From Arachidicoccus sp. (GTDB taxonomy: Bacteria > Bacteroidota > Bacteroidia > Chitinophagales > Chitinophagaceae): a stretch of DNA of 64,000 bases. Where the stretch lies: contig JAPWKH010000033.1 of assembly GCA_028283605.1 (NCBI GenBank), positions 124,001 to 188,000 of the forward strand, given 5' to 3'. The translations under genes were made by a program, and so were the position numbers. The notes beneath the pieces are model-generated. The model saw nothing but the letters and a program-made list of their open reading frames with translations, made no database searches and was not told the origin of the DNA. This document shows, piece by piece, positions 1 through 64,000 of this stretch. The number at the start of each line of letters is the position of its first letter. Within the stretch, counting starts at the first letter, position 1.

Positions 1-75
1 AAAGTTCATGCGGTCAGCACCAAAGCCAAAGAAGCAATTGAAGCAGCGGGCGGAACGATAGAAATTTTAAAATAA
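1..75 (+). CDS. rplO: 50S ribosomal protein L15, C-terminal fragment
   Basis: The window opens inside a coding frame that reads 24 codons to a TAA at 73-75. The tail has the Ala/Lys-rich helix and the GGTIEIL ending seen at the C-terminus of L15, and secY follows 87 bp downstream, which is the standard S10-spc order (rplO-secY). Only the extreme C-terminus is visible, so the call rests on context as much as on sequence. Confidence 0.8.
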   Translation, partial: KVHAVSTKAKEAIEAAGGTIEILK

Positions 76-162
76 AATATTTTTCCGGACGTATCCACGA
101 GATGCGTCCTTTTAGCTTATATTGCACTCCCTTTCGAGAAAAATATTTGAATATAAATACGA

Positions 163-1509
163 ATGAAAAAACTGATTCAGACTTTAAAAAATATTTGGAG
201 TATTGACGAGCTTCGCCAAAAGATTACTTTGACTTTGACTTTAATATTGGTGTACCGGTTCGGTGCCCATATTGTGTTGCCTGGTATTGATCCGAATAAA
301 ATTGAAGCCGCTGCAGCGCAAACACAAAATAATGGATTGCTTGGCTTATTTGATGCATTTGCCGGTGGCGCATTTTCACAAGCCGGTATTTTTGCATTGG
401 GCGTAATGCCATATATATCCGCATCTATTTTTATGCAATTGATGACGGTGCTTGTACCGCAATTACAGAAAGTACAGAAAGAAGGTAAAAGCGGACAAAC
501 TAAAATAAATCAGTGGACACGTTATTTAACAGTTATTGTAACTACGTTCCAATCCGTAGCATATATCTCCTTATTGGAAAGCCCTGCTTATCAGGTTGCA
601 TTGATTCCTGCCTATCATCCATATTTCTTTATTTCTACAATCTTTATATTAACCGCAGGTTCATTATTTGTGATGTGGCTTGGCGAAAAGATACAGGATA
701 AAGGATTGGGAAATGGTATTAGCATCATTATCATGATTGGTATTTTATCGCGTTTCCCTCAGGCAATCATTCAGGAATTTCAATCCAAGCAAACAAAAGG
801 CGGTGGCGGATTATTAATATTTTTAATTGAAATAGCTTTCTTTATATTAATTGTAATGGCACTCGTGTTATTGGTACAAGGCGTTCGCAAAGTGCCGGTA
901 ATTTACGCAAAACAATTAGTAGGTAATAAGCAAGTTGGCGGCGCACGTCAGTTCTTACCTTTAAAAGTAAATGCTGCAGGTGTAATGCCGATCATCTTTG
1001 CGCAAGCCATTATGTTTTTGCCTACATTGGTTTCTTTTACCAATTTGGACAAAGGCGGCACTATTGCAAGAATATTCGGAGATCATACCAATGTTTGGTA
1101 CATGATTATTTACGGCGTGATGACGGTTGCGTTTACCTTTTTATACACAGCGCTTATTTTTAATCCTAAGGAAATGAGTGAAGATTTAAAACGCAATAAT
1201 GGATTTATTCCGGGCGTTCAACCCGGTAAGCCAACTGCTGATTATATTGGTTCTATCATGGACAGAATTACTTTTCCCGGTGCTGTTGCTTTGGCGGTTG
1301 CAGGCATTTTACCCGGCTTTGCGCAATTGTTAGGCATTCAGCAAAGCTTTAGTTATTTCTTCGGAGGTACATCATTATTGATTATGGTTGCTGTAATTTT
1401 AGATACTTTGCAACAAATAGAAACACATCTTTTGATGCGCCAATATGATGGATTAATGAGCGGCGGTACGCGCATACAAGGCCGTAATCCTGTTACATCA
1501 AGAATATAA
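163..1509 (+). CDS. secY: Preprotein translocase subunit SecY
   Basis: SecY forms the protein-conducting channel of the Sec translocon in the inner membrane, together with SecE and SecG. The 448-residue protein is of normal length and has about ten hydrophobic segments. Recognisable family stretches include the N-terminal LILVYRFGAHIVLPGID, the plug/TM2 region GVMPYISASIFMQL, the GLGNGISIIIMIGI segment and the late KPTADYIGSIMDRITFPGA region. The ATG start lies 87 bp after rplO, and a strong hairpin follows 25 bp after the stop, so secY ends this stretch of the ribosomal operon. Adenylate kinase and map, which often follow secY elsewhere, are not present here. Confidence 0.97.
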   Translation: MKKLIQTLKNIWSIDELRQKITLTLTLILVYRFGAHIVLPGIDPNKIEAAAAQTQNNGLLGLFDAFAGGAFSQAGIFALGVMPYISASIFMQLMTVLVPQLQKVQKEGKSGQTKINQWTRYLTVIVTTFQSVAYISLLESPAYQVALIPAYHPYFFISTIFILTAGSLFVMWLGEKIQDKGLGNGISIIIMIGILSRFPQAIIQEFQSKQTKGGGGLLIFLIEIAFFILIVMALVLLVQGVRKVPVIYAKQLVGNKQVGGARQFLPLKVNAAGVMPIIFAQAIMFLPTLVSFTNLDKGGTIARIFGDHTNVWYMIIYGVMTVAFTFLYTALIFNPKEMSEDLKRNNGFIPGVQPGKPTADYIGSIMDRITFPGAVALAVAGILPGFAQLLGIQQSFSYFFGGTSLLIMVAVILDTLQQIETHLLMRQYDGLMSGGTRIQGRNPVTSRI

Positions 1510-1533
1510 ATTTTATTCCAAGATTACATATTG

Positions 1534-1563
1534 AAAAGGAGAGTAGTTTTTACTCTCCTTTTT
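1534..1563 (+). terminator. Rho-independent terminator after secY
   Basis: A perfect 12-bp stem (arms 1534-1545 and 1551-1562) with a 5-nt loop and a T-rich right flank lies 25 bp after the secY stop. The left arm begins with four A, so it can also work for the convergent DUF445 gene that ends at 1590. Confidence 0.85.
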
Positions 1564-1589
1564 GCATTTAATCAACCTGTATTTTTCCC

Positions 1590-2837
1590 TTAAAGCAATT
1601 GTGTAATGGTATAAATTACTAATCCTACAAGGCCGCCAACAAGCGTACCATTGATGCGGATGAATTGTAAATCTTTTCCAACTTCAAGTTCAAGCTTTCT
1701 ACTAAGTTCATTGCCTTCCCAATTTCCTACAGTATTGCTGATGAGCGTTCCTACATTATTCGTATTTTTCAATATTATTCTGTAAGCGTTTAACCGCACC
1801 CAGTTGTCAATATTATTTTGCAGTGTAATATCTGTTTTAAGATTGTTTGCAAATTCAACAATATTTTTATCGATATAATTCAGGAATTTGGAGTTTTGAT
1901 TAGATAATTCTGTTATGAGAATTTGTTTAATTTTTATCCATATTTGCGAAGAATATTTTTGTATGTTTTCTTTCGAAAGCAAGCCATTCTTCAGTTTTGT
2001 CAGTTCATCATGCCATTTATTTTCTTCTCGCAACTGTTGTATGACGTTGTTTAATTGCGCTGCAATTTCTTTTCTTATAGGATGATTGTCATCCGTTTCA
2101 ATTTCGTGCAGATAATTTGCTATGCCAACAGTTATTCTATTGGCAATCATATTATCAACAAATCCCGGAACCAATATTCCGCTTTCTTTTTTTACACGCG
2201 CACGCACAATGTCTTCATTTTCGGCCACGTAAAATTTTGCTTTGCTTAATAGATAATTTAATAATTTCTCATATTCTTTATTATCAACAAAATATTGCAA
2301 AGCGGTTGCGAGTGTTTTACCGATAGAGATATTGTTGATTAATTCTTCACCTTTCTTTGCTATAAATCCTGTTACAATTTCGTCGTTGGATTTCTGTAAA
2401 ATATTATTGATAATTAAAGAAACTTCATAAATAAGTTTTTGGCGGTTTTGTGATTTTTCCAGCCATTCAGCAATGTATTGGGAAACCTTTAATTTATTGA
2501 TATATGGCCGTATAGTTTTTTGATTCAAGAAATTTTCTACCACAAAATTTCCGAGATTATCCCCGATGGATTTCTTTTTTTCTTCTATCAAATTGGTATG
2601 CGGAATTTTCAATCCTAAGGGATGATGAAATAATGCCGTAACGGCAAACCAATCGGCCAAAGCGCCCACCATTGCTGCTTCTGAAAAAGCTTTTACATAA
2701 CCTTCCCATGTTGCCGGATATTTTCGCAAAAATATTTCCATTGCGATATAAATTAAAGCCATGGCTACAAAAAATGCCGTCGCAATGGTTTTGTGTTTTT
2801 TGAGCTGAGATACTTTATAATCAGGTGTTGAGTTCAT
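1590..2837 (-). CDS. DUF445 family inner-membrane protein (YjiN-like)
   Basis: The 415-residue protein has a transmembrane helix at residues about 18-37, the family-typical EAAMVGALADWFAVTALF amphipathic/membrane segment near residue 55, a long helical middle, and a final membrane helix near residues 396-413. This is the DUF445/YjiN architecture. Members are inner-membrane proteins of unknown biochemical function. The ATG start is 9 bp after the stop of the upstream gene (2847-4013), so both may share a transcript. The end faces secY and shares its bidirectional terminator. Confidence 0.85.
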   Translation of the reverse strand: MNSTPDYKVSQLKKHKTIATAFFVAMALIYIAMEIFLRKYPATWEGYVKAFSEAAMVGALADWFAVTALFHHPLGLKIPHTNLIEEKKKSIGDNLGNFVVENFLNQKTIRPYINKLKVSQYIAEWLEKSQNRQKLIYEVSLIINNILQKSNDEIVTGFIAKKGEELINNISIGKTLATALQYFVDNKEYEKLLNYLLSKAKFYVAENEDIVRARVKKESGILVPGFVDNMIANRITVGIANYLHEIETDDNHPIRKEIAAQLNNVIQQLREENKWHDELTKLKNGLLSKENIQKYSSQIWIKIKQILITELSNQNSKFLNYIDKNIVEFANNLKTDITLQNNIDNWVRLNAYRIILKNTNNVGTLISNTVGNWEGNELSRKLELEVGKDLQFIRINGTLVGGLVGLVIYTITQLL

Positions 2838-2846
2838 AACACAATA

Positions 2847-4013
2847 TTACTTAAAGAAATTTTTTTCGTCCTGTGTTTGCTGAATGCCGTTGATATTTTC
2901 CCAAAAAAGTGTTGTATAATTATTCCCAAAAGATTGTAAAGTGTCGTACCAGTGTAATTCTTTTTTGTCTTTTAATTTTGGAATTTCTTGATTATCAGTT
3001 TTAGAATTTATAACAATGAAAGCGGCGTCAGCTTGATAATCAAAAGCATTAAATTTAAGCAGCATTCTCCCTTGAATCGTTGCATTTTTGGTACTGTAAT
3101 TGGATTTTAAAAATAAAAAACCTCCGATTTTTTCGTAATGTAATATTTCTTCTTTATTGGTTTCAAATTGTTTTGCAACGAGGCTGCTTGTTCGAAGTTT
3201 TCCTTTTTGTGCAGAAGGCAGCTTTTCATGTATTTCCCTGATTATTGAATCATTTTTGTTTACAAACCATATTGTGGAATCTGCTTGTTTTTCCATTTTA
3301 CCGATTGGCTGAAACACTATTATGATCATACTGTCTGAGTTGTGATTTACAGAAATGCGAAAATCTTTTTTCAAATTTCCTTTTTCATTTTCTTCGAAAA
3401 TTATATTTTTAAACATTGCCCTCCGCAAAAAATTATTGTTTATGTTTTCCGAAACGCGTATTTTTCCAATAACCTTTTCATCTGTACTATCAATTTTTTT
3501 CAAAGCTCTTGAAGCAAGTAAATACGAAACTGATTTATCGGTATTTAAATCTGTTTGCACAAGTGCATCGGAATAATATTTTATTTTGCCCCCAATCTTT
3601 ATAAAGTCTTTAAAATAATAATTGTAGCTACAATATTGCGGCAATGCTTGTTTAGTGTTGACAATAATTCGTCTGACCAATTCATAGTTATCTTTGACGG
3701 AAATGACAACATCTTGTAAATCAATCGATGACTGAACGATAAAAATTGTATCATTTTGAGATAATGATGAAGCTGCAGTTTGCTTTATGTCATAACCAAT
3801 ATATTCAACAGAAAGTTTATCATCGAGGGAATTTATATTCAATTCAAAATAACCTTTTCCATTTGTTATAGTTGCTTTATCAGTTGTAAGATTACGAACC
3901 GTTGCAGCTACAAGGGCTTCACCATTTTTATTGAAAACATACCCCCCGACTTTTTGAGAAAAAGTTTTGACTGTGGAAATTAAAAATATAATTATAAAAA
4001 GCGGTTGTTTCAT
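2847..4013 (-). CDS. Secreted carboxypeptidase-regulatory-like domain protein
   Basis: A cleavable signal peptide (residues 1-19, ending ...VKTFSQ) is followed by a CarboxypepD_reg-like beta-sandwich (residues about 22-100, with GGYVFNKNGEAL and ATITNGKGYFEL). This domain is common at the N-terminus of Bacteroidota surface proteins. The remaining 280 residues are beta-rich and I do not recognise them. No TonB plug or barrel is present, so this is not a SusC-type receptor. A periplasmic or outer-membrane-associated location is inferred from the signal peptide. Its function is unknown. Confidence 0.7.
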   Translation of the reverse strand: MKQPLFIIIFLISTVKTFSQKVGGYVFNKNGEALVAATVRNLTTDKATITNGKGYFELNINSLDDKLSVEYIGYDIKQTAASSLSQNDTIFIVQSSIDLQDVVISVKDNYELVRRIIVNTKQALPQYCSYNYYFKDFIKIGGKIKYYSDALVQTDLNTDKSVSYLLASRALKKIDSTDEKVIGKIRVSENINNNFLRRAMFKNIIFEENEKGNLKKDFRISVNHNSDSMIIIVFQPIGKMEKQADSTIWFVNKNDSIIREIHEKLPSAQKGKLRTSSLVAKQFETNKEEILHYEKIGGFLFLKSNYSTKNATIQGRMLLKFNAFDYQADAAFIVINSKTDNQEIPKLKDKKELHWYDTLQSFGNNYTTLFWENINGIQQTQDEKNFFK

Positions 4014-4239
4014 CAGTTTACTTTTATGTTTTTAATTGTTAGATTGAATTGAATTCGCCGAAATCCATTTCTCCAAAATAATCATTGCATTAGATATTCA
4101 AAATTCTTATGACTTATTTCATATAAATAAATAGTTTTTTTAAGATTTTTTTATGTACCTTAAGATAAATACATAAAGATGTACAGAATTTATTAAAGTG
4201 ATTAATTGTACTTAAATATTTTAAGGGAACTTTAGGGAA

Positions 4240-5061
4240 CTAAAAAAATACATTTTTATTCGGCCTAAGCAGCAATCCGACCCTTAACATATTGTTTCGC
4301 TTCTGATAATTTATAAGGCTTTCGGCATATCCATTGTACCATTGCAACATAAGGTATTCATTATTTCTTCTGAATAATTTATAAGATATCTGACCTTGAA
4401 TATATCCTTTCCAGTTCCACTGATCTCCCTTTCTGATCAATACATCGGCAAACCATTTGTCTTCTTTAATCACATAGGAAAGGCCGAGCTGACCGAAACC
4501 TTCGTAATGAAGTAAATCGGGATTATCTTCTTTATATCCAAAAGGAATCCATGCTTCTAATGAAAATTGTAAATTTTCTTTGATGTAAGTATGCCATCCA
4601 AAAACAAACCTGTTCCAGCTGCGGGAATATATACTATCTCTGCCATTGGATTCATGCTCCAGTGAGGCGGTAATATAATTCATTCCATATTTATTGCTAT
4701 ATGGTCTCAAAAATCCGATTGCCGGATTGAAGTTGATTTCGGCAAAAGGTTTGGAAGATTTAAAAATGTCCCAAAATGCTTTTTGAGTGTAGCTTAAATA
4801 CGGGAAACTTTTTAAAAACAAAGGGTTTCGATAAAGTACTTGACGAAAGCTTATTTGGTATTTTATATCCGAATTATATTTATCAGGCTTTTGGTTTATT
4901 GCAGTTCCGCTTATGAAATAATTATCTTTATAAATAGAAAAAGAAGGCAAGCGCAAAAAGTCTTTTTGTGCATTGGAAAGGACAGTTGTATCAGTAATCT
5001 GTCCGTAGACAGAAAACTGTATGGTAAAAAATACAAGGGTCGCGATTAGGATTTTTTGCAT
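4240..5061 (-). CDS. pldA: Outer-membrane phospholipase A (OMPLA family)
   Basis: OMPLA is a beta-barrel hydrolase that removes acyl chains from phospholipids that reach the outer leaflet. The active-site pattern is intact: HESNG (His136, Ser138) and SRSWNR (Asn150) have the same spacing as His142/Ser144/Asn156 of the Escherichia coli enzyme. Other family blocks are DNPDLLHYEGFGQLGLSY and YNGYAESLINY, and the chain ends in Phe, as barrel proteins do for BAM recognition. I start at the ATG at 5061 because it gives a clean signal peptide (MQKILIATLVFFTIQFSVYGQ). The open frame extends 20 codons further upstream to 5121, but that extension is charged and spoils the signal. Confidence 0.9.
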   Translation of the reverse strand: MQKILIATLVFFTIQFSVYGQITDTTVLSNAQKDFLRLPSFSIYKDNYFISGTAINQKPDKYNSDIKYQISFRQVLYRNPLFLKSFPYLSYTQKAFWDIFKSSKPFAEINFNPAIGFLRPYSNKYGMNYITASLEHESNGRDSIYSRSWNRFVFGWHTYIKENLQFSLEAWIPFGYKEDNPDLLHYEGFGQLGLSYVIKEDKWFADVLIRKGDQWNWKGYIQGQISYKLFRRNNEYLMLQWYNGYAESLINYQKRNNMLRVGLLLRPNKNVFF

Positions 5062-5152
5062 AGGTATTTGAGTGCATGCTTCAGCATAAATAAAAAAATA
5101 ATATCGTGAAGCTGCAACCATTCTTAATCGAATAGACGAAACAAACAGCTTA

Positions 5153-7720
5153 TTATTTCTTCACAGCTTTCTTAGTCGCCGCTTTCTTTGCTGCTTTTTT
5201 TATGGTTTTCGTTTTCTTTTCAAAAGCGCCCGGTACTTGTGCCGTGATGATTTTTTTTACTTCGTCCAACGAAATTGTTTTTAAATCTTCTTCGGTAAAT
5301 TTTTCTCCGTCTGCACGTTTGCCGAGTTTCAGCATGAGTTTTCCGAAACGGATAAATGGTCCCCAACGGCCGTTTTCAATAGAAATCTTTTCGCTTTCCC
5401 ATTGTTGAATATATCTGTTGGCTTCTTTCTCTAATTTTTTAGAAATTAATTCGTCAATATCTTTTTGTGAAAGATTATCGAAATTATATGCTTTCGGAAC
5501 ATTTATAAATAAGTCTTCCCATTTGATGTATGGCCCAAAACGGCCTTTGCCTTTGGTTACAGGTTTACTTTCATAATATCCGATCGGGGCGTCGGCAGCT
5601 TGTTTTTCTTCGATTAATTCAATCGCTTTATCCATATCAATTGAGAACGGATCTGTGCTGCGGGGGATAGAAATAAACGTTTCGCCGTATTTTACATAAG
5701 GCCCGAAACGGCCTATTCCTACACTTACTTCGGCATCTTTGTATTCGCCGAGCGTAAAAGGAAGTTTGAATAAATCCAAGGCATCTTCCAAAGTAATGGT
5801 TTCTATGCTTTGGTTTTTAGTAAGCGAAGCAAAGCGGGGCTTTTCTTCATCATCGGCTTCCCCTATTTGCACCATTGCACCATAGCGTCCCATGCGTGCA
5901 TATACTTTCTTTCCCGATGCAGGATCATTGCCCAATTCTCTTTCGCCTTTTGCGCGTTCTGCATTTTCCAATGTATCTTCAATAGTTTCATGGAACGGGC
6001 CGTAAAACGTATTGATCATATTATTCCAAACCAATTTACCTTCTGCGATTTCATCAAATTCTTCTTCCACACGCGCAGTAAAGTTATAGTCCATTACATT
6101 TTTGAAATGCTGTGTAAGAAAATCGGTAACAACCATTCCCAAATCCGTTGGAATTAATTTGCCTTTATCTGCGCCTGTGGTTTCGGTTTTCTTTTTCTCC
6201 CTGATATTATTTTTATCGTCAAGTTGAAGAATATGAATATTTCTTATGGAGCCTTCTTTGTCACTTTTTTCTACATAATTTCTTTTCATGATCGTAGAAA
6301 TGGTAGGCGCATAAGTGGAAGGTCGACCGATACCGAGTTCTTCCAGTTTCTTTACCAAAGATGCTTCTGTATAACGTGGGGCAGGGCGTGTAAATTTTTC
6401 CGTTGCCAGCATTTCTATAAAATCCAATTGTTGATTTACTTGTAAAGGCGGCAACACGCCTTCGCTGTTTTCTTCATCTTCATCGTCGTCTTTTCCTTCG
6501 AGATAAGCTTTCAGAAAGCCGTCAAATTTCATCACCTCACCATTCGCAGCAAGTTGTTCTTTATTAGTAGAAATATCAATTTTTGCAGTAGTTTTTTCAA
6601 ATTCTGCATCGCTCATTTGAGAAGCAATTGTGCGTTTCCAAATTAAATCATATAAGCGTTTTTCATCGTAGCCCTCTACCGTATGATTGCTGATATATGT
6701 AGGGCGAATGGCTTCGTGCGCTTCCTGTGCGCTTTCGTTTTTGTTTCTGAATTTACGCGGCTGATAATATTTATCGCCGTAAGCATTTTTTATTTCCGAT
6801 TGGATTTCGCCCAAAGCCATTGCGCTCAGATTCACGGAATCGGTACGCATATAAGTTATATGTCCGTTTTCGTACAAACGCTGTGCAATTTGCATGGTTT
6901 TGCTCACGCCGAATCCGAGTTTTCTGCTCGCTTCCTGTTGCAAAGTAGATGTTGTGAAAGGTGCGGACGGTGTGCGTTTCGCAGGTTTTACCTGAATATC
7001 GGAAACTTTATAGGTTGCATTTTTGCAACTTTCCAAAAATGCCTGTGCAGAGGTTGCATCTTTGAATTTGTTATTATTTTCCGCTTTAAAATTTACCTTC
7101 TTTTTATTAATATCATCGGCTTGGAAAACCGCTTCTATTTTGAAAGTGCTTTCCGGCGTGAATGCGTTTATTTCTCTTTCTCTTTCAACAATTAATCTCA
7201 CGGCAACGCTTTGCACACGGCCTGCACTCAGGCTGCGCTGCATGCCCACTTTGCGCCACAAAACCGGGCTTAATTCAAAACCTACCAATCTGTCCAGCAC
7301 ACGGCGCGCTTGCTGCGCATCTACCAGATTCATATCAATCGTTCGCGGATTTTGAACGGCGCGTTCAATTGCGGGCTTTGTGATTTCGTGAAATACGATT
7401 CGTTTCGTAGTCTTAGGATCCAATCCCAAAACCTCCGCCAAATGCCAGCTGATGCTTTCTCCTTCGCGGTCCTCATCCGATGCCAGCCATACTTCTTTCG
7501 CTTTTTTTGCTTGTTGTTTCAGTTGATTTACAACCTTTATTTTATCCTCGGGAACAATATAATGCGGTGTGAATTTATGTGAAATATCAATGCCGTTATC
7601 GCCTTTGTCCAAATCACGTATATGTCCGTAACTGCTCACTACCTCAAAGTCTTTCCCCAAGATTTTTTCTATCGTTTTTGCTTTAGCGGGCGACTCAACT
7701 ATCAATAAATTTTTTGCCAT
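5153..7720 (-). CDS. topA: DNA topoisomerase I (type IA)
   Basis: TopA relaxes negative supercoils by a single-strand passage mechanism. The 855-residue protein has an N-terminal Toprim domain (ESPAKAKTIEKIL; later DEDREGE), the type IA core with the catalytic tyrosine in GHITYMRTDSVNLS, and a C-terminus made of three GRFGPY/GRWGPF repeats (topoisomerase C-terminal repeat type). There are no Cys4 zinc ribbons as in the Escherichia coli enzyme. The last 20 residues are almost entirely Lys, Ala and Thr, a probable DNA- or RNA-polymerase-binding tail. The gene stands alone; the flanking genes are unrelated. Confidence 0.96.
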   Translation of the reverse strand: MAKNLLIVESPAKAKTIEKILGKDFEVVSSYGHIRDLDKGDNGIDISHKFTPHYIVPEDKIKVVNQLKQQAKKAKEVWLASDEDREGESISWHLAEVLGLDPKTTKRIVFHEITKPAIERAVQNPRTIDMNLVDAQQARRVLDRLVGFELSPVLWRKVGMQRSLSAGRVQSVAVRLIVEREREINAFTPESTFKIEAVFQADDINKKKVNFKAENNNKFKDATSAQAFLESCKNATYKVSDIQVKPAKRTPSAPFTTSTLQQEASRKLGFGVSKTMQIAQRLYENGHITYMRTDSVNLSAMALGEIQSEIKNAYGDKYYQPRKFRNKNESAQEAHEAIRPTYISNHTVEGYDEKRLYDLIWKRTIASQMSDAEFEKTTAKIDISTNKEQLAANGEVMKFDGFLKAYLEGKDDDEDEENSEGVLPPLQVNQQLDFIEMLATEKFTRPAPRYTEASLVKKLEELGIGRPSTYAPTISTIMKRNYVEKSDKEGSIRNIHILQLDDKNNIREKKKTETTGADKGKLIPTDLGMVVTDFLTQHFKNVMDYNFTARVEEEFDEIAEGKLVWNNMINTFYGPFHETIEDTLENAERAKGERELGNDPASGKKVYARMGRYGAMVQIGEADDEEKPRFASLTKNQSIETITLEDALDLFKLPFTLGEYKDAEVSVGIGRFGPYVKYGETFISIPRSTDPFSIDMDKAIELIEEKQAADAPIGYYESKPVTKGKGRFGPYIKWEDLFINVPKAYNFDNLSQKDIDELISKKLEKEANRYIQQWESEKISIENGRWGPFIRFGKLMLKLGKRADGEKFTEEDLKTISLDEVKKIITAQVPGAFEKKTKTIKKAAKKAATKKAVKK

Positions 7721-7906
7721 AATTAATAATAATACTCGTTTTGCTGTGCTTTAGAATTTTGCAATAATAGGACAAAAATTGAAAGTGCAATGTTGTTAAT
7801 TTAAAACCATATTGAATTTAGCAGTTGAAATTTGCTTTCATATCTTCTTTCGGGAAGAATAATTTAAGGTTATGACGATGAATATTTCCTATCAAAAATT
7901 AGCCAT

Positions 7907-7914
7907 TATCTTTG
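7907..7914 (+). promoter_or_regulatory. -7 promoter box of rlmD; near-leaderless start
   Basis: TATCTTTG matches the Bacteroidota -7 consensus TAnnTTTG. It ends only 4 bp before the GTG start of rlmD at 7919, so the transcript would begin at or next to the start codon. No TTG -33 element was found at 19-20 bp upstream. Confidence 0.5.
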
Positions 7915-7918
7915 CGGT

Positions 7919-9355
7919 GTGAGAAAGAAAAAAGAAAAAATAATTTGGGAAAATATATTGGTAGAAGATGTTGCCGCCGAAGGCAAGGCTATCGGGAAAA
8001 ATCAAGGCAAAATTGTTTTTATCGAAAATGCCGTTCCCGGCGATATTGTTGATGTGCAGGTTTCCAAAAATAAAAAAGACTGGGCGAATGCTTTTCCTGT
8101 AAAATTCAATACTTATTCGTCAGACAGGGTAGCGCCTTTCTGTTCACATTTTGGTATTTGCGGTGGTTGCAGCTGGCAGCACCTTCCGTATGGCAAACAA
8201 TTATTTTATAAACAAAAGCAAGTTGCAGATCAGCTTTCGCGAATCGGGAAAATAAATATACCGGAAATTTCAGTTATTGAAGGTTGTGATGAAACTACCG
8301 GCTATCGCAATAAAATGGAATATACTTTTTCTACTAAAAAATATATTCCGCCGGAAGAATTTGCTTTACTAAAAAAGACGGAAGAACCTTTTTCTTCAAA
8401 AACTACAGAAGGCGTTGCAGGATTTCACGCCAAGGGATTTTTTGATAAAGTTGTAGAAATAAACAAATGCTATCTGCAGCAAGAACCGACAAATGAAATC
8501 AGAAAGTTTATAGCGCAATTTGCCAGGCTGCGCAAACTTAGTTTTTACGATATTAAAGAACATCACGGCTGGCTAAGAAATGTATTGGTTCGTAATACTA
8601 CGACCAACGAATGGATGATCAATATTGTATTTGGTCATGAGGATAAAGAAAACAGGGAAAGCTTACTGAGTCTTTTGTTACAAAAGTTTCCGGACATCAA
8701 TGCGTTGCTGTACACCATTAATGAAAAAAAGAACGACAGCATTTACGACCTTACACCGCAGGTATATTTCGGTAAAGGTTTTATAACGGAAAAGCTGGAA
8801 AAATTTTCTTATAAAATCAGCCCTAAATCTTTCTTTCAGACAAATTCAAAACAAGCGGAAAAGCTGTATGCCATCACGCGCGATTTTGCAGAACTGGACG
8901 GCTCACAGATTTTATACGATCTCTATTGCGGCACAGGAAGCATTGGTATTTTTTGCAGCGATAAAGCAAAAAAAATTATTGGCGTAGAAGTAATTGAACA
9001 AGCTGTTGATGATGCGCGTATCAATGCAGAGATGAATAATATTTCGCATGCTCAATTCTTTTCCGGCGATGTTATAGATATTTGTACAGACGATTTTTTT
9101 GCTATGCACGGAAAGCCCGATGTGGTAATTACCGATCCGCCGCGTGCAGGCATGCATGAAAAATTAGTAAAAAAATTACTCGATATGCAAGCGCCTCTGA
9201 TCGTATATGTAAGCTGTAATCCTGCAACGCAGGCAAGAGACCTGGCAATGCTGGACGAGCTTTACAAGGTTACAAAAGTGCAGCCGGTAGATATGTTTCC
9301 GCATACTTTGCATATTGAGAATGTAGTTCAGTTAAAATTAAAAAACAGCCTTTAA
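7919..9355 (+). CDS. rlmD: 23S rRNA (uracil-5)-methyltransferase, RlmD/RumA family
   Basis: The 478-residue SAM-dependent enzyme makes 5-methyluridine in RNA. It has an N-terminal TRAM domain (residues about 10-70), the Fe-S cluster cysteines in FCSHFGICGGCSWQHL plus a later Cys in INKCYLQQ, the SAM motif DLYCGTGSIGIF, and the catalytic YVSCNPATQARDL loop near the C-terminus. The start is GTG; no in-frame ATG precedes it, and the next candidate would cut the TRAM domain. The rhomboid gene starts 12 bp after the stop. Bacteroidota often hold several RumA paralogues, so the exact modified uridine (747 or 1939) cannot be fixed from sequence. Confidence 0.88.
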   Translation: MRKKKEKIIWENILVEDVAAEGKAIGKNQGKIVFIENAVPGDIVDVQVSKNKKDWANAFPVKFNTYSSDRVAPFCSHFGICGGCSWQHLPYGKQLFYKQKQVADQLSRIGKINIPEISVIEGCDETTGYRNKMEYTFSTKKYIPPEEFALLKKTEEPFSSKTTEGVAGFHAKGFFDKVVEINKCYLQQEPTNEIRKFIAQFARLRKLSFYDIKEHHGWLRNVLVRNTTTNEWMINIVFGHEDKENRESLLSLLLQKFPDINALLYTINEKKNDSIYDLTPQVYFGKGFITEKLEKFSYKISPKSFFQTNSKQAEKLYAITRDFAELDGSQILYDLYCGTGSIGIFCSDKAKKIIGVEVIEQAVDDARINAEMNNISHAQFFSGDVIDICTDDFFAMHGKPDVVITDPPRAGMHEKLVKKLLDMQAPLIVYVSCNPATQARDLAMLDELYKVTKVQPVDMFPHTLHIENVVQLKLKNSL

Positions 9356-9367
9356 TCAGCAAGCATT

Positions 9368-10108
9368 ATGCCCCGATATAATCAGCAAATAGGATTTCCG
9401 CCGTTTCCGCCGATAGTAAAAAATTTGATTATCATCAACTTTTTAATTTGGATTGCAGAGAGTTTTGTAAGCCCGCACGTCACGGATTTTTTTATGAATA
9501 CTTTTGCGCTGCATTCCATGTACAGCGATTATTTCAAGCCCTGGCAGATATTCACTTATATGTTTCTGCACAGCCCTTTCGATGGTAGCATTGGCGATAT
9601 GGGTGTTATGCATATTTTGCTCAACATGCTTGGCCTTTGGATGTTTGGTTCGCAACTGGAAATAATATTAGGGCAAAAAAGATTTTTACTTTTTTACCTG
9701 GCTTGCGGGTTGGGAGCGGGTATAATTTATACAGCTTATCTGCATTTCGATTTAAAAGAGTATGTTGATTTGTATAGAAATATTAAATACAGGCCGGATG
9801 TGAGCAATGATCTTGTGGCAAAGGCAAAAGAGGTGGTAGACCAGACTATTATAGGCGCGAGCGGCGCTATCTACGGAATTCTTGCAGCGTTTGGATACCT
9901 TTTCCCCAATTCTTATTTGCTTATTTATTTCATTATTCCGCTGAAGGCAAAATGGGCTGTCATAGGAATGCTGGCTTATGAACTGTATTCAGTAATTTTT
10001 CCTTCTGTAGGCGATGATGTAGGGCATGTGGCACATCTTGGAGGAGCATTGGTAGGATTTTTGCTGATTTATTTTTGGAATAAAAAAGACAGGACGCATT
10101 TCTATTGA
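9368..10108 (+). CDS. Rhomboid family intramembrane serine protease
   Basis: Rhomboids cleave transmembrane substrates within the bilayer. This 246-residue, roughly six-helix protein has the full catalytic dyad: Ser165 in GASGAIYG and His223 in AHLGG. The MHILLNMLGLWMFG helix carries the His/Asn oxyanion residues of TM2. A 35-residue polar insertion (LKEYVDLYRN... about 127-160) sits before the catalytic Ser helix. It follows rlmD by 12 bp and is followed 45 bp later by a second rhomboid-fold protein, so the three may be cotranscribed. Substrates are unknown. Confidence 0.9.
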   Translation: MPRYNQQIGFPPFPPIVKNLIIINFLIWIAESFVSPHVTDFFMNTFALHSMYSDYFKPWQIFTYMFLHSPFDGSIGDMGVMHILLNMLGLWMFGSQLEIILGQKRFLLFYLACGLGAGIIYTAYLHFDLKEYVDLYRNIKYRPDVSNDLVAKAKEVVDQTIIGASGAIYGILAAFGYLFPNSYLLIYFIIPLKAKWAVIGMLAYELYSVIFPSVGDDVGHVAHLGGALVGFLLIYFWNKKDRTHFY

Positions 10109-10153
10109 TTTTGATTTATAACTTTACGAAAATAAAATTTATTCTTTTCGAAA

Positions 10154-11080
10154 ATGAATCTGACTACTAAACCTAAAAGCAGGATATCTCTTGGTAATAG
10201 CGGCAATGCGCTTGTATTATTAATCGGCGCAAATCTTATTTTCTTTGTTGTGCTGATATTCTTAAAAGTGTTTTACTTTATGACCAGCACCAGCAATTCT
10301 GCCGAGATCAATTCAACTTTGTATCATACGCAGATATTTGATTCTTTTCTTTTGCCGGCATCTTTCAAGCAATTTGTTAATCAGCCGTGGACATTGTTTT
10401 CCTATATGTTCAGCCACGAAAATCTGCTTGATTTATTTTCCAATATGCTTTGGCTTGTTGCCTTCGGATATATTTTACAAAGTATGTCATTCAACAAAAA
10501 AATCATTCCGCTATATCTGTACGGCGGTATTTTGGGCGGAATAATTTTTATCGTAATGAATGCAGTTTTGCCGGATCATTTAAAGCATCTTGATTTTTTA
10601 TCAGGCGCAATGATTGCTACAACTGCTGTGGCTACCGGAGCAACTTTATTAACGCCGCAATACAAAATTTTTCCAATGTTGGGCGGCGGCATTCCTTTAT
10701 GGATTTTGTACCTGGTATTTATGCTGATAAATATAAGTTCTGTTGCAAATGCAGGCGTGGCGGCTATCTCAGCCATTATTTCCTCGGCTCTGATCGGTTT
10801 TATCGTAATATACCAATTGAAAAAAGGGAACGATTATGGCGAATGGATTTACACTTCTGTTTATAAAATTGATGATCTTTTTAATCCGGAGAGAAAAAAA
10901 TCAAGAACAGAACAGGAACATTTTTACAAAACCAACAGAAAGCCTTATGAAACTAAAGAACGTATAACACAAGTACGCATTGATGAAATTCTGGATAAAA
11001 TAAATACAAAAGGATACGATTCTCTTACCAAACACGAGAAAGAATTTTTACAACGTGCGGGTAAAGAGGATATGCTGTAG
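10154..11080 (+). CDS. Catalytically dead rhomboid-like membrane protein with DUF6576-like tail
   Basis: The 308-residue protein has the rhomboid membrane layout (TM1 near residue 20, a TM2 region QPWTLFSYMFSHENLLDLFSN...LWLVAFG, later helices to about residue 220). The catalytic sites are gone: the GxSG helix reads LSGAMIATTAV and the TM6 His helix reads VANAGVAAISAII, with no His. The C-terminal 45 residues (VRIDEILDKIN..GYDSLTKHEKEFLQRA) form a short soluble domain common behind Bacteroidota rhomboids (DUF6576-like). It probably works as a partner or pseudoprotease of the active rhomboid encoded just upstream. Confidence 0.8.
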   Translation: MNLTTKPKSRISLGNSGNALVLLIGANLIFFVVLIFLKVFYFMTSTSNSAEINSTLYHTQIFDSFLLPASFKQFVNQPWTLFSYMFSHENLLDLFSNMLWLVAFGYILQSMSFNKKIIPLYLYGGILGGIIFIVMNAVLPDHLKHLDFLSGAMIATTAVATGATLLTPQYKIFPMLGGGIPLWILYLVFMLINISSVANAGVAAISAIISSALIGFIVIYQLKKGNDYGEWIYTSVYKIDDLFNPERKKSRTEQEHFYKTNRKPYETKERITQVRIDEILDKINTKGYDSLTKHEKEFLQRAGKEDML

Positions 11081-11116
11081 CAGGCATCTGCAAACTGATT
11101 TAAACCTTACAATATT

Positions 11117-11749
11117 ATGAACATCGCCGGCATTCGTACTGATTATAAAAAAATGACTTTAGACGAAGACGTTGTTGAAAAAAATGCCATAGATCAATTC
11201 GGTATTTGGTGGGAGCATGCAGTGCAAAGTAAGATCGAAGAAGTAAATGCCATGACATTAGCAACAAGCTCTTCTAACGGAAAGCCTGATGCGCGCATTG
11301 TTTTACTCAAAGATTTCTCAGAAAAAGGATTTGTTTTTTTTACTAATTATAATAGCGCCAAAGGGATAGAATTATCGGAAAATCCTGTTGCTTGTCTTGT
11401 CTTCTTTTGGAAGGAGCTCGAAAGGCAGATAAGAATTTCGGGAAGCGTTGAAAAGGTCCCTGATGCAGACAGTGATGCTTATTTCTATTCGAGGCCTGTC
11501 GGCAGCAGGATAGGAGCGTGGAGTTCTCCGCAGAGCCAGCCGATTCCGTCAAGGGATATTATAGAATCAAATGAAAAATATTTTCTTGAAAAATATGGCG
11601 AAGAAGTACCGCGCCCTGAACACTGGGGCGGATATATCGTAAAGCCTGAAGCGATAGAATTTTGGCAAGGCCGGCCAAACCGGCTTCATGACAGATTGCT
11701 GTATACTTTGGAAAATGAAGAATGGAAAATCGAAAGGCTGGCGCCGTAA
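11117..11749 (+). CDS. pdxH: Pyridoxamine 5'-phosphate oxidase
   Basis: PdxH uses FMN and oxygen to oxidise pyridoxamine- or pyridoxine-5'-phosphate to pyridoxal phosphate. The 210-residue length is normal. Typical blocks are DARIVLLKDFSEKGFVFFTNYNS (FMN and phosphate binding), SRPVGSRIGAWSSPQS, and the C-terminal WQGRPNRLHDR substrate motif. The gene ends 3 bp before the convergent smpB gene. Confidence 0.96.
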   Translation: MNIAGIRTDYKKMTLDEDVVEKNAIDQFGIWWEHAVQSKIEEVNAMTLATSSSNGKPDARIVLLKDFSEKGFVFFTNYNSAKGIELSENPVACLVFFWKELERQIRISGSVEKVPDADSDAYFYSRPVGSRIGAWSSPQSQPIPSRDIIESNEKYFLEKYGEEVPRPEHWGGYIVKPEAIEFWQGRPNRLHDRLLYTLENEEWKIERLAP

Positions 11750-11752
11750 AAT

Positions 11753-12187
11753 TTATTTCAGGTATCTTTTAATTTCTTTTTCCGTATCCCGCTTTTTTAA
11801 AGTCTCTCTTTTATCGTGCAATTTTTTTCCGCGCGCTAAACCTATTTCTACTTTTACAAGATTTTTTTCATTCATGAAAATTTTAAGCGGAATAATAGTA
11901 AGCCCTTTTTCTTTTGTGGCAGTTTTCAGTCTCTTAATTTCTCTTTTGGTAAGCAGCAGTTTTCTATCGTGCACCGCTATATGATTGTTTGAAGTTCCTA
12001 AACTATATTCTCCGATATACAAACCGCGCAGCCATAATTCGTCATTGTCCAACAGGCAAAAACTATCGTTGAAACTGACCTTTCCTGTCCGGATAGATTT
12101 TACCTCTGTCCCCAACAAAACAACGCCCGCAACGTATTTATCTTCTATGTTGTAATTAAAATAGGCTTGTCTGTTATTATGGCTCAT
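11753..12187 (-). CDS. smpB: SsrA-binding protein SmpB
   Basis: SmpB binds tmRNA and delivers it to stalled ribosomes for trans-translation. The 144-residue protein has the OB-fold signatures YFNYNIEDKYVAGVVLLGTEVKS, LWLRGLYIGEY and KKLHDKRETLK, then the basic C-terminal tail that probes the mRNA channel. The tmRNA gene itself was not found in this window. Confidence 0.96.
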   Translation of the reverse strand: MSHNNRQAYFNYNIEDKYVAGVVLLGTEVKSIRTGKVSFNDSFCLLDNDELWLRGLYIGEYSLGTSNNHIAVHDRKLLLTKREIKRLKTATKEKGLTIIPLKIFMNEKNLVKVEIGLARGKKLHDKRETLKKRDTEKEIKRYLK

Positions 12188-12221
12188 TAAATAGAACTAA
12201 AAATTTTTTCTGCAAGTAATT

Positions 12222-13124
12222 TTACGACAGGAATAAATGTATAACAGTTGCCAGCTTCTGTTTCAGTTCTTTGCGATTAATGATAAAATCAAGAAAGCCG
12301 TGATCCAGTAAAAACTCGCTGCGCTGAAATCCCTTGGGCAAATCTTTACGCATGGTTTCTTTAATAATTCGAGGGCCGGCAAAGCCGATGAGTGCGCCGG
12401 GCTCTGCGATATTCAAATCGCCCAACATAGCGAAGCTCGCTGACACGCCGCCAAAAGTAGGATCTGTCATTAAGGAAATGTACGGCAATTGTGCGTCGCT
12501 CAATTGCGAAAGTTTTGCACTTGTTTTTGCCATTTGCATCAGGCTGAAAGCACTTTCCATCATTCGTGCTCCGCCGCTTTTACTGATGACGAGATAAGGC
12601 ATTTTGTGTTTTATGGCATAATCAACAGCACGGCTGAATTTTTCGCCCATTACACTTCCTAAAGATCCACCGATGAAATTAAAATCCATACATCCGACAA
12701 TAATATTCTGCCCGTTGATTTTTCCGGATGCTACGCGCATAGAATCTTTAAGATCGGTGGAAGAATAAATATCATCCAGCCTTTTTGCATAAGATTTTAA
12801 ATCGGTAAATCCCAAAAAGTCTTTGCTGCGGATATTATCGAAATGTTCGGTATATTTCTTTTCGTCAAAAAGGATTTTGAAATAATCATCGCTGCTGATT
12901 CTGTGATGATAATTGCATTTAGGGCAAACGTATAAGTTTTCTTCCAGTTCCGATGAAGTGCATATATAATTGCATTCGGGGCATTTCGTCCACAACCCTT
13001 CAGGTACTTCTTTTTTTTCTGAGGTTGAAGTTTGTATTCCTTTTCTCAACCGGATAAACCACCGGCTTTTATTATCATTTTTTGATTCTTCCGATCGGTT
13101 TTCTTTTTGCTGTTCTTCGCTCAT
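12222..13124 (-). CDS. accD: Acetyl-CoA carboxylase carboxyltransferase subunit beta
   Basis: AccD pairs with AccA to transfer the carboxyl group from biotin to acetyl-CoA, the first step of fatty acid synthesis. An N-terminal Cys4 zinc ribbon (CPECNYIC...CPKCNYHH) precedes the crotonase-fold core with GGSLGSVMGEKFSRA, SGGARMMESAFSLMQMAKTS and the FAGPRIIKET block. I start at the ATG at 13124 (300 residues). A TTG 33 bp further upstream at 13157 is in frame, but it lies inside the likely -7 box, so it cannot be in the transcript. Confidence 0.94.
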   Translation of the reverse strand: MSEEQQKENRSEESKNDNKSRWFIRLRKGIQTSTSEKKEVPEGLWTKCPECNYICTSSELEENLYVCPKCNYHHRISSDDYFKILFDEKKYTEHFDNIRSKDFLGFTDLKSYAKRLDDIYSSTDLKDSMRVASGKINGQNIIVGCMDFNFIGGSLGSVMGEKFSRAVDYAIKHKMPYLVISKSGGARMMESAFSLMQMAKTSAKLSQLSDAQLPYISLMTDPTFGGVSASFAMLGDLNIAEPGALIGFAGPRIIKETMRKDLPKGFQRSEFLLDHGFLDFIINRKELKQKLATVIHLFLS

Positions 13125-13154
13125 AAATGATTTGTCCAAAATTTCAAAGGAGAA

Positions 13155-13162
13155 CAAAAATA
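13155..13162 (-). promoter_or_regulatory. -7 promoter box of accD
   Basis: On the minus strand TATTTTTG fits TAnnTTTG, with a TTG 22 bp further upstream. It predicts a leader of roughly 25 nt before the ATG at 13124, and it decides the accD start against the TTG at 13157. Confidence 0.45.
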
Positions 13163-13249
13163 AGGAGTTTAATTATAATGCGAACAATTTACAGGTATGT
13201 TTTGCATTACAATTCATATTGAAGTGCACAATGTATTGCATCAAGCCTA

Positions 13250-13930
13250 TTAATCCATTTTCCGGTCGTCTTTCCTTTTATTCTTGCGGCGGTCTCTGAA
13301 TTTTAAAATAGGAACTTTGTTTTCTGTTCCTTTCAATAAGCGGTTGATATTTTTCTGATGGGTTAATACCAGTAACAAAGCCACTGCGATGGAGAATATT
13401 CTGTAGAAAGTAGAATCATCGTTGAATATGAAAAGGATGAGCACGGCAAAAGCTACTCCGGAAAGGATTGAACTTAGAGAAACAAATCTTGTTAAATACA
13501 AAACCAATAAAAATACACCGGCGCAACATCCGGCAACTGCAGGTTGTACAGCTATAATCATCCCGAATAGTGTGGCAACGCCTTTGCCTCCCTTGAAGTT
13601 GGCCCATATCGGAAATATATGGCCTATAACTGCAGCAAGGCCGAGCCCAATCATAAAATTGGTACGTTGCAAGTCTGTGCAAGCACCATGATGCCATGAG
13701 TATTTTTGTAAAGTGAAAGCTAATAAAGAAGCCAACGCTCCTTTGGATACATCTGCAATCATTACCAGTGTGCCCCATTTTGAACCCAATACACGAAATG
13801 TATTGGTTGCGCCTGCGTTTCCGCTACCGTAATCGCGGATATCAATATTAAAAAAGTGCTTGCTTACCCAAACAGAAGTTGGTATAGAACCCAATAAGTA
13901 TGCAACAATCAATAACCCAAACTCTTGCAT
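13250..13930 (-). CDS. plsY: Glycerol-3-phosphate acyltransferase PlsY
   Basis: PlsY is the inner-membrane enzyme that moves the acyl group from acyl-phosphate to glycerol-3-phosphate. The five-helix protein carries the three family motifs: YLLGSIPTSVW, the GSGNAGATNTFRVLG loop, and GHIFPIWANFKGGKGVATLFG. The C-terminal 30 residues (KFRDRRKNKRKDDRK) are strongly basic. Its donor-making partner PlsX is encoded 5 kb away at 19142. Confidence 0.95.
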   Translation of the reverse strand: MQEFGLLIVAYLLGSIPTSVWVSKHFFNIDIRDYGSGNAGATNTFRVLGSKWGTLVMIADVSKGALASLLAFTLQKYSWHHGACTDLQRTNFMIGLGLAAVIGHIFPIWANFKGGKGVATLFGMIIAVQPAVAGCCAGVFLLVLYLTRFVSLSSILSGVAFAVLILFIFNDDSTFYRIFSIAVALLLVLTHQKNINRLLKGTENKVPILKFRDRRKNKRKDDRKMD

Positions 13931-13993
13931 AGAGAATATTTCGTAAAAGTGAGGTTCAAAAATAAGGGATTTGGAGGAAAAGAATATAAAAAT

Positions 13994-14815
13994 CTATTTT
14001 TTTCGCCAAAGCATACAAATCCACTGTTTGTTGTACAACGTATTTACGGGCAATAAATCTAAGCGCGAAAATATTTTTGTGATTTCCTTTTCATCTTCTT
14101 TTAATAAACCACTCAACAGCAATTGCCCGTTTTTATTTAAAATAGTATAGAGTTTATCAGCATTTTCTATAATCACATTTTTATTAATATTGGCCAGAAC
14201 AATATCAAAATCTTTACCTGCAGCTGCACTTTCGGCCTTTTCTATTTTTATATTTAATGCATTATTGGCTACGATATTTTCTTGAGCATTGGAAATTGAC
14301 CAATCATCATTATCTACTGCTAATATATCTGTAGCACCGAGTTCTTCTGCAAGAATGGCTAAAACGCCTGTACCTGTGCCAAAATCGTAAACTTTTTTTC
14401 CGGAGAAATTTAATGATCTCATTTGTTGCATCATCATGAATGTGGTAGCATGATGCCCGGTGCCAAAACTCATTTTTGGCGTTATGATTATTTCATGTTG
14501 TGTATTCTTTTTTATTTGATGAAAATTTGCTCGTACAGTTACGAAATCATCTACTACTACCGGCTCGAAATTCGATTCCCATAAAGCATTCCAATTTTGT
14601 TCTTCTACCTTTTCTGTCCGAAAAGAAAAAGAAAACTCTTCAGCTAATTTCGATATTTTATTTTGGTTAAAATTTGCTGCATCGATAAAAGCGATCAATC
14701 CGAACTCTGTTTGTTCAAAACCATCGAAGCCTTCATCGTTTAAAATGGCTATTATAATACCTGAAGTTTCCGGAGAAATATTGTCAATGAATAATTCGAT
14801 GTAATGCTTTATCAC
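13994..14815 (-). CDS. prmA: Ribosomal protein L11 methyltransferase
   Basis: PrmA trimethylates ribosomal protein L11 using SAM. An N-terminal substrate-recognition domain (about residues 1-80) is followed by the Rossmann methyltransferase with FGTGHHATTFMMM, DFGTGTGVLAI and the catalytic-site-like VLANINKNVI. The start codon is GTG (minus strand, 14813-14815). The 273-residue length is normal for Bacteroidota. Confidence 0.92.
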   Translation of the reverse strand: MIKHYIELFIDNISPETSGIIIAILNDEGFDGFEQTEFGLIAFIDAANFNQNKISKLAEEFSFSFRTEKVEEQNWNALWESNFEPVVVDDFVTVRANFHQIKKNTQHEIIITPKMSFGTGHHATTFMMMQQMRSLNFSGKKVYDFGTGTGVLAILAEELGATDILAVDNDDWSISNAQENIVANNALNIKIEKAESAAAGKDFDIVLANINKNVIIENADKLYTILNKNGQLLLSGLLKEDEKEITKIFSRLDLLPVNTLYNKQWICMLWRKK

Positions 14816-14883
14816 GATAAAAAATATTAAATATAAATTGGGAAAAATAATAAATAAAAATCGTTTATGGTGCGACTGTTTAA

Positions 14884-15699
14884 TTAGTTGAAAGCATCAA
14901 TCGCAAATTCCAATAACAAACGGTTAAAAATTTCCGGCTGATCAAGATGCGCAAGATGGCCGGCATCGGGAATAGAAAATATATTATTCCGCCATTTGGA
15001 AATATTAATTTTATTCAAATATCCGGCATTGATTATTTGTTCTTTTTCGCCGTATATCCATGCTATATTTTTTCGCAAAAGGGCAAGATTGACTGTTTCG
15101 TCTTTCCATTCGCCTTTGGCTATAGAAGCTCCTATATTTTGCCTGAATCTGGCATCTGCCGCTAAATAATTTCTCATTAATTTTTCCTGCAATACTGAAT
15201 TGCTTTTATAATAAAGCCCTCTCATATAATTATCCAACATATAATTATCCGGATTTTCTTCAAATAATGCGGCTCCAAATTCGAAAGGCAATAATATATC
15301 TGCCGGAGATATTCCTTGCCCGATAACCGATGCGCCAATCATAAAAATGCCTTCACAGTTTACCAGCTTATCCGCTATTTCCGCAACAAAATTGGTAGAA
15401 AGAGAGACGGCTACAATGATATACCGATGTAACGATAAACTGTTTAATATCTGCAATACATTATCGGCCATTGCAGGTAATGTGTAATCTTTTTCAGGCT
15501 GTTTGCTATGAGAAGATTTGCCATGCCCCGGTAAATCAAAACAAATCATTGAATAATCTTTGAACTGCGGATCGTTAAATTGTTGATCCCAAATGTCCAT
15601 TGATCCGGAACTGTTATGTAAAAATACGATTGCGTTATCTACGGATTCATATTTACGAACGGCAATCTTGGCTTCGGTTATCAAAATAAATTCTTCCAT
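14884..15699 (-). CDS. Alpha/beta hydrolase with atypical nucleophile elbow
   Basis: The fold is clear from FLHNSSGSMDIWD (oxyanion-hole region), MICFDLPGHGKSS, and the C-terminal DAGHLAHLDQPEIFNRLL that supplies the catalytic His. The nucleophile elbow, normally GxSxG, reads AVSLST: Ser99 is kept but both glycines are lost. The usual late Asp position reads YGEKEQII. It may be a hydrolase with a modified pocket, or a non-hydrolytic member of the fold. The open frame begins at a TTG at 15714, but the ATG at 15699 is preferred. Substrate unknown. Confidence 0.75.
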   Translation of the reverse strand: MEEFILITEAKIAVRKYESVDNAIVFLHNSSGSMDIWDQQFNDPQFKDYSMICFDLPGHGKSSHSKQPEKDYTLPAMADNVLQILNSLSLHRYIIVAVSLSTNFVAEIADKLVNCEGIFMIGASVIGQGISPADILLPFEFGAALFEENPDNYMLDNYMRGLYYKSNSVLQEKLMRNYLAADARFRQNIGASIAKGEWKDETVNLALLRKNIAWIYGEKEQIINAGYLNKINISKWRNNIFSIPDAGHLAHLDQPEIFNRLLLEFAIDAFN

Positions 15700-15820
15700 T
15701 TTTTCAGATAACAAGGTTTAATTTTTTATTAAGCAAATATCGCAAGTTCCAAAACATCTGTTTAGTTTATCTTGATTATATTCTGTTTATTGTAAAGTTT
15801 GATAATAGAAATTGCAAATA

Positions 15821-15852
15821 AAAAGCGGATCAGAATTTCTGATCCGCTTTTT
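15821..15852 (-). terminator. Rho-independent terminator after dnaK
   Basis: A perfect 14-bp stem (15821-15834 and 15838-15851) with a 3-nt loop lies 24 bp beyond the dnaK stop. On the minus strand it runs into TTTTATTTGC. The plus strand is also T-rich after the hairpin, so it could act in both directions. Confidence 0.85.
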
Positions 15853-15875
15853 ATTATTTACGAAATATATAATCT

Positions 15876-17780
15876 TTATTTTACTTCTTCAAACTCTGCA
15901 TCGGTTACATTTTCTCCGCCTTGCTGTGCGCTTGCGTTATTGTCTGCTGTTGTATTTGCAGAAGCATCGCCGCCTGCTTGCTGAGCTTTATAAATGTCTT
16001 CGCTTGCTGCTGTCCATGCTGCATTCATTTCTTCCAAAGCTTTATCTACAGATGCAATATCTTGTGATTTGTGTGCATCTTTCAATTTGCTTAAAGCGCT
16101 TTCAATCGGCGCTTTTTTATCGCTGGGTATTTTATCGCCAAATTCTTTCAATTGTTTTTCTGTTTGGAAAATTAAACTGTCGGCCTGGTTAAGTTTGTCG
16201 ATTTTTTCACGCTCTGCTTTATCGCTTGCTTCATTGGCTTTTGCTTCATTCTTCATCTTTTCGATTTCTTCTTTACTCAAACCACTTCCGGCTTCAATAC
16301 GGATTTTTTGTTCTTTGCCTGTTCCTTTATCTTTTGCGCTTACGTGCAAAATACCGTTCGCATCAATATCAAATGTTACTTCAATTTGAGGAACACCGCG
16401 CGGAGCCGGCGGAATACCGTCTAAGTTAAATACGCCAAGGCTTTTATTATCTTTCGCCAAAGAACGTTCGCCTTGTAAGATGTGAATCTGCACGCCGGGT
16501 TGATTGTCGCTTGCCGTAGAGAATACTTCCGTTTTCTTTGAAGGAATCGTTGTGTTTGCAGGAATCATCGGTGTCATTACGCTCCCCATTGTTTCGATAC
16601 CAAGCGTCAAAGGTGTTACATCAAGCAACAATACATCTTTTACTTCGCCTGTTAATACTGCGCCCTGAATAGCTGCGCCAATAGCAACAACTTCATCCGG
16701 ATTAACGCCTTTGTGCGGTTTTTTACCGAAGAATTTTTCTACGATTTCCTGTACTTTCGGAATACGTGTAGAACCTCCCACGAGAATCACTTCATCAACA
16801 TCGCTCGTAGAATAACCGGCATCTTTCAATGCAGCTTCACAAGGTTTTAAACATCTTTCCAAAAGGCTGTCGCTTAATTGCTCGAATTTTGCACGAGTCA
16901 ATTTTTTTACAAGGTGTTTCGGTACGCCGTCTACAGCTGTAATATATGGAAGGTTAATTTCTGTTTCGGTAGAAGAAGATAATTCGATTTTTGCTTTTTC
17001 AGCAGCTTCTTTTAAACGCTGTAAAGCCATCGGATCTTTCCGTAAATCAATATTTTCTTCTTTCTTAAATTCGTCAGCCAACCAATCCATAATCACTTTA
17101 TCGAAATCGTCACCACCAAGATGCGTATCACCATTGGTTGATTTTACTTCAAACACACCATCGCCCAAATCCAAAATGGAAATATCGAATGTACCGCCAC
17201 CAAGGTCGAATACTGCGATTTTATGTTCTTTTCCACCTTTATCCAAGCCATAAGCTAAAGCGGCTGCCGTAGGTTCGTTCACAATACGGCGCACGTTTAA
17301 GCCTGCAATTTCGCCGGCTTCTTTGGTTGCCTGACGTTGTGCATCGTTGAAGTAAGCGGGAACCGTGATAACGGCTTCATTTACTTCCTGGCCTAAATAA
17401 TCTTCTGCAGTTTTTTTCATTTTCTGCAAAATCATTGCAGAAATTTCCTGCGGCGTATATTGGCGGCCATCAATATCTACACGAACGGTATTATTGTCGC
17501 CCTTTACAACTTTATAACTAAAGTGAGAACTCTCATTGGTAACTTCGTCAAACTTGCGTCCCATAAAACGCTTAACGCTCATAATGGTGTTTTGCGGATT
17601 GGTAATTGCCTGGCGTTTTGCAGGGTCGCCCACTTTACGTTCTCCGTTTTTCAGAAATGCCACAACAGAAGGCGTCGTACGACGGCCTTCGTCATTTGCA
17701 ATAACAACCGGCTCGTTTCCTTCCATTACCGCAACGCAGCTGTTGGTTGTACCTAAATCTATGCCTATAATCTTTGCCAT
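15876..17780 (-). CDS. dnaK: Molecular chaperone DnaK (Hsp70)
   Basis: The 634-residue protein has the ATPase domain ([13 protein letters not shown] at the N-terminus, [27 protein letters not shown]), the linker [15 protein letters not shown], the substrate-binding beta-sandwich and helical lid, an Ala/Asn/Gln-rich tail, and the ending DAEFEEVK. DnaJ and GrpE are not adjacent. The gene is monocistronic, with its own terminator and a 344-bp upstream region shared with the divergent yceD operon. Confidence 0.98.
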
Positions 17781-17823
17781 ATCTATATGATGATTTAATT
17801 TATATAATTATTTCTTAGTGTTA

Positions 17824-17839
17824 GTCAATGATTATGCCA
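17824..17839 (-). promoter_or_regulatory. Candidate sigma-54-type promoter of dnaK
   Basis: On the minus strand TGGCATAATCATTGAC resembles the -24/-12 consensus TGGCAC-N5-TTGC, with the required 10 nt between GG and the -12 dinucleotide, but with GA in place of GC. Transcription would start near 17812, about 30 nt before the ATG at 17780. This is a visual match only; a sigma-A promoter elsewhere in the region is possible. The rest of the 344-bp divergent gap (17781-18124) is AT-rich and holds only this site and the yceD promoter. Confidence 0.3.
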
Positions 17840-18073
17840 TTCAGAATGAATATGCAAAAATGACAGAAAGGCAATGTATTTATTAATAAATAATTTATGA
17901 CGATTCGGTAAAATTCTGCATCAATTTTACAATATTGGCAGAAGTATTTTTATTGAATGATTATAACTGATTTTATCATAAGGTAAAATCGTAAAAAATT
18001 TTACTGATTTATTTGTTGTGCTTTTGCTTTAAAGAAAAAGGAATATTATAAAAGTAAATGTTTATAATCAATA

Positions 18074-18105
18074 TTTGTATATCTCAATATAAATTTTTAC
18101 CTTTG
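18074..18105 (+). promoter_or_regulatory. Sigma-A promoter of the yceD-rpmF operon
   Basis: TTTG (18074-18077), a 20-bp spacer and TACCTTTG (18098-18105) make the best match in the window to the Bacteroidota TTG/TAnnTTTG promoter. Transcription would start near 18110, giving a leader of about 15 nt to the ATG at 18125. Confidence 0.65.
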
Positions 18106-18124
18106 TGCGCTAATTTTTGAAGAG

Positions 18125-18679
18125 ATGAACCGCAGACGAGAATTTGATATTGCATTTGTTGGATTAAAGCCCGGCGTTCATTCCTTCGATTATCAGATAA
18201 ATGATTCGTTCTTTGCAGATTACGGCATACAGGATTTTAATAATTCAAAAGTTGATGTCAAAGTTACTTTGGAAAAAAATACTTCCTTATTGCTGTTGAA
18301 GTTTGATATTTCCGGCAAAGTAGATGTAGCATGCGACAGATGCGCAAATGTAATTCAGAAAGACTTGTGGGATGAATTTAATATGGTCGTAAAAATGACG
18401 GATGAACCGGATATAATGAATGAACAGGAAGATGATCCGGACATTTATTATATAGGGTATAATGAAAGTCATTTACATTTAGCCGACTGGATCTATGAAT
18501 TTATCAACCTTGCTGTTCCCGGACAAAAATATTGCGGGGAGAATGAAGACGATCTGTCAAGATGCAATGCTGAAGTATTGCAAAAACTGGAACAAATGAA
18601 ATCATCCGCTCAGGCAGTTTCTTCAGATATCTGGAAAGATCTGGAAAAGCTGAAGAGAGATGAAGATAATAATAATTGA
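18125..18679 (+). CDS. yceD: DUF177 / YceD family protein
   Basis: The family is defined by CDRC (here VACDRCANVI near residue 72) and a later cysteine pair (YCGENEDDLSRC near 138-149); these four cysteines could bind a metal. YceD proteins are encoded directly before rpmF in most bacteria and have been linked to 23S rRNA or ribosome maturation, but the biochemical role here is not known. The gene has its own promoter, and rpmF starts 35 bp after its stop. Confidence 0.85.
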   Translation: MNRRREFDIAFVGLKPGVHSFDYQINDSFFADYGIQDFNNSKVDVKVTLEKNTSLLLLKFDISGKVDVACDRCANVIQKDLWDEFNMVVKMTDEPDIMNEQEDDPDIYYIGYNESHLHLADWIYEFINLAVPGQKYCGENEDDLSRCNAEVLQKLEQMKSSAQAVSSDIWKDLEKLKRDEDNNN

Positions 18680-18714
18680 TTTTTTACTTTTAGAATTTTA
18701 TAAATTTATAAGTC

Positions 18715-18909
18715 ATGCCCAATCCTAAACGCAGACATTCGCAACAAAGAAGCGCAAAGCGCCGTACACATTATAAAGCTGAAGAAGTAACTTTAAGCAA
18801 AGATGCAACTACAGGCGAAACACATACACGCCATCGTGCTCATGTGAGTGAAGGTAAACTGTATTACAAAGGAAAATTAGTTGCCGAAAAAGCTCCTTTA
18901 AAAGCGTAA
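18715..18909 (+). CDS. rpmF: 50S ribosomal protein L32
   Basis: The 64-residue basic protein begins MPNPKRRHSQQRSAKRRTH, the conserved L32 N-terminus. It lacks the four-cysteine zinc motif of many L32 proteins (no Cys at all), so it is the zinc-independent form. It sits between yceD and plsX, the usual yceD-rpmF-plsX order. Confidence 0.95.
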   Translation: MPNPKRRHSQQRSAKRRTHYKAEEVTLSKDATTGETHTRHRAHVSEGKLYYKGKLVAEKAPLKA

Positions 18910-19053
18910 TATTCCAAAGATTAATATTGTGCTTTTTATCGTTAAATGAGATGCCCGTAAGTCTGTTTCAGGCGTAAAGCGATGATTAATTATTTAAAGG
19001 CATTCCATCCGACAATTAAAAAACAATAGAAATAGACAGGTGAAACCATGCGG

Positions 19054-19061
19054 TATATTTG
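19054..19061 (+). promoter_or_regulatory. Possible -7 box for plsX
   Basis: TATATTTG fits TAnnTTTG and lies 80 bp before the plsX start in the rpmF-plsX gap. There is no TTG at the expected -33 distance, so this is weak. Confidence 0.3.
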
Positions 19062-19141
19062 TATCATCTCGTATGATAAAATTATTTTGCTTGGTTTCAT
19101 TTTATTATTGAGCAATATTATTTCTCATCAAAATACAGCAT

Positions 19142-20095
19142 GTGCCGAAAGTAAGAATCGGGATAGATATGATGGGTGGCGATTACGCACCTTCCGAAGC
19201 CGTAAAAGGCTTAGCCCTTTACCTTAATGATGATACGATAGAAACACTTATTTACTGCATTGGCAGTGAAACGGAAATGGTTCCGTTGCTTCAAAGCCAT
19301 GGAATACAGTATGATGAACGTATAGAAATTGTACACGCGCCGGAAATTATCGGCTATAACGAGCATCCTACAAAAGCACTGAGAGAGAAGCAAAAGTCAT
19401 CTATCGCTATCGGATTTCATTTATTATCTACAGGTAAAATAGACGCATTTGTAAGTGCCGGCAATACCGGCGCTATGTTGGTAGGCGCTATGTATTCTAT
19501 TAAAACCGTAGATGGGGTTTTACGCCCAACAATACCTACATTAGTTCCCAAATTAAATGGAAATACAGGGTTATTATTGGATGTAGGAATGAATGCTGAT
19601 TGCAAACCGGAACACCTCAATCAGTTTGCTATCTTAGGTTCTCAATATGCAGAAAGCGTACTTGATATTGAAAATCCACGTGTGGGGTTACTGAATGTAG
19701 GCGAAGAAGCAGAAAAAGGTAATTTGCTTTGCCAGGCTACTTATCCTTTATTAAAAGAGAATAAACAGATTAATTTTATAGGCAATATTGAAGGGCGCGA
19801 CTTATTTAAAGACAAAGCAGACGTAGTAGTTTGTGACGGATTTACCGGAAATATTGTTTTAAAAATGGCAGAATCTATTTATGAAATTGCAGCGCATCGT
19901 CATTTGGAAGATGATGAATACCTTCACCGGTTTCATTATGAAAATTACGGCGGTACACCCATTCTCGGCATTGCAAAACCGGTAATCATCGGTCATGGAA
20001 TCAGCAATGACAAAGCTTTCAAAAATATGCTTATCCAAGCTATGCAAATGGCCGAATCGGATTTTTGCGGCAAAGTAAAAACAGATTTTGCTTAA
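19142..20095 (+). CDS. plsX: Phosphate acyltransferase PlsX
   Basis: PlsX converts acyl-ACP to acyl-phosphate, the substrate of PlsY. Family blocks are GIDMMGGDYAPSEAVKG at the N-terminus, SAGNTGAML, and VCDGFTGNIVLKMAES. The start is GTG at 19142; an ATG two bases upstream is in another frame and stops after four codons. fabH, which often follows plsX, is absent; a tRNA gene on the opposite strand lies there. The 232-bp gap after rpmF contains a TATATTTG box at 19054-19061 that could be a separate promoter. Confidence 0.95.
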   Translation: MPKVRIGIDMMGGDYAPSEAVKGLALYLNDDTIETLIYCIGSETEMVPLLQSHGIQYDERIEIVHAPEIIGYNEHPTKALREKQKSSIAIGFHLLSTGKIDAFVSAGNTGAMLVGAMYSIKTVDGVLRPTIPTLVPKLNGNTGLLLDVGMNADCKPEHLNQFAILGSQYAESVLDIENPRVGLLNVGEEAEKGNLLCQATYPLLKENKQINFIGNIEGRDLFKDKADVVVCDGFTGNIVLKMAESIYEIAAHRHLEDDEYLHRFHYENYGGTPILGIAKPVIIGHGISNDKAFKNMLIQAMQMAESDFCGKVKTDFA

Positions 20096-20180
20096 TATTC
20101 TTTCTGAATTTTCAGGGGAAAGATTAATATCTTGTAAGATACAAGTTTTCAAAAAGGATGCAACCGTAATAATTTTTAAG

Positions 20181-20253
20181 AGCCCCCTATAGGACTTGAA
20201 CCTACGACCTACAATTTACGAAACTGTTGCTCTACCAACTGAGCTAAGGAGGC
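20181..20253 (-). tRNA. tRNA-Thr (anticodon CGT)
   Basis: On the minus strand the 73-nt sequence folds as a full cloverleaf: acceptor GCCTCCT/AGGGGGC (one G-U pair), D arm GCTC-AGTTGGTA-GAGC, anticodon arm ACAGT-TTCGTAA-ATTGT giving anticodon CGT, and T arm GTAGG-TTCAAGT-CCTAT. The CCA end is not encoded. It reads ACG codons and lies between plsX and bcp, antisense to both. Confidence 0.93.
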
Positions 20254-20327
20254 ATTAAGAGCGCAAACTTACATGAACGTTTTGAAAATATAATCAAAAA
20301 TTTTCAACGATTTTTAAAATAAAATTT

Positions 20328-20795
20328 ATGGAAATACTATTACATGAAGGAGATAAAGCGCCGCAATTCAAAGGTGTAGATCAGAATGGAAATGTAATTG
20401 CATTGTCCGATTTTAAAGGCAAAAAAGTAATATTATATTTTTATCCGAAAGATAATACGCCGGGCTGTACTGCACAGGCTTGCAACCTGAGAGATAATTA
20501 CGATGATTTGATAAAGAAAGGATTTACGGTAATTGGCGTAAGCGGAGACAGTATAAAAAGCCATAAAAAATTTGAAGAAAAATTTGAACTTCCTTTTCCT
20601 CTAATAGCTGATGAGGATAAAAAAATATTACAGGATTATGGCGTATGGGGACCGAAAAAATTTATGGGAAAAAGTTTTATAGGAACACACCGCACTACTT
20701 TTTTGATAGATGAAAATGGCATCATTAAAAAAATTATTGATAAGCCCGATACGCAAAACCATACAGAGCAAGTGCTGAATGCTTGGGGAAATTAA
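20328..20795 (+). CDS. bcp: Thioredoxin-dependent thiol peroxidase (Bcp/PrxQ)
   Basis: This peroxiredoxin reduces hydroperoxides with thioredoxin. The 155-residue protein carries the peroxidatic Cys47 and resolving Cys52 in NTPGCTAQACNLRD, the atypical 2-Cys spacing of Bcp, and later THRTTFLID. It is monocistronic and converges on rnz 26 bp downstream. Confidence 0.95.
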   Translation: MEILLHEGDKAPQFKGVDQNGNVIALSDFKGKKVILYFYPKDNTPGCTAQACNLRDNYDDLIKKGFTVIGVSGDSIKSHKKFEEKFELPFPLIADEDKKILQDYGVWGPKKFMGKSFIGTHRTTFLIDENGIIKKIIDKPDTQNHTEQVLNAWGN

Positions 20796-20821
20796 TCTTT
20801 AGCACGATTCAATCTTTTAAA

Positions 20822-21730
20822 TTATGGCACTATGTAAGTAACACCTTCCTGCGTTACTTCCGTATTTGGAAATATTTCTTTTGCTTCTGATTCAAACGCT
20901 GAAAGGTCTTTGTATTTACTGCTGAAATGACCGAGCAGCAAGGCTTTTGCCCCGGCTTTTAATGCAATCTTTGCGGCTTGTCCGGCTGTGGAATGAAATC
21001 TTTGTTTGGCCTGAAGTTCAAGGTCGTTTAAATAAGTAGCTTCGTGATATATTAAATCAACATCTTTTATTGCAGATACGTAGGCTTCGGTATAATAAGT
21101 ATCTGCACAAAATGCATAGGATCTGTTTTTCTTCCCTTCGATAGTTACCATTTGATTTTTAATTACACTTCCGTCCGGCGCACTGTAATCTTCTCCCGCT
21201 TGCAGCTTTTTATAAAAAGTTAGCGGTATATTATATTCTTCTGCTTTTGCGGGCATTATTTTTCTCGGCCTGTGTTTTTCATTTATTATAAAGCCGTAAC
21301 ATTCTATGCGATGAAAAACTTTGAAGCAACTTACGGAGAATTTTTCTTCATCGGCCAGTAATTCTTCTTTGGTCAGCGGATGGAAAATCAATTCAAAAGG
21401 CAAAGTGCTGTCTGCAATTTTTAACTGTGTAAGAATTAACGCATGCAACGGCGCAGGCGCATATAAATGCAACGATTGTGTTCTGCCTACCAATGCCATG
21501 GATGTGATAATGCCAATGGCCCCGAAATAATGATCTCCATGTAAATGAGAAATGAAAATATGGTTGAGTTTGCTTGTCTTAACGCGGAAATCGCGGATCC
21601 TCATTTGCGTACCTTCGCCGCAGTCGATCATTAGAATTTCTTCGTCTGCAATAGTAATAATTTGCGACGTTGGGTGCCTGCCGTGTGCAGGTAAAGCTGA
21701 ATTATTTCCAAGAATCGTTACCCCAAACAT
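20822..21730 (-). CDS. rnz: Ribonuclease Z
   Basis: RNase Z is a zinc metallo-beta-lactamase-fold endonuclease that matures tRNA 3' ends. The 302-residue short form has the HLHGDHYFG histidine motif near residue 62, the DCGEG loop before it, the FCADTYYTE region, and HSTAGQAA plus LLGHFSSKY near the C-terminus that supply the remaining ligands. The nearby tRNA-Thr lacks an encoded CCA, which suits RNase Z processing. Confidence 0.94.
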   Translation of the reverse strand: MFGVTILGNNSALPAHGRHPTSQIITIADEEILMIDCGEGTQMRIRDFRVKTSKLNHIFISHLHGDHYFGAIGIITSMALVGRTQSLHLYAPAPLHALILTQLKIADSTLPFELIFHPLTKEELLADEEKFSVSCFKVFHRIECYGFIINEKHRPRKIMPAKAEEYNIPLTFYKKLQAGEDYSAPDGSVIKNQMVTIEGKKNRSYAFCADTYYTEAYVSAIKDVDLIYHEATYLNDLELQAKQRFHSTAGQAAKIALKAGAKALLLGHFSSKYKDLSAFESEAKEIFPNTEVTQEGVTYIVP

Positions 21731-21786
21731 TTACCGAAGATAAGTTGAGAAACGATATTAATAAACAAAAATTTGAAGCAATTATA

Positions 21787-22320
21787 TCAGGCGGCATTCG
21801 TCTTATAATTTGCCTTTCTGAAAAAGAGAAGTTCTGTAATGAAGATTAATAAAAGGCTTAATAATGAAGATGCAATTACTTTGCCAATGAAGAATAAAAA
21901 TGAACCGAACTGCATCCATTCAATAAACGTATAAAGAATATGATAAGCCAGTGTAAGTATGATTATATATATTGAATATGGGCCAATGCTCATGCTTTTT
22001 ACGCTGGGTTCTATGTAAGATACTTCCGTTTTTTCTTGTGGTAATACAAGGTTCAGCAAAAATGGCCGCAGATAAGCTATAAACAAACATGGTATTGAAT
22101 GCATGCCGGGCACACCGCCGAAATAATCATAGCACAAGCCAAACAGGAATGCTAATATCAGCAGGCCTGCGCGGGAGATATTAAATGGCAGCCAAAGTAT
22201 AAAAAGAAAATATAAAACGGGCTTTATATATTCATGTATAAATGGCACTTTATCGAGCACAAATACTTGTACAAATATGAAAAAAATAAAGCGTAATATG
22301 TTTTTCAATAAGGTGCTCAT
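21787..22320 (-). CDS. mreD: Rod shape-determining protein MreD
   Basis: The 177-residue protein is almost entirely hydrophobic, with about five membrane helices, and includes GLCYDYFGGVPGMHSIPCL, the MreD-typical pattern. It follows mreC with a 2-bp gap in the order mreB-mreC-mreD and is the inner-membrane part of the elongasome. Primary sequence of MreD is poorly conserved, so the call relies partly on position. Confidence 0.88.
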   Translation of the reverse strand: MSTLLKNILRFIFFIFVQVFVLDKVPFIHEYIKPVLYFLFILWLPFNISRAGLLILAFLFGLCYDYFGGVPGMHSIPCLFIAYLRPFLLNLVLPQEKTEVSYIEPSVKSMSIGPYSIYIIILTLAYHILYTFIEWMQFGSFLFFIGKVIASSLLSLLLIFITELLFFRKANYKTNAA

Positions 22321-22322
22321 AA

Positions 22323-23186
22323 CTATTTCTGTTGAACGGAATCTTCCAATGAAGTTTGTTCGTTTTCAAAATTATTTTTTATTACATAAACATATTGTAA
22401 AGAATAAAAATCGGTTGAAGTAGATACATTAATGGTGTAGTAAGATGTTGCAGGATTTACGGTGCAATTCAATATTCTCCCGATCATTAATTTCTCCGGA
22501 AAGTTTTCTGTAATGTTGCTCGTCATTACGGTGTCGCCTTTTTTGATTTTTATAGTCTTAGGTATTTTGTTCAGCTGCACTATGTTGGCGGCTTTACCGT
22601 TCCAATCGATGAACCCTTCGTTAAACCCTGTATTTTTCAGCAGCGCTGTTACATGCATATTATGATTCAGCAGGCTCATTATTATACTGTAATTGGGGCT
22701 TACCGCAACAACTTTCCCAACAATTCCGGCTGGTCCGGCAACAGCCATGTCTTTTTGAATTCCCTGGTTGGAACCTTTTTCAATGGTAATAAAATTATTT
22801 TCCCCGGTTACGGAATTGTTTACCACTTTGGCTTCATAATACTGGTATTTCCGCGTATGGCCGGCAGAATCTGCATTCAGCGAATCAATATAAGTATATA
22901 GTTTATCCTTGCTTAGCGTATCATTTTCACGGATGAATTTATCCAGCGCAGTTTTTAATTGTGCATTTTCCTGAGCCAATGTTTTATTTATTTTTTTCAG
23001 CTCGAAGAAATACTGAATGTTGTTATATTTTTTATTGATAGCGCCGGTAATGGAATGCGCAGTTGTGGAATAAGCCGCTTCATAAGAGCGGTTGTACTTT
23101 ACAAGCAAAGAGATACAAAGACCTTCTAAAAAAAGGAATAAGAAAAAAGTAAAAAAGCGCCTTATGAATAAAAAAATATTTTTCAA
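22323..23186 (-). CDS. mreC: Rod shape-determining protein MreC
   Basis: The 287-residue protein has a short cytosolic N-terminus, one membrane helix (residues about 12-30), a coiled coil (residues about 60-95) and the periplasmic beta-rich domain with VVNNSVTGENNFITIEKGS and GPAGIVGKVVAVSPNYS, all typical of MreC. It scaffolds PBP2 and RodA. mreB lies 78 bp upstream, mreD directly downstream. Confidence 0.94.
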   Translation of the reverse strand: MKNIFLFIRRFFTFFLFLFLEGLCISLLVKYNRSYEAAYSTTAHSITGAINKKYNNIQYFFELKKINKTLAQENAQLKTALDKFIRENDTLSKDKLYTYIDSLNADSAGHTRKYQYYEAKVVNNSVTGENNFITIEKGSNQGIQKDMAVAGPAGIVGKVVAVSPNYSIIMSLLNHNMHVTALLKNTGFNEGFIDWNGKAANIVQLNKIPKTIKIKKGDTVMTSNITENFPEKLMIGRILNCTVNPATSYYTINVSTSTDFYSLQYVYVIKNNFENEQTSLEDSVQQK

Positions 23187-23264
23187 CTTACATCATGTAA
23201 TCGGACAATACCCGGAAAGAATTTATAGTAAACGAAACCAAAAAATCTTCTTATTCAAAGAGCA

Positions 23265-24290
23265 TTACCTCATAATAAACGGAAAGCGCTGATAATGTTT
23301 CAAGGCGATGCCTGTACCGCGCACCACACTTTTCAGCGGATCATCGGCTATATGTACCGGAAGTTTTATTTTTTGCGTAATTCTTTTATCCAAACCTCGC
23401 AATAGCGCACCGCCGCCGGTAAGATACAACCCGCGACGATAAATATCTGCTGCCAGTTCAGGCGGAGTGGTTTCCAGTGCTTTTAATATCGCTTCTTCTA
23501 TTTTAAAAATACTTTTATCCAGCGCTTCTGCAATTTCCTGATAGCTTACCATAATTTGTTTAGGAATACCGGTTACCAGGTCGCGGCCATTTACAGGCAA
23601 GTCATCAGGAGGATTGTCTAAATCTTTCATGGCTGCACCTAACTGTATTTTTATTTGTTCGGCAGTTCTTTCTCCTATTAATAAAGAATGGTATCGGCGA
23701 AGCGCTTCCATAATATCTGCAGTAAATTCATCGCCGGCAATACGGATACTTTGATCGCAGACAATACCGGCGAGAGCAATAACGGTAATTCCCGTAGTTC
23801 CGCCGCCAATATCAATAATCATATTTCCAACCGGTTCTTCCACATCAATACCGATCCCTATTGCTGCTGCCATAGGTTCGTGAATAAGATAAACTTCTTT
23901 TGCTCCGGCCTGCTCTGCACTGTCACGTACTGCACGTTTTTCTACCTCTGTGATACTTGACGGAATACATATCATCATACGCCAGCTCGGAGCAAACAAC
24001 GGCTTTTTGGTATGAATCATTTTGATCATCTCTCGTATCATCAGTTCTGCAGCATTGAAATCGGCAATTACGCCATCTTTCAACGGACGAACGGTGCGGA
24101 TGCTTTCATGCGTTTTCTCATGCATCAGCAAAGCGCGCTTGCCTACAGCCAATACTTCTTTAGGATTATTTCTGTTAAGTGCTACAATAGAAGGCTCATT
24201 TACTACTATTTCTTCGTTATGTATTATCAGGGTATTTGCCGTGCCGAGATCCATGGCTATTTCCTGCGTAAAGAAATTAAAAATTCCCAT
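23265..24290 (-). CDS. mreB: Rod shape-determining protein MreB
   Basis: MreB is the actin-like filament protein that directs lateral wall synthesis. The 341-residue chain has the ATP-binding motifs AMDLGTANTLI, IDIGGGTTGITVIALAG and GGGALLRGLDK. It is the first gene of mreBCD, with a long AT-rich upstream region that also holds a palindromic repeat. Confidence 0.97.
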   Translation of the reverse strand: MGIFNFFTQEIAMDLGTANTLIIHNEEIVVNEPSIVALNRNNPKEVLAVGKRALLMHEKTHESIRTVRPLKDGVIADFNAAELMIREMIKMIHTKKPLFAPSWRMMICIPSSITEVEKRAVRDSAEQAGAKEVYLIHEPMAAAIGIGIDVEEPVGNMIIDIGGGTTGITVIALAGIVCDQSIRIAGDEFTADIMEALRRYHSLLIGERTAEQIKIQLGAAMKDLDNPPDDLPVNGRDLVTGIPKQIMVSYQEIAEALDKSIFKIEEAILKALETTPPELAADIYRRGLYLTGGGALLRGLDKRITQKIKLPVHIADDPLKSVVRGTGIALKHYQRFPFIMR

Positions 24291-24684
24291 TATATTTTTT
24301 AAGCTTTTTTATTAATTATGAAAAAATAATAAATTATAGTTATACTGCAAAATAGTTAATGCTCAAACAATTGTTATACTTTGGTATTACCGGTGTTTGT
24401 TCAAGAGTTTTGATTAACTTTTTTCGTGTTCCGGCAACAAATTTTTACCTCATTGTTGCACCAAATTCGTGGGCGAAATTAGCAGAATATTTTCGATGTT
24501 GGAATAATTTTGCAATTATTTATTTCCTTTTCTTAATTGTCAAATATGGCAAATAAAAATACAATTGATGATAGAAATAAAGGTGGTGACTTCTTTTTCA
24601 GAATGTTATCCTTCAATGCCACATACAGATTTTGATATTCAATCAATTTCTTAGCCTAAAAGTATAAAGAAATTAAAATAAGAT
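24291..24684. other. AT-rich gap upstream of mreB with no gene seen
   Basis: These 394 bp contain only short open frames, the longest a 65-codon frame at 24359-24556 (plus) with no family signature and an unusual run of Phe, Tyr and Ile. The mreB promoter must lie here on the minus strand, but I could not pick out a clear TTG/TAnnTTTG pair. Confidence 0.5.
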
Positions 24685-24901
24685 AATTACCATTCTTTTA
24701 TTCCATTTGTTTTTAAGAATAAGAAGCTGTTTAAGTTAATTGTAAAATAATGATTATGAATTTTTTTTAACCACAAAGTGCTCAAAGTATTTCGCAAAGA
24801 AACCAAAGTAATCTTAGCGAATTTCGTGTAAAACTTTATATGCTTTGCGGTTTAAAGATAAAAACATATTAACTTAAACAGATTCTAAGAGAATGGTAAT
24901 T
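24685..24901. repeat. Nested 217-bp palindromic element (MITE-like)
   Basis: The element is bounded by a perfect 12-bp inverted repeat, AATTACCATTCT (24685-24696 and 24890-24901). Inside it lie further arms on nearly the same centre: 24722-24740 against 24868-24886 (18 of 19 match), 24771-24787 against 24834-24850 (11 of 17), and 24791-24799 against 24813-24821 (8 of 9). It has no coding capacity. The inner part is the CCACAAAG...CTTTGCGG type of sequence. The whole would fold into one long hairpin, as expected of a miniature inverted-repeat element. The left half carries about 18 extra bases between the outer and second arms. No clear target duplication was seen. Confidence 0.6.
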
Positions 24902-24923
24902 TAATTTATGCAACAGAAGATTG

Positions 24924-25730
24924 CTATTCTTTATTTGTATCGATAATTTTGGTATTGGGCTGATGATAAACTTTTGTATATGGATCTATACTGTTTGTAA
25001 GCCAGACATTCCCGCCGATCACTGAGTGATGACCTATTTTTGTATTTCCCCCCAATATGGTAGCGCCGGAATAAATAATTACATAGTCCTCTATAACAGG
25101 ATGACGCTGAGCGCCAGCCATGAACTTGTTCACACTTAAAGCTCCTAAAGTTACTCCTTGGTATATTTTTACATAATCCCCGATTTTACAGGTTTCCCCT
25201 ATTACCACACCGGTTCCATGATCAATATGAAAGTGGCTTCCTATCTGTGCTCCGGGATGAATATCTATGCCGGTTCTTTCGTGTGCGTACTCTGCAAGTA
25301 TTCTTGGAATCAATGGCAGGCGATCAAGCCAAAGTTGGTGTGCCATACGATAGATGCATGTAGCCAAAAAGCCGGGGTAAGTGCGTATGACTTCATGCAA
25401 ACTCTGTGCAGCAGGATCACCGTCATAAATAGTTTGCGCATCATTTATCATGGATTCATAAAGAATGGGCAATGCTTCGAAAAAATTGTGTACAATTCCG
25501 AAATGGTCGCAATCTTTACAATCATGTGTTTTGAGCAGGAGATCAAGAAATTCATTTTCTAATATTTTAAAGGAGGCTTTAAGCGCATCAACTGTATGAA
25601 ATTTTTTAGAATTCCTTTCGGGGAATAGCAGTCTGAATACTTCTCTTGCCCATTCCCATATTCTTACGTTGCTGGGCATATCTATGGCCTCTTTATGCTG
25701 AATGAAGAGATATTCGTAAAAGTTTTTCAT
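24924..25730 (-). CDS. cysE: Serine O-acetyltransferase
   Basis: The enzyme makes O-acetylserine, the carbon acceptor for sulfide in cysteine synthesis. An N-terminal helical domain is followed by the left-handed beta-helix with ERTGIDIHPGAQIGSHFHIDHGTGVVIGET and the GDYVKIYQGVTLGA block that holds the catalytic His. The length and domain order fit the EpsC/CysE group. I start at the ATG at 25730 (268 residues); the open frame continues to a TTG at 25772. A 19-bp motif upstream (25795-25813) is shared with the sulfate assimilation operon. Confidence 0.92.
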   Translation of the reverse strand: MKNFYEYLFIQHKEAIDMPSNVRIWEWAREVFRLLFPERNSKKFHTVDALKASFKILENEFLDLLLKTHDCKDCDHFGIVHNFFEALPILYESMINDAQTIYDGDPAAQSLHEVIRTYPGFLATCIYRMAHQLWLDRLPLIPRILAEYAHERTGIDIHPGAQIGSHFHIDHGTGVVIGETCKIGDYVKIYQGVTLGALSVNKFMAGAQRHPVIEDYVIIYSGATILGGNTKIGHHSVIGGNVWLTNSIDPYTKVYHQPNTKIIDTNKE

Positions 25731-25794
25731 TTTATGTTTGCTTTTAAATAATGCGATCCAATTTTTATACAAATAAAAATCAATTATATTTCTA

Positions 25795-25813
25795 TACCAA
25801 AATAATAGACTTT
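25795..25813 (-). promoter_or_regulatory. Putative sulfur-regulon operator upstream of cysE
   Basis: TACCAAAATAATAGACTTT on the plus strand matches the sequence at 49102-49120 in front of the cysH operon at 17 of 19 positions. It lies 65 bp upstream of the cysE ATG. The core resembles an imperfect palindrome of the CTAnnAA-N-TTnnTAG kind. Confidence 0.5.
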
Positions 25814-26002
25814 TCGTTTGTAAGGTATTAAAAAAATGTTATTGGAAATACTTTGCATTAATTTTAAATATCAATTGTTTATACACAAAATTGAAAACAA
25901 TGAAAATGAGCATAAAAACTTTGCATTCTCAAAGCAATGATTTTTTGGCAAACAGAGTTCGGCGAAAAAATGTTTGAAAAACGGATAAAGGAAACAATGT
26001 TT

Positions 26003-27145
26003 TTAATGTGCTGCGCTGAAAAATGCCACCATTTGTTGCAAGCCATTTTTGGAAAACATGACTTCCATATTTTTTAGTGTTTCCTTTGTGGCATCTGCGC
26101 CTCTTGCAACCATGTCTTTTTCAAAATCCGCGATGGCAGTCTTGATGTCAGGAAAAATTCCGTTGGTCAAAACTTCCGCCAGTTCAAATGAATCCTGCAT
26201 CGCCACGTTGGCACCTTCACCCGCAAAAGGAGGCATTCTATGGGCTGCATCTCCAATCATGGTAAGGTTTCCTTGCGTTTCCCAACTTTGGTCGAACGGA
26301 AAAAAATATTGCGGACGAGGTGTACATTGCACATTGCCGTTGGTAAAAAATTCATACCAGTCATTGCTCCAGTTTGAAAATTCTGTCTTAAACCAAGTAA
26401 AGACTTCGGCTTTGTTGTTGAAATTGATATTGCTTTGGGCAAGCCAGTTTTCGGGACATTTGAACGCGGCGATAAACATGATGGAACCGTCGCCTTTTGT
26501 GCTGAAGCCTAGCATTTTTTCATCGTCGAAAGCCATTATTTTACTGAAGGAAAAGAGCTTGGATGCACTTTTTTCTGCATCGTCAATATCGCCCTGAATG
26601 AGTGTAACACCTGAATAAATTGGCGGAACATCGCTGAGATACGGACGGATTTTTGAGTTTGCACCATCGGCAGCGATAACCAAATCAGCATATGTACTTG
26701 TTCCATTTTTGAAATGCAAAAGCCAGCCGTCTCCTTCTTTTTCCATGGAAACAAATTGACTGTCCCACACGACGGTATTAGGTTGCAGCGAATGTAGCAA
26801 AATATCCCTTAAAGGGGGACGGTCGATTTCGGGGCGCTTTTCCGCCATCGTTTTTGCGAAGTCGTGCTCATTAAATTTGATGTTGAGGAATCTGTCTACC
26901 ACAACCATTTTGCTTGCGTCCGGACGATGATACTTGTAAAATTCTTCCAGCAAACCCGCACGTTTCATGGCTTCCAAACCCGTGCCTTCGTGCAGATCCA
27001 AAGTAGAACCCTGCACTCTTACGCTTTGGTCAAAATCGCGTTCGTACACCTTTACATTTACTTCTTTTAATTGTAATAATCTTGCCAAAGTAAGGCCTGC
27101 CATTCCACCGCCAACAATAGCGATTTGTTTATTTTTCAACAACAT
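26003..27145 (-). CDS. FAD-dependent monooxygenase, Tet(X)-like
   Basis: The 380-residue flavoprotein has the FAD motifs IVGGGMAGLTLARLL, VYERD, TLDLHEGTGLEAMKRAGLL and MIGDAAHRMPPFAGEGAN. Length and these blocks are closest to the Tet(X) tetracycline-inactivating monooxygenases of Bacteroidota. The positions that in Tet(X) hold the drug differ, by my alignment: ISFKTP with its preceding His and Gly reads MFIAAFKCP here, and the Arg of the preceding strand is not kept. Tetracycline inactivation should therefore not be assumed; another aromatic substrate is as likely. It is the last gene of the minus-strand array, 24 bp after the AraC gene. Confidence 0.85.
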   Translation of the reverse strand: MLLKNKQIAIVGGGMAGLTLARLLQLKEVNVKVYERDFDQSVRVQGSTLDLHEGTGLEAMKRAGLLEEFYKYHRPDASKMVVVDRFLNIKFNEHDFAKTMAEKRPEIDRPPLRDILLHSLQPNTVVWDSQFVSMEKEGDGWLLHFKNGTSTYADLVIAADGANSKIRPYLSDVPPIYSGVTLIQGDIDDAEKSASKLFSFSKIMAFDDEKMLGFSTKGDGSIMFIAAFKCPENWLAQSNINFNNKAEVFTWFKTEFSNWSNDWYEFFTNGNVQCTPRPQYFFPFDQSWETQGNLTMIGDAAHRMPPFAGEGANVAMQDSFELAEVLTNGIFPDIKTAIADFEKDMVARGADATKETLKNMEVMFSKNGLQQMVAFFSAAH

Positions 27146-27169
27146 ATTTTAAATATTGATGCGGCAAAG

Positions 27170-27928
27170 CTATTTCGAATGAATCGCTAAAAATTGTAAA
27201 AATCGGCTGTTGGGATTTTTGTAAAGTTCCTTCGGAGATACGCCCGAAAGACGTTTGATTTCTTTGATGAAATGTGACTGGTCATAATAATTAAGTTGCG
27301 GAAACAGTTTGCCTGCTTTGATGTGCTCAAGCGAAGCCTGAAAACGCAGAATGTTACAATAGGATTTTAAGGAAAGGCCGAATTGATGATTGAAATATTG
27401 GTTAATTTGTCTTGCGCTCCAATATACTTTTTCGGATAGTTCTTTCACGGGAATCTCACCATTGGATTCAAAAATAAGTTCAAACAATTTGCATTTGCGC
27501 TCATCTATTTCTTTGGGCAAAAGGGATTGGATTTTTTGCGTTGCCTTTCGACAGAAAAAATCAAAATCATTCATGTCTGCAGTATTGAAATCCCAAAAAT
27601 CCTTTGGCAAAGATTTTCCGCTGTCCAATATGTCAGCAATGGATTCCTGCAAAATATATTCCATCGCAAGCGGATTGAAATGGATGCCAAACATCGCAGC
27701 ATGATTATTTTTAGCCAATGTTTTGGGCTTCGTTTCCAGCCCAATCAATGCAATATGAAATTGTTTGTCTGCTTCCTGCACCAAAAACAAATCAATCCTT
27801 CCGTTGGGAACCAGCACGGCATCGCTTATGTTACGTATATTCTGTACCATCGAAAAGCCATAGACAAAATCTGAAATGGATTTTTCAGGCTGGATTAATT
27901 TATGCTCAATGTTTATCTGATTTTTCAT
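27170..27928 (-). CDS. AraC family transcriptional regulator
   Basis: The 252-residue protein has an N-terminal beta-rich sensor (DUF6597-like: LVPNGRIDLFLVQ, GIHFNPLAMEYIL) and a C-terminal AraC-type double helix-turn-helix (VKELSEKVYWSARQINQYF, then YYDQSHFIKEIKRLSGVSPKEL). It lies between the third paralogue (4 bp upstream) and the monooxygenase (24 bp downstream), on the same strand. The likely target is the monooxygenase or the whole array. The ligand is unknown. Confidence 0.88.
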   Translation of the reverse strand: MKNQINIEHKLIQPEKSISDFVYGFSMVQNIRNISDAVLVPNGRIDLFLVQEADKQFHIALIGLETKPKTLAKNNHAAMFGIHFNPLAMEYILQESIADILDSGKSLPKDFWDFNTADMNDFDFFCRKATQKIQSLLPKEIDERKCKLFELIFESNGEIPVKELSEKVYWSARQINQYFNHQFGLSLKSYCNILRFQASLEHIKAGKLFPQLNYYDQSHFIKEIKRLSGVSPKELYKNPNSRFLQFLAIHSK

Positions 27929-27932
27929 CCGT

Positions 27933-28628
27933 TTATTGAAAAGCCAAAGGATAATTTTTTAGCGCTTCATCTTCAATTTTCATATATGTTTTCATAGAAG
28001 CAAGTGAGAGTAATATGGCGAAAATGCAAAACGCGACTGCTATAAAATAATATGCAGGATGCAATGCAAGTTCTGTTGCATTATTTTGTTTGTGATTTAT
28101 AAACATATTATAATAATTGGGAACCTGGCACAAAAGCCCAAATGAGAAATACATATTTTCACCTTTTAAACAAAGCAATTCTTTCTTAGGTTTTTTATAT
28201 CTTCTGGCGGCATAAATTACAAAACCGATTCCCAATACTATACATATACTTGCAAGTAATATAAAAACGGTTGTGATGTATTGTTTATTTACTAAATAAT
28301 ATATCGCAGTAAAAATTGTCAAGAGCAGAATTGTAATCGTTATTTTAGGAATGGTAAAATATTCTTTGAAGTATTGCCATCTCATTTTCCGGATGTTTTT
28401 ATTTGCAGCTTCTGTTTTCTGTGATACTATTTTTGAAAAACCCAATCTTCCGAAACCAGCATAAACACTGCTTAAAGCATTTTCAAAATCTAAGTTTTTA
28501 TCAGCTTCCATTTTGGCTTCAATGGCATTTGCAAGATGGTCAACCAACTCTATTTGCACATCGTAATAACGTACATAATGCTGCACGCAGAACTTATAAA
28601 GACGATTAATTTGATTTTCGGTAAGCAT
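27933..28628 (-). CDS. Membrane protein, paralogue A of the YPLAFQ family
   Basis: The 231-residue protein has a soluble helical N-terminal domain of about 90 residues (MLTENQINRLYKFC, YYDVQIELVDHLANAIE) and four hydrophobic segments, and ends DEALKNYPLAFQ. It is clearly paralogous to the proteins at 31012-31707 and 31712-32380. The N-terminal domain resembles the alpha-helical domains (HAAS/DUF1700 kind) found on membrane proteins next to PadR regulators; that comparison is by arrangement, not by search. It starts 38 bp after the ABC ATPase gene. Function unknown. Confidence 0.7.
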   Translation of the reverse strand: MLTENQINRLYKFCVQHYVRYYDVQIELVDHLANAIEAKMEADKNLDFENALSSVYAGFGRLGFSKIVSQKTEAANKNIRKMRWQYFKEYFTIPKITITILLLTIFTAIYYLVNKQYITTVFILLASICIVLGIGFVIYAARRYKKPKKELLCLKGENMYFSFGLLCQVPNYYNMFINHKQNNATELALHPAYYFIAVAFCIFAILLSLASMKTYMKIEDEALKNYPLAFQ

Positions 28629-28666
28629 GATTCATAATTTAATGGGTAATGATTCAACATTTTAAA

Positions 28667-29365
28667 CTATACCTTGAAATAATCTTCCAATTCATGTAGA
28701 GTATCTTCATTTGTATAAGTATCTTTGATGAGCGAGCCGTTTTCCAATAATAGAATGCGCGAGCAAATATCCGTAACATGGTTCAGGTCGTGACTGCTGA
28801 TTAAAATAGTCGCCCGGTCCTTGATATTCACTTCTTTTAAAATATTTATTAATCTTAGTTGAGATGAAGGGTCAAGATTAGCGAACGGCTCATCTAATAT
28901 AATGATGTCGGGCTTTTGCAACAGGCATGCTGCAATACCTACTTTAAAACGGTTGCCTTTTGAAAAATCGCGCAGATATTTTCCGCTGTCCAAAATGCTT
29001 CCTTCAAAAAACGCTTCGAAAGATTTTAAAAATTCATCCACATCGGCTTTTGATTTATTATGCAATAGCCCTACGAAATAAAAATATTCTTCGGGCGTAA
29101 GATAGTCTATCAGAAAGCCTTCATCTAAATAAGCCGCCGTAAATGTTTTCCATTTTTCGCTGGTTGCAACATTTTCATCTTTTAATAGAATTTCACCTTT
29201 ATCTGCCTTTATCAAATCTAGCATCAGGCGGAATAGCGTGGTTTTGCCTGCACCGTTGTTGCCAACTAAACCGATTATTTCAGCGGTATTTATTTCAACA
29301 TTTTGTTCAATGTTCAATACGATTTTTCCGTTATACGCTTTGCCGATATCATTTATTTTTATCAT
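28667..29365 (-). CDS. ABC transporter ATP-binding protein
   Basis: The 232-residue single ABC domain has a Walker A (GLVGNNGAGKTTLF), an unusual signature region (LRDFSKGNRFKVGIAA, with SKGN in place of SGGQ), a Walker B (IIILDEPFANLD) and the H-loop (ISSHDLNHV). It follows the DUF5687 permease by 20 bp and is surely its ATPase. The pair should form an ABC-2 type exporter in the inner membrane. Confidence 0.93.
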   Translation of the reverse strand: MIKINDIGKAYNGKIVLNIEQNVEINTAEIIGLVGNNGAGKTTLFRLMLDLIKADKGEILLKDENVATSEKWKTFTAAYLDEGFLIDYLTPEEYFYFVGLLHNKSKADVDEFLKSFEAFFEGSILDSGKYLRDFSKGNRFKVGIAACLLQKPDIIILDEPFANLDPSSQLRLINILKEVNIKDRATILISSHDLNHVTDICSRILLLENGSLIKDTYTNEDTLHELEDYFKV

Positions 29366-29385
29366 TGTAACAGTTTTAAGTTTTA

Positions 29386-30861
29386 TTATTTTTCTCTAAA
29401 GCCTTCGAGTATCTTATACTTGTTTTTCAGAAAGTTTTTATAGATTAGGCCAATCAATTTGTCGCGCAATACATAAAAAATTATTCCGATTAAACCTACT
29501 GAAATAATACCTGCCCAAGGATTGATAAAAAATCCTAGCGGGAAATATAACAGGAAACCGATAAGCATAATGATGACAGAAAACAAGTATTGTACTGCAC
29601 TTATGCCTTGGTAATTAAATGTTGAGGATTTGCTTAGGTCCAACGCCTTGTAATGCAGTGTAGCAAAGTATCCTGTAATAACAGGGGTAATTCCGATATT
29701 GAAAAAATAACCTGCAAATAATACGGGAATTATTTTCCAGCTTATAAAACCATATAACAAAGAAATAAGCAACGCAAGCGTACTGTATATATTCATAAAA
29801 GCAAATTTTGCTTTGATATAATCTTTGATGTCGGAGCTTCCGACCATCAGTCCGTCAAAACTCGAACTTTGCCATGCGAATAAAAATTGCCCGTAAGTAA
29901 TTACAAACATTCCTGTGATGAATGTGCTGCCAAATAACAACATGCCGAGCATATTTTTATCGATATATATTGGCTTAAAGAACATAAAACCATAGCCTAA
30001 AAATATCAATGAAAGAAAGAGCAGCGAACGCGGGCGCTTATTACGAATAATAAGCTTTACTTCCAAAGCAATTAATTCGCCTATTTTCCCGAATCGCGTA
30101 AGCCAGGAATATTCAATCGTTTCTTTTTCCTTTGTTCTTTTTGTATCGGAATCTATGTATAAATTTTTCAGAACAAAATTGTTGTTATTGAAAAATGCAG
30201 CTACTGCAAGTATTACGGGCACAACAACCGTCCACTGATGATGTAATACATATAAAAATACTTTCACGGAAATCTCCCTTAACGAAAATAAGGAGAAATG
30301 ATCGGCAATCGCAAAGAGGACGACTACGATAAAAAATGCCACCATCCATGTGCTGTTTAAAATAGTTTTTCTTTTAAGATAAAGCAACAGAAAATGATTG
30401 AATATCGTAATTCCGATAGTGGTAATAATAAAAGCCAATGCAGTACCGCAAGAATATGTGCTTCCAACTTCTTTTGCAATAAAAGGAGCAAATAAAATAA
30501 TGGGAAAGATATTGAAAACAGAAAACAGCGACTTAATATTAAGGAATTGCGCAATGCTTTTCTTTGAAATATTCAATTGTAAATACGGAGCAACCGAAAT
30601 CGTTGGCAGATCCTGCAACATAAACCGAAGTACAAAATCAACTGCGAAATAGTAAAATAAAAGTCCGCAGAAAACGGTTATCTCATCTTGCCTGGGAAAA
30701 AGATGTTGTAAGATTGAGTTTAACGAAAAGCCTATGAATATTGCAATTGCCAGGATATACAAAACAAAAAATCCGATGACGATTTGTATTGCCACACTTT
30801 TGCCCGCATTTTTGCTTCGCCAAAAAGCTTTCCATTGATGTGAGAGTAAAGTAAAAATCAT
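29386..30861 (-). CDS. DUF5687 family ABC-2 type permease
   Basis: The 491-residue protein has about ten membrane helices with a central charged loop (about residues 235-275, DTKRTKEKETIE). The N-terminus (LLSHQWKAFWRSKNAGKSVA) and the LRFMLQDLPTISVAPYLQL segment are typical of DUF5687 proteins, Bacteroidota permeases that pair with a single ATPase. The cargo is not known. It starts 22 bp after the mini-ORF at 30884-31006. Confidence 0.85.
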   Translation of the reverse strand: MIFTLLSHQWKAFWRSKNAGKSVAIQIVIGFFVLYILAIAIFIGFSLNSILQHLFPRQDEITVFCGLLFYYFAVDFVLRFMLQDLPTISVAPYLQLNISKKSIAQFLNIKSLFSVFNIFPIILFAPFIAKEVGSTYSCGTALAFIITTIGITIFNHFLLLYLKRKTILNSTWMVAFFIVVVLFAIADHFSLFSLREISVKVFLYVLHHQWTVVVPVILAVAAFFNNNNFVLKNLYIDSDTKRTKEKETIEYSWLTRFGKIGELIALEVKLIIRNKRPRSLLFLSLIFLGYGFMFFKPIYIDKNMLGMLLFGSTFITGMFVITYGQFLFAWQSSSFDGLMVGSSDIKDYIKAKFAFMNIYSTLALLISLLYGFISWKIIPVLFAGYFFNIGITPVITGYFATLHYKALDLSKSSTFNYQGISAVQYLFSVIIMLIGFLLYFPLGFFINPWAGIISVGLIGIIFYVLRDKLIGLIYKNFLKNKYKILEGFREK

Positions 30862-30883
30862 AGCAAAGAAATTTATTAATATA

Positions 30884-31006
30884 TTAATGGGTTAGTAGCG
30901 TTTCAACAAAAAATGTTACATCTTTATCGGAATATTTTTTTAATATCACACATAATGCTGTGTACAAAATTTGTAAAGCCGATTGATTTGATTTTTCGCG
31001 AAGCAT
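30884..31006 (-). CDS. Possible 40-residue mini-protein inside the array
   Basis: An ATG frame of 40 codons lies between paralogue B (its stop is 5 bp before this ATG) and the permease (ATG 22 bp after this stop). The product begins MLREKSNQSALQIL, echoing the MLTEKQI start of the paralogues, and then has one moderately hydrophobic helix. Its tight fit between two genes is the main evidence. It could equally be a relic of a lost paralogue. Confidence 0.35.
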   Translation of the reverse strand: MLREKSNQSALQILYTALCVILKKYSDKDVTFFVETLLTH

Positions 31007-31011
31007 GGCAA

Positions 31012-31707
31012 TCAATTTTGAAAAGCTAAAGGATAATCTTTCTTACTCTTATCAATTGCATTCTTAAAAACGGTTGATATGGCAAAACCCAGCATTAGAA
31101 TTGACAAGTAGCATATCGTTGCCAGCATATAACGCGTAGGATTATGAAGAAATGTTTCAGTTGATTTATTATAGGTAAAAAATTTATTTATTATAGGAAA
31201 CACCGCAGTAAGAGGAAAAATATAAGGAAAGTTTTCACTCTGTAAACTCAATAGCAGCTTTAATGGTTTTCTGTATTTAATTCTTAATCCGATATTAAAA
31301 CATGTATATAAGAACGTAAGCGAAACCGTTGTCCATCCCCAGAGCCGCACTAACAAATTATCTGAATATGCGAAATGATAAATATAGTAGTAAATAATTG
31401 CAATGGCAATAACCAATAAAACATTTGGGGGAATAAAAAAAGATTTTAGTGTTTTAGAAAAAGATAAAGAATGTTCTTTTTTAATTGCCATTGTTTTTTG
31501 CTGAATAATTTTTTTGAAACCATTATCTCCGAAAGCTTCATAAACATTCTTCAACGTCGTTTCAAAATCTAAATTCTTATCGGCTTCCATTTTTTCTTCA
31601 ATAGCATTAGTAAGATGATCAACCAATTCTGTTTGCACGTCATAATAACGCACATAATGATGCGAGCAGAATTTATATAAACTATTTATTTGCTTTTCGG
31701 TAAGCAT
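31012..31707 (-). CDS. Membrane protein, paralogue B of the YPLAFQ family
   Basis: This 231-residue protein is nearly identical to paralogue A over the N-terminal 65 residues (MLTEKQINSLYKFC, HYVRYYDVQTELVDHL, KMEADKNLDFE) and diverges in the membrane part, where about four helices are visible. It ends KKDYPLAFQN. Its start is 4 bp after the stop of paralogue C. The strong conservation of the soluble N-terminus and of the last six residues, against a variable membrane part, points to a shared partner at both ends. Function unknown. Confidence 0.7.
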   Translation of the reverse strand: MLTEKQINSLYKFCSHHYVRYYDVQTELVDHLTNAIEEKMEADKNLDFETTLKNVYEAFGDNGFKKIIQQKTMAIKKEHSLSFSKTLKSFFIPPNVLLVIAIAIIYYYIYHFAYSDNLLVRLWGWTTVSLTFLYTCFNIGLRIKYRKPLKLLLSLQSENFPYIFPLTAVFPIINKFFTYNKSTETFLHNPTRYMLATICYLSILMLGFAISTVFKNAIDKSKKDYPLAFQN

Positions 31708-31711
31708 GTGA

Positions 31712-32380
31712 TTAATTTTGAAAAGCTAAAGGATAATCGATTTGCATTTTTTGCAACATAGTCTTCAAAACAATAATGCTCGAATAATAAAAAATAGAAG
31801 CGAGGAGAAAAATTCGCATCAATATTTCTCCATACTTCTCACTATAAAATTTGTAAATTATCGGAATCGAAAAAGTGTAAGTAAAAAATAATATTGTGGT
31901 AATAAGAAATATTTTTTGTAAAATATTAAATATTAAAAGATTGTTACTACGTTTCTTTTTAAGGTATTTTAGGAAATCTTCTGTCTTCGTTAACCTTGGA
32001 ACAAACAAAAAAGTAGTAATATAAAAGATATAACACAATTGTTTAGTATTCAAAATTTCTGCAAATAATATTACAATCGAAAGTATTATTATGATTAATC
32101 TCGGCAACTTGAAATAACTCATAAACTCTTTTCCAAATTTTCTTAAATACTCTCTGCGCAAGGCTTTTCGCTTTTCCGTTTCAATCGTTCTCCAGTCGGC
32201 GGAAAATTCTTCCGCTTTGGTTTGCAATATTTTTTCAAAGGATTTATTGGGAAATTTTGCTTGCTCCGTTTCAATTACAGAAGCTAAGTGGTCAATAATT
32301 TCCTGCTCCAAATCGTAATAAACAACGCCTTTTGCATTGCAATAATTTTGTAATGTTTTTATTTGTTCTTCTGTAAGCAT
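31712..32380 (-). CDS. Membrane protein, paralogue C of the YPLAFQ family
   Basis: The most divergent of the three paralogues, 222 residues. The start MLTEEQIKTLQNYC and the motif YYDLEQEIIDHLASVIE align with A and B, followed by four hydrophobic segments and the same ending, DYPLAFQN. It starts 1 bp after the padR stop, so translation is probably coupled. Membrane proteins with a helical N-terminal domain directly behind a PadR regulator are a recurring arrangement in bacteria. Confidence 0.7.
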   Translation of the reverse strand: MLTEEQIKTLQNYCNAKGVVYYDLEQEIIDHLASVIETEQAKFPNKSFEKILQTKAEEFSADWRTIETEKRKALRREYLRKFGKEFMSYFKLPRLIIIILSIVILFAEILNTKQLCYIFYITTFLFVPRLTKTEDFLKYLKKKRSNNLLIFNILQKIFLITTILFFTYTFSIPIIYKFYSEKYGEILMRIFLLASIFYYSSIIVLKTMLQKMQIDYPLAFQN

Positions 32381-32381
32381 G

Positions 32382-32714
32382 TCAAGCCAATTTAGGATTC
32401 AACAACAATTGAAGCGTATCTATAAAGTTCTGCAATTCGCTCATCGCGGCGGATTTTTGTTTCTTCCCGTCTTTTGTAAGCGAATAATATTTGCGCACGC
32501 GGTTACCGATATTTTCCATTTCCGCTTCCAGAATTCCTTCTGCCTCCAATCGGTGCAAAAGCGGATACAACGCGCCTTCCGAGATATTCAGTTCGCCTTT
32601 GGTCAGATCTTTTACACGTTGCGTAATCTCATAGCCATACATTCTTCTGTTCTCATTCAGCAACTTTAAGATGATCGGTTCGAGGCAACCTTTATATAAA
32701 ATACTTTTGTTCAT
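32382..32714 (-). CDS. PadR family transcriptional regulator
   Basis: The 110-residue protein is a winged-helix regulator: YGYEITQRVKDLTKGELNISEGALYPLLHRLEAEGILEAE is the PadR recognition and wing region, followed by the dimerisation helix. It is the first gene of the array and the likely local repressor. A TATATTTG box lies 18 bp upstream of the ATG, and an inverted repeat lies just beyond it. Confidence 0.92.
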   Translation of the reverse strand: MNKSILYKGCLEPIILKLLNENRRMYGYEITQRVKDLTKGELNISEGALYPLLHRLEAEGILEAEMENIGNRVRKYYSLTKDGKKQKSAAMSELQNFIDTLQLLLNPKLA

Positions 32715-32731
32715 GATATTCGTTTGTGAAA

Positions 32732-32739
32732 CAAATATA
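32732..32739 (-). promoter_or_regulatory. -7 promoter box of the padR array
   Basis: On the minus strand TATATTTG matches TAnnTTTG and would give a leader of about 12 nt before the padR ATG at 32714. The -33 region reads GTTC rather than TTG. Confidence 0.5.
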
Positions 32740-32750
32740 CATAAACAGGT

Positions 32751-32773
32751 AATACATTGGGAACTTATGTATT
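32751..32773 (-). promoter_or_regulatory. Candidate PadR operator
   Basis: AATACAT-N9-ATGTATT is a perfect 7-bp inverted repeat covering the -33 region of the padR promoter. PadR-type repressors commonly bind ATGT/ACAT half-sites spaced by about one helical turn, so this is the likely autoregulatory site. Confidence 0.45.
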
Positions 32774-32810
32774 GTATTTTAAATTAAATATTTTACATAA
32801 TGCAGGGGTC

Positions 32811-34091
32811 CTATCGCAATTCCCAATCCACAATTTTATTCGCTAAATCGTTATTGTATGAAGTGGAGATGCGAATATAATTATCGGTGTAGCCCTCCAT
32901 GAATCCGTTTTTGTAGGCATCTTCGAATAATACTTTGCGTGTTTGATCAACGTGCAATTGTGTGAAGTGTTGCATTTTCATATACGACAAATTGCGCAAG
33001 GCTTTGTTACGTTCGTGACGCACATTTATGGGTACAACGGGCTTTATATCCAAAGCTTTCGTGTTCGCTCTTTCAGAGTATGTGAATACATGCAAATAAG
33101 AAATATCCAGTGAATGAAGAAAGTCAAAAGTATCTTTAAAATCATCATCGTTTTCGCTCGGGAATCCTACAATTACATCTACGCCAATGGCGCAATGCGG
33201 CATCAATTTTTTAATAGTCGCAACTCTTTCGGCATACAACTCTCTTTTGTAACGGCGGCGCATGAGGCCGAGAATCTTATCGCTTCCGCTTTGCAAAGGA
33301 ATATGAAAATGCGGCATAAATTTTTTGCTTTGCGCTACAAATTCGATGATTTCATTCGTCAGCAAATTAGGTTCTATAGATGAAATTCGGTAGCGTTCAA
33401 TACCTTCTATTTTGTCTAATTCTTTTATTAAATCCAAAAAATTTTCTTCCGATTTTTTATTACCGTCCGGCCCTTTGCCGAAGTCGCCGAGATTCACGCC
33501 TGTCAATACAATTTCTTTTACATTGCCTGTGGATGCAATGTCACGTGCGTTTTGTAAAACATTTTCAATCGTATTGCTTCGGCTTTTTCCGCGCGCTTGC
33601 GGAATGGTACAAAATGAACAAGTATAATCGCAGCCATCTTGTACTTTTAAGAATGTGCGCGTTCTGTCGTTCAAAGAAAATGAAGCATTGAAACCGCTTA
33701 CCTCTTCAATATCGCAACTCGAAATTTTGGTAGAATCTCCTTTGGATAATTCTTTGAGATGTGTGGAAATATTAAATTTTTCAGCTGCTCCCAATACTAA
33801 ATCTACACCCGGAATTTCGGAAATTTCTTTAGGCTTTAATTGTGCGTAGCAACCTGTAATCACGACCAAACTTTCGGGCGACTTGCGTTGTATACGGCGA
33901 ACCAATTGTCGGCATTCTTTATCTGCATTTTCGGTAACGGAACATGTATTTATTACATATACATCGGCAATATCTTCAAACTCTTTTTTTACAAAACCAT
34001 CGGCTTCCAGCATGCGGGAGAGCGTGGAGGTTTCGCTGTAATTGAGTTTGCAGCCAAGCGTATGAAATGCGACCGATTGTTGTTTTTGCAC
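32811..34091 (-). CDS. mtaB: tRNA (t6A37) methylthiotransferase MtaB
   Basis: MtaB is a radical-SAM enzyme that adds a methylthio group to t6A37 of tRNA. It has the UPF0004 domain (FHTLGCKLNYSET, INTCSVTENAD, GCYAQLKP), the radical-SAM motif CDYTCSFCTIP (CX3CX2C), and a C-terminal TRAM-like region. LGCKLN rather than LGCPKN separates MtaB from RimO. I start at the GTG at 34091 (426 residues), because a TACCTTTG promoter box at 34115-34122 lies downstream of the TTG at 34163 where the open frame begins. Confidence 0.92.
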   Translation of the reverse strand: MQKQQSVAFHTLGCKLNYSETSTLSRMLEADGFVKKEFEDIADVYVINTCSVTENADKECRQLVRRIQRKSPESLVVITGCYAQLKPKEISEIPGVDLVLGAAEKFNISTHLKELSKGDSTKISSCDIEEVSGFNASFSLNDRTRTFLKVQDGCDYTCSFCTIPQARGKSRSNTIENVLQNARDIASTGNVKEIVLTGVNLGDFGKGPDGNKKSEENFLDLIKELDKIEGIERYRISSIEPNLLTNEIIEFVAQSKKFMPHFHIPLQSGSDKILGLMRRRYKRELYAERVATIKKLMPHCAIGVDVIVGFPSENDDDFKDTFDFLHSLDISYLHVFTYSERANTKALDIKPVVPINVRHERNKALRNLSYMKMQHFTQLHVDQTRKVLFEDAYKNGFMEGYTDNYIRISTSYNNDLANKIVDWELR

Positions 34092-34114
34092 CTGAACACC
34101 GATTTTTGAATTTG

Positions 34115-34122
34115 CAAAGGTA
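34115..34122 (-). promoter_or_regulatory. -7 promoter box of mtaB
   Basis: TACCTTTG on the minus strand matches TAnnTTTG and gives a leader of about 18 nt before the GTG at 34091. This rules out the upstream TTG at 34163 as the start. Confidence 0.5.
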
Positions 34123-34202
34123 CGTAATAGAATAAAAAAGAGTCTGAAAATAAATATTTCCAAACTCTTTCTTTATAATAATTGAATAGAATTGATAGAT
34201 GT

Positions 34203-34835
34203 TTAATCTATTTCAATTACAAATTTTTCTTTTGATTCACGTACTTTTTTAAGATTTACCAACCAATCATTATCGGCATCACGATATCCGATTGGCAATA
34301 ATGTAACGCTTTTTAATCCCAGTTTATTAAGGCCTAATAATTCGTCCAAAGCCTCATTGTTAAAGCCTTCCATTGGAGTGGCATCAACTTGCAGATTCGC
34401 TGCCGCAAGTATGGCGATACCGAAACCAATGTATGCCTGGCGTGCTGCATGCTCAAAGTTTATATGTGCTTCGCGGGGCACATATGCATTTAACAGCATA
34501 TTTTCATAATCGGCCATGGCAGTGTCGGGCAATCCACGCTCGCCTCTTGTTTGATTAAATCTTTCTTTGATTCTTTCCTCAGTATAATTGTCCCAAGCGG
34601 CAAAAACCAACAGGTGAGAACAATCTACGATTTGAGTTTGTCCATGAGCTATGGGTTGAATTTTTTGCTTCAGTTCATCGCTTTTTATAAGAATTACATT
34701 GAATGGTTGCAATCCTGAAGATGTAGGAGCTAATCGAGCAGCTTCCAATATTTCATCAATAGTTTTTTCATCTACTTTTTTACCGTTCATTTTTTTTGTC
34801 GCATAGCGCCAGTTGAGTGCCTCTAATGTGTTCAT
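34203..34835 (-). CDS. Nitroreductase family NAD(P)H-dependent oxidoreductase (NfsB-like)
   Basis: The 210-residue flavoprotein has the FMN phosphate-binding RYATKKMNGKK start, the LAPTSSGLQPFNVILI motif, and the GIAILAAANLQVDATPMEGF block of the NfsB/dihydropteridine reductase group. The family uses FMN and NAD(P)H to reduce quinones and nitro compounds; the natural substrate is usually unknown. A separate gene with about 100 bp on either side. Confidence 0.88.
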   Translation of the reverse strand: MNTLEALNWRYATKKMNGKKVDEKTIDEILEAARLAPTSSGLQPFNVILIKSDELKQKIQPIAHGQTQIVDCSHLLVFAAWDNYTEERIKERFNQTRGERGLPDTAMADYENMLLNAYVPREAHINFEHAARQAYIGFGIAILAAANLQVDATPMEGFNNEALDELLGLNKLGLKSVTLLPIGYRDADNDWLVNLKKVRESKEKFVIEID

Positions 34836-34913
34836 TTTATTATTATGTATTGTTTGGTTAAAAATAAGCTACACAAAAGTCTGAACAAATTATGTATTGA
34901 AAATTAATGTAGA

Positions 34914-37127
34914 TTAATTCTTTATTGAGCCGATGAGTTTTTGCATTTCTTCTACAAAAAATTTATGATCAATTTGCTGTTGCTTAATAAAGCTGTTGTC
35001 CGAAAATTTTCCGAGCACTTTATCCATTTCAAGTTGATTGGCATACATCATTTTTCGGAAAGGATTGGTATAATCTTTTTTGCGTGAGCCGGCAATGTCC
35101 GTAACCACAGATTCCTTTGTTGCAATTAATTCGTTAATTAGTTTTATCAATGTCTCTTTATCGATATTCTTCAATTGTATTTCTTTGATTTCTTCCAAAG
35201 ATGCAAGAGCGTGCAGCAATTTTTCTTTCGAATAATTTTGCCCTTCCCGCTGATATTGCGCATGAATTTCGTCCCAGGAATTTATTTTTTTATCATGAAT
35301 GTTTTTTCTCAATGCCAATACATTTTCTTCGGGAATAAGCTGTCCGCCAACATTCAGCCAGTTTTTTCTTTCATATTTTTCAGCAAGAAATTCTTTCAGT
35401 TTTTTTACAGATAAAATATTTTTTTCCTGAATAAAACTGACCAGATGCTGAATGCCATACATAGCAATCATTTGCTTAAATATGTGATAGGATTTCCGCA
35501 CTTTAATAATTTTCACTTCACGTTTTGCATTTTCAAATCCTTCGGCTAAAACGCTGTATTCATCAATGTTTATGCTATCATCATGTAATATTTTTTTGCC
35601 GATATTTTTATATTCTTCCTGAGATAAAGAATTATAATTTTTTTCATCGGCGCTATACGCTTTCCCTGTAAAAATCTCTAACAATTCAATGGAACGAAAC
35701 ATTTCATTTACTGTATCAGGCGCTAAAAAATCATACTCCAAATGCTGTATTTTTTCAATGCGCTGATCTCTGTCATTGTATTTCCATGCATTGCGCGTAA
35801 GCGCGTACATATTGTACATGAACCAATAAGCGGGCATTATTATTAATTGATTTTTTTCAAGATCAAGACTGATTAATGAAAACGGAATTGGAATATTTAA
35901 TTCATAATTATAATCGCCTTTTGCCAACATTGTAAAACTTGCAAATTTTGAATTATGCTTAAGGCTTACACATAAAGCCGGCCAGAAACCGCGCCCCGAA
36001 AGGATTTCGCCATCTGCGCCTCTTGAATTATGATTAGAGCCAATTGTTGCGCCTGCCGGAATATTGCTTTGCCCCAACACAGTTGCCGCACACAAAAATG
36101 AATTATTATGATGTTGCTCATGTCCCGGAAATATCAATGAATTCAATACTTCGCAACAAGAAATGGTTGCATTGTTGCCCAAAAAAGAATTGATAAGCCG
36201 TGCGCCGTATTTTAATTGTGTATGCGATGCGGTAACAAAACGAACCGCCTTTACGCCGTAAAAAATTCTGCTGCCAAAGCCGATGCAGCCGTTTACCAAT
36301 TCGCAGCCTTCGCCAATTTGCGTGCGGCCTTCTTCTCCCGAATTGATGGTAAGGTTTTTTAATTTGTTTGCGCCTTTGATATATGCGTCCGATCCAATCC
36401 AGACATCTTTGATAATATTGGTATTTTTAATGACTGTTCTGTCTCCGATTTTTCCGTAATAGCCACGTTCAGTTTTAAATTCATTCTCCGTAAATTCAAC
36501 AAATCTTTCCAGAAGTTTTTTATCATCGCGGTATTTACTCCAAAGCCACGCATCTCCCGGCAGCATACTGTTGAAAGGCAATATTTTTCTGCCGCCGTTT
36601 TCATTGCAAAGCTCCAGCCATATACGAATACTTTCTTCTTCGCCATCTTTCACAATACCGTTGCCGAATTTGGCAATATCTGTTGTTTGAATTTCGTCGA
36701 TATTAGCAAGAATCACTTCGTTGCCGATGATATAATGAGATAGATAATGCACATTATTAATTACACAATTGTCGCCGATGTCACTGCTTATAATTGTTGA
36801 ATCATACAGGCCTACAGCAACTTTCAGCTTACTGAATTCAAGAAAAAACGGCTCTAATTTTCCGATGCGAACCAAACCGTAAAACTTGCAATTCTTAACC
36901 AGTTCAGGATTAAATTCATTTGATACAAGAATATTATTCCAGTTATCACTTGTATTTCTGTTACGCACCAACGCTTCGATTTCAAACGCGCTGAGTTTTC
37001 TATAAGCAATACCTGTGCGGTTTTGAAGATTGCGCAAATAATATTCGTCTTTTCCCTTCGGTATATATTTTTTATCGATAAAGTTATATCCCAAAGAATC
37101 GACAGGAAGCTTGATAATGTTGTTCAT
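34914..37127 (-). CDS. DUF4954 family left-handed beta-helix protein
   Basis: The 737-residue protein has an N-terminal half dominated by hexapeptide-like repeats of the left-handed beta-helix kind (about residues 95-390, for example IIGNEVILANI, TINSGEEGRTQIGEGCELVNGCIG), followed by a helical C-terminal half. DUF4954 proteins are found mainly in Bacteroidota and spirochaetes and are often annotated as nucleotide-sugar pyrophosphorylase-like. No nucleotidyltransferase domain is visible. It lies directly behind glmS on the same strand, which hints at a part in amino-sugar metabolism. Confidence 0.8.
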   Translation of the reverse strand: MNNIIKLPVDSLGYNFIDKKYIPKGKDEYYLRNLQNRTGIAYRKLSAFEIEALVRNRNTSDNWNNILVSNEFNPELVKNCKFYGLVRIGKLEPFFLEFSKLKVAVGLYDSTIISSDIGDNCVINNVHYLSHYIIGNEVILANIDEIQTTDIAKFGNGIVKDGEEESIRIWLELCNENGGRKILPFNSMLPGDAWLWSKYRDDKKLLERFVEFTENEFKTERGYYGKIGDRTVIKNTNIIKDVWIGSDAYIKGANKLKNLTINSGEEGRTQIGEGCELVNGCIGFGSRIFYGVKAVRFVTASHTQLKYGARLINSFLGNNATISCCEVLNSLIFPGHEQHHNNSFLCAATVLGQSNIPAGATIGSNHNSRGADGEILSGRGFWPALCVSLKHNSKFASFTMLAKGDYNYELNIPIPFSLISLDLEKNQLIIMPAYWFMYNMYALTRNAWKYNDRDQRIEKIQHLEYDFLAPDTVNEMFRSIELLEIFTGKAYSADEKNYNSLSQEEYKNIGKKILHDDSINIDEYSVLAEGFENAKREVKIIKVRKSYHIFKQMIAMYGIQHLVSFIQEKNILSVKKLKEFLAEKYERKNWLNVGGQLIPEENVLALRKNIHDKKINSWDEIHAQYQREGQNYSKEKLLHALASLEEIKEIQLKNIDKETLIKLINELIATKESVVTDIAGSRKKDYTNPFRKMMYANQLEMDKVLGKFSDNSFIKQQQIDHKFFVEEMQKLIGSIKN

Positions 37128-37151
37128 TATTATGAAGTAAAAAGTGAAAAC

Positions 37152-37183
37152 AAAAAGTAAAAAATGTTTTGGATTTACTTTTT
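37152..37183 (-). terminator. Weak hairpin between glmS and the DUF4954 gene
   Basis: A perfect 10-bp stem (37152-37161 and 37174-37183) with a 12-nt loop follows the glmS stop by 18 bp. It has only one G-C pair per arm, and the minus-strand tail is a short T run, so it may attenuate rather than stop transcription. Confidence 0.3.
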
Positions 37184-37200
37184 ATTTTTAAATTAATTCA

Positions 37201-39036
37201 TTATTCCACTGTTACAGATTTCGCCAGATTGCGCGGCATGTCTACATTGCAGCCTCTTGCTATACCGATGTGATAAGACAAAAGCTGCAAAGGAATCACA
37301 TTTAAAATCGGCGCAATGATTTCATCTGCTTCGGGAATAACGATTACATGATCGGCGAGTTTCGGTGTTACGGTATCATTTTCATTTATTACCGCAATTA
37401 CTTTTCCTTTACGTGCTTTTATCTCCTGGATATTGCTGATAATCTTTTCGTGATAAACATCTTTCGTTGCAATAAAAACTACCGGCAAATTTTCATCCAC
37501 CAACGCGATTGGGCCGTGCTTCATTTCTGCTGCAGGATATCCTTCTGCATGGATATAAGAAATTTCTTTCAATTTTAAAGCGCCTTCCAATGCGATAGGA
37601 AAATTATAACCACGGCCGAGAAAAAGCGCGTTGCTGCTATCTTTCAGGGCTTCTGCAATTAACCTGATAGAATCATTTTGCTGTAATATAATCTCTGCTT
37701 TTTCGGGAACGAGTGAAAGCTCGTTGCACAAATGCAAATATCTTTCTTCGCTGATGGTTTGTTTATAAAAAGCTATTTTAAATGCGATCATCATCAATGC
37801 AGCCAATTGCCCGGTAAATGCTTTTGTGCTTGCCACACCAATTTCAGGCCCGGCATGTGTATAAACGCCTGTGTGTGATATGCGCGCGATAGACGAACCT
37901 ACTACATTTACAATGCCCATAATAATGGCGCCTTGTTCTTTCGCTTTTTCAATAGCAACAATAGTGTCGGCCGTTTCCCCACTTTGAGAAATAGCAATCA
38001 TCATATCGCCTTTATTCACGATCGGATTTCTGTACCTGAATTCGGAAGCATACTCTACTTCAACAGGAATTCTGCAGGTTTCTTCTATAATATATTCCGC
38101 TACCAAACCCGCATGCCAACTGGTTCCGCACGCAATGATGATGATTCTGGGAGCATTGGAAATTTCATCCAGATATTTTTCTACTCCGCTTAAATTGATA
38201 TATCCTTTTTCTGCATTCAATCTTCCGCGAAGGCAATCGAATATTGTTTTAGGCTGTTCAAAAATTTCTTTCAGCATAAAATGATCATAACCGCTTTTTT
38301 CAATAGCGTCAAGCTCCAAATCCAATTCGGTAATGAATGGAGTTTGTTTTTCATTACCCAGATTTTTCAATGTCAACTCATCGGGGCGCACAATTGCAAT
38401 TTCGTAATCGTTTACGTAAACTACTTCTTTCGTATATTCTATAATCGGAGAAGCATCCGAAGCTAAAAAATGCTCGTTTTTTCCAATGCCGATTACTAAA
38501 GGGCTTCCTTTACGCGCAGCAATAATTGTTTCCGGATTTTTTTGTTCAATCAATAAAATACAATATGCGCCCACAACACGTTTCAGCGCAATGCGAACAG
38601 CTTCTTCGAGATTACCGCCGTTATTGATATAAATGTCTTCTATAAAATTGAGAAGGACTTCCGTATCTGTATCACTTTTAAAAGTGTAGCCTTTATTTGT
38701 CAGTTCTTCTTTTAAGGATATGTAATTTTCAATAATACCGTTATGAATCATCGCAATTTCGCCGCTTCGGGATAAGTGCGGATGCGCATTCCTGTCGGAA
38801 GGTTCGCCGTGAGTAGCCCAGCGCGTATGGCCGATAGCAGTATGGCCTTGTACATTTTTACCTATTACAAATTCTTCTAAATCGGCAACCTTTCCTTGTT
38901 TTTTATATAGATTAATTTTCCCGTTTATTATCGCGATTCCCGCACTGTCATAGCCTCGGTATTCCAAGCGTTGTAAGCCTTTTATAATTACAGGATAGGC
39001 TTGGCGAGGACCCACATAACCGACTATTCCACACAT
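37201..39036 (-). CDS. glmS: Glutamine-fructose-6-phosphate aminotransferase (isomerizing)
   Basis: GlmS makes glucosamine-6-phosphate from fructose-6-phosphate and glutamine, the first step to UDP-GlcNAc. The 611-residue protein starts MCGIVGYVG with the catalytic N-terminal Cys of the class II amidotransferase domain (GHTRWATHGEPSDRNAHPH follows) and ends with two SIS domains (IACGTSWHAGLVAEY, MIAISQSGETADT) and the conserved ending DMPRNLAKSVTVE. No glmS ribozyme was seen upstream; the leader is only about 30 nt. Confidence 0.98.
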   Translation of the reverse strand: MCGIVGYVGPRQAYPVIIKGLQRLEYRGYDSAGIAIINGKINLYKKQGKVADLEEFVIGKNVQGHTAIGHTRWATHGEPSDRNAHPHLSRSGEIAMIHNGIIENYISLKEELTNKGYTFKSDTDTEVLLNFIEDIYINNGGNLEEAVRIALKRVVGAYCILLIEQKNPETIIAARKGSPLVIGIGKNEHFLASDASPIIEYTKEVVYVNDYEIAIVRPDELTLKNLGNEKQTPFITELDLELDAIEKSGYDHFMLKEIFEQPKTIFDCLRGRLNAEKGYINLSGVEKYLDEISNAPRIIIIACGTSWHAGLVAEYIIEETCRIPVEVEYASEFRYRNPIVNKGDMMIAISQSGETADTIVAIEKAKEQGAIIMGIVNVVGSSIARISHTGVYTHAGPEIGVASTKAFTGQLAALMMIAFKIAFYKQTISEERYLHLCNELSLVPEKAEIILQQNDSIRLIAEALKDSSNALFLGRGYNFPIALEGALKLKEISYIHAEGYPAAEMKHGPIALVDENLPVVFIATKDVYHEKIISNIQEIKARKGKVIAVINENDTVTPKLADHVIVIPEADEIIAPILNVIPLQLLSYHIGIARGCNVDMPRNLAKSVTVE

Positions 39037-39068
39037 AGATTTTAGATTTTTATTTTATACACAAAAGG

Positions 39069-39076
39069 CAAATATA
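39069..39076 (-). promoter_or_regulatory. -7 promoter box of glmS
   Basis: TATATTTG on the minus strand, 33 bp upstream of the glmS ATG, matches TAnnTTTG. No TTG at the usual -33 distance. Confidence 0.45.
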
Positions 39077-39132
39077 AAAAATCAAACGTTTGCGTAGTTT
39101 TATTATTGTGTGGATTTTTAATTACACTACAT

Positions 39133-39162
39133 AAAAAAGCTGCACAATTTGTACAGCTTTAA
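39133..39162 (-). terminator. Rho-independent terminator after rpsT
   Basis: An 11-bp stem with one C-A mismatch (39136-39146 and 39150-39160) lies 25 bp after the rpsT stop. On the minus strand it ends in six T, the classic form. Confidence 0.8.
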
Positions 39163-39185
39163 AATATAATTATTTTAATAATTTT

Positions 39186-39452
39186 TTATGCAGTTTTATG
39201 CAAATGGAATTCAGTTTTACGTGCAAGTTTACTCTTTAAATTGCTTGCTTTGTTTTTATGGATAATACCGCGTTTTGCCAATTTGTCTATCATAGAAACT
39301 GTCAAAGGCAATGCTGCGTCATAAGCGGCATCATCAGCCGACGCTTTTAAAGTGCGAATTGCATTACGGGTTGTTTTGCCATAATAACGGTTGCTGTCTC
39401 TGCGTTTTGCTGCCTGACGAACATCTTTTTTGGTAGCTTTATGATTTGCCAT
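39186..39452 (-). CDS. rpsT: 30S ribosomal protein S20
   Basis: The 88-residue basic protein begins MANHKATKKDVRQAAKRRDSNR and contains KRGIIHKNKASNLKSKLARK, the S20 signature near the C-terminus. It is monocistronic, with its own -7 box and a strong terminator. Confidence 0.96.
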   Translation of the reverse strand: MANHKATKKDVRQAAKRRDSNRYYGKTTRNAIRTLKASADDAAYDAALPLTVSMIDKLAKRGIIHKNKASNLKSKLARKTEFHLHKTA

Positions 39453-39490
39453 TCTAAATTTCTTTTTATAGTAATTTTTCTATCGGAGCG

Positions 39491-39498
39491 CAAAGGTA
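39491..39498 (-). promoter_or_regulatory. -7 promoter box of rpsT
   Basis: TACCTTTG on the minus strand lies 38 bp upstream of the rpsT ATG and matches TAnnTTTG. The -33 element is not clear. Confidence 0.5.
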
Positions 39499-39702
39499 TG
39501 GGATTTTTTTATTCAGAAGAAATTTTTTAATTAATTTATTTGCGGATATGCATTTCATTATAGAACGATTCGAAAACTTATTATTTTACGAATATATTTT
39601 TTTCAATATAGAAATATTTGCATTACATTGTAAATAATTGGAAAAAACTTTAGTAATTGAATAAAACCATGAACTATTTCCCAATTTTAAAAACCAATTT
39701 AT

Positions 39703-40551
39703 ATGACTTGCACAATTATGAAATATTTGGGATGTATTTTTCTTTTAACATTCTCTTTTTCTTGTAAAAAAGTAGTTTTTACAAATTCTGACAACCCTCC
39801 GATAGATTCTGTAAATAGTAACACAGCTTATGTTTCTTCTATGAGAATATTCCAGCCTCATAAACAAAAAATTGATTCATTTTCTTTTGATGCATCTAAA
39901 AGATTAACTAAGTTTAATCAATATGTCTTTGATACTTCCAATGGACAACCCGTTAAGGATAGCATGCTTGCAGTTTTTGTGTACAGTTCTAAAGAAACTA
40001 CACCCAACTCTTACGTGCTATATTTTAGCGACAAGACTTCCCAAACACATTTATTGAGCTACGACAATAAAGGAAGAATTATAAAAGACACCAGTGGAGA
40101 TACACACTTTGTAACCTATTATTCTTATCCTGCAAACAAAATAGCATTTACTATTTATTTCGAAGGAGAGATAAGTGATAGCCAGGACGATACTTTATCG
40201 TTTACGAATGGAAATGTGACGTCTGAAAGGATTTATTTTACAGATGGTACTGATAAGGAATTATCAGGGGATTTACACACACAATATTCATCTTTAAAGA
40301 GTCCCACTTATTATTCGTCAATCGTGAATTCATTTGGTCAGTTATTAAATATTCTAAGTACAGAATCTTTCGTCGAATTTATGGGTTGGCGGAACTATGA
40401 ATCTAAAAACCTTTTTAATATTCTATCAGGAACAGCATCAGATGAGTACCAAACAATAACCTTCGACTGGACAACTGATAATAAAGGAAATGTTGTAAAA
40501 GGAGTAGGACGAAATAATTCAAAGTATTCCTATCAATTTTATTATTATTAA
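39703..40551 (+). CDS. Hypothetical lipoprotein
   Basis: The protein has a lipoprotein signal peptide with the lipobox SFSC followed by KK. The ATG at 39718 (MKYLGCIFLLTFSFSC) is the more likely start than the one at 39703, which adds five residues. The mature part, about 260 residues, is polar and beta-rich with YD-like strand patterns (HLLSYDNKGRIIKDT, ITFDWTTDNKGNV), similar to DUF4595-type Bacteroidota lipoproteins. It is flanked by long AT-rich gaps and stands alone. Function unknown. Confidence 0.7.
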   Translation: MTCTIMKYLGCIFLLTFSFSCKKVVFTNSDNPPIDSVNSNTAYVSSMRIFQPHKQKIDSFSFDASKRLTKFNQYVFDTSNGQPVKDSMLAVFVYSSKETTPNSYVLYFSDKTSQTHLLSYDNKGRIIKDTSGDTHFVTYYSYPANKIAFTIYFEGEISDSQDDTLSFTNGNVTSERIYFTDGTDKELSGDLHTQYSSLKSPTYYSSIVNSFGQLLNILSTESFVEFMGWRNYESKNLFNILSGTASDEYQTITFDWTTDNKGNVVKGVGRNNSKYSYQFYYY

Positions 40552-40830
40552 CCCATGTTCGGTTCAAGCGATAATATATTTGGCAATTAATACATTTCGA
40601 TAGTCTTTGCTACAAGCTGTATAATTAAATTATTCAAACCTTTATTTTGCATAACCCCATTTGGTAAACATTCTCGTTTAAAAAAATTACCGAATATTAG
40701 GCTTTTATTAAACGATTAATTAATGATATTTGCAAATCAAAATAAATCATTGTTAGTTAAAATTGGATAAAATAAAAGCCGGACTTTTGCTTTTCAAATT
40801 ATTCAATACAACATTATAAATAAAATAGAG

Positions 40831-43578
40831 ATGAAGGATTTCTCTTATATCACAAACTCACATCCGGCGTTTATTGAGAATTTATATTCAGATTTTGTAA
40901 AAGACCCGCAAAGCGTTGATCCGGAATTAAAAAAATTTTTTGAAGGATTCGATTTTGCTGTTGCGCATGAAAACGGCGTTGCTTCTAACGGAAACGGTGT
41001 TGCAAGTAAACCTGTAGATGCTTCCGCTTTAGAAAAAGAATTTAAGGTTTATAATCTTATTCAATCCTATCGGCAAAAAGGGCATTTGATTGCCAAAACA
41101 AATCCTGTTCGTCCGCGCAAAGACCGGCATGCCAATTTGGATATAAAATATTTCGGATTAGCAGATGAGGATTTAAATTCAACTTTTCAGGCAGGTGAAT
41201 TTGCCGGCTTGAAGAATGCTACGCTAAAACAAATCATTACACATCTTCAAAGTATATATTGTGAATCGGTAGGAGTGGAGTTTACTTATGTAACCGATCC
41301 TGAAGTGTATGAGTGGATTGTAAATGCATCGGAAAAAACTTTGTTGGAAACGCCTTCATTGCAAAAGCGCAAGCGAATGCTTGAAAAAATTAATCAAGGT
41401 GTAATTTTTGAAAAATTTCTTCATACAAAATATATAGGCCAAAAAAGATTTTCGCTTGAAGGCGGCGAATCCCTGATACCTGCATTGGACGCGGCAATAC
41501 ACACTGCTGCCGCCCACGACGTGAAAGAAGCTGTAATCGCTATGGCGCATCGTGGAAGATTGAATGTTTTGGCAAATATTTTAGGTAAAACCTATGAGCA
41601 GATTTTCAGCGAATTTGAAGGAATTGTTCCTGCCGATAAAACGCAAGGCGGAGGAGATGTTAAATATCATTTGGGTTTCAGAAGCGATTATGCAACAGAT
41701 ACAGGGAAAAAAATAAATTTACAGCTTTGTGCAAATCCTTCTCATCTTGAAGTTGTTGATCCGATTGCTTTAGGCTTTGCACGTTCAAAAGCCAATGTTT
41801 TGTATGATTATGATTATGACAAAATATTACCAATTTTAATACATGGAGATGCAGCCGTTGCCGGGCAAGGGATTATTTATGAAATAGCTCAGATGAGCGA
41901 ATTGGAAGGTTATAATGTAGGTGGTACAATCCATATTGTTATTAATAATCAAATTGGGTTTACTACAGATTATAAAGATGCACGCAGTTCCGATTATTGC
42001 ACATCTATTGCAAGTGTTACAAAATCTCCGGTATTCCATGTAAATGGAGATGATATAGAAGCGGTGGTTAAATCCGTTGAGATAGCTACTGAATTTCGTC
42101 AAAAATTCAATAAAGATATTTATATAGATATATTGTGTTATCGTCGTCATGGCCACAATGAAGGCGACGAACCCAAATTCACACAACCACAACTGTATGC
42201 GTTAATCGATAAGCATCCAAACCCAAGAGAGGTATATACAAAATTTCTTTCTCTGCATGGAGAACAAGAAGCGCAGCAATTGGCGAAAGAAATGGAAACC
42301 AAATTCTGGAACGATTTGCAGGAACGATTTGACGAAGTAAAACAAAAACCAAAGCCATACAATTTACAAGCGCCAGAAGAATGGTGGCAAAAACTTCGAT
42401 ATTCTACGCCTAAAGATTTTGAACAATCGCCGATTACTTCTATATCAAAGGAAGAAGTATTCTCTTTAGTAAATAAACTTTTGCAATGGCCGGAAAATTT
42501 TCATCCTTTAAGAAAAGTAAAAAAATTATTAGAAGATAAAAAAGCGCTTTTTGATAAAGAAAATAAAATCGATTGGGGCACTGCAGAATTACTTGCGTAT
42601 GCAAGCCTTATAGTAGATGATAAAAATGTACGCTTAAGTGGGGAAGACGTGAAGCGTGGAACTTTTGCACACCGCCATGCTATTTTATTTGATGAGAATG
42701 ATAATAGCGAATACAACCGGCTTGATAATCTTAAAGAAAATCAAACAACACAATTTCGTGTATATAATTCTTTATTAAGCGAATATGCCGTAATGGGTTT
42801 TGAATATGGAGTTGCCATGGCAAACCCGAATGTGCTGGCAATATGGGAAGCTCAATATGGTGATTTTGCAAATGGCGCTCAAATGGTAATTGACCAATAT
42901 GTTTCCAGTGCAGAATCCAAATGGGGCTTGATGAGCGGCGTTGTGATTTTATTGCCACATGGTTACGAAGGAAGCGGCCCTGACCATTCCAGCGCACGTT
43001 TGGAAAGATATTTACAATCCTGCGCAGAAGATAATATGGTAATTACAAATATTACCACAGCAGCCAACTTCTTCCATGCATTGCGCAGGCAACTGACATG
43101 GGAATTCCGTAAGCCTTTAATCAATATGTCTCCCAAAGCCAATTTAAGACATCCCGGTAGTTATAGTGATGTTGAAGAATTTACCCAAGGTGGTTTTAAA
43201 GAAGTAATTGATGATGCATCGGCGAAAGCAGATGAAGTAAAGAAAGTATTGCTTTGCTCGGGTAAATTATATTTCGATTTATTGGAAAGAAAAGAAAAAG
43301 AAAACAGAACTGATATTGCTTTAATCCGTCTGGAACAAATATATCCTTTGCCAGAAAAACAATTAAAAGCATTGCACGATAAGTATAAAAACGCTATATG
43401 GTTCTGGGTGCAAGAAGAACCTTTAAATATGGGGGCAGCATCGTTCCTGCAAACTAATTTTAAAGCATTTCCTTATGGCATTATCAGCCGCAATGCAAGT
43501 GCGTCTACAGCTACAGGTTATATGAAAGTGCATAAAGTAGAGCAGGAAGAAATATTAGATACTGCATTTACAATTTGA
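40831..43578 (+). CDS. sucA: 2-oxoglutarate dehydrogenase E1 component
   Basis: E1o decarboxylates 2-oxoglutarate with thiamine diphosphate in the citric acid cycle. The 915-residue protein has the E1o N-terminus (FIENLYSDFVKDPQSVDPE), the active-site AMAHRGRLNVLANIL, the ThDP motif GDAAVAGQGIIYE...NNQIGFTT, and the transketolase-like C-terminal domain (GVVILLPHGYEGSGPDHSS). The E2 gene follows 53 bp downstream. An E3 gene is not in the window. Confidence 0.97.
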   Translation: MKDFSYITNSHPAFIENLYSDFVKDPQSVDPELKKFFEGFDFAVAHENGVASNGNGVASKPVDASALEKEFKVYNLIQSYRQKGHLIAKTNPVRPRKDRHANLDIKYFGLADEDLNSTFQAGEFAGLKNATLKQIITHLQSIYCESVGVEFTYVTDPEVYEWIVNASEKTLLETPSLQKRKRMLEKINQGVIFEKFLHTKYIGQKRFSLEGGESLIPALDAAIHTAAAHDVKEAVIAMAHRGRLNVLANILGKTYEQIFSEFEGIVPADKTQGGGDVKYHLGFRSDYATDTGKKINLQLCANPSHLEVVDPIALGFARSKANVLYDYDYDKILPILIHGDAAVAGQGIIYEIAQMSELEGYNVGGTIHIVINNQIGFTTDYKDARSSDYCTSIASVTKSPVFHVNGDDIEAVVKSVEIATEFRQKFNKDIYIDILCYRRHGHNEGDEPKFTQPQLYALIDKHPNPREVYTKFLSLHGEQEAQQLAKEMETKFWNDLQERFDEVKQKPKPYNLQAPEEWWQKLRYSTPKDFEQSPITSISKEEVFSLVNKLLQWPENFHPLRKVKKLLEDKKALFDKENKIDWGTAELLAYASLIVDDKNVRLSGEDVKRGTFAHRHAILFDENDNSEYNRLDNLKENQTTQFRVYNSLLSEYAVMGFEYGVAMANPNVLAIWEAQYGDFANGAQMVIDQYVSSAESKWGLMSGVVILLPHGYEGSGPDHSSARLERYLQSCAEDNMVITNITTAANFFHALRRQLTWEFRKPLINMSPKANLRHPGSYSDVEEFTQGGFKEVIDDASAKADEVKKVLLCSGKLYFDLLERKEKENRTDIALIRLEQIYPLPEKQLKALHDKYKNAIWFWVQEEPLNMGAASFLQTNFKAFPYGIISRNASASTATGYMKVHKVEQEEILDTAFTI

Positions 43579-43631
43579 TATTTTGATGATATAATTATAA
43601 CTTAGAAAAATTGCGATAACTAATTCTTTAT

Positions 43632-45212
43632 ATGATAGACATAAAAGTACCAACAGTAGGAGAATCAATCAGTGAGGTAACATTAATCAAATGGGTAAAA
43701 AATAACGGAGAATATGTAAACCGCGATGAAGTAATTGCGGAGTTGGAGAGTGAAAAAGCAACCTTTGAAGTAAATGCTGAACAAGCAGGCATTTTACATA
43801 CCATTGCAGAAGTGGATCAAACATTGGAGATAGGAGATGTGCTTGCACAAATTGATGAAACCGCGGCAAAACCGTCCGGAGAAAATGCAGCAACTACCAC
43901 ATCGCAACCGGTTGAAGAAAGCAAACAAGAAGAAGTGGTTGTTGCTTCTGAACCTGCAAAAGCGGCAGGCAAAGGCGTGATCGAAATAAAAGTACCTACT
44001 GTTGGAGAATCTATCAGTGAAGTTACATTGGCTAAATGGTTAAAGAAAGAAGGAGATTTGGTAAAACGTGACGAACCCATCGCTGAATTTGAAAGCGAAA
44101 AAGCAACTTTTGAACTCAACGCGGAAGAAGCCGGAAAACTTACTATTGTAGCTAAAGAGGAAGATGTATTGCAAATAGGAGATGTGGTTGCAAAAATTGA
44201 TACGGATGTTGCTGTGGCTTCTGCAAGCCCAAGCCTTTCAGCGCCTGTGGTAAAAGAAGCGCCCGTATCTTCTGAAACTAAAGCTGCTGTAAGTGCAGCT
44301 CCGGTAGTTTCAGTTCCTAATGACTTAAAGGCAACTCCGGTAGCATCAGCTATTATTGCAGATAAAAAAGTAGATACTAAATCTATACAGCCAAGCGGGG
44401 AAGGAGGCAAAATATTAAAGGCAGATGTATTGGCAGCTTTGGCAAATCCGGGCAAACAAACTTTTGCAGGCGCAGAACTTTTTTCTCGCAGCGAACGCCG
44501 CGAAAAAATGAGCAACCTTCGCAAAACCATCAGCCGTCGTTTGGTGGAATCTAAAAATACAACTGCAATGCTTACCACTTTTAATGAAGTGGATATGACA
44601 CGCATTCTCGACATTCGGAAACAATATAAAGATAAATTCAAAGAACAGCATGGCGTGAATCTCGGCTTCATGAGTTTCTTTACAAAAGCCTGTGCAGTGG
44701 CTTTGAGCGAATGGCCTTCCGTAAACGCTTATATCGACGGTAATGAATTGGTATATCATGATTATGCAGATATCAGCATTGCGGTAAGTACGCCTAAAGG
44801 TTTGACGGTTCCGGTTATTCGTAACGCGGAAAGTAAAAGTTTTGCCGAGATAGAAAAAGATGTGGTAGACTTAGCTACTAAGGCACGCAACGGGAAATTG
44901 GGCATGGAAGAATTGCAAGGCGGCACTTTTACAATTACCAACGGTGGCGTATTCGGAAGTTTGTTAAGCACGCCTATTATCAATTTACCTCAAAGCGCAA
45001 TTCTCGGCATGCACAAAACGCAGGAACGTCCGATAGCATTAAACGGACAAGTCGTTATTCGTCCCATGATGTACATTGCATTGAGCTATGATCATCGTAT
45101 TATCGATGGCAGGGAAAGCGTAAGTTTTCTTGTTCGTGTAAAAGAATTATTGGAAAATCCGGAACTGATATTATTCAGCAAAAATCCAATTCAGGCATTA
45201 TTGGAATTATAA
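43632..45212 (+). CDS. sucB: 2-oxoglutarate dehydrogenase E2 (succinyltransferase) with two lipoyl domains
   Basis: The 526-residue protein holds two N-terminal lipoyl domains, each starting [15 protein letters not shown] and each with ESEKATFE around the lipoylated lysine (Lys42 and Lys157), joined by an Ala/Glu-rich linker. A peripheral-subunit-binding domain follows ([15 protein letters not shown]...[12 protein letters not shown]), then the catalytic domain with [17 protein letters not shown]2o proteins usually have one lipoyl domain, so the duplication is notable. It is cotranscribed with sucA. Confidence 0.94.
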
Positions 45213-45222
45213 ATTTATTACT

Positions 45223-46521
45223 CTATAGTTTATTAATAAATTTGATAAAAAGTTTTTGAATATCTGCAAATTTAGTCAGGGGCAAAGTTTCACTTCTATC
45301 CCAGATATCATGATAGAATTTTACGCCACCTAATGTGTATGTATAGACAGAAGGAATACCTTTTGCGTAAAATGAATAGTGATCTGAATTGGCAGCTTCT
45401 CCGCGAGGAAGTATTTGTTTCACATAATGTTTTTTGTTGTTAATCGCACATATCAAATCGTATGCTTTGGTATATATGGTACTGTTTACGATTTGTATGC
45501 CGTCATCGCCGGTACCAATCATATCAAAGTTTAATTCCATTTTTATTTTGTTTAGATTTATTAAGGGATGATTTACGAAATAACCTGAGCCAACTAAGCT
45601 CGCTTCCTCGCCTGTAAATGCTAAAAAGATTAAAGTATTTTTTGGTTTGTGCCGGGAATAATATTTTGCCATACTTAAAAGAAATGCAACGCCGCTGGCA
45701 TTATCGTTAGCGCCCGGAAAATAAGCGTTTCCCACTTTTCCTAAATGATCATAATGAGCGCTGATTACAACAAGGGAATCTTTATTTTTTCCTTCTATTT
45801 CGCCGATAATATTATGTACCGGAAAAGCAGGAACAAATTTAGTTTCGATGGAATAATTATTGATTTTTAAACTGTCATTATAATACTTACCCCGAATTAT
45901 AAATTCCGCAATACTATCTTGAAAAGTGGAGATGGATGAAGGCAAAGAATCGTTTGTGAAATAAAATATAGCACGATCACTGTTATCTTCCGGCGGATAA
46001 AAAAATGGCCATTGCTTATAATATTGATTTAAGGAATCTTCTTTAAAATGATAAGGAGGAAACACCACATGTTTTCCTTTCTGAGATTGTAAATCATCTT
46101 TAAAGAAATTATAAATATTTTCTTTTGATGCAAATGCTTTTCCCATTTCTTCCGGATGAAAGTAAGATATTTCCTTATGTTGATAAACTGCGTTAAATGA
46201 GTTGGGCGATACGATAAAATCTTTGCCATAAGATAATGTAGAATCATTTAATTTCAATTGAGCGCTCAACAGCATATTTACGGGCATTGTAAAGTTCTGG
46301 TAATAAGATATCCCGATTTTTTTTAAACCGTATTTATCAAACTTATCTGCAATAAAATCTGCTGCCTTATCTATTCCATTGCCATTATACCCTCGTCCCG
46401 CAAAATTTTCAGAAGATAAAGTGTCAATTATATTATGCGCGTAACGCAACAATTTTTTTGAACTTTGCGCTCTTGCAGATGCAGCAATCAATAGTATAAA
46501 TAGTACAGAATGTATTCTCAA
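45223..46521 (-). CDS. M28 family metallopeptidase (secreted)
   Basis: The 432-residue protein has a signal peptide (MRIHSVLFILLIAASARAQS) and the M28 zinc-site order: SAHYDHLG, GANDNASGVAFLL, TGEEASLVGSG, NFDMIGTGDD and NSDHYSF, which supply the two-zinc ligands and the catalytic Glu. It is probably a periplasmic aminopeptidase. The start codon is TTG at 46521; the frame is closed by a TAA just upstream and no ATG is available, while the TTG start gives a perfect signal peptide. Confidence 0.9.
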   Translation of the reverse strand: MRIHSVLFILLIAASARAQSSKKLLRYAHNIIDTLSSENFAGRGYNGNGIDKAADFIADKFDKYGLKKIGISYYQNFTMPVNMLLSAQLKLNDSTLSYGKDFIVSPNSFNAVYQHKEISYFHPEEMGKAFASKENIYNFFKDDLQSQKGKHVVFPPYHFKEDSLNQYYKQWPFFYPPEDNSDRAIFYFTNDSLPSSISTFQDSIAEFIIRGKYYNDSLKINNYSIETKFVPAFPVHNIIGEIEGKNKDSLVVISAHYDHLGKVGNAYFPGANDNASGVAFLLSMAKYYSRHKPKNTLIFLAFTGEEASLVGSGYFVNHPLINLNKIKMELNFDMIGTGDDGIQIVNSTIYTKAYDLICAINNKKHYVKQILPRGEAANSDHYSFYAKGIPSVYTYTLGGVKFYHDIWDRSETLPLTKFADIQKLFIKFINKL

Positions 46522-46571
46522 TATTTGTACAGATTAATTGAAGTATTGGAAGAAGTTGGTAAGCAAAATAT

Positions 46572-47213
46572 TTAAAAATTTCCGTTGTCCGATTCTTTAC
46601 CTTCTTTTAATGATTTTACAAAATCATACCATGATAATGGGTTAATAATTCCGGTGGAAGGCAATAATCCTTTTTGTGCACCTTGCTGAATAGCTTGCTG
46701 TTGATGCAGCATATTTATAGCTCCAGGCCCTGTGAGCCTGTAATGCCGCATTTGTCTCAGCATATTTTTCACATTTACATTTTGCAATGCAATAGCATAA
46801 TGATCATCCGGCACATTTGTTTTCAGAAATATAATTTTGAATAATGCAGGCAACGGAAGAGGGTTTACAATCGCTGTGGGTAAGAAAGCTGTGTCCTGTT
46901 CCAGAATCGGCGAAATCATATATTGATCACCCTTTATGTTGGCAGGTATTTCTATGATTTTATCCTTAAATCCTATAAATGAAAAATCAATTTTTTCTCC
47001 GGGAGAAACAGCAATGGAAAATATTCCCATATCATTTGCTATCGTTCCGCGATTAGTTCCATGCACATACACGCTTGCTCCCGGCAGCGCATCTGTACTG
47101 TCTCCGCCACGTACCACGCCGTACAATTGAATAATTTTTTCCTGCGCATATATATTTTGCCTAAAAAATATACAGGGAAATAATACAGCCAAAATGATAA
47201 TATACCGCTTCAT
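46572..47213 (-). CDS. Secreted carboxypeptidase-regulatory-like domain protein, short
   Basis: The 213-residue protein has a signal peptide (residues 1-23) and a CarboxypepD_reg-like domain (LYGVVRGGDSTDALPGASVYV, GTIANDMGIFSIAVSPGE) followed by about 100 residues with a Gln-rich helix (MLHQQQAIQQGAQ). The same N-terminal domain occurs in the 2847-4013 protein. It ends 50 bp before the M28 peptidase gene on the same strand. Function unknown. Confidence 0.72.
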   Translation of the reverse strand: MKRYIIILAVLFPCIFFRQNIYAQEKIIQLYGVVRGGDSTDALPGASVYVHGTNRGTIANDMGIFSIAVSPGEKIDFSFIGFKDKIIEIPANIKGDQYMISPILEQDTAFLPTAIVNPLPLPALFKIIFLKTNVPDDHYAIALQNVNVKNMLRQMRHYRLTGPGAINMLHQQQAIQQGAQKGLLPSTGIINPLSWYDFVKSLKEGKESDNGNF

Positions 47214-47337
47214 TAAACCGATAATATTCAGTCAAAAAATGTAAACTATTCTCGCAAAGTTAGTTGATTCAAACACAACTCTTGCCAATCAATATTTAAA
47301 TATAGTAGTATTTTCAACAACTAAACTATTGATGAAC

Positions 47338-47345
47338 TAATTTTG
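47338..47345 (+). promoter_or_regulatory. -7 box of the mrp gene
   Basis: TAATTTTG matches TAnnTTTG and overlaps the GTG at 47345, so the coding start must be the downstream ATG at 47381. Confidence 0.4.
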
Positions 47346-47380
47346 TGCTTCCAAAAAAATCTTTAACAAAATTATTTGTG

Positions 47381-48472
47381 ATGACGGAAGCTGATATTTT
47401 GAAGGCGTTAAGCAATGTTATAAATCCCGACCAGAAAAAAGACATCGTGTCGCTGGGGATGGTTTCAGATATAAAAATTCAAGACAAGAATATTTATTTT
47501 ACAATTTCGATTCCAATGACATCTGCGCCATATAAAGATTCAATCAATGCGCAGAGCGAAATGGCTATAAAGAAACTATTTAAACACGCCGATGATGTAA
47601 ATGTGCATGTAACTTTCACTTCTAAAAGTGCTGCGGCAAAGGCCGCAAGCGCTGCTGTATTGCCAAAAGTAAAAAATATAATTGCCATTATCAGTGGTAA
47701 AGGCGGTGTCGGAAAAAGTACTGTTGCGAGTAATCTTGCATTGGCTTTATCAAACAACGGAGAAGCTAAGGTCGGCTTGATGGATGCTGATATTTACGGG
47801 CCGAGTGCGCCAATAATGTTTGGCGTTCGCGGAGAAAGGCCGAGAATGATTGATGTAGAAGGCAAAGGAAAAATTCTGCCTTTGGAAAAATATGGTATAA
47901 AGTTAATGAGCATCGGTTTACTGGTAGATGAAAGGCAAGCGGTGGTTTGGCGCGGGCCGATGGTAAGCAGTGCGATACGCCAGTTTGTAACTGATGTATT
48001 TTGGGATGAGCTTGATTATTTGATTATTGATATGCCGCCGGGCACTGGAGATATTCACTTGACGTTAATGCAGCTGGTTCCTGTTACCGGAATTATAATT
48101 GTGACCACGCCGCAAGATGTTGCGTTGGCAGATGCAAAAAAAGGAATTGCCATGTTTGGTCAGGCTCAATTAAATGTTCCCGTTATTGGCCTCGTAGAAA
48201 ACATGTCTTATTTTACCCCGAAAGAATTGCCGGATAATAAATACTATATCTTTGGTAAAGAAGGAGGAAAGCGTTTGGCAAGCGAGTATGATTTGCATTT
48301 TCTAGGCCAGATTCCTTTAGTACAAAGTATCAGAGAAGGCGGAGATAAAGGCGTACCGATTATGCTGAGCGATGATGAGATAACGAAAGACGCATTTAAA
48401 AATTTTGCGGCAGAAACAACCAGGCAAATTGCCATTCAAAATGCCGATAAGCTTATAAGTGTCAAATTATAA
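47381..48472 (+). CDS. mrp: Mrp/NBP35 family P-loop ATPase (Fe-S carrier type) without cysteines
   Basis: An N-terminal MIP18/DUF59 domain (residues about 1-80) is followed by the deviant Walker A AIISGKGGVGKSTVASNLALAL, MDADIYGPSAPIMFG, and IIDMPPGTGDIHLTL. The family delivers Fe-S clusters, normally through a C-terminal CxxC pair. Here that region reads MSYFTPKELPDNKYYIFG and the whole protein has no cysteine, so it cannot hold a cluster by Cys ligation. I start at the ATG at 47381 (363 residues); the open frame reaches back to a GTG at 47345 that overlaps the -7 box. Confidence 0.9.
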   Translation: MTEADILKALSNVINPDQKKDIVSLGMVSDIKIQDKNIYFTISIPMTSAPYKDSINAQSEMAIKKLFKHADDVNVHVTFTSKSAAAKAASAAVLPKVKNIIAIISGKGGVGKSTVASNLALALSNNGEAKVGLMDADIYGPSAPIMFGVRGERPRMIDVEGKGKILPLEKYGIKLMSIGLLVDERQAVVWRGPMVSSAIRQFVTDVFWDELDYLIIDMPPGTGDIHLTLMQLVPVTGIIIVTTPQDVALADAKKGIAMFGQAQLNVPVIGLVENMSYFTPKELPDNKYYIFGKEGGKRLASEYDLHFLGQIPLVQSIREGGDKGVPIMLSDDEITKDAFKNFAAETTRQIAIQNADKLISVKL

Positions 48473-48598
48473 GTTTATCGGCATGGTTTTGTGATGAGTT
48501 ATAATAAAGCGGCAACAGAATTTTTCATTAGAGAAATGACTAATCTGTTTTGATTAATTGTCTGTTATCTTTATTATATTACTTTACTTTGCATTCTT

Positions 48599-49042
48599 AT
48601 GATGTCAAAAAAATGCAAGTATGCTCTCAAAGCTTTGGTAAGGCTTGCAGCTGATTATCAAAAAGGATATTTATCTACCGGGTTAATTGCGCAGGAAGAA
48701 GCTATTCCAAAAAAATTTTTGGAACAAATACTGTTGGAATTAAAACAGGTAAAATTTGTAAACAGCCAAAAAGGAGCAGGTGGTGGTTATTATCTTTTGA
48801 AACATCCTAAGGAAATTACATTTGCTGATATTTATCGCATTTTCGATGGTCCAATTGCGCTCACTCCCTGCACTTCTTTAAACTTTTACGAGCCTTGCAA
48901 CGACTGCCCAAACGAAGCTGTCTGTTATCTCCGAAAACAGCTGATAGATATCAGGGACAAAACCCGGAAAAGTATGATGGGGGCTTCTTTGCAATCTTTT
49001 CTTGACAATAAATCTGCCATAAGCAAAAACCTGAAAAAATAA
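48599..49042 (+). CDS. Rrf2 family transcriptional regulator
   Basis: The 147-residue protein has the Rrf2 winged helix (MSKKCKYALKALVRLA, STGLIAQEEAIPKKFLEQILLEL, VNSQKGAGGGYYLLK) and a cysteine cluster in the dimer-helix region (Cys91, Cys100, Cys103, Cys109) that could bind an Fe-S cluster, as in IscR. It lies immediately upstream of the sulfate assimilation operon, so it is the obvious candidate regulator of that operon, in the role CymR has in Firmicutes. Confidence 0.9.
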   Translation: MMSKKCKYALKALVRLAADYQKGYLSTGLIAQEEAIPKKFLEQILLELKQVKFVNSQKGAGGGYYLLKHPKEITFADIYRIFDGPIALTPCTSLNFYEPCNDCPNEAVCYLRKQLIDIRDKTRKSMMGASLQSFLDNKSAISKNLKK

Positions 49043-49101
49043 AAATTTCTATAAAAACGAATAGTTGTTCACTAATCTTTTTTAAAAAAGTATATAAATC
49101 C

Positions 49102-49120
49102 TACCAAATTAATAGAATTT
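49102..49120 (+). promoter_or_regulatory. Putative sulfur-regulon operator in the cysH promoter
   Basis: TACCAAATTAATAGAATTT lies directly upstream of the -7 box at 49126 and includes the imperfect palindrome CTAnnAA-N-TTnnTAG (49101-49115). A 17/19 match occurs in front of cysE at 25795-25813. The Rrf2 gene 60 bp away is the likely binder. Confidence 0.55.
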
Positions 49121-49125
49121 AATTT

Positions 49126-49133
49126 TATTTTTG
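49126..49133 (+). promoter_or_regulatory. -7 promoter box of the sulfate assimilation operon
   Basis: TATTTTTG matches TAnnTTTG and would start transcription near 49139, about 24 nt before the leader ORF. The -33 position is occupied by the putative operator. Confidence 0.5.
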
Positions 49134-49162
49134 TGCCGGTATAGAATTTAAGAACAACAGAA

Positions 49163-49249
49163 ATGAAAATTTTTTTTCAATATAATTTTTTAAAAGCGGC
49201 TTCTTCTATCCGTTTGCATAGTTGCTGTTATGGTGCGATGTGTTGCTGA
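49163..49249 (+). CDS. Cysteine-rich leader peptide (28 residues) of the cysH operon
   Basis: An ATG frame of 28 codons ends in a TGA 47 bp before the cysH ATG. The peptide ends SIRLHSCCYGAMCC, with four cysteines in two pairs within the last eight residues. The position between promoter and first sulfur gene, together with the Cys pairs, is what a cysteine-sensing attenuation peptide would look like. The left arm of a possible hairpin (49214-49220) lies just ahead of the first Cys pair. Confidence 0.6.
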   Translation: MKIFFQYNFLKAASSIRLHSCCYGAMCC

Positions 49250-49263
49250 TATGCAATATTTTT
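49214..49263 (+). promoter_or_regulatory. Possible attenuator hairpin overlapping the leader ORF
   Basis: TTGCATA (49214-49220) and TATGCAA (49250-49256) are a perfect 7-bp inverted repeat around a 29-nt loop holding the Cys codons, followed at once by TATTTTT. Ribosomes stalled on the Cys codons would cover the left arm. The stem is short, so this is a hypothesis. Confidence 0.35.
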
Positions 49264-49296
49264 AACAAATTAATTCCTCAAATATATTATCCAATA

Positions 49297-50019
49297 ATGG
49301 GCGTTATTCAATATACAGATATAAATCAGGAACTCGATGCTTTGCAAAAAGCAATCGACAATCTGAGTATAGAAGAATCTTTCCAATACATTACGGAAAC
49401 TTATAAGGATGCTGTTGTGTTTTCCACCAGTTTCAGCTACGAAGATCAGGCAATACTGCACATGCTGCGTTCTTTGCCTGTAAAAGTTTTCACGTTGGAT
49501 ACAGGAAGATTATTTAAACAAACCTACAGTACTTGGGATGCTACTTTACAGCAGTACAAAGTGCCAATCGCTGCATATTATCCCAACGAAGAAGCGTTGC
49601 AAAAATTTATTTCACAAAACGGCCCAAATTCATTTTACGATTCTGTGGACAACAGAAAGCAATGTTGCTATTTACGCAAAGTAGAACCTTTGAAAAGAGC
49701 GCTTCATGGCAATAAAATCTGGATCACAGGGTTGCGTGCCGAACATTCTCCCGACAGGGAAAATCTTTCCAAAGTGGAATGGGACGAGAGCAATCAGATT
49801 TTTAAATATCATCCATTGTTGCACAAAACAACGGAAGAGGTGATCAATTATATAAAGCAAAATCATGTGCCTTATAATCCTTTGCACGACAAAGGTTTTG
49901 TAAGCATAGGCTGCGAGCCTTGTACAAGAGCAATACGTGAGGGAGAAGATTTTCGCGCGGGCAGATGGTGGTGGGAAGATGCTTCCAAAAAAGAATGCGG
50001 TTTGCACATTCATAAATAA
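49297..50019 (+). CDS. cysH: Assimilatory adenylyl-sulfate (APS) reductase
   Basis: The enzyme reduces APS to sulfite with thioredoxin. The 240-residue protein (from the ATG at 49297) has the nucleotide-binding VFSTSFSYEDQAIL and the two cysteine pairs Cys123-Cys124 and Cys206/Cys209 (GCEPC) that bind a 4Fe-4S cluster, which marks APS rather than PAPS reductases, and the redox Cys234 in KKECGLHIHK. No APS kinase (cysC) lies in the operon, which agrees with direct APS use. The open frame extends upstream into the leader but has no ATG there. Confidence 0.93.
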   Translation: MGVIQYTDINQELDALQKAIDNLSIEESFQYITETYKDAVVFSTSFSYEDQAILHMLRSLPVKVFTLDTGRLFKQTYSTWDATLQQYKVPIAAYYPNEEALQKFISQNGPNSFYDSVDNRKQCCYLRKVEPLKRALHGNKIWITGLRAEHSPDRENLSKVEWDESNQIFKYHPLLHKTTEEVINYIKQNHVPYNPLHDKGFVSIGCEPCTRAIREGEDFRAGRWWWEDASKKECGLHIHK

Positions 50020-50050
50020 TTTTGAGAAAGGGAAAATAATCAACATAAAT

Positions 50051-50958
50051 ATGGCGCAATATCATTTAGACTATTTGGAACAATTGGAATCGGAAGCGAT
50101 CCACATTTTAAGAGAAGTGGCAGGGCAGTTTGAAAAGCCTGCGCTTTTATTCAGTGGGGGAAAAGATAGTATTACATTAGTGCATTTGGCATTAAAAGCC
50201 TTTCGTCCCGGAAAATTTCCTTTCCCTTTAGTGCACATAGATACAGGGCATAATTTTGCCGAAGCGCTGAAGTTCAGGGATGATCTTGTTGAAAAAATAG
50301 GAGAGAGATTGATTGTAAGAAAAGTAGAAGACACTATTAAACAAAAAAATCTTACGGAAACAAAAGGAAAATTTGCCAGCCGCAACGCTTTACAAACTTA
50401 TACATTGTTAGATACTATTGAGGAATTTGGTTTTGACGCATGTATTGGCGGAGCAAGAAGAGACGAAGAAAAAGCGCGTGCAAAAGAAAGAGTATTCTCG
50501 GTAAGGGATGAGTTTGGTCAATGGGACCCAAAATTACAAAGGCCTGAATTATGGAATATTTATAACGGTAAAATACATAAAGGGGAAAATGTACGTGCGT
50601 TCCCTATCAGCAACTGGACTGAATTGGATATATGGAATTATATCAAAAAAGAAAATATTGAATTGCCTTCTATTTATTTTCTCATGAAAGAGAAGTGATA
50701 GAATTTAATAAACAATTTATAGCAGTTTCTCCGTTTATAACACTTGATGAAAATGATTCAATCATTACGAAAAAAGTGCGCTACAGAACCGTTGGAGATA
50801 TGACATGCACGGCAGCCGTTACTTCCGAAGCTGCTACGATAGATGATATTATTTCTGAGATTGTGGCTGCAAAAACAAGCGAGCGTGGCGAAACGCGTAT
50901 TGATGACAGAATCTCCGAAACAGCAATGGAAGACAGAAAAAAGAACGGATATTTCTAA
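50051..50958 (+). pseudogene. cysD: Sulfate adenylyltransferase subunit 2, frameshifted
   Basis: CysD is the PP-loop subunit of ATP sulfurylase. From the ATG at 50051 the frame matches CysD (LLFSGGKDSITLVHLALKAF, IGGARRDEEKARAKERVFS, FPISNWTELDIWNYI) until about residue 209, then stops at 50698 after LMKEK. The rest of CysD (HEREVIEFN...RYRTVGDMTCTAAV...AMEDRKKNGYF) continues at once in the next frame to 50958. One T is missing from the run at 50677-50680, where five would restore the 302-residue protein. It is a real null allele, a homopolymer sequencing error, or a slippage site; the sequence alone cannot say which. Confidence 0.85.
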
Positions 50959-51035
50959 GATCGGGTAATGAATATTCAATAAATCAAAAATGTCATTATT
51001 CAATAAATTATCATTCAAAAATCTTAATTACATAA

Positions 51036-52275
51036 ATGGATATATTACGTTTTATAACCGCAGGCAGCGTTGATGATGGAAAGAGTACGCTCATCGGGCG
51101 TTTGCTGTACGATAGTAAAAATATATTGGTCGATCAGTTAGAATCTATAAGAAAAGTAGGGCAATTGGCAGGCGATGATGAGTTTGATCTGGCAAGGCTC
51201 ACAGACGGTTTGCGTGCTGAGAGAGAGCAAGGAATTACCATAGATGTTGCGTATAAATATTTTTCAACTCCGAAAAGAAAATTTATCATTTCGGATGCTC
51301 CCGGCCACATACAATATACGCGCAACATGATTACCGGCGCGAGTAATACGTCTTTAATCATCATACTCATTGATGCGAGAAACGGAATTGTAGAGCAAAC
51401 CAAAAGACATTCTATCATAGCTTCTTTGCTCAACATTCCGCATGTAGTGATAGCCATTAATAAATTGGATCTTGTAAATTACAGCCAATCTGTATTTGAA
51501 GAAATTAAAAGCGAATACGAAACAATTGCCGAAAGGCTTTCTCTGAAAAATGTAACTTATATACCTATCAGCGCTTTAACGGGAGATAATGTTGTTGAGC
51601 CTTCTGAAAATTTAAATTGGTATAAAGGAAAAACCCTGCTCGAATTTTTAGAAACTGTAGAAGTAAATTCTGCTATAAATTTAGAAGAAGCGCGTTTCCC
51701 AATACAATATATCATTCGCCCGCAAACGGATGAGTTACACGATTACAGAGGCTACGCTGGTAAAATTGTTGCAGGCATCTATCACAAAGGCGATGAGGTT
51801 ACTATTCTGCCTTCCGGTACGAATACTAAAATAAGTAAAATTGAAGTAGGCGGTAAAGAAATAAAATCAGCATTTGCTCCGCAAAGTGTTGTCATTCATC
51901 TGGAAGATGATGTGGAAGCGGGGAGAGGAAATCTTATTGTAAAAAGGGATAATGTTCCTCCTCTTACGCAGGAATTTGAAGCATTGCTTTGCTGGATGAA
52001 TAATGCTCCATTACAGGCAGGTAATAAATACACTTTACAAAATTAATAGCACAACGATTAAAGCAATCGTTAAGGAAATTACTTATAAGCTGGATGTAAA
52101 TACTTTGGAGAAAATAGAAGCGAACAATATTCAGTTGAATGATATAGTTCGCGTGAAAATAAAAGTTGCTCATCCGTTTGTTTTCGATCCTTATAAAAAA
52201 TTAAACATTGGCGGTGGTTTTGTTCTGATAGATGAAACAAGTTGTCTCACTGTTGCCGCAGGTATGGTACAATAA
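51036..52275 (+). pseudogene. cysN: Sulfate adenylyltransferase subunit 1 (GTPase), frameshifted
   Basis: CysN is the EF-Tu-like GTPase that drives APS formation by CysD. The first 336 residues are intact (TAGSVDDGKSTLIGRLLYD, DAPGHIQYTRN, INKLD) and stop at 52046 after NKYTLQN. The C-terminal beta-barrel continues in another frame (NSTTIKAIVKEITYKLDVNTLEKI ... LIDETSCLTVAAGMVQ) to 52275. Removing one T at about 52042-52043 restores a 412-residue protein. With cysD also shifted, both subunits of ATP sulfurylase are broken as sequenced. Confidence 0.85.
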
Positions 52276-52283
52276 ACTGATAA

Positions 52284-53093
52284 ATGAACAAAGGAAAAAT
52301 AATATTTGCAGGAGCTGGTCCCGGAGACCCGGAATTGATCACTCTAAAAGCGTACAACTATTTACGCGAAGCGGATGTGATTTTATACGATCGCCTGGTA
52401 AGTGATGAAATACTTAATACATACGCAAATCCTCGCGCGGAGTTTGTTTTCGTTGGCAAACAAGGCCATTGCAAATCATCTGTTTCACAAAGCAAAACCA
52501 ATAATCTTTTACTGGAATATTATCATCCGGAAAAGCTTGTCGTTCGTTTAAAAGGCGGCGATACGGCTTTCTATTCCAATATTCTCGATGAACTGATAAC
52601 GCTTACAGAGAATAATATTCCTTATGAAATTGTTCCTGGTATTACAGCGGCTTCCGGAGCTTCGGCATATGCGGGCATTCCGCTAACGGCACGAGGTTAT
52701 TCAGATTCGGTTAAGTTTCTTACTTATTGCAATAGAGAATCCCGTAACGAAAATTATTGGAAATTGCTGGCAGACTGTAATGATACTTTAGTATTTTATA
52801 TGACGGGGGAAAAATTGCCGGAGCTTGCAGAAAACTTACGCGCAGCATCAATCGATCCTAATAAAAAAATCGCTGTGATACAACAGGCTACTACGCCTTT
52901 GCAGCAAGTAAGCATATTATCTTTTAATGATTTACCGCAAGATTATCCCAAATTTATTTCTCCGGTATTAATCATCGTAGGGAAAGTAGTGGCGCTGCAC
53001 GAATCTTTTAAATGGAAAGAAAATGCGGCATCCGGTGTGCCGTACTTTAAGAATCTGTTGCTGTCAAAAAAGATTGAAGAAATATACAGTTAA
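52284..53093 (+). CDS. cobA: Uroporphyrinogen-III C-methyltransferase
   Basis: SUMT makes precorrin-2 from uroporphyrinogen III with two SAM, the first step to siroheme, the cofactor of sulfite reductase. The 269-residue protein has GAGPGDPELITLKAYNYL, VVRLKGGDTAFYS, and PGITAASGASAYAGIPLTARG. It starts 8 bp after cysN in the operon and feeds the siroheme synthase encoded at its end. A Leu-Lys-rich C-terminal extension of about 15 residues is unremarkable. Confidence 0.94.
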   Translation: MNKGKIIFAGAGPGDPELITLKAYNYLREADVILYDRLVSDEILNTYANPRAEFVFVGKQGHCKSSVSQSKTNNLLLEYYHPEKLVVRLKGGDTAFYSNILDELITLTENNIPYEIVPGITAASGASAYAGIPLTARGYSDSVKFLTYCNRESRNENYWKLLADCNDTLVFYMTGEKLPELAENLRAASIDPNKKIAVIQQATTPLQQVSILSFNDLPQDYPKFISPVLIIVGKVVALHESFKWKENAASGVPYFKNLLLSKKIEEIYS

Positions 53094-53116
53094 TTAATAA
53101 AATTCTTGTAGCTTTT

Positions 53117-54823
53117 ATGTTGACGAAATCGAAAGAACAATTATTACAATCACTGATTCAGGATGCATCAAGACAAGAATTGATCTGGATGAGCGGCTAT
53201 CTCTCCGGCTTATTGGCATCTTCGGCAGAGAGTAAATCGCTTCCGCAAACAAGTTCCAATGTTGCCAATGTAAAACTGACTATCATTTACGGAACAGAAA
53301 CCGGTAATGCAAAAAGCCTTTCCGTAAAATTAGCGGCAATTGCAAAAAAGCAGGGCATCAAAGTAAAATTAGAATCTGCTGAGCAATACAAAACAAATAC
53401 ACTTTCAAAAGAAGAAAATCTTTTAATTGTTATCAGCACGCAAGGCGATGGCGAGCCGCCAATTGCTGCAAAAAAGTTTTATGATTTTTTGCATCATGAA
53501 TCATCTTCGTTAAATAATCTCAAATATGCGGTAATTGCTTTAGGAGACAGTTCATATCCTTTATTCTGTAAAGCCGGCGAGGACGTAGATATACAGTTAG
53601 AAAAATTAGGAGCGAGGCGTTTCGCGCAAGTAATAAAATGCGATACGGATTTCGAGCAGCCGGCTGCGCAATGGTTCGAAAATGCGATACAAAATATTGG
53701 GCAAAGCAGCGCAGCAAGCGCCATTCAGCCGAAAGCAACGGCTCCGGCCCAAAAGCATACGAAGAAAATATATCAGGGCATTGTTTCTTCCATCATCAAT
53801 TTAAATGATACGGGTTCTTCTAAAGAAACCTATCATATCGAAATAGATGCGGATGAAGAAATTCATTATTTACCCGGCGATTCTATCGGTATCATTCCGC
53901 GAAATCCTGCACATGCGGTCGAAGAAATTATTCAATTAATGAATGCTAAAGCCGATGATATCATTGAGTACAAAGGAAATGAAATCACGCTCTCAGACTT
54001 ACTTTCTTCCAAATTAAATATTGCATATTTACCCGAGCGTATTGTGAAAAAATACGCGGAACTAACGGATCAGCAAATTCCCGATACTAAAATAAGCCTG
54101 AATGATTTATTGAAGATTTATCCGATTCCGGAAAATTTCAGCATCGAAGATCTTATCAAGATATTAGAACCGATAACGCCGAGACTGTATTCTGTTTCAT
54201 CGTCGCCTTCAGGGCATGGAAATACTTCAGTGCATATTACGGTAAGTAAAAATAAATTCAAGGTAAACGATAGTTTTAAGTATGGATTATGCTCTAAATA
54301 CTTATCCGATTTCTCAATAAATCAGGAACTCGAGTTTTACGTTCATCCGAACAATGCTTTTCGCCTGCCGGATGAAAATAAAGATGTAATAATGATTGGT
54401 CCCGGCACCGGGATAGCGCCATTTCGTTCATTCTTATTTGAACGCGACAGCAACGGGGCTGCGGGAAGAAATTGGTTGTTTTTCGGCGAGCAGCATTTAT
54501 CTACCGATTTCCTTTATCAAACAGAAATACAGGCATTGCTGGAAACCGGCGTACTTACCAAATTCAACGGAGCATTCTCGCGCGATACGGAAGAAAAAAT
54601 ATATGTTCAGCACAGAATGGAGCAAAATGCAAAAGAACTGATTAGCTGGATAGACAACGGTGCGCACATTTATATCTGCGGTGCTAAAGAACCCATGAGC
54701 GTGGATGTTGAAAATACGCTGAAAAAAATTATAGCTACTGAAAAGAATTTCGATGACTTACAGGCTAGTAATTATATAGATGAATTAAAAGAAAAAGGAC
54801 GTTTGATAAAAGATGTTTATTAA
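53117..54823 (+). CDS. cysJ: Sulfite reductase flavoprotein alpha component
   Basis: The 568-residue diflavin reductase passes electrons from NADPH through FAD and FMN to the sulfite reductase haemoprotein. An N-terminal flavodoxin domain (IIYGTETGNAKSLSVKLA, STQGDGEPP, ALGDSSYPLFC) is followed by the FAD/NADPH ferredoxin-reductase domain (RLYSVSSSPSGHGN, GPGTGIAPFRSFL, YICGAKEPMSVDVE). Flanked by cobA and the haemoprotein gene, 37 bp from the latter. Confidence 0.94.
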   Translation: MLTKSKEQLLQSLIQDASRQELIWMSGYLSGLLASSAESKSLPQTSSNVANVKLTIIYGTETGNAKSLSVKLAAIAKKQGIKVKLESAEQYKTNTLSKEENLLIVISTQGDGEPPIAAKKFYDFLHHESSSLNNLKYAVIALGDSSYPLFCKAGEDVDIQLEKLGARRFAQVIKCDTDFEQPAAQWFENAIQNIGQSSAASAIQPKATAPAQKHTKKIYQGIVSSIINLNDTGSSKETYHIEIDADEEIHYLPGDSIGIIPRNPAHAVEEIIQLMNAKADDIIEYKGNEITLSDLLSSKLNIAYLPERIVKKYAELTDQQIPDTKISLNDLLKIYPIPENFSIEDLIKILEPITPRLYSVSSSPSGHGNTSVHITVSKNKFKVNDSFKYGLCSKYLSDFSINQELEFYVHPNNAFRLPDENKDVIMIGPGTGIAPFRSFLFERDSNGAAGRNWLFFGEQHLSTDFLYQTEIQALLETGVLTKFNGAFSRDTEEKIYVQHRMEQNAKELISWIDNGAHIYICGAKEPMSVDVENTLKKIIATEKNFDDLQASNYIDELKEKGRLIKDVY

Positions 54824-54859
54824 TCACAAATCGTCTAAATAAAAATAATTAAAACTATT

Positions 54860-56518
54860 ATGAGCAATAAGGAAAGCGCAACAGAAAAAATAAAAAAGAA
54901 TAGTAAGGGTTTGCGCGGAACCATGCTGGAAAGTTTGGCCGATGAGCATACAGGCGCTATTCGCGAAGATGATCAGGCTTTGGTAAAATTTCATGGCATG
55001 TATTTGCAGGATGATCGTGATAAGCGTACAGAAAGAGCCGAAAAGAAATTGGACAGGTTATGGAGCTTCATGGTTCGCTTACGATTGCCCGGTGGTTTTG
55101 TTACCGGCGAGCAATGGGAAGCCTTGCACCACATTGCAGGCAAATATACGACCGGCGTTATAAAAATTACCACGCGGCAAACAATACAACTACATGGCAT
55201 TTTAAAACATAATGCAAGGCCCACACATCGCGAATTTAATCTGGCGTCGTTAGATTCCATAGCAGCTTGCGGCGATGTAAACAGGAATGTTTCGGCATCG
55301 GCGCATCCTGATGTATCTCCTTTGCACAGCGAAGTATTTGATCTTGCAAATTCCTTAAGCGATTTATTAAGGCCAAAGACACGCGCGTATTATGAGATAT
55401 TTATTGGAGAGGAAAAACTGACAGAGAAAACAGAAGATGATCCGCTTTATCAGGATAGATATTTACCGAGAAAGTTTAAAATCGGGATTGCTATTCCGCC
55501 GGATAATGATGTAGATGTTTTTACCAATGATTGCGCTTTGGTGGCTATTATAGAAAATAACCAAATCATCGGTTACAATGTAGCAGCAGGTGGCGGCATG
55601 GGTGCTACGCATGGCAACAGTGCAACTTATCCAAGATTAGCCTCCATGTTTGGGTTTGTCAAAAAAGAAGATGTAGAGAAAGTTGTCTATGAAATCGTAA
55701 CGGTTCAAAGAGATTTCGGTAATCGTGAGGACAGGAAGTTTTCCCGCTTAAAATATACGCTCGACAGGTTGGGAGTAGAAACTTATAAGCAAGAAGTTGA
55801 AAAAAGAAGCAATGTAAAATTTGAAGAAGCTAAGCCATATTATTTTTCTTCACGTACCGATAGATACGGATGGGCACAAAACCATGAAGGCAAATGGTTC
55901 TATACGGTTTTTGTAGAAGCCGGCCGATTAACTGACACAGATACTGTTTTGTTTAAAACTGCTTTCTTGGAAATTGCGCAGGCACGTAAGGCTGATTTCA
56001 GATTTACTTCCAACCAAAATATAATTGTAAGTAATGTATTGAAGAAAGACAAAAAAATCGTAGAAGATATTTTACGGAAATACGGCGTAATTCAATATAC
56101 CGAGAACGCCTCCGTAATCCGAAAAAGTTCCATCGCATGTGTGGCTTTGAATACTTGTTCCTTGGCGTTGGCAGAAGCGCAGCGTTATCTTCCATCTTTG
56201 ATGGATAAGATTGAAACTATTGTAAAAAACCATCATGTAGAAGAAGAAGATATTTCGATACGGATGACAGGTTGCCCCAATGGTTGTGCAAGGCCTTATG
56301 CAGCAGAAATAGGATTTGTAGGCACGGCATTAGGTCATTACAATATGCATCTTGGCGCCGATGCTGTTGGTACAAGGTTGAATAAACTGTATAAAGAAAA
56401 TCTTAATGAAGAAGAAATACTGAATGAATTGGATAATTTAATCGGCATATATGCTAAAGAAAAAAAATCCGGTGAAAGTTTTGGAGATTTTTCATTAAGA
56501 AAATTTCTTATAACATAA
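54860..56518 (+). CDS. cysI: Sulfite reductase haemoprotein beta component
   Basis: The siroheme and 4Fe-4S enzyme reduces sulfite to sulfide by six electrons. The 552-residue protein holds the cluster ligands Cys427, Cys433, Cys472 and Cys476 in CVALNTC and GCPNGC, and the sirohaem-binding TTRQTIQLHGI and SASAHPDVSPLHSEV blocks. The frame is intact, unlike cysD and cysN. It could also use ferredoxin, but the adjacent cysJ favours NADPH. Confidence 0.94.
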   Translation: MSNKESATEKIKKNSKGLRGTMLESLADEHTGAIREDDQALVKFHGMYLQDDRDKRTERAEKKLDRLWSFMVRLRLPGGFVTGEQWEALHHIAGKYTTGVIKITTRQTIQLHGILKHNARPTHREFNLASLDSIAACGDVNRNVSASAHPDVSPLHSEVFDLANSLSDLLRPKTRAYYEIFIGEEKLTEKTEDDPLYQDRYLPRKFKIGIAIPPDNDVDVFTNDCALVAIIENNQIIGYNVAAGGGMGATHGNSATYPRLASMFGFVKKEDVEKVVYEIVTVQRDFGNREDRKFSRLKYTLDRLGVETYKQEVEKRSNVKFEEAKPYYFSSRTDRYGWAQNHEGKWFYTVFVEAGRLTDTDTVLFKTAFLEIAQARKADFRFTSNQNIIVSNVLKKDKKIVEDILRKYGVIQYTENASVIRKSSIACVALNTCSLALAEAQRYLPSLMDKIETIVKNHHVEEEDISIRMTGCPNGCARPYAAEIGFVGTALGHYNMHLGADAVGTRLNKLYKENLNEEEILNELDNLIGIYAKEKKSGESFGDFSLRKFLIT

Positions 56519-56625
56519 TTGATAATTTTACACGTAAAATATTTTCTTTTATTCATTCCGAGAAAACGAATATAACTACTAACAATTTATTTCCTGTTTT
56601 TATAAAGCCGGAAAACTTCAGGTTA

Positions 56626-58092
56626 TTGATAGTAGGTGGCGGCAAGGTTGCGCTGGAAAAATTATCTGTTCTCATGAGCCATGCACCGGCTGTAAAAGTT
56701 ACGGTCGTGGCAAGAGAGGCACTTGGAGAAATAAAACAATTAGCAGATAGTTCCGAAAATATTTCTTTAATACAAAAGGAATATGAGGTTTCGGATCTGG
56801 AGAATGCGGATTTGGTAATTGTGGCGGTAAATGATATTGCCTGTGCGGGAAAGATTTGTAAAGAGGCGCATTGCAAAAAGTTATTGGTCAATGTTGCAGA
56901 CACACCGGATCTTTGCGATTTTTATCTCAGCAGTATTGTAAAAAAAGGGAATTTAAAAATTGCAATATCAACCAACGGAAAATCTCCTACACTTGGAAAA
57001 AGGCTGAAAGAGATATTGAACAATGCGATTCCCGAAGAGATTGATACTTCTTTAGAACAATTAAATCTTATACGCAATCAATTGGCAGGAGATTTTGATA
57101 GGAAAGTGAGGAAGTTGAACGAATTAACTAAAATAATGACCGAGGACATGAAAGAAAAGAAAACAATTATTAAGCCTGCTGCGCTTGATCGCACATCATT
57201 CTGGAAAAAGGTTGCGTTATTGGCAGTAATTATATTGGCATCTATGTTTGTCGGTTATTTTTTATTGAGCGCCGTACTTCCTGCTAACTGGGTTAAGGCC
57301 GGTGGAAATGCATTAGCGAATACTTTTAATGAACAATTTATTTGGATGTTCATCGCGGGTTTCGCGGCACAGTTGGTAGATGGAGCAATGGGCATGGGAT
57401 ACGGAGTGCTGGCCACTACTTTTCTTTTGTCTTCCAATTTGCCTATACCTATTGCCGGCATCAGCAGTAGCGTGCACATGGCCGAAATGTTTTCTGTAGG
57501 CACAGCAGGTATCAGCCACTATAAATATAAACATGTCAATAAAAAATTATGGGTTGCTTTGGTAATTCCCGGTATAATCGGCGCAGTTGCAGGCGCTGTT
57601 TTTATCGGTACGATGGGCAAAAGCTTGGGAAATTATTTGCGTCCTGTCGTATCGATATATACTTTTTATTTAGGATTTAAAATATTTCAAAAAGCATTTA
57701 AAAATTATAAAGAAAAGAACAAGACCAAACTTTTAAATGTACGCCCTGTCGCATTGATTGGTGGTTTTCTCGATGCATTTGGCGGCGGTTGGGGGCCATT
57801 AGTTACCAGTACACTTATTTCCGGTGGAAGAGACCCTTTATACACAATCGGTTCATCAACCTTTACAAAGTTTTTTACTTCCATCGCCAGCACTGCTACA
57901 TTTGTAATTGTATTTCATCAAATGCATTTTCAGTTGATTGCCGGTTTGATCATAGGAGGTGTGTTGGCAGCGCCGCTTGCCGCTAAACTATCCGGAAAAA
58001 TTCCCTTAAAAACGATGTTTATCGCAGTAGGTATTTTAGTAATTCTTTGCAGCCTGAAAGTACTTTACAATTTTTTTGACTTAATGTTTTGA
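56626..58092 (+). CDS. Siroheme synthase N-domain fused to TauE/SafE sulfite transporter
   Basis: The N-terminal 170 residues are the Met8p/CysG-type precorrin-2 dehydrogenase and ferrochelatase (IVGGGKVALEKLSVL, LVNVADTPDLCDFY, AISTNGKSPTLGKRL). After a linker, about eight membrane helices follow with TauE/SafE features (FIAGFAAQLVDGAMGMGYG, GGFLDAFGGGWGPLVTSTLI). One chain thus joins siroheme synthesis and sulfite or sulfonate transport. The first standard start is the TTG at 56626, but family homology begins further upstream (NNLFPVFIKPENFRLL) in the same open frame with no ATG; an ATA at 56572 sits where the ATG should be. Confidence 0.85.
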   Translation: MIVGGGKVALEKLSVLMSHAPAVKVTVVAREALGEIKQLADSSENISLIQKEYEVSDLENADLVIVAVNDIACAGKICKEAHCKKLLVNVADTPDLCDFYLSSIVKKGNLKIAISTNGKSPTLGKRLKEILNNAIPEEIDTSLEQLNLIRNQLAGDFDRKVRKLNELTKIMTEDMKEKKTIIKPAALDRTSFWKKVALLAVIILASMFVGYFLLSAVLPANWVKAGGNALANTFNEQFIWMFIAGFAAQLVDGAMGMGYGVLATTFLLSSNLPIPIAGISSSVHMAEMFSVGTAGISHYKYKHVNKKLWVALVIPGIIGAVAGAVFIGTMGKSLGNYLRPVVSIYTFYLGFKIFQKAFKNYKEKNKTKLLNVRPVALIGGFLDAFGGGWGPLVTSTLISGGRDPLYTIGSSTFTKFFTSIASTATFVIVFHQMHFQLIAGLIIGGVLAAPLAAKLSGKIPLKTMFIAVGILVILCSLKVLYNFFDLMF

Positions 58093-58120
58093 TTGTTTAA
58101 GAATAGAGATTCAAAGACTC

Positions 58121-59635
58121 TTACACATCGTCGTCGTCTGAGCCGAAATTCATCATGCTGCCAATAAGATCATTGAATTGTATTTTTCCTTCTATTGTTT
58201 TTTTACTGATTAATGAATAAGATGCCAAACCGTGTAAGATAAATTCCATCAGCAAGGCATTTTCCTGTTCATTGGCCTGAGGATAATATTTCTTTGCCAC
58301 GCCATATAAGCCATCTACTGCGTACAATGTTTCTACGCGCTCACTGTCTTTCATATCTGCGTATATATCAACATTATTACCTGCATCAAACCACTGAATA
58401 ATTTTCCTGTATGGATTTTCTTTTTGTTGCGCCGCTTGCGAGGCTTTCCCAGTCGGTGTTCTTTGCTTTTCAGGTGCAGGAAAACATTGTATAAATTGAC
58501 TGCGGATAGCTTTCTCCAATAAATTCAGCGCAACCTGATAAGGGCCTTCCTGCTCTCCTTCGTACACTAGTTCTATTTTCCCTGTAATGGCTGGAATAAT
58601 GCCATTCAAATCGCTAATCCATACTTGTGACTCTTTTTCTTTATTAATAATCACGCGCCTTTCTGCAAAGCTTACAAGATTTTCCAAAGCTGCAATCGGA
58701 AGGCGTGCGCTTACGCCACTTTTCTTATCTACATATTCGCTATTACGGGCTTCAAAAGCTATTTGCTCCACAATTCTTTTTAATACATCTGCAACTTTTA
58801 AATGCTTCGTTTGCTCGGACAAGATATTAGCTTCCTGTTCTGTTATTTGCAATGCCGTTTCAAGATCTTTGGGATAATGTGTCAGAATCTGGCTTTCAAT
58901 ACGGTCTTTCAGTGGTGTTACAATACTTCCGCGATTGGTATAATCTTCCGGATTGGCGGTAAAAACAAATAATATATCGAGCGGCATCCTTAGCTTAAAG
59001 CCTCGTATCTGAATATCGCCTTCCTGCAAAATATTAAATAGAGATACCTGAATACGCGCCTGCAAATCGGGCAATTCGTTAATAACAAAAACACTCCGGT
59101 TGCTTCGCGGAATGATGCCGTAATGAATCACTTCCTCGTCCGAAAAATTCAGTTTTAAATTAGCCGCTTTTATGGGATCAATATCACCGATAAGGTCGGC
59201 AACGCTTACATCCGGCGTAGCTAATTTTTCTCCATATCTTTCAGAACGGTGCAGCCATTCGATAGGAGTGCTGTCGCCTTCTTTTTGTATTAATTGTACG
59301 GCATATTTGCTTATCGGATGGAAAGGATCATCGTTAATTTCGCTTCCTTTAATTACAGGCATATATTCATCTAAAAGTTCGGTCATTTGGCGCGCAATTT
59401 TTGTTTTTGCCTGGCCGCGCAATCCTAAATAAAGAATATTGTGCCTGCTCAACAGCGCCGTTTCCGTATCACGTAAAACGGTATTTTCATATCCGAGAAT
59501 GCCGCTGAAACGCGGTTGGTTTTCTTTTATTTTTTGAATAAGATTTTTACGTATTTCTTCCTTTATCGATAAAGATTTATAACCGCTTTTTTTCAGCCCG
59601 CCCAGTGTCGTAATTTTTGTAACATCCATAATCAT
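58121..59635 (-). CDS. AAA+ ATPase of the MoxR / magnesium-chelatase-like kind
   Basis: The 504-residue protein has a Walker A (LYLGLRGQAKTKIAR), a Walker B (SVFVINELPDLQARI), and the ILFVFTANPEDYTNRGSIVTPLKDRIES sensor region of the magnesium-chelatase subunit I/MoxR group, then a helical lid and a C-terminal part with a low-complexity linker (residues about 395-415). Such ATPases usually pair with a VWA-domain partner. None is encoded on either side here. Its tail ends in five acidic residues (DDDDV). Confidence 0.85.
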   Translation of the reverse strand: MIMDVTKITTLGGLKKSGYKSLSIKEEIRKNLIQKIKENQPRFSGILGYENTVLRDTETALLSRHNILYLGLRGQAKTKIARQMTELLDEYMPVIKGSEINDDPFHPISKYAVQLIQKEGDSTPIEWLHRSERYGEKLATPDVSVADLIGDIDPIKAANLKLNFSDEEVIHYGIIPRSNRSVFVINELPDLQARIQVSLFNILQEGDIQIRGFKLRMPLDILFVFTANPEDYTNRGSIVTPLKDRIESQILTHYPKDLETALQITEQEANILSEQTKHLKVADVLKRIVEQIAFEARNSEYVDKKSGVSARLPIAALENLVSFAERRVIINKEKESQVWISDLNGIIPAITGKIELVYEGEQEGPYQVALNLLEKAIRSQFIQCFPAPEKQRTPTGKASQAAQQKENPYRKIIQWFDAGNNVDIYADMKDSERVETLYAVDGLYGVAKKYYPQANEQENALLMEFILHGLASYSLISKKTIEGKIQFNDLIGSMMNFGSDDDDV

Positions 59636-59709
59636 TTGTGTTTTATCATCCTAAATTAATTTTTTTATAGCGTTTCGGGTTATAATTAGCGTAAACTTAT
59701 TCTTTTAGG

Positions 59710-60153
59710 TTAGAAATTTAATTTTTGTTTAGAGTTTACGTCAAAAGGTACATTTACGAAAAAACCACTTCTTCCGACTTTCGATTTGCCGACAATTCGT
59801 ATGGTTGCTTCTTTGCTGAAAAAAGATGATAACACATTTTTTAAAATTTTTGCTGTGGCAAAATTTACGCTTGCGTTAAAATCAAACAAAGAATTTCCCG
59901 GTACTTTAATCAATGTATCCAAATCGTAATGGGTTATAAAATCGTTGTTGATATAAACATCTGACGAGATGTTTTTAATCTGCACAACATAATTGTTCGG
60001 ATTAAAAAATGTGAGTGTAGCCGATAGGGCAGAATTATCTAAAGCTGATTGTTGTAGCTGAACATTTTTTATTCCGCGAAATTCAAAAGCCATCGGTTTT
60101 TTACAGCCGCATGCCAAAACCAAAAGGGCTAATGCCAATAAGTATTTCTTCAT
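59710..60153 (-). CDS. LEA type 2 (LEA14-like) family lipoprotein
   Basis: A lipobox (LVLAC, Cys15) marks a lipoprotein of 147 residues. The mature part is a water-stress/hypersensitive (WHy) beta-sandwich with the LEA14 pattern (SATLTFFNPNNYVVQIKNISSDVYINN). The family is widespread in Bacteroidota and its role is unknown. It lies 74 bp upstream of the AAA+ gene on the same strand. Confidence 0.8.
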   Translation of the reverse strand: MKKYLLALALLVLACGCKKPMAFEFRGIKNVQLQQSALDNSALSATLTFFNPNNYVVQIKNISSDVYINNDFITHYDLDTLIKVPGNSLFDFNASVNFATAKILKNVLSSFFSKEATIRIVGKSKVGRSGFFVNVPFDVNSKQKLNF

Positions 60154-60458
60154 TTTATCAATTAAAAGTTACTTGATTTTTTTTGATCACATTTTGTTTC
60201 TGTTGCAAAGTAAAGCAAACTTTTCCCTGTTCAAACATATATTAATTTTTTTATTGTAATTTTGATACTATAAATTTTAGTATTTATAAATGTAAATTAA
60301 ATTCGATAATAATCTATAAATTTTAGCAATTTAATTTTAATATAAATAATTTATTACCAATTAAATATAAAATTTAATTTATTTTTTATTATAAATATTT
60401 AATTCCTTTTTTAAGTTAAATTACAATGTTCTAAAATCGATATAAATAATATCTATAA
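60154..60458. other. Very AT-rich gap upstream of the wbqC gene
   Basis: These 305 bp are strongly AT-rich, with long runs of A and T and repeated AATTTAAT and TATAAAT words. The promoters of the divergent LEA lipoprotein and WbqC genes must lie here. I see no tRNA, hairpin terminator or gene. Confidence 0.5.
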
Positions 60459-61064
60459 ATGAGTATAAATAATATTCAACAAATTGAAAATCATTATTTT
60501 CCATGTATTAATTGGTTTAAAACATCAAATGAAATATCATATATAAGTTTATTATCAAATGAAGCATGGCGAAAGATGAGTTTTCGGAATCGTTGTGTGA
60601 TTGCAGGAAGTAATGGATTAATACAATTGTCCGCTCCTATTCTGAAAGGAAGGAATCAACATGCGATTTATAAAGATATAAGACTTGATTATTCTACATC
60701 ATGGCAAGCAATACATTGGAAATCAATTATTTCGTGTTATAAAAAATCTCCTTTTTTTGAATATTATGCTGATCAATTGAATATTTTCTTTAATAAAAAA
60801 TATTCTTTTTTGTTTGATTTGAATGAAGAAATAATTATTAGTTTAAATAAATATCTTAATGATTTACAAACAGTTGATAATATTGAATTAAATATTGTTA
60901 AGATAAAATTAGAATTTTGCGAACCTAAAAATTATTATCAAATTTCACAACCAATTGTATATCAGCAATTATTTGAAAATAAAATAGGATTTAAACCAAA
61001 TCTCAGCATTTTGGATTTGTTGTTTATGGAAGGGCCAAATGCTAAGAGAATGCTTTCCTCTTAA
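60459..61064 (+). CDS. WbqC family protein
   Basis: The 201-residue protein matches WbqC by the N-terminal HYFPCINWFK, the FRNRCVIAGSNGLIQLSAPI motif, the DIRLDYSTSWQAIHWKSI block and the final LSILDLLFMEGPNA. Members lie in polysaccharide gene clusters and are proposed to act in glycan biosynthesis; in Bacteroidota they are usually beside lepB. Here it stands alone in an AT-rich stretch, and its codons are much richer in A/T than those of the flanking genes. Confidence 0.85.
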   Translation: MSINNIQQIENHYFPCINWFKTSNEISYISLLSNEAWRKMSFRNRCVIAGSNGLIQLSAPILKGRNQHAIYKDIRLDYSTSWQAIHWKSIISCYKKSPFFEYYADQLNIFFNKKYSFLFDLNEEIIISLNKYLNDLQTVDNIELNIVKIKLEFCEPKNYYQISQPIVYQQLFENKIGFKPNLSILDLLFMEGPNAKRMLSS

Positions 61065-61192
61065 AATTAATAATTATTAATTAATTGATAATTATATTAT
61101 TATGTTTTTTATTTATTAAAAATAAATTTTAGTAAATTAATTCATTAACATTTAGAAACTATTCTTCTTCTTTTTGCGTTATATAATTTTTA

Positions 61193-64000
61193 ATGCGAAA
61201 ATGCTTATTCATACTTTTAGTGTTTTGTGCTACAGTACATTTTGTACGTGCGCAATCGCATTCAAATCTTCGAAAGAAGAAAATTGCTACAGCAGGAATT
61301 GTATCGATAGATTCTTCTAGTTTGGTTCCGGGTTCCGTTTCTCTCGCAGGAATTGATTCCTCGTTTTATAAAGTGGATTATGTCGATTCAAAAATATTTT
61401 GGGTAAAAAAAACGCCTTCTGATTCGGCTGAGGTTTCGTATCGGATTTTCCCGTTTAAATTAAATTCGAGTGTATCGCATTACAATTTTGATTCTATTGC
61501 AAACAAATTAGGTGTCGTCAGTCCCATATATGAACACAGTCCGGAAACGCCATTGTTTAATTTCGGGAAGATAGATTATAACGGAAGTTTTGGAAGGAGT
61601 ATGAGTTTTGGAAATAATCAAAGCGCAGTCTTCAATTCCGATTTTAATTTACAAATGAGCGGATATATTGGGGACAGTATTCAGTTACGCGCCGCAATTA
61701 CCGATAATAATATTCCGATTCAGCCGGAAGGAACTACGCAGCAACTCAGCGATTTCGATAATATTCTTTTACAATTTTCAAAAAAGAACTGGGAAATTAA
61801 TCTTGGCGATATTGACTTGCGTGCCGATGATAATTACTATCTGAATTTTTATAAACGGCTCGAGGGAATTTCTTACAAACAAAAATTCAACGCCGGAAAA
61901 AATATTACCAATACAACCACCGTGAGCGGTGCCATTGCGAAAGGTCTTTTCGCCAGAAATGTTTTAACGGTTTCGGACGGCAATCAAGGTCCGTACCGGC
62001 TAAAGGGAAATAATAATGAATTGTATTTCATCGTTTTGGCGGGAACGGAAAAAGTGTATTTGGATGGCCAGCTTTTGCAACGTGGCGCTTCGCAGGATTA
62101 TACAATTGATTACAATCAGGCGGAAATAACTTTTATGCCTCGCCACATGATTACAAGTAATAGCCGTGTGCAAGTGGAATTTGAATACGCTGCCGAGAAC
62201 TATACCAACTATCAGGTTTACTTAAATAATGAAACGGACTTTGGCAAGAAATTCAAACTTACCATTTCGGCGTATAATAATCAGGATTCAAAAAATTCGC
62301 CCATTAACCAATCGCTTGATTCCGGTAGTATTGCCTTTTTGAGAAATATTGGCGACAGTGTTCAGAATGCATTTTATCCGATAGCGCAAAAAGATACCTT
62401 CTCGGTAAGTGCAATTATGTATAAAAAAATTGATACAGTTGTAAATCAGGTTCACGATTCGGTTTACGTTTATTCTACCGATCCTACAAATGCTTTTTAT
62501 AGATTATCTTTTGTGGCTGTAGGAGCGAATAAAGGAAATTACGTGCAATTATTAAATGGTGCGAACGGGCAGGTTTTTCAATGGGTTGCACCTGTAAACG
62601 GTGTTCCGCAAGGTGAATATGAAGCCGCTCAATTTCTCGTAGCGCCTAAGAAGCAACAGATTTTCAGTATAAAAGGAGAATATCAGCTGGATAGCAATAC
62701 ATTGGTTCGCGCGCAGCTGGCACAGAGCAATACAAATCCCAATACTTTTGGCCCCAAAAATCCTGATCATTTAGGTTTTGCAGGAAAAGTAGAAGTGATA
62801 AATAACTTCCGTTTCAGGACAAAAAGAAATAAAGAATATACATTAACAACCAACGGAAGTTTTGAATCTGAATCGGAATTTTTTAAAACTATTGAACCTT
62901 TGCGCGATGTGGAATTTGACCGTGACTGGGGCTTGCAGATTATTCCCTCTCAAGCTTCTGAAAAATATGGGCAATTGAATACCATGTTGAAAGACAGCGC
63001 AGGTAATTTTCTCAATTATAAATTTGCAGCATATTTGCGCGGCGATGGTTACAAAGGATTCAGAAATGAAGCAGCCAGCAAATACACTTCTAAAAACGGT
63101 TGGAATTTTGATGAAGATGTAAAATTCACATCCATCTCCATGCCGCAAAACAAAGGATATTATTTTGTGCCGAATGCAGACATTAGCAAAACTTTTTCTA
63201 AACTTGGCAATTATACGATAGGAGCAAATTATTATGCTGAAAATAATAATATTCGTAATGCTGCTGTCGATTCGGTGTGGGCATCAAGTTATGCTTTCAA
63301 CACATTTACAGCATACATAAAATCCGACCCGGCAAAGAGGAATAACTGGGCTTTGACATATACGCAAAGAACGGACAAAGCGCCTTTCGGAAAAGATTTG
63401 GTACAAACCGATCACAGCAGAAATCTTAGCCTTCAGGCGGAGTTGATGAAAAATCAACATCAGCAATTACGCCTCACGGCGACATATCGACAATTATATG
63501 TGGACGATACATCTGTCTTGATCAATCAGCAATCCGATAAAAGTTTTCTCGGGAGGCTGGAATATTTTGTAAATGTAAAAAAAGGATTTCTTACCGGCAA
63601 TCTTTTATATGATGTAGGTTCCGGGCAAGAGCAACAAATGAATTACACGTTTTATGAAGTATCGGCAGGGCAGGGGCAATATACCTGGACGGATTTAAAC
63701 AATGATGGTATTCAGCAACTCAACGAATTTCAGATAGCTGTTTTTTCCGATCAAGCTACGTTTATAAAAATATTTACACCAACGAATGTGTATATCAAAG
63801 CAAATTATACTACGCTCAATTACAGTCTTGCGTTGAATCCTAAAATGCTTTTTGATAATAAAAAAGAATTGACTCGTTGGCAAAAACGCCTTAGTAAAAT
63901 AAGTTTCCAATCGTCTTTACAATCAGCCAAAAAACAGGTAGCGGACGGCGGGCCGGAATTTAATCCGTTTGATCATCATGTTGCCGATACTGCATTGCTT
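61193..64000 (+). CDS. Large outer-membrane protein, 5' part (runs off the window)
   Basis: An ATG at 61193 opens a frame of 936 codons without a stop to the end of the window. A signal peptide (residues 1-21, ending VRAQ) is followed by a long beta-rich chain with periodic aromatic residues, for example QLRAAITDNNIPIQPEG, EINLGDIDLR, FYKRLEGISYKQKF, LRGDGYKGF and YTWTDLNNDGIQQLNEFQ. The latter two parts resemble beta-strand pairs of giant outer-membrane barrel proteins of Bacteroidota. I do not recognise a named family. The NIPIQPEG and GDID motifs recall SprA-type secretion proteins, but this is weak. Confidence 0.7.
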   Translation, partial: MRKCLFILLVFCATVHFVRAQSHSNLRKKKIATAGIVSIDSSSLVPGSVSLAGIDSSFYKVDYVDSKIFWVKKTPSDSAEVSYRIFPFKLNSSVSHYNFDSIANKLGVVSPIYEHSPETPLFNFGKIDYNGSFGRSMSFGNNQSAVFNSDFNLQMSGYIGDSIQLRAAITDNNIPIQPEGTTQQLSDFDNILLQFSKKNWEINLGDIDLRADDNYYLNFYKRLEGISYKQKFNAGKNITNTTTVSGAIAKGLFARNVLTVSDGNQGPYRLKGNNNELYFIVLAGTEKVYLDGQLLQRGASQDYTIDYNQAEITFMPRHMITSNSRVQVEFEYAAENYTNYQVYLNNETDFGKKFKLTISAYNNQDSKNSPINQSLDSGSIAFLRNIGDSVQNAFYPIAQKDTFSVSAIMYKKIDTVVNQVHDSVYVYSTDPTNAFYRLSFVAVGANKGNYVQLLNGANGQVFQWVAPVNGVPQGEYEAAQFLVAPKKQQIFSIKGEYQLDSNTLVRAQLAQSNTNPNTFGPKNPDHLGFAGKVEVINNFRFRTKRNKEYTLTTNGSFESESEFFKTIEPLRDVEFDRDWGLQIIPSQASEKYGQLNTMLKDSAGNFLNYKFAAYLRGDGYKGFRNEAASKYTSKNGWNFDEDVKFTSISMPQNKGYYFVPNADISKTFSKLGNYTIGANYYAENNNIRNAAVDSVWASSYAFNTFTAYIKSDPAKRNNWALTYTQRTDKAPFGKDLVQTDHSRNLSLQAELMKNQHQQLRLTATYRQLYVDDTSVLINQQSDKSFLGRLEYFVNVKKGFLTGNLLYDVGSGQEQQMNYTFYEVSAGQGQYTWTDLNNDGIQQLNEFQIAVFSDQATFIKIFTPTNVYIKANYTTLNYSLALNPKMLFDNKKELTRWQKRLSKISFQSSLQSAKKQVADGGPEFNPFDHHVADTALL

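Follow-up and report, generated by a model that had tools for sequence, protein, structure and literature searches.

The window analysed here, a stretch of 64,000 nucleotides from Arachidicoccus sp., holds a short open reading frame (ORF) that ends in cysteine codons and lies in front of cysH, and the question is whether translation of this ORF could report the supply of cysteine to the sulfate operon behind it.

A cysteine-tailed ORF in front of the sulfate operon

The ORF is located on the forward strand at 49163..49249, comprises 28 codons and reads MKIFFQYNFLKAASSIRLHSCCYGAMCC*, as an earlier note made from the sequence alone had described it. When the sequence is read against the ORF, the cysteine codons at its end form two pairs, TGC TGT (49223..49228, forward strand) and TGT TGC (49241..49246, forward strand), the second of which is directly followed by the stop codon. 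The 64 kb window contains 894 short ATG ORFs of 8-60 aa, and only 2 of them carry at least 3 Cys in their last 8 codons, namely this leader and one ORF inside cysH. Neither NCBIfam nor Pfam gave a match for the peptide, and no Rfam family was found over the leader (the scan of the window gave only a tRNA, that of the locus, L031, nothing up to E = 1). From the reading of the ORF together with the family comparison below, we consider it likely that 49163..49249 encodes a cysteine-responsive leader peptide.

The leader is separated from cysH by 47 bases (49250..49296, forward strand), a G-poor spacer with 7 C and 1 G in 47 nt, which is a candidate site of premature termination. The cysH gene (49297..50019, forward strand) encodes (phospho)adenylyl-sulfate reductase (NF002537, 255.5 bits, above cut-off). 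Behind it, NCBIfam matches identify cysD, cysN, a uroporphyrinogen-III methyltransferase gene, cysJ, cysI and a gene for a siroheme-synthase N-terminal domain protein (50051..58092, forward strand), which presumably form the remainder of the sulfate operon and are transcribed with cysH as a single transcript. The frames of cysD and cysN end early (near 50690 and 52040, respectively), with the cysD match stopping at model position 212 of 301 and that of cysN at 330 of 406. The C-terminal part of cysD seems to be continued in another frame, and either a sequencing error or a real lesion could lie behind the early ends.

Recurrence of cysteine-tailed leaders before cysH

The family comparison is based on 147 evenly sampled Chitinophagaceae genomes, 88 of which gave a CysH match at E 1e-40; all 88 loci were examined. 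A strict leader was defined as an ATG ORF of 8-60 codons within 250 bases upstream of cysH whose last 8 codons include 3 or more Cys codons. Such a leader is present at 36 of the 88 loci, in 30 of 63 genera, and absent from 52. Twenty dinucleotide shuffles yielded 0-2 of 88, the reverse strand yielded 2, and the next-best amino acid, Leu, reached 8/88. Because 36 of 88 loci stand against 0-2 in the shuffles, the leader ORF is more than a product of chance.

The recurring part is the tail, for example CCCC, CCNKYCCC, CCKSKRCC or CCCSSCCCCC, and the peptide bodies look unrelated between most cysH loci. Lengths of 12-46 aa were found, without conservation. Cys is the final residue in 46 of the 65 unique cysH leaders, and its codons are mixed (TGT:TGC = 227:120). 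Constraint at the protein level was not clearly visible outside Cys in 28 close leader pairs, which differ at 64, 66 and 86 sites in codon positions 1, 2 and 3, with 126 non-synonymous and 42 synonymous codons. Peptide similarity was discarded as a route to relatives, the best non-self E-value in the 147 genomes being 0.01, and its matches were not used. Short Cys-rich peptides are able to bind metals, and the ORF might encode a small functional peptide with a metal or redox role instead of a leader. Such a function fits poorly with an unconserved length and body, with the absence of an NCBIfam or Pfam match and with the fixed position shortly before sulfur genes, and we regard it as highly improbable.

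Two other species of the genus of the window were examined. At cysH, one (G018) has a weak variant, with 3 Cys that are not at the end (by eye), and in the other (G116) no leader was recognised; at metY the first carries a strict leader and the second a weaker one. Among named records, Cys-tailed leaders were found at 5/5 cysH loci of Rufibacter, some Saprospiraceae-labelled assemblies have the Cys run but not at the ORF end, and the Cys-run leader is absent from the Epilithonimonas and Chryseobacterium cysH loci examined. A sample of the phylum contained CysH in 84 of 247 genomes, and inspection by eye of the 46 phylum cysH loci listed gave five candidates with Cys runs (L224, L227, L234, L240 and L241), located 123-334 bases upstream of cysH. 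Within the family a second cysH context was observed (L165-L198), in which cysH in many cases closely follows a peroxiredoxin-like or cysK-like gene and no poly-Cys leader was seen by eye.

Leaders before metY and the SAM riboswitch

A true metY gene (TIGR01326 above cut-off) is present in 66 of the 147 genomes, and 65 loci were usable after a truncated gene (G076) had been left out. A strict metY leader was defined by 4 or more Cys among the last 12 codons. Of the 65 loci, 29 carry one, compared with 0-1 in shuffles; 8 weaker leaders chosen by eye complete the set of 37 used below. The leader in the genome of the window reads MSYISNIFISFRISVMCCCMCASRI*, with the tail CCCMC, and lies 76 nt 5' of metY. 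Both at cysH and at metY a promoter-like box is followed by a short ORF whose Cys codons cluster towards its end, by a short spacer rich in C and poor in G, and by the gene.

Rfam covered 20 of the 65 metY loci and detected a SAM riboswitch upstream in 11 of them, 10 of 17 with a leader and 1 of 3 without (L312, which is the locus of the window's own genome, L305, L306, L309, L311, L313, L314, L317, L320, L366 and L374). The upstream region in the own genome runs from the aptamer (L312:1067-1170 and 1207-1238) through a strong U-tailed hairpin, a second promoter-like box and the leader to metY, so that it holds two sulfur-related controls.

In many metY leaders the Cys codons lead straight into a hairpin with a GNRA loop, of which TGTATGCC-GNAA-GGCATA is the typical form. 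The loop is GTAA, which reads as a stop, or GCAA, which reads as Gln, and from this alternation it follows that the hairpin, not the reading, is kept. For the alignment 27 of the 37 leaders were used, leaving out 7 without the Cys-Met motif and three that are out of register (L320, L396 and L397); 72.8% of the cells pair, against 25-36% when the alignment is slid. The support from covariation is weak, since both sides change in just 2 of 6 pairs, no more than in the slid versions.

RNA structure around the cysteine codons

In the earlier note the leader was part of an attenuator built on a 7-bp inverted repeat around the Cys codons. The repeat is exact (TTGCATA at 49214-49220 and TATGCAA at 49250-49256, forward strand) and a T-run, TTTTT at 49259-49263, does follow it. 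A repeat of this kind is expected by chance, since 65% of dinucleotide shuffles of 49163-49296 contain one or more, with a mean of 1.58 per shuffle, and the repeat is not supported as functional. Folding of the leader RNA was no better than that of shuffles (z = 0.92 and -0.24), and in the minimum-energy fold of 49205-49275 it is 49240-49246 that pairs with 49253-49259, not the two arms of the repeat. The resulting weak local hairpin, GTGTTGC-TGATAT-GCAATAT (49240..49259, forward strand), holds the stop codon in its loop and runs into the TTTTT; its inner six pairs amount to -5.0 kcal/mol, which is not significant against shuffles. The geometry suggested for stalling is not simply workable, since a ribosome stalled at the first Cys pair would leave the hairpin 49240-49259 free to form beside the T-run, an argument by reasoning that takes the size of the ribosome footprint from general knowledge.

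Relatives gave a divided answer. The note had named conserved Cys codons and a covarying hairpin in related Chitinophagaceae as support, and the codons at the ORF end recur as described above, but no hairpin common to the cysH leaders was found. Hairpins with a U-run were counted in the 60 cysH leader regions whose spacer measures 25-140 nt and occur in 42, 23 and 10% at -4, -6 and -8 kcal/mol, against 17, 8 and 3% of shuffles; in our reading, what passes for the U-run in 12 of the 25 listed cysH matches is a codon repeat such as TTGTTG. In the 37 metY spacers terminator-like sites reach 19 and 16% at -3 and -5, against 6 and 2% in shuffles that are simple, not dinucleotide, with strong sites in L314 and L393. 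This two- to seven-fold excess of intrinsic-terminator-like sites speaks for a hairpin in some of the leaders. A conserved intrinsic terminator was rejected, as the sites, although enriched, occur in a minority of both sets, and the attenuator hairpin proposed for the locus, with its chance-level repeat and ordinary fold, is not supported either.

In trp/his-type attenuators a short leader ORF carries control codons for the amino acid of the pathway. The control codons are alike here and, with a promoter recognised by a consensus box only, the cysH leader has the sequence make-up of amino-acid leader-peptide regulation in the wide sense; unlike in those attenuators, neither competing hairpins nor a terminator proved to be conserved at cysH. 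A U-run terminator hairpin competing with an antiterminator, as in the trp type, was not found in the window, and in the cysH and metY sets hairpins with a U-run exceed shuffles but are confined to a minority. That alternative hairpins around the Cys codons, one of them with a T-run, choose between termination and read-through in the manner of a classical intrinsic attenuator therefore has to be judged on mixed evidence. The weak hairpin with TTTTT in the window and the excess of terminator-like sites speak for it, as does pairing of the Cys codons with the 28 nt after the stop, which in 57 leaders (spacer 25-90 nt) is better than with shuffled spacers (p = 0.002). However, the advantage disappears against swapped spacers (p = 0.86), most leaders have no terminator-like site, and we consider the classical attenuator unlikely.

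Attenuation could also act on translation, with the Cys codons pairing with and hiding the start region of cysH until a stalled ribosome frees it. Pairing of this kind is visible by eye in L058, L098 and L158 and in the group of L063, L066, L067, L072, L086 and L099, and the accessible text of PMC13236596 describes translational attenuation for cysteine genes of M. smegmatis that have a polycysteine leader. In the same 57 leaders, however, pairing between the Cys block and the 28 nt before cysH was no better than in shuffles (p = 0.43) or with swapped spacers (p = 0.62). A general pairing of the Cys codons with the gene start was rejected on these values, and control through a hidden start appears rather doubtful.

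Promoter-like box, candidate operator and Rrf2

The exact box TAnnTTTG, which we take to be the Bacteroidota -7 promoter consensus, occurs within 65 nt of the leader ATG at 57 of the 65 cysH leaders, compared with 4 in shuffles. It starts mostly 28-48 nt 5' of the ATG; the -7-type box of the window, TATTTTTG (49126..49133, forward strand), begins 37 nt 5' of the leader start codon. Judged from the box, the mRNAs of cysH leaders probably have about 20-30 nt ahead of the ATG, and the distance of 28-48 nt thus predicts that they are not leaderless. In 17 of the 37 metY leaders the box starts 15-27 nt before the ATG, which are therefore predicted to be nearly leaderless.

A palindrome with the consensus TCYAY-N7-RTRGA, drawn by eye and partly from the loci that were then scored, was looked for in the 120 nt upstream with one mismatch allowed and is present at 85% of the 65 cysH leaders, against 4% of shuffles, at 51% of the 37 metY leaders and at 5/5 of the sulfatase leaders described below. 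The copy in the window, CCTACCAAATTAATAGA (49100..49116, no strand assigned), has 1 mismatch, and perfect copies are present at cysH of both other species of the genus examined (L047 and L142). Loci without a leader have the palindrome in 34% of 149 cysH and 36% of 28 metY cases, where the 149 loci (and likewise a 103-locus no-leader set) contain 5 duplicate copies of leader loci. The palindrome is a candidate operator of a sulfur regulator and suggests a second layer of control at transcription initiation.

Directly upstream in the window lies a gene for an Rrf2-family transcription regulator (48599..49042, forward strand; NCBIfam TIGR00738, 104.6 bits, above cut-off), whose product is nearest to the NCBIfam models rrf2_super, then CymR and IscR, with CymR at 68.6 bits and under its cut-off. 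For the comparison of Rrf2 with the leader a looser leader definition was used (38 of the 88 cysH loci). An Rrf2 gene stands beside cysH at 2 of the 38 loci with a leader versus 18 of the 50 without (Fisher p = 0.0006), and the window has both. Given this tendency towards mutual exclusion, the operator may belong to a protein other than Rrf2. A DNA-binding regulator at the palindrome, perhaps the upstream Rrf2, might nevertheless set the sulfur response and leave only fine-tuning to the leader, and the frequency of the palindrome at loci with and without a leader, as well as the place of the Rrf2 gene in the window, fit with this. Against it, the mutual exclusion has to be weighed, and a regulator leaves the recurring run of Cys codons in one frame unexplained; we find this explanation rather improbable. 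The alternatives partly overlap with the leader reading, and the likelihoods attached to them do not add up to one whole.

Relation to known cysteine leaders

Mycobacterial polycysteine short ORFs are reportedly the subject of Canestrari et al. 2020. Cys-rich uORFs before sulfur genes have been proposed in mycobacteria (PMC4633059), where cysteine-directed leader attenuation is cited as shown (PMC9094748; PMC13236596), and the uORFC-8-2 motif before cysS in Rhodobacterales, with tandem Cys codons in a uORF, was proposed to act by ribosome-mediated attenuation (PMC8632094), all according to the accessible parts of these sources. Cysteine leader attenuation is therefore not new in itself. For Bacteroidota, the accessible texts mention clues for leader-peptide attenuation before amino-acid operons (PMC9723704) and leader-like sORFs (PMC7366714); a polycysteine leader was not found in the titles and abstract openings searched, a scope that lies outside most subscription journals.

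As far as the mycobacterial ORFs are described in these parts, they share with the present leaders the short uORF, the clustered C-terminal Cys codons and the sulfur-metabolism genes that follow. They differ in phylum, in target genes (here cysH, metY and SusCD-sulfatase) and in being on leaderless mRNAs, which the cysH leaders, judged from the box, probably are not. Compared by description only, uORFC-8-2 is similar in its tandem Cys codons and proposed mechanism, but it has two prominent stems and a terminal U-run, whereas no shared structure was seen here and the target is cysH.

Spacer composition and a possible role of Rho

C exceeds G in the spacers of 56 of the 57 cysH leaders and 37/37 metY leaders, with G at about 10%. 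In the comparison sets the share is 40% for the 149 leaderless cysH loci, 67% for 60 cysK and sulP starts and 58% for 165 other genes. A lean towards C is also seen at metY starts without a leader (86% of 28). The bias could alternatively reflect avoidance of structure. In tnaC of E. coli the Rho site lies immediately after the leader stop, and a ribosome that stays at the end of the leader keeps Rho from it, according to the accessible text of PMC8429421. The leaders studied here resemble tnaC in a C-rich, G-poor spacer and in Cys codons at or near the ORF end, beside a candidate Rho-utilisation site right after the stop, and for this reason stalling that prevents Rho-type termination is favoured. 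From the part of the tnaC literature used here, the systems differ in that tnaC senses free tryptophan and is on when it is abundant, whereas the Cys codons would sense scarcity.

With ample Cys-tRNA, the ribosome would complete the peptide and depart, and transcription would end early in the naked spacer. When cysteine is short, the ribosome would stall at the terminal Cys codons beside the spacer, early termination would be prevented and the sulfur genes would be expressed. We tentatively propose that Rho, and not a hairpin, brings about termination in the spacers of cysH and metY, in the manner of tnaC, and give this step a little less than an even chance.

Leaders before sulfatase operons and a possible sulfur-scarcity regulon

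A blind scan for TGYTGYTGYTGYTRA (CCCC-stop) gave many matches, mostly inside other genes. Among 30 loci examined from it, the only leader-like layouts are 2 in which an intergenic ATG leader ends with the match and is followed by a gene on the same strand; by Pfam both precede SusC-SusD-sulfatase operons. A sulfatase set was then available with 61 matches in seven genomes, of which 20 regions from six genomes were examined. As the SusC motif search missed several SusC genes, operons were called by eye; SusC- and SusD-like genes stand ahead of the sulfatase in 9 of 22 regions (the 20 and the 2 from the blind scan). A leader is present at 5 of these 9 operons, or at 3 of 7 when the two from the blind scan are left aside.

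One of them belongs to the genome of the window, where the leader MMRITKISRPLMSSIFEYCCCCC*, with the tail CCCCC, precedes a SusC gene (TIGR04056) with two sulfatases downstream (PF00884). At this locus (L417) the leader region spans 4370-4442, and SusC-SusD, the two sulfatases and another gene span 4666-14576. A similar set, with a fatty-acid-hydroxylase-family gene, was observed in G065 (L416). Of the 47 SusC matches in the own genome 30 were tested; the leader was present at 1 and absent from the 29 others. Further targets were sought at cysK and sulP and not found: no leader precedes cysK at any of 30 cysK-family loci (11 above cut-off), the single hit standing before another gene, nor sulP at any of 30 sulP-family loci (5 above cut-off).

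The own genome thus holds three such leaders, before cysH, metY and the sulfatase operon. Since similar leaders stand at the cysH genes of relatives and at other sulfur-gathering genes of the same genome, the leader before cysH is probably a built-in cysteine gauge. Whether the Bacteroidota, or at least the Chitinophagaceae, possess a sulfur-scarcity regulon, in which palindromic operator and poly-Cys leader would jointly gate the cysH operon, metY and SusCD-sulfatase, seems to us evenly balanced on the sequence evidence. In such a regulon MetY would serve as OAH/OAS sulfhydrylase, often with a SAM riboswitch further upstream, so that SAM and cysteine would be read separately, and SusCD-sulfatase systems of the outer membrane would scavenge sulfate esters.

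If this is true, a common phylum senses cysteine through translation, and sulfate reduction, sulfhydrylation and the uptake of sulfate esters are all served by a single device; a riboswitch and a leader peptide would be shown in one upstream region. SusCD-sulfatase systems of unknown purpose could be recognised as sulfur scavengers. Translation independent of SD is common in Bacteroidota, and the leaders would offer a ready test of ribosome-based control in that setting.

The tnaC-type C-rich, G-poor region after the leader stop, present at cysH and metY, is weak in the five SusC leader spacers, which are long and only slightly richer in C than in G (C/G 54/52, 32/21, 39/38, 48/36 and 34/21). 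In three of the spacers (L415, L416 and L417) strong hairpins were seen by eye behind A-runs ahead of susC, which may be terminators of antisense RNAs from the opposite strand.
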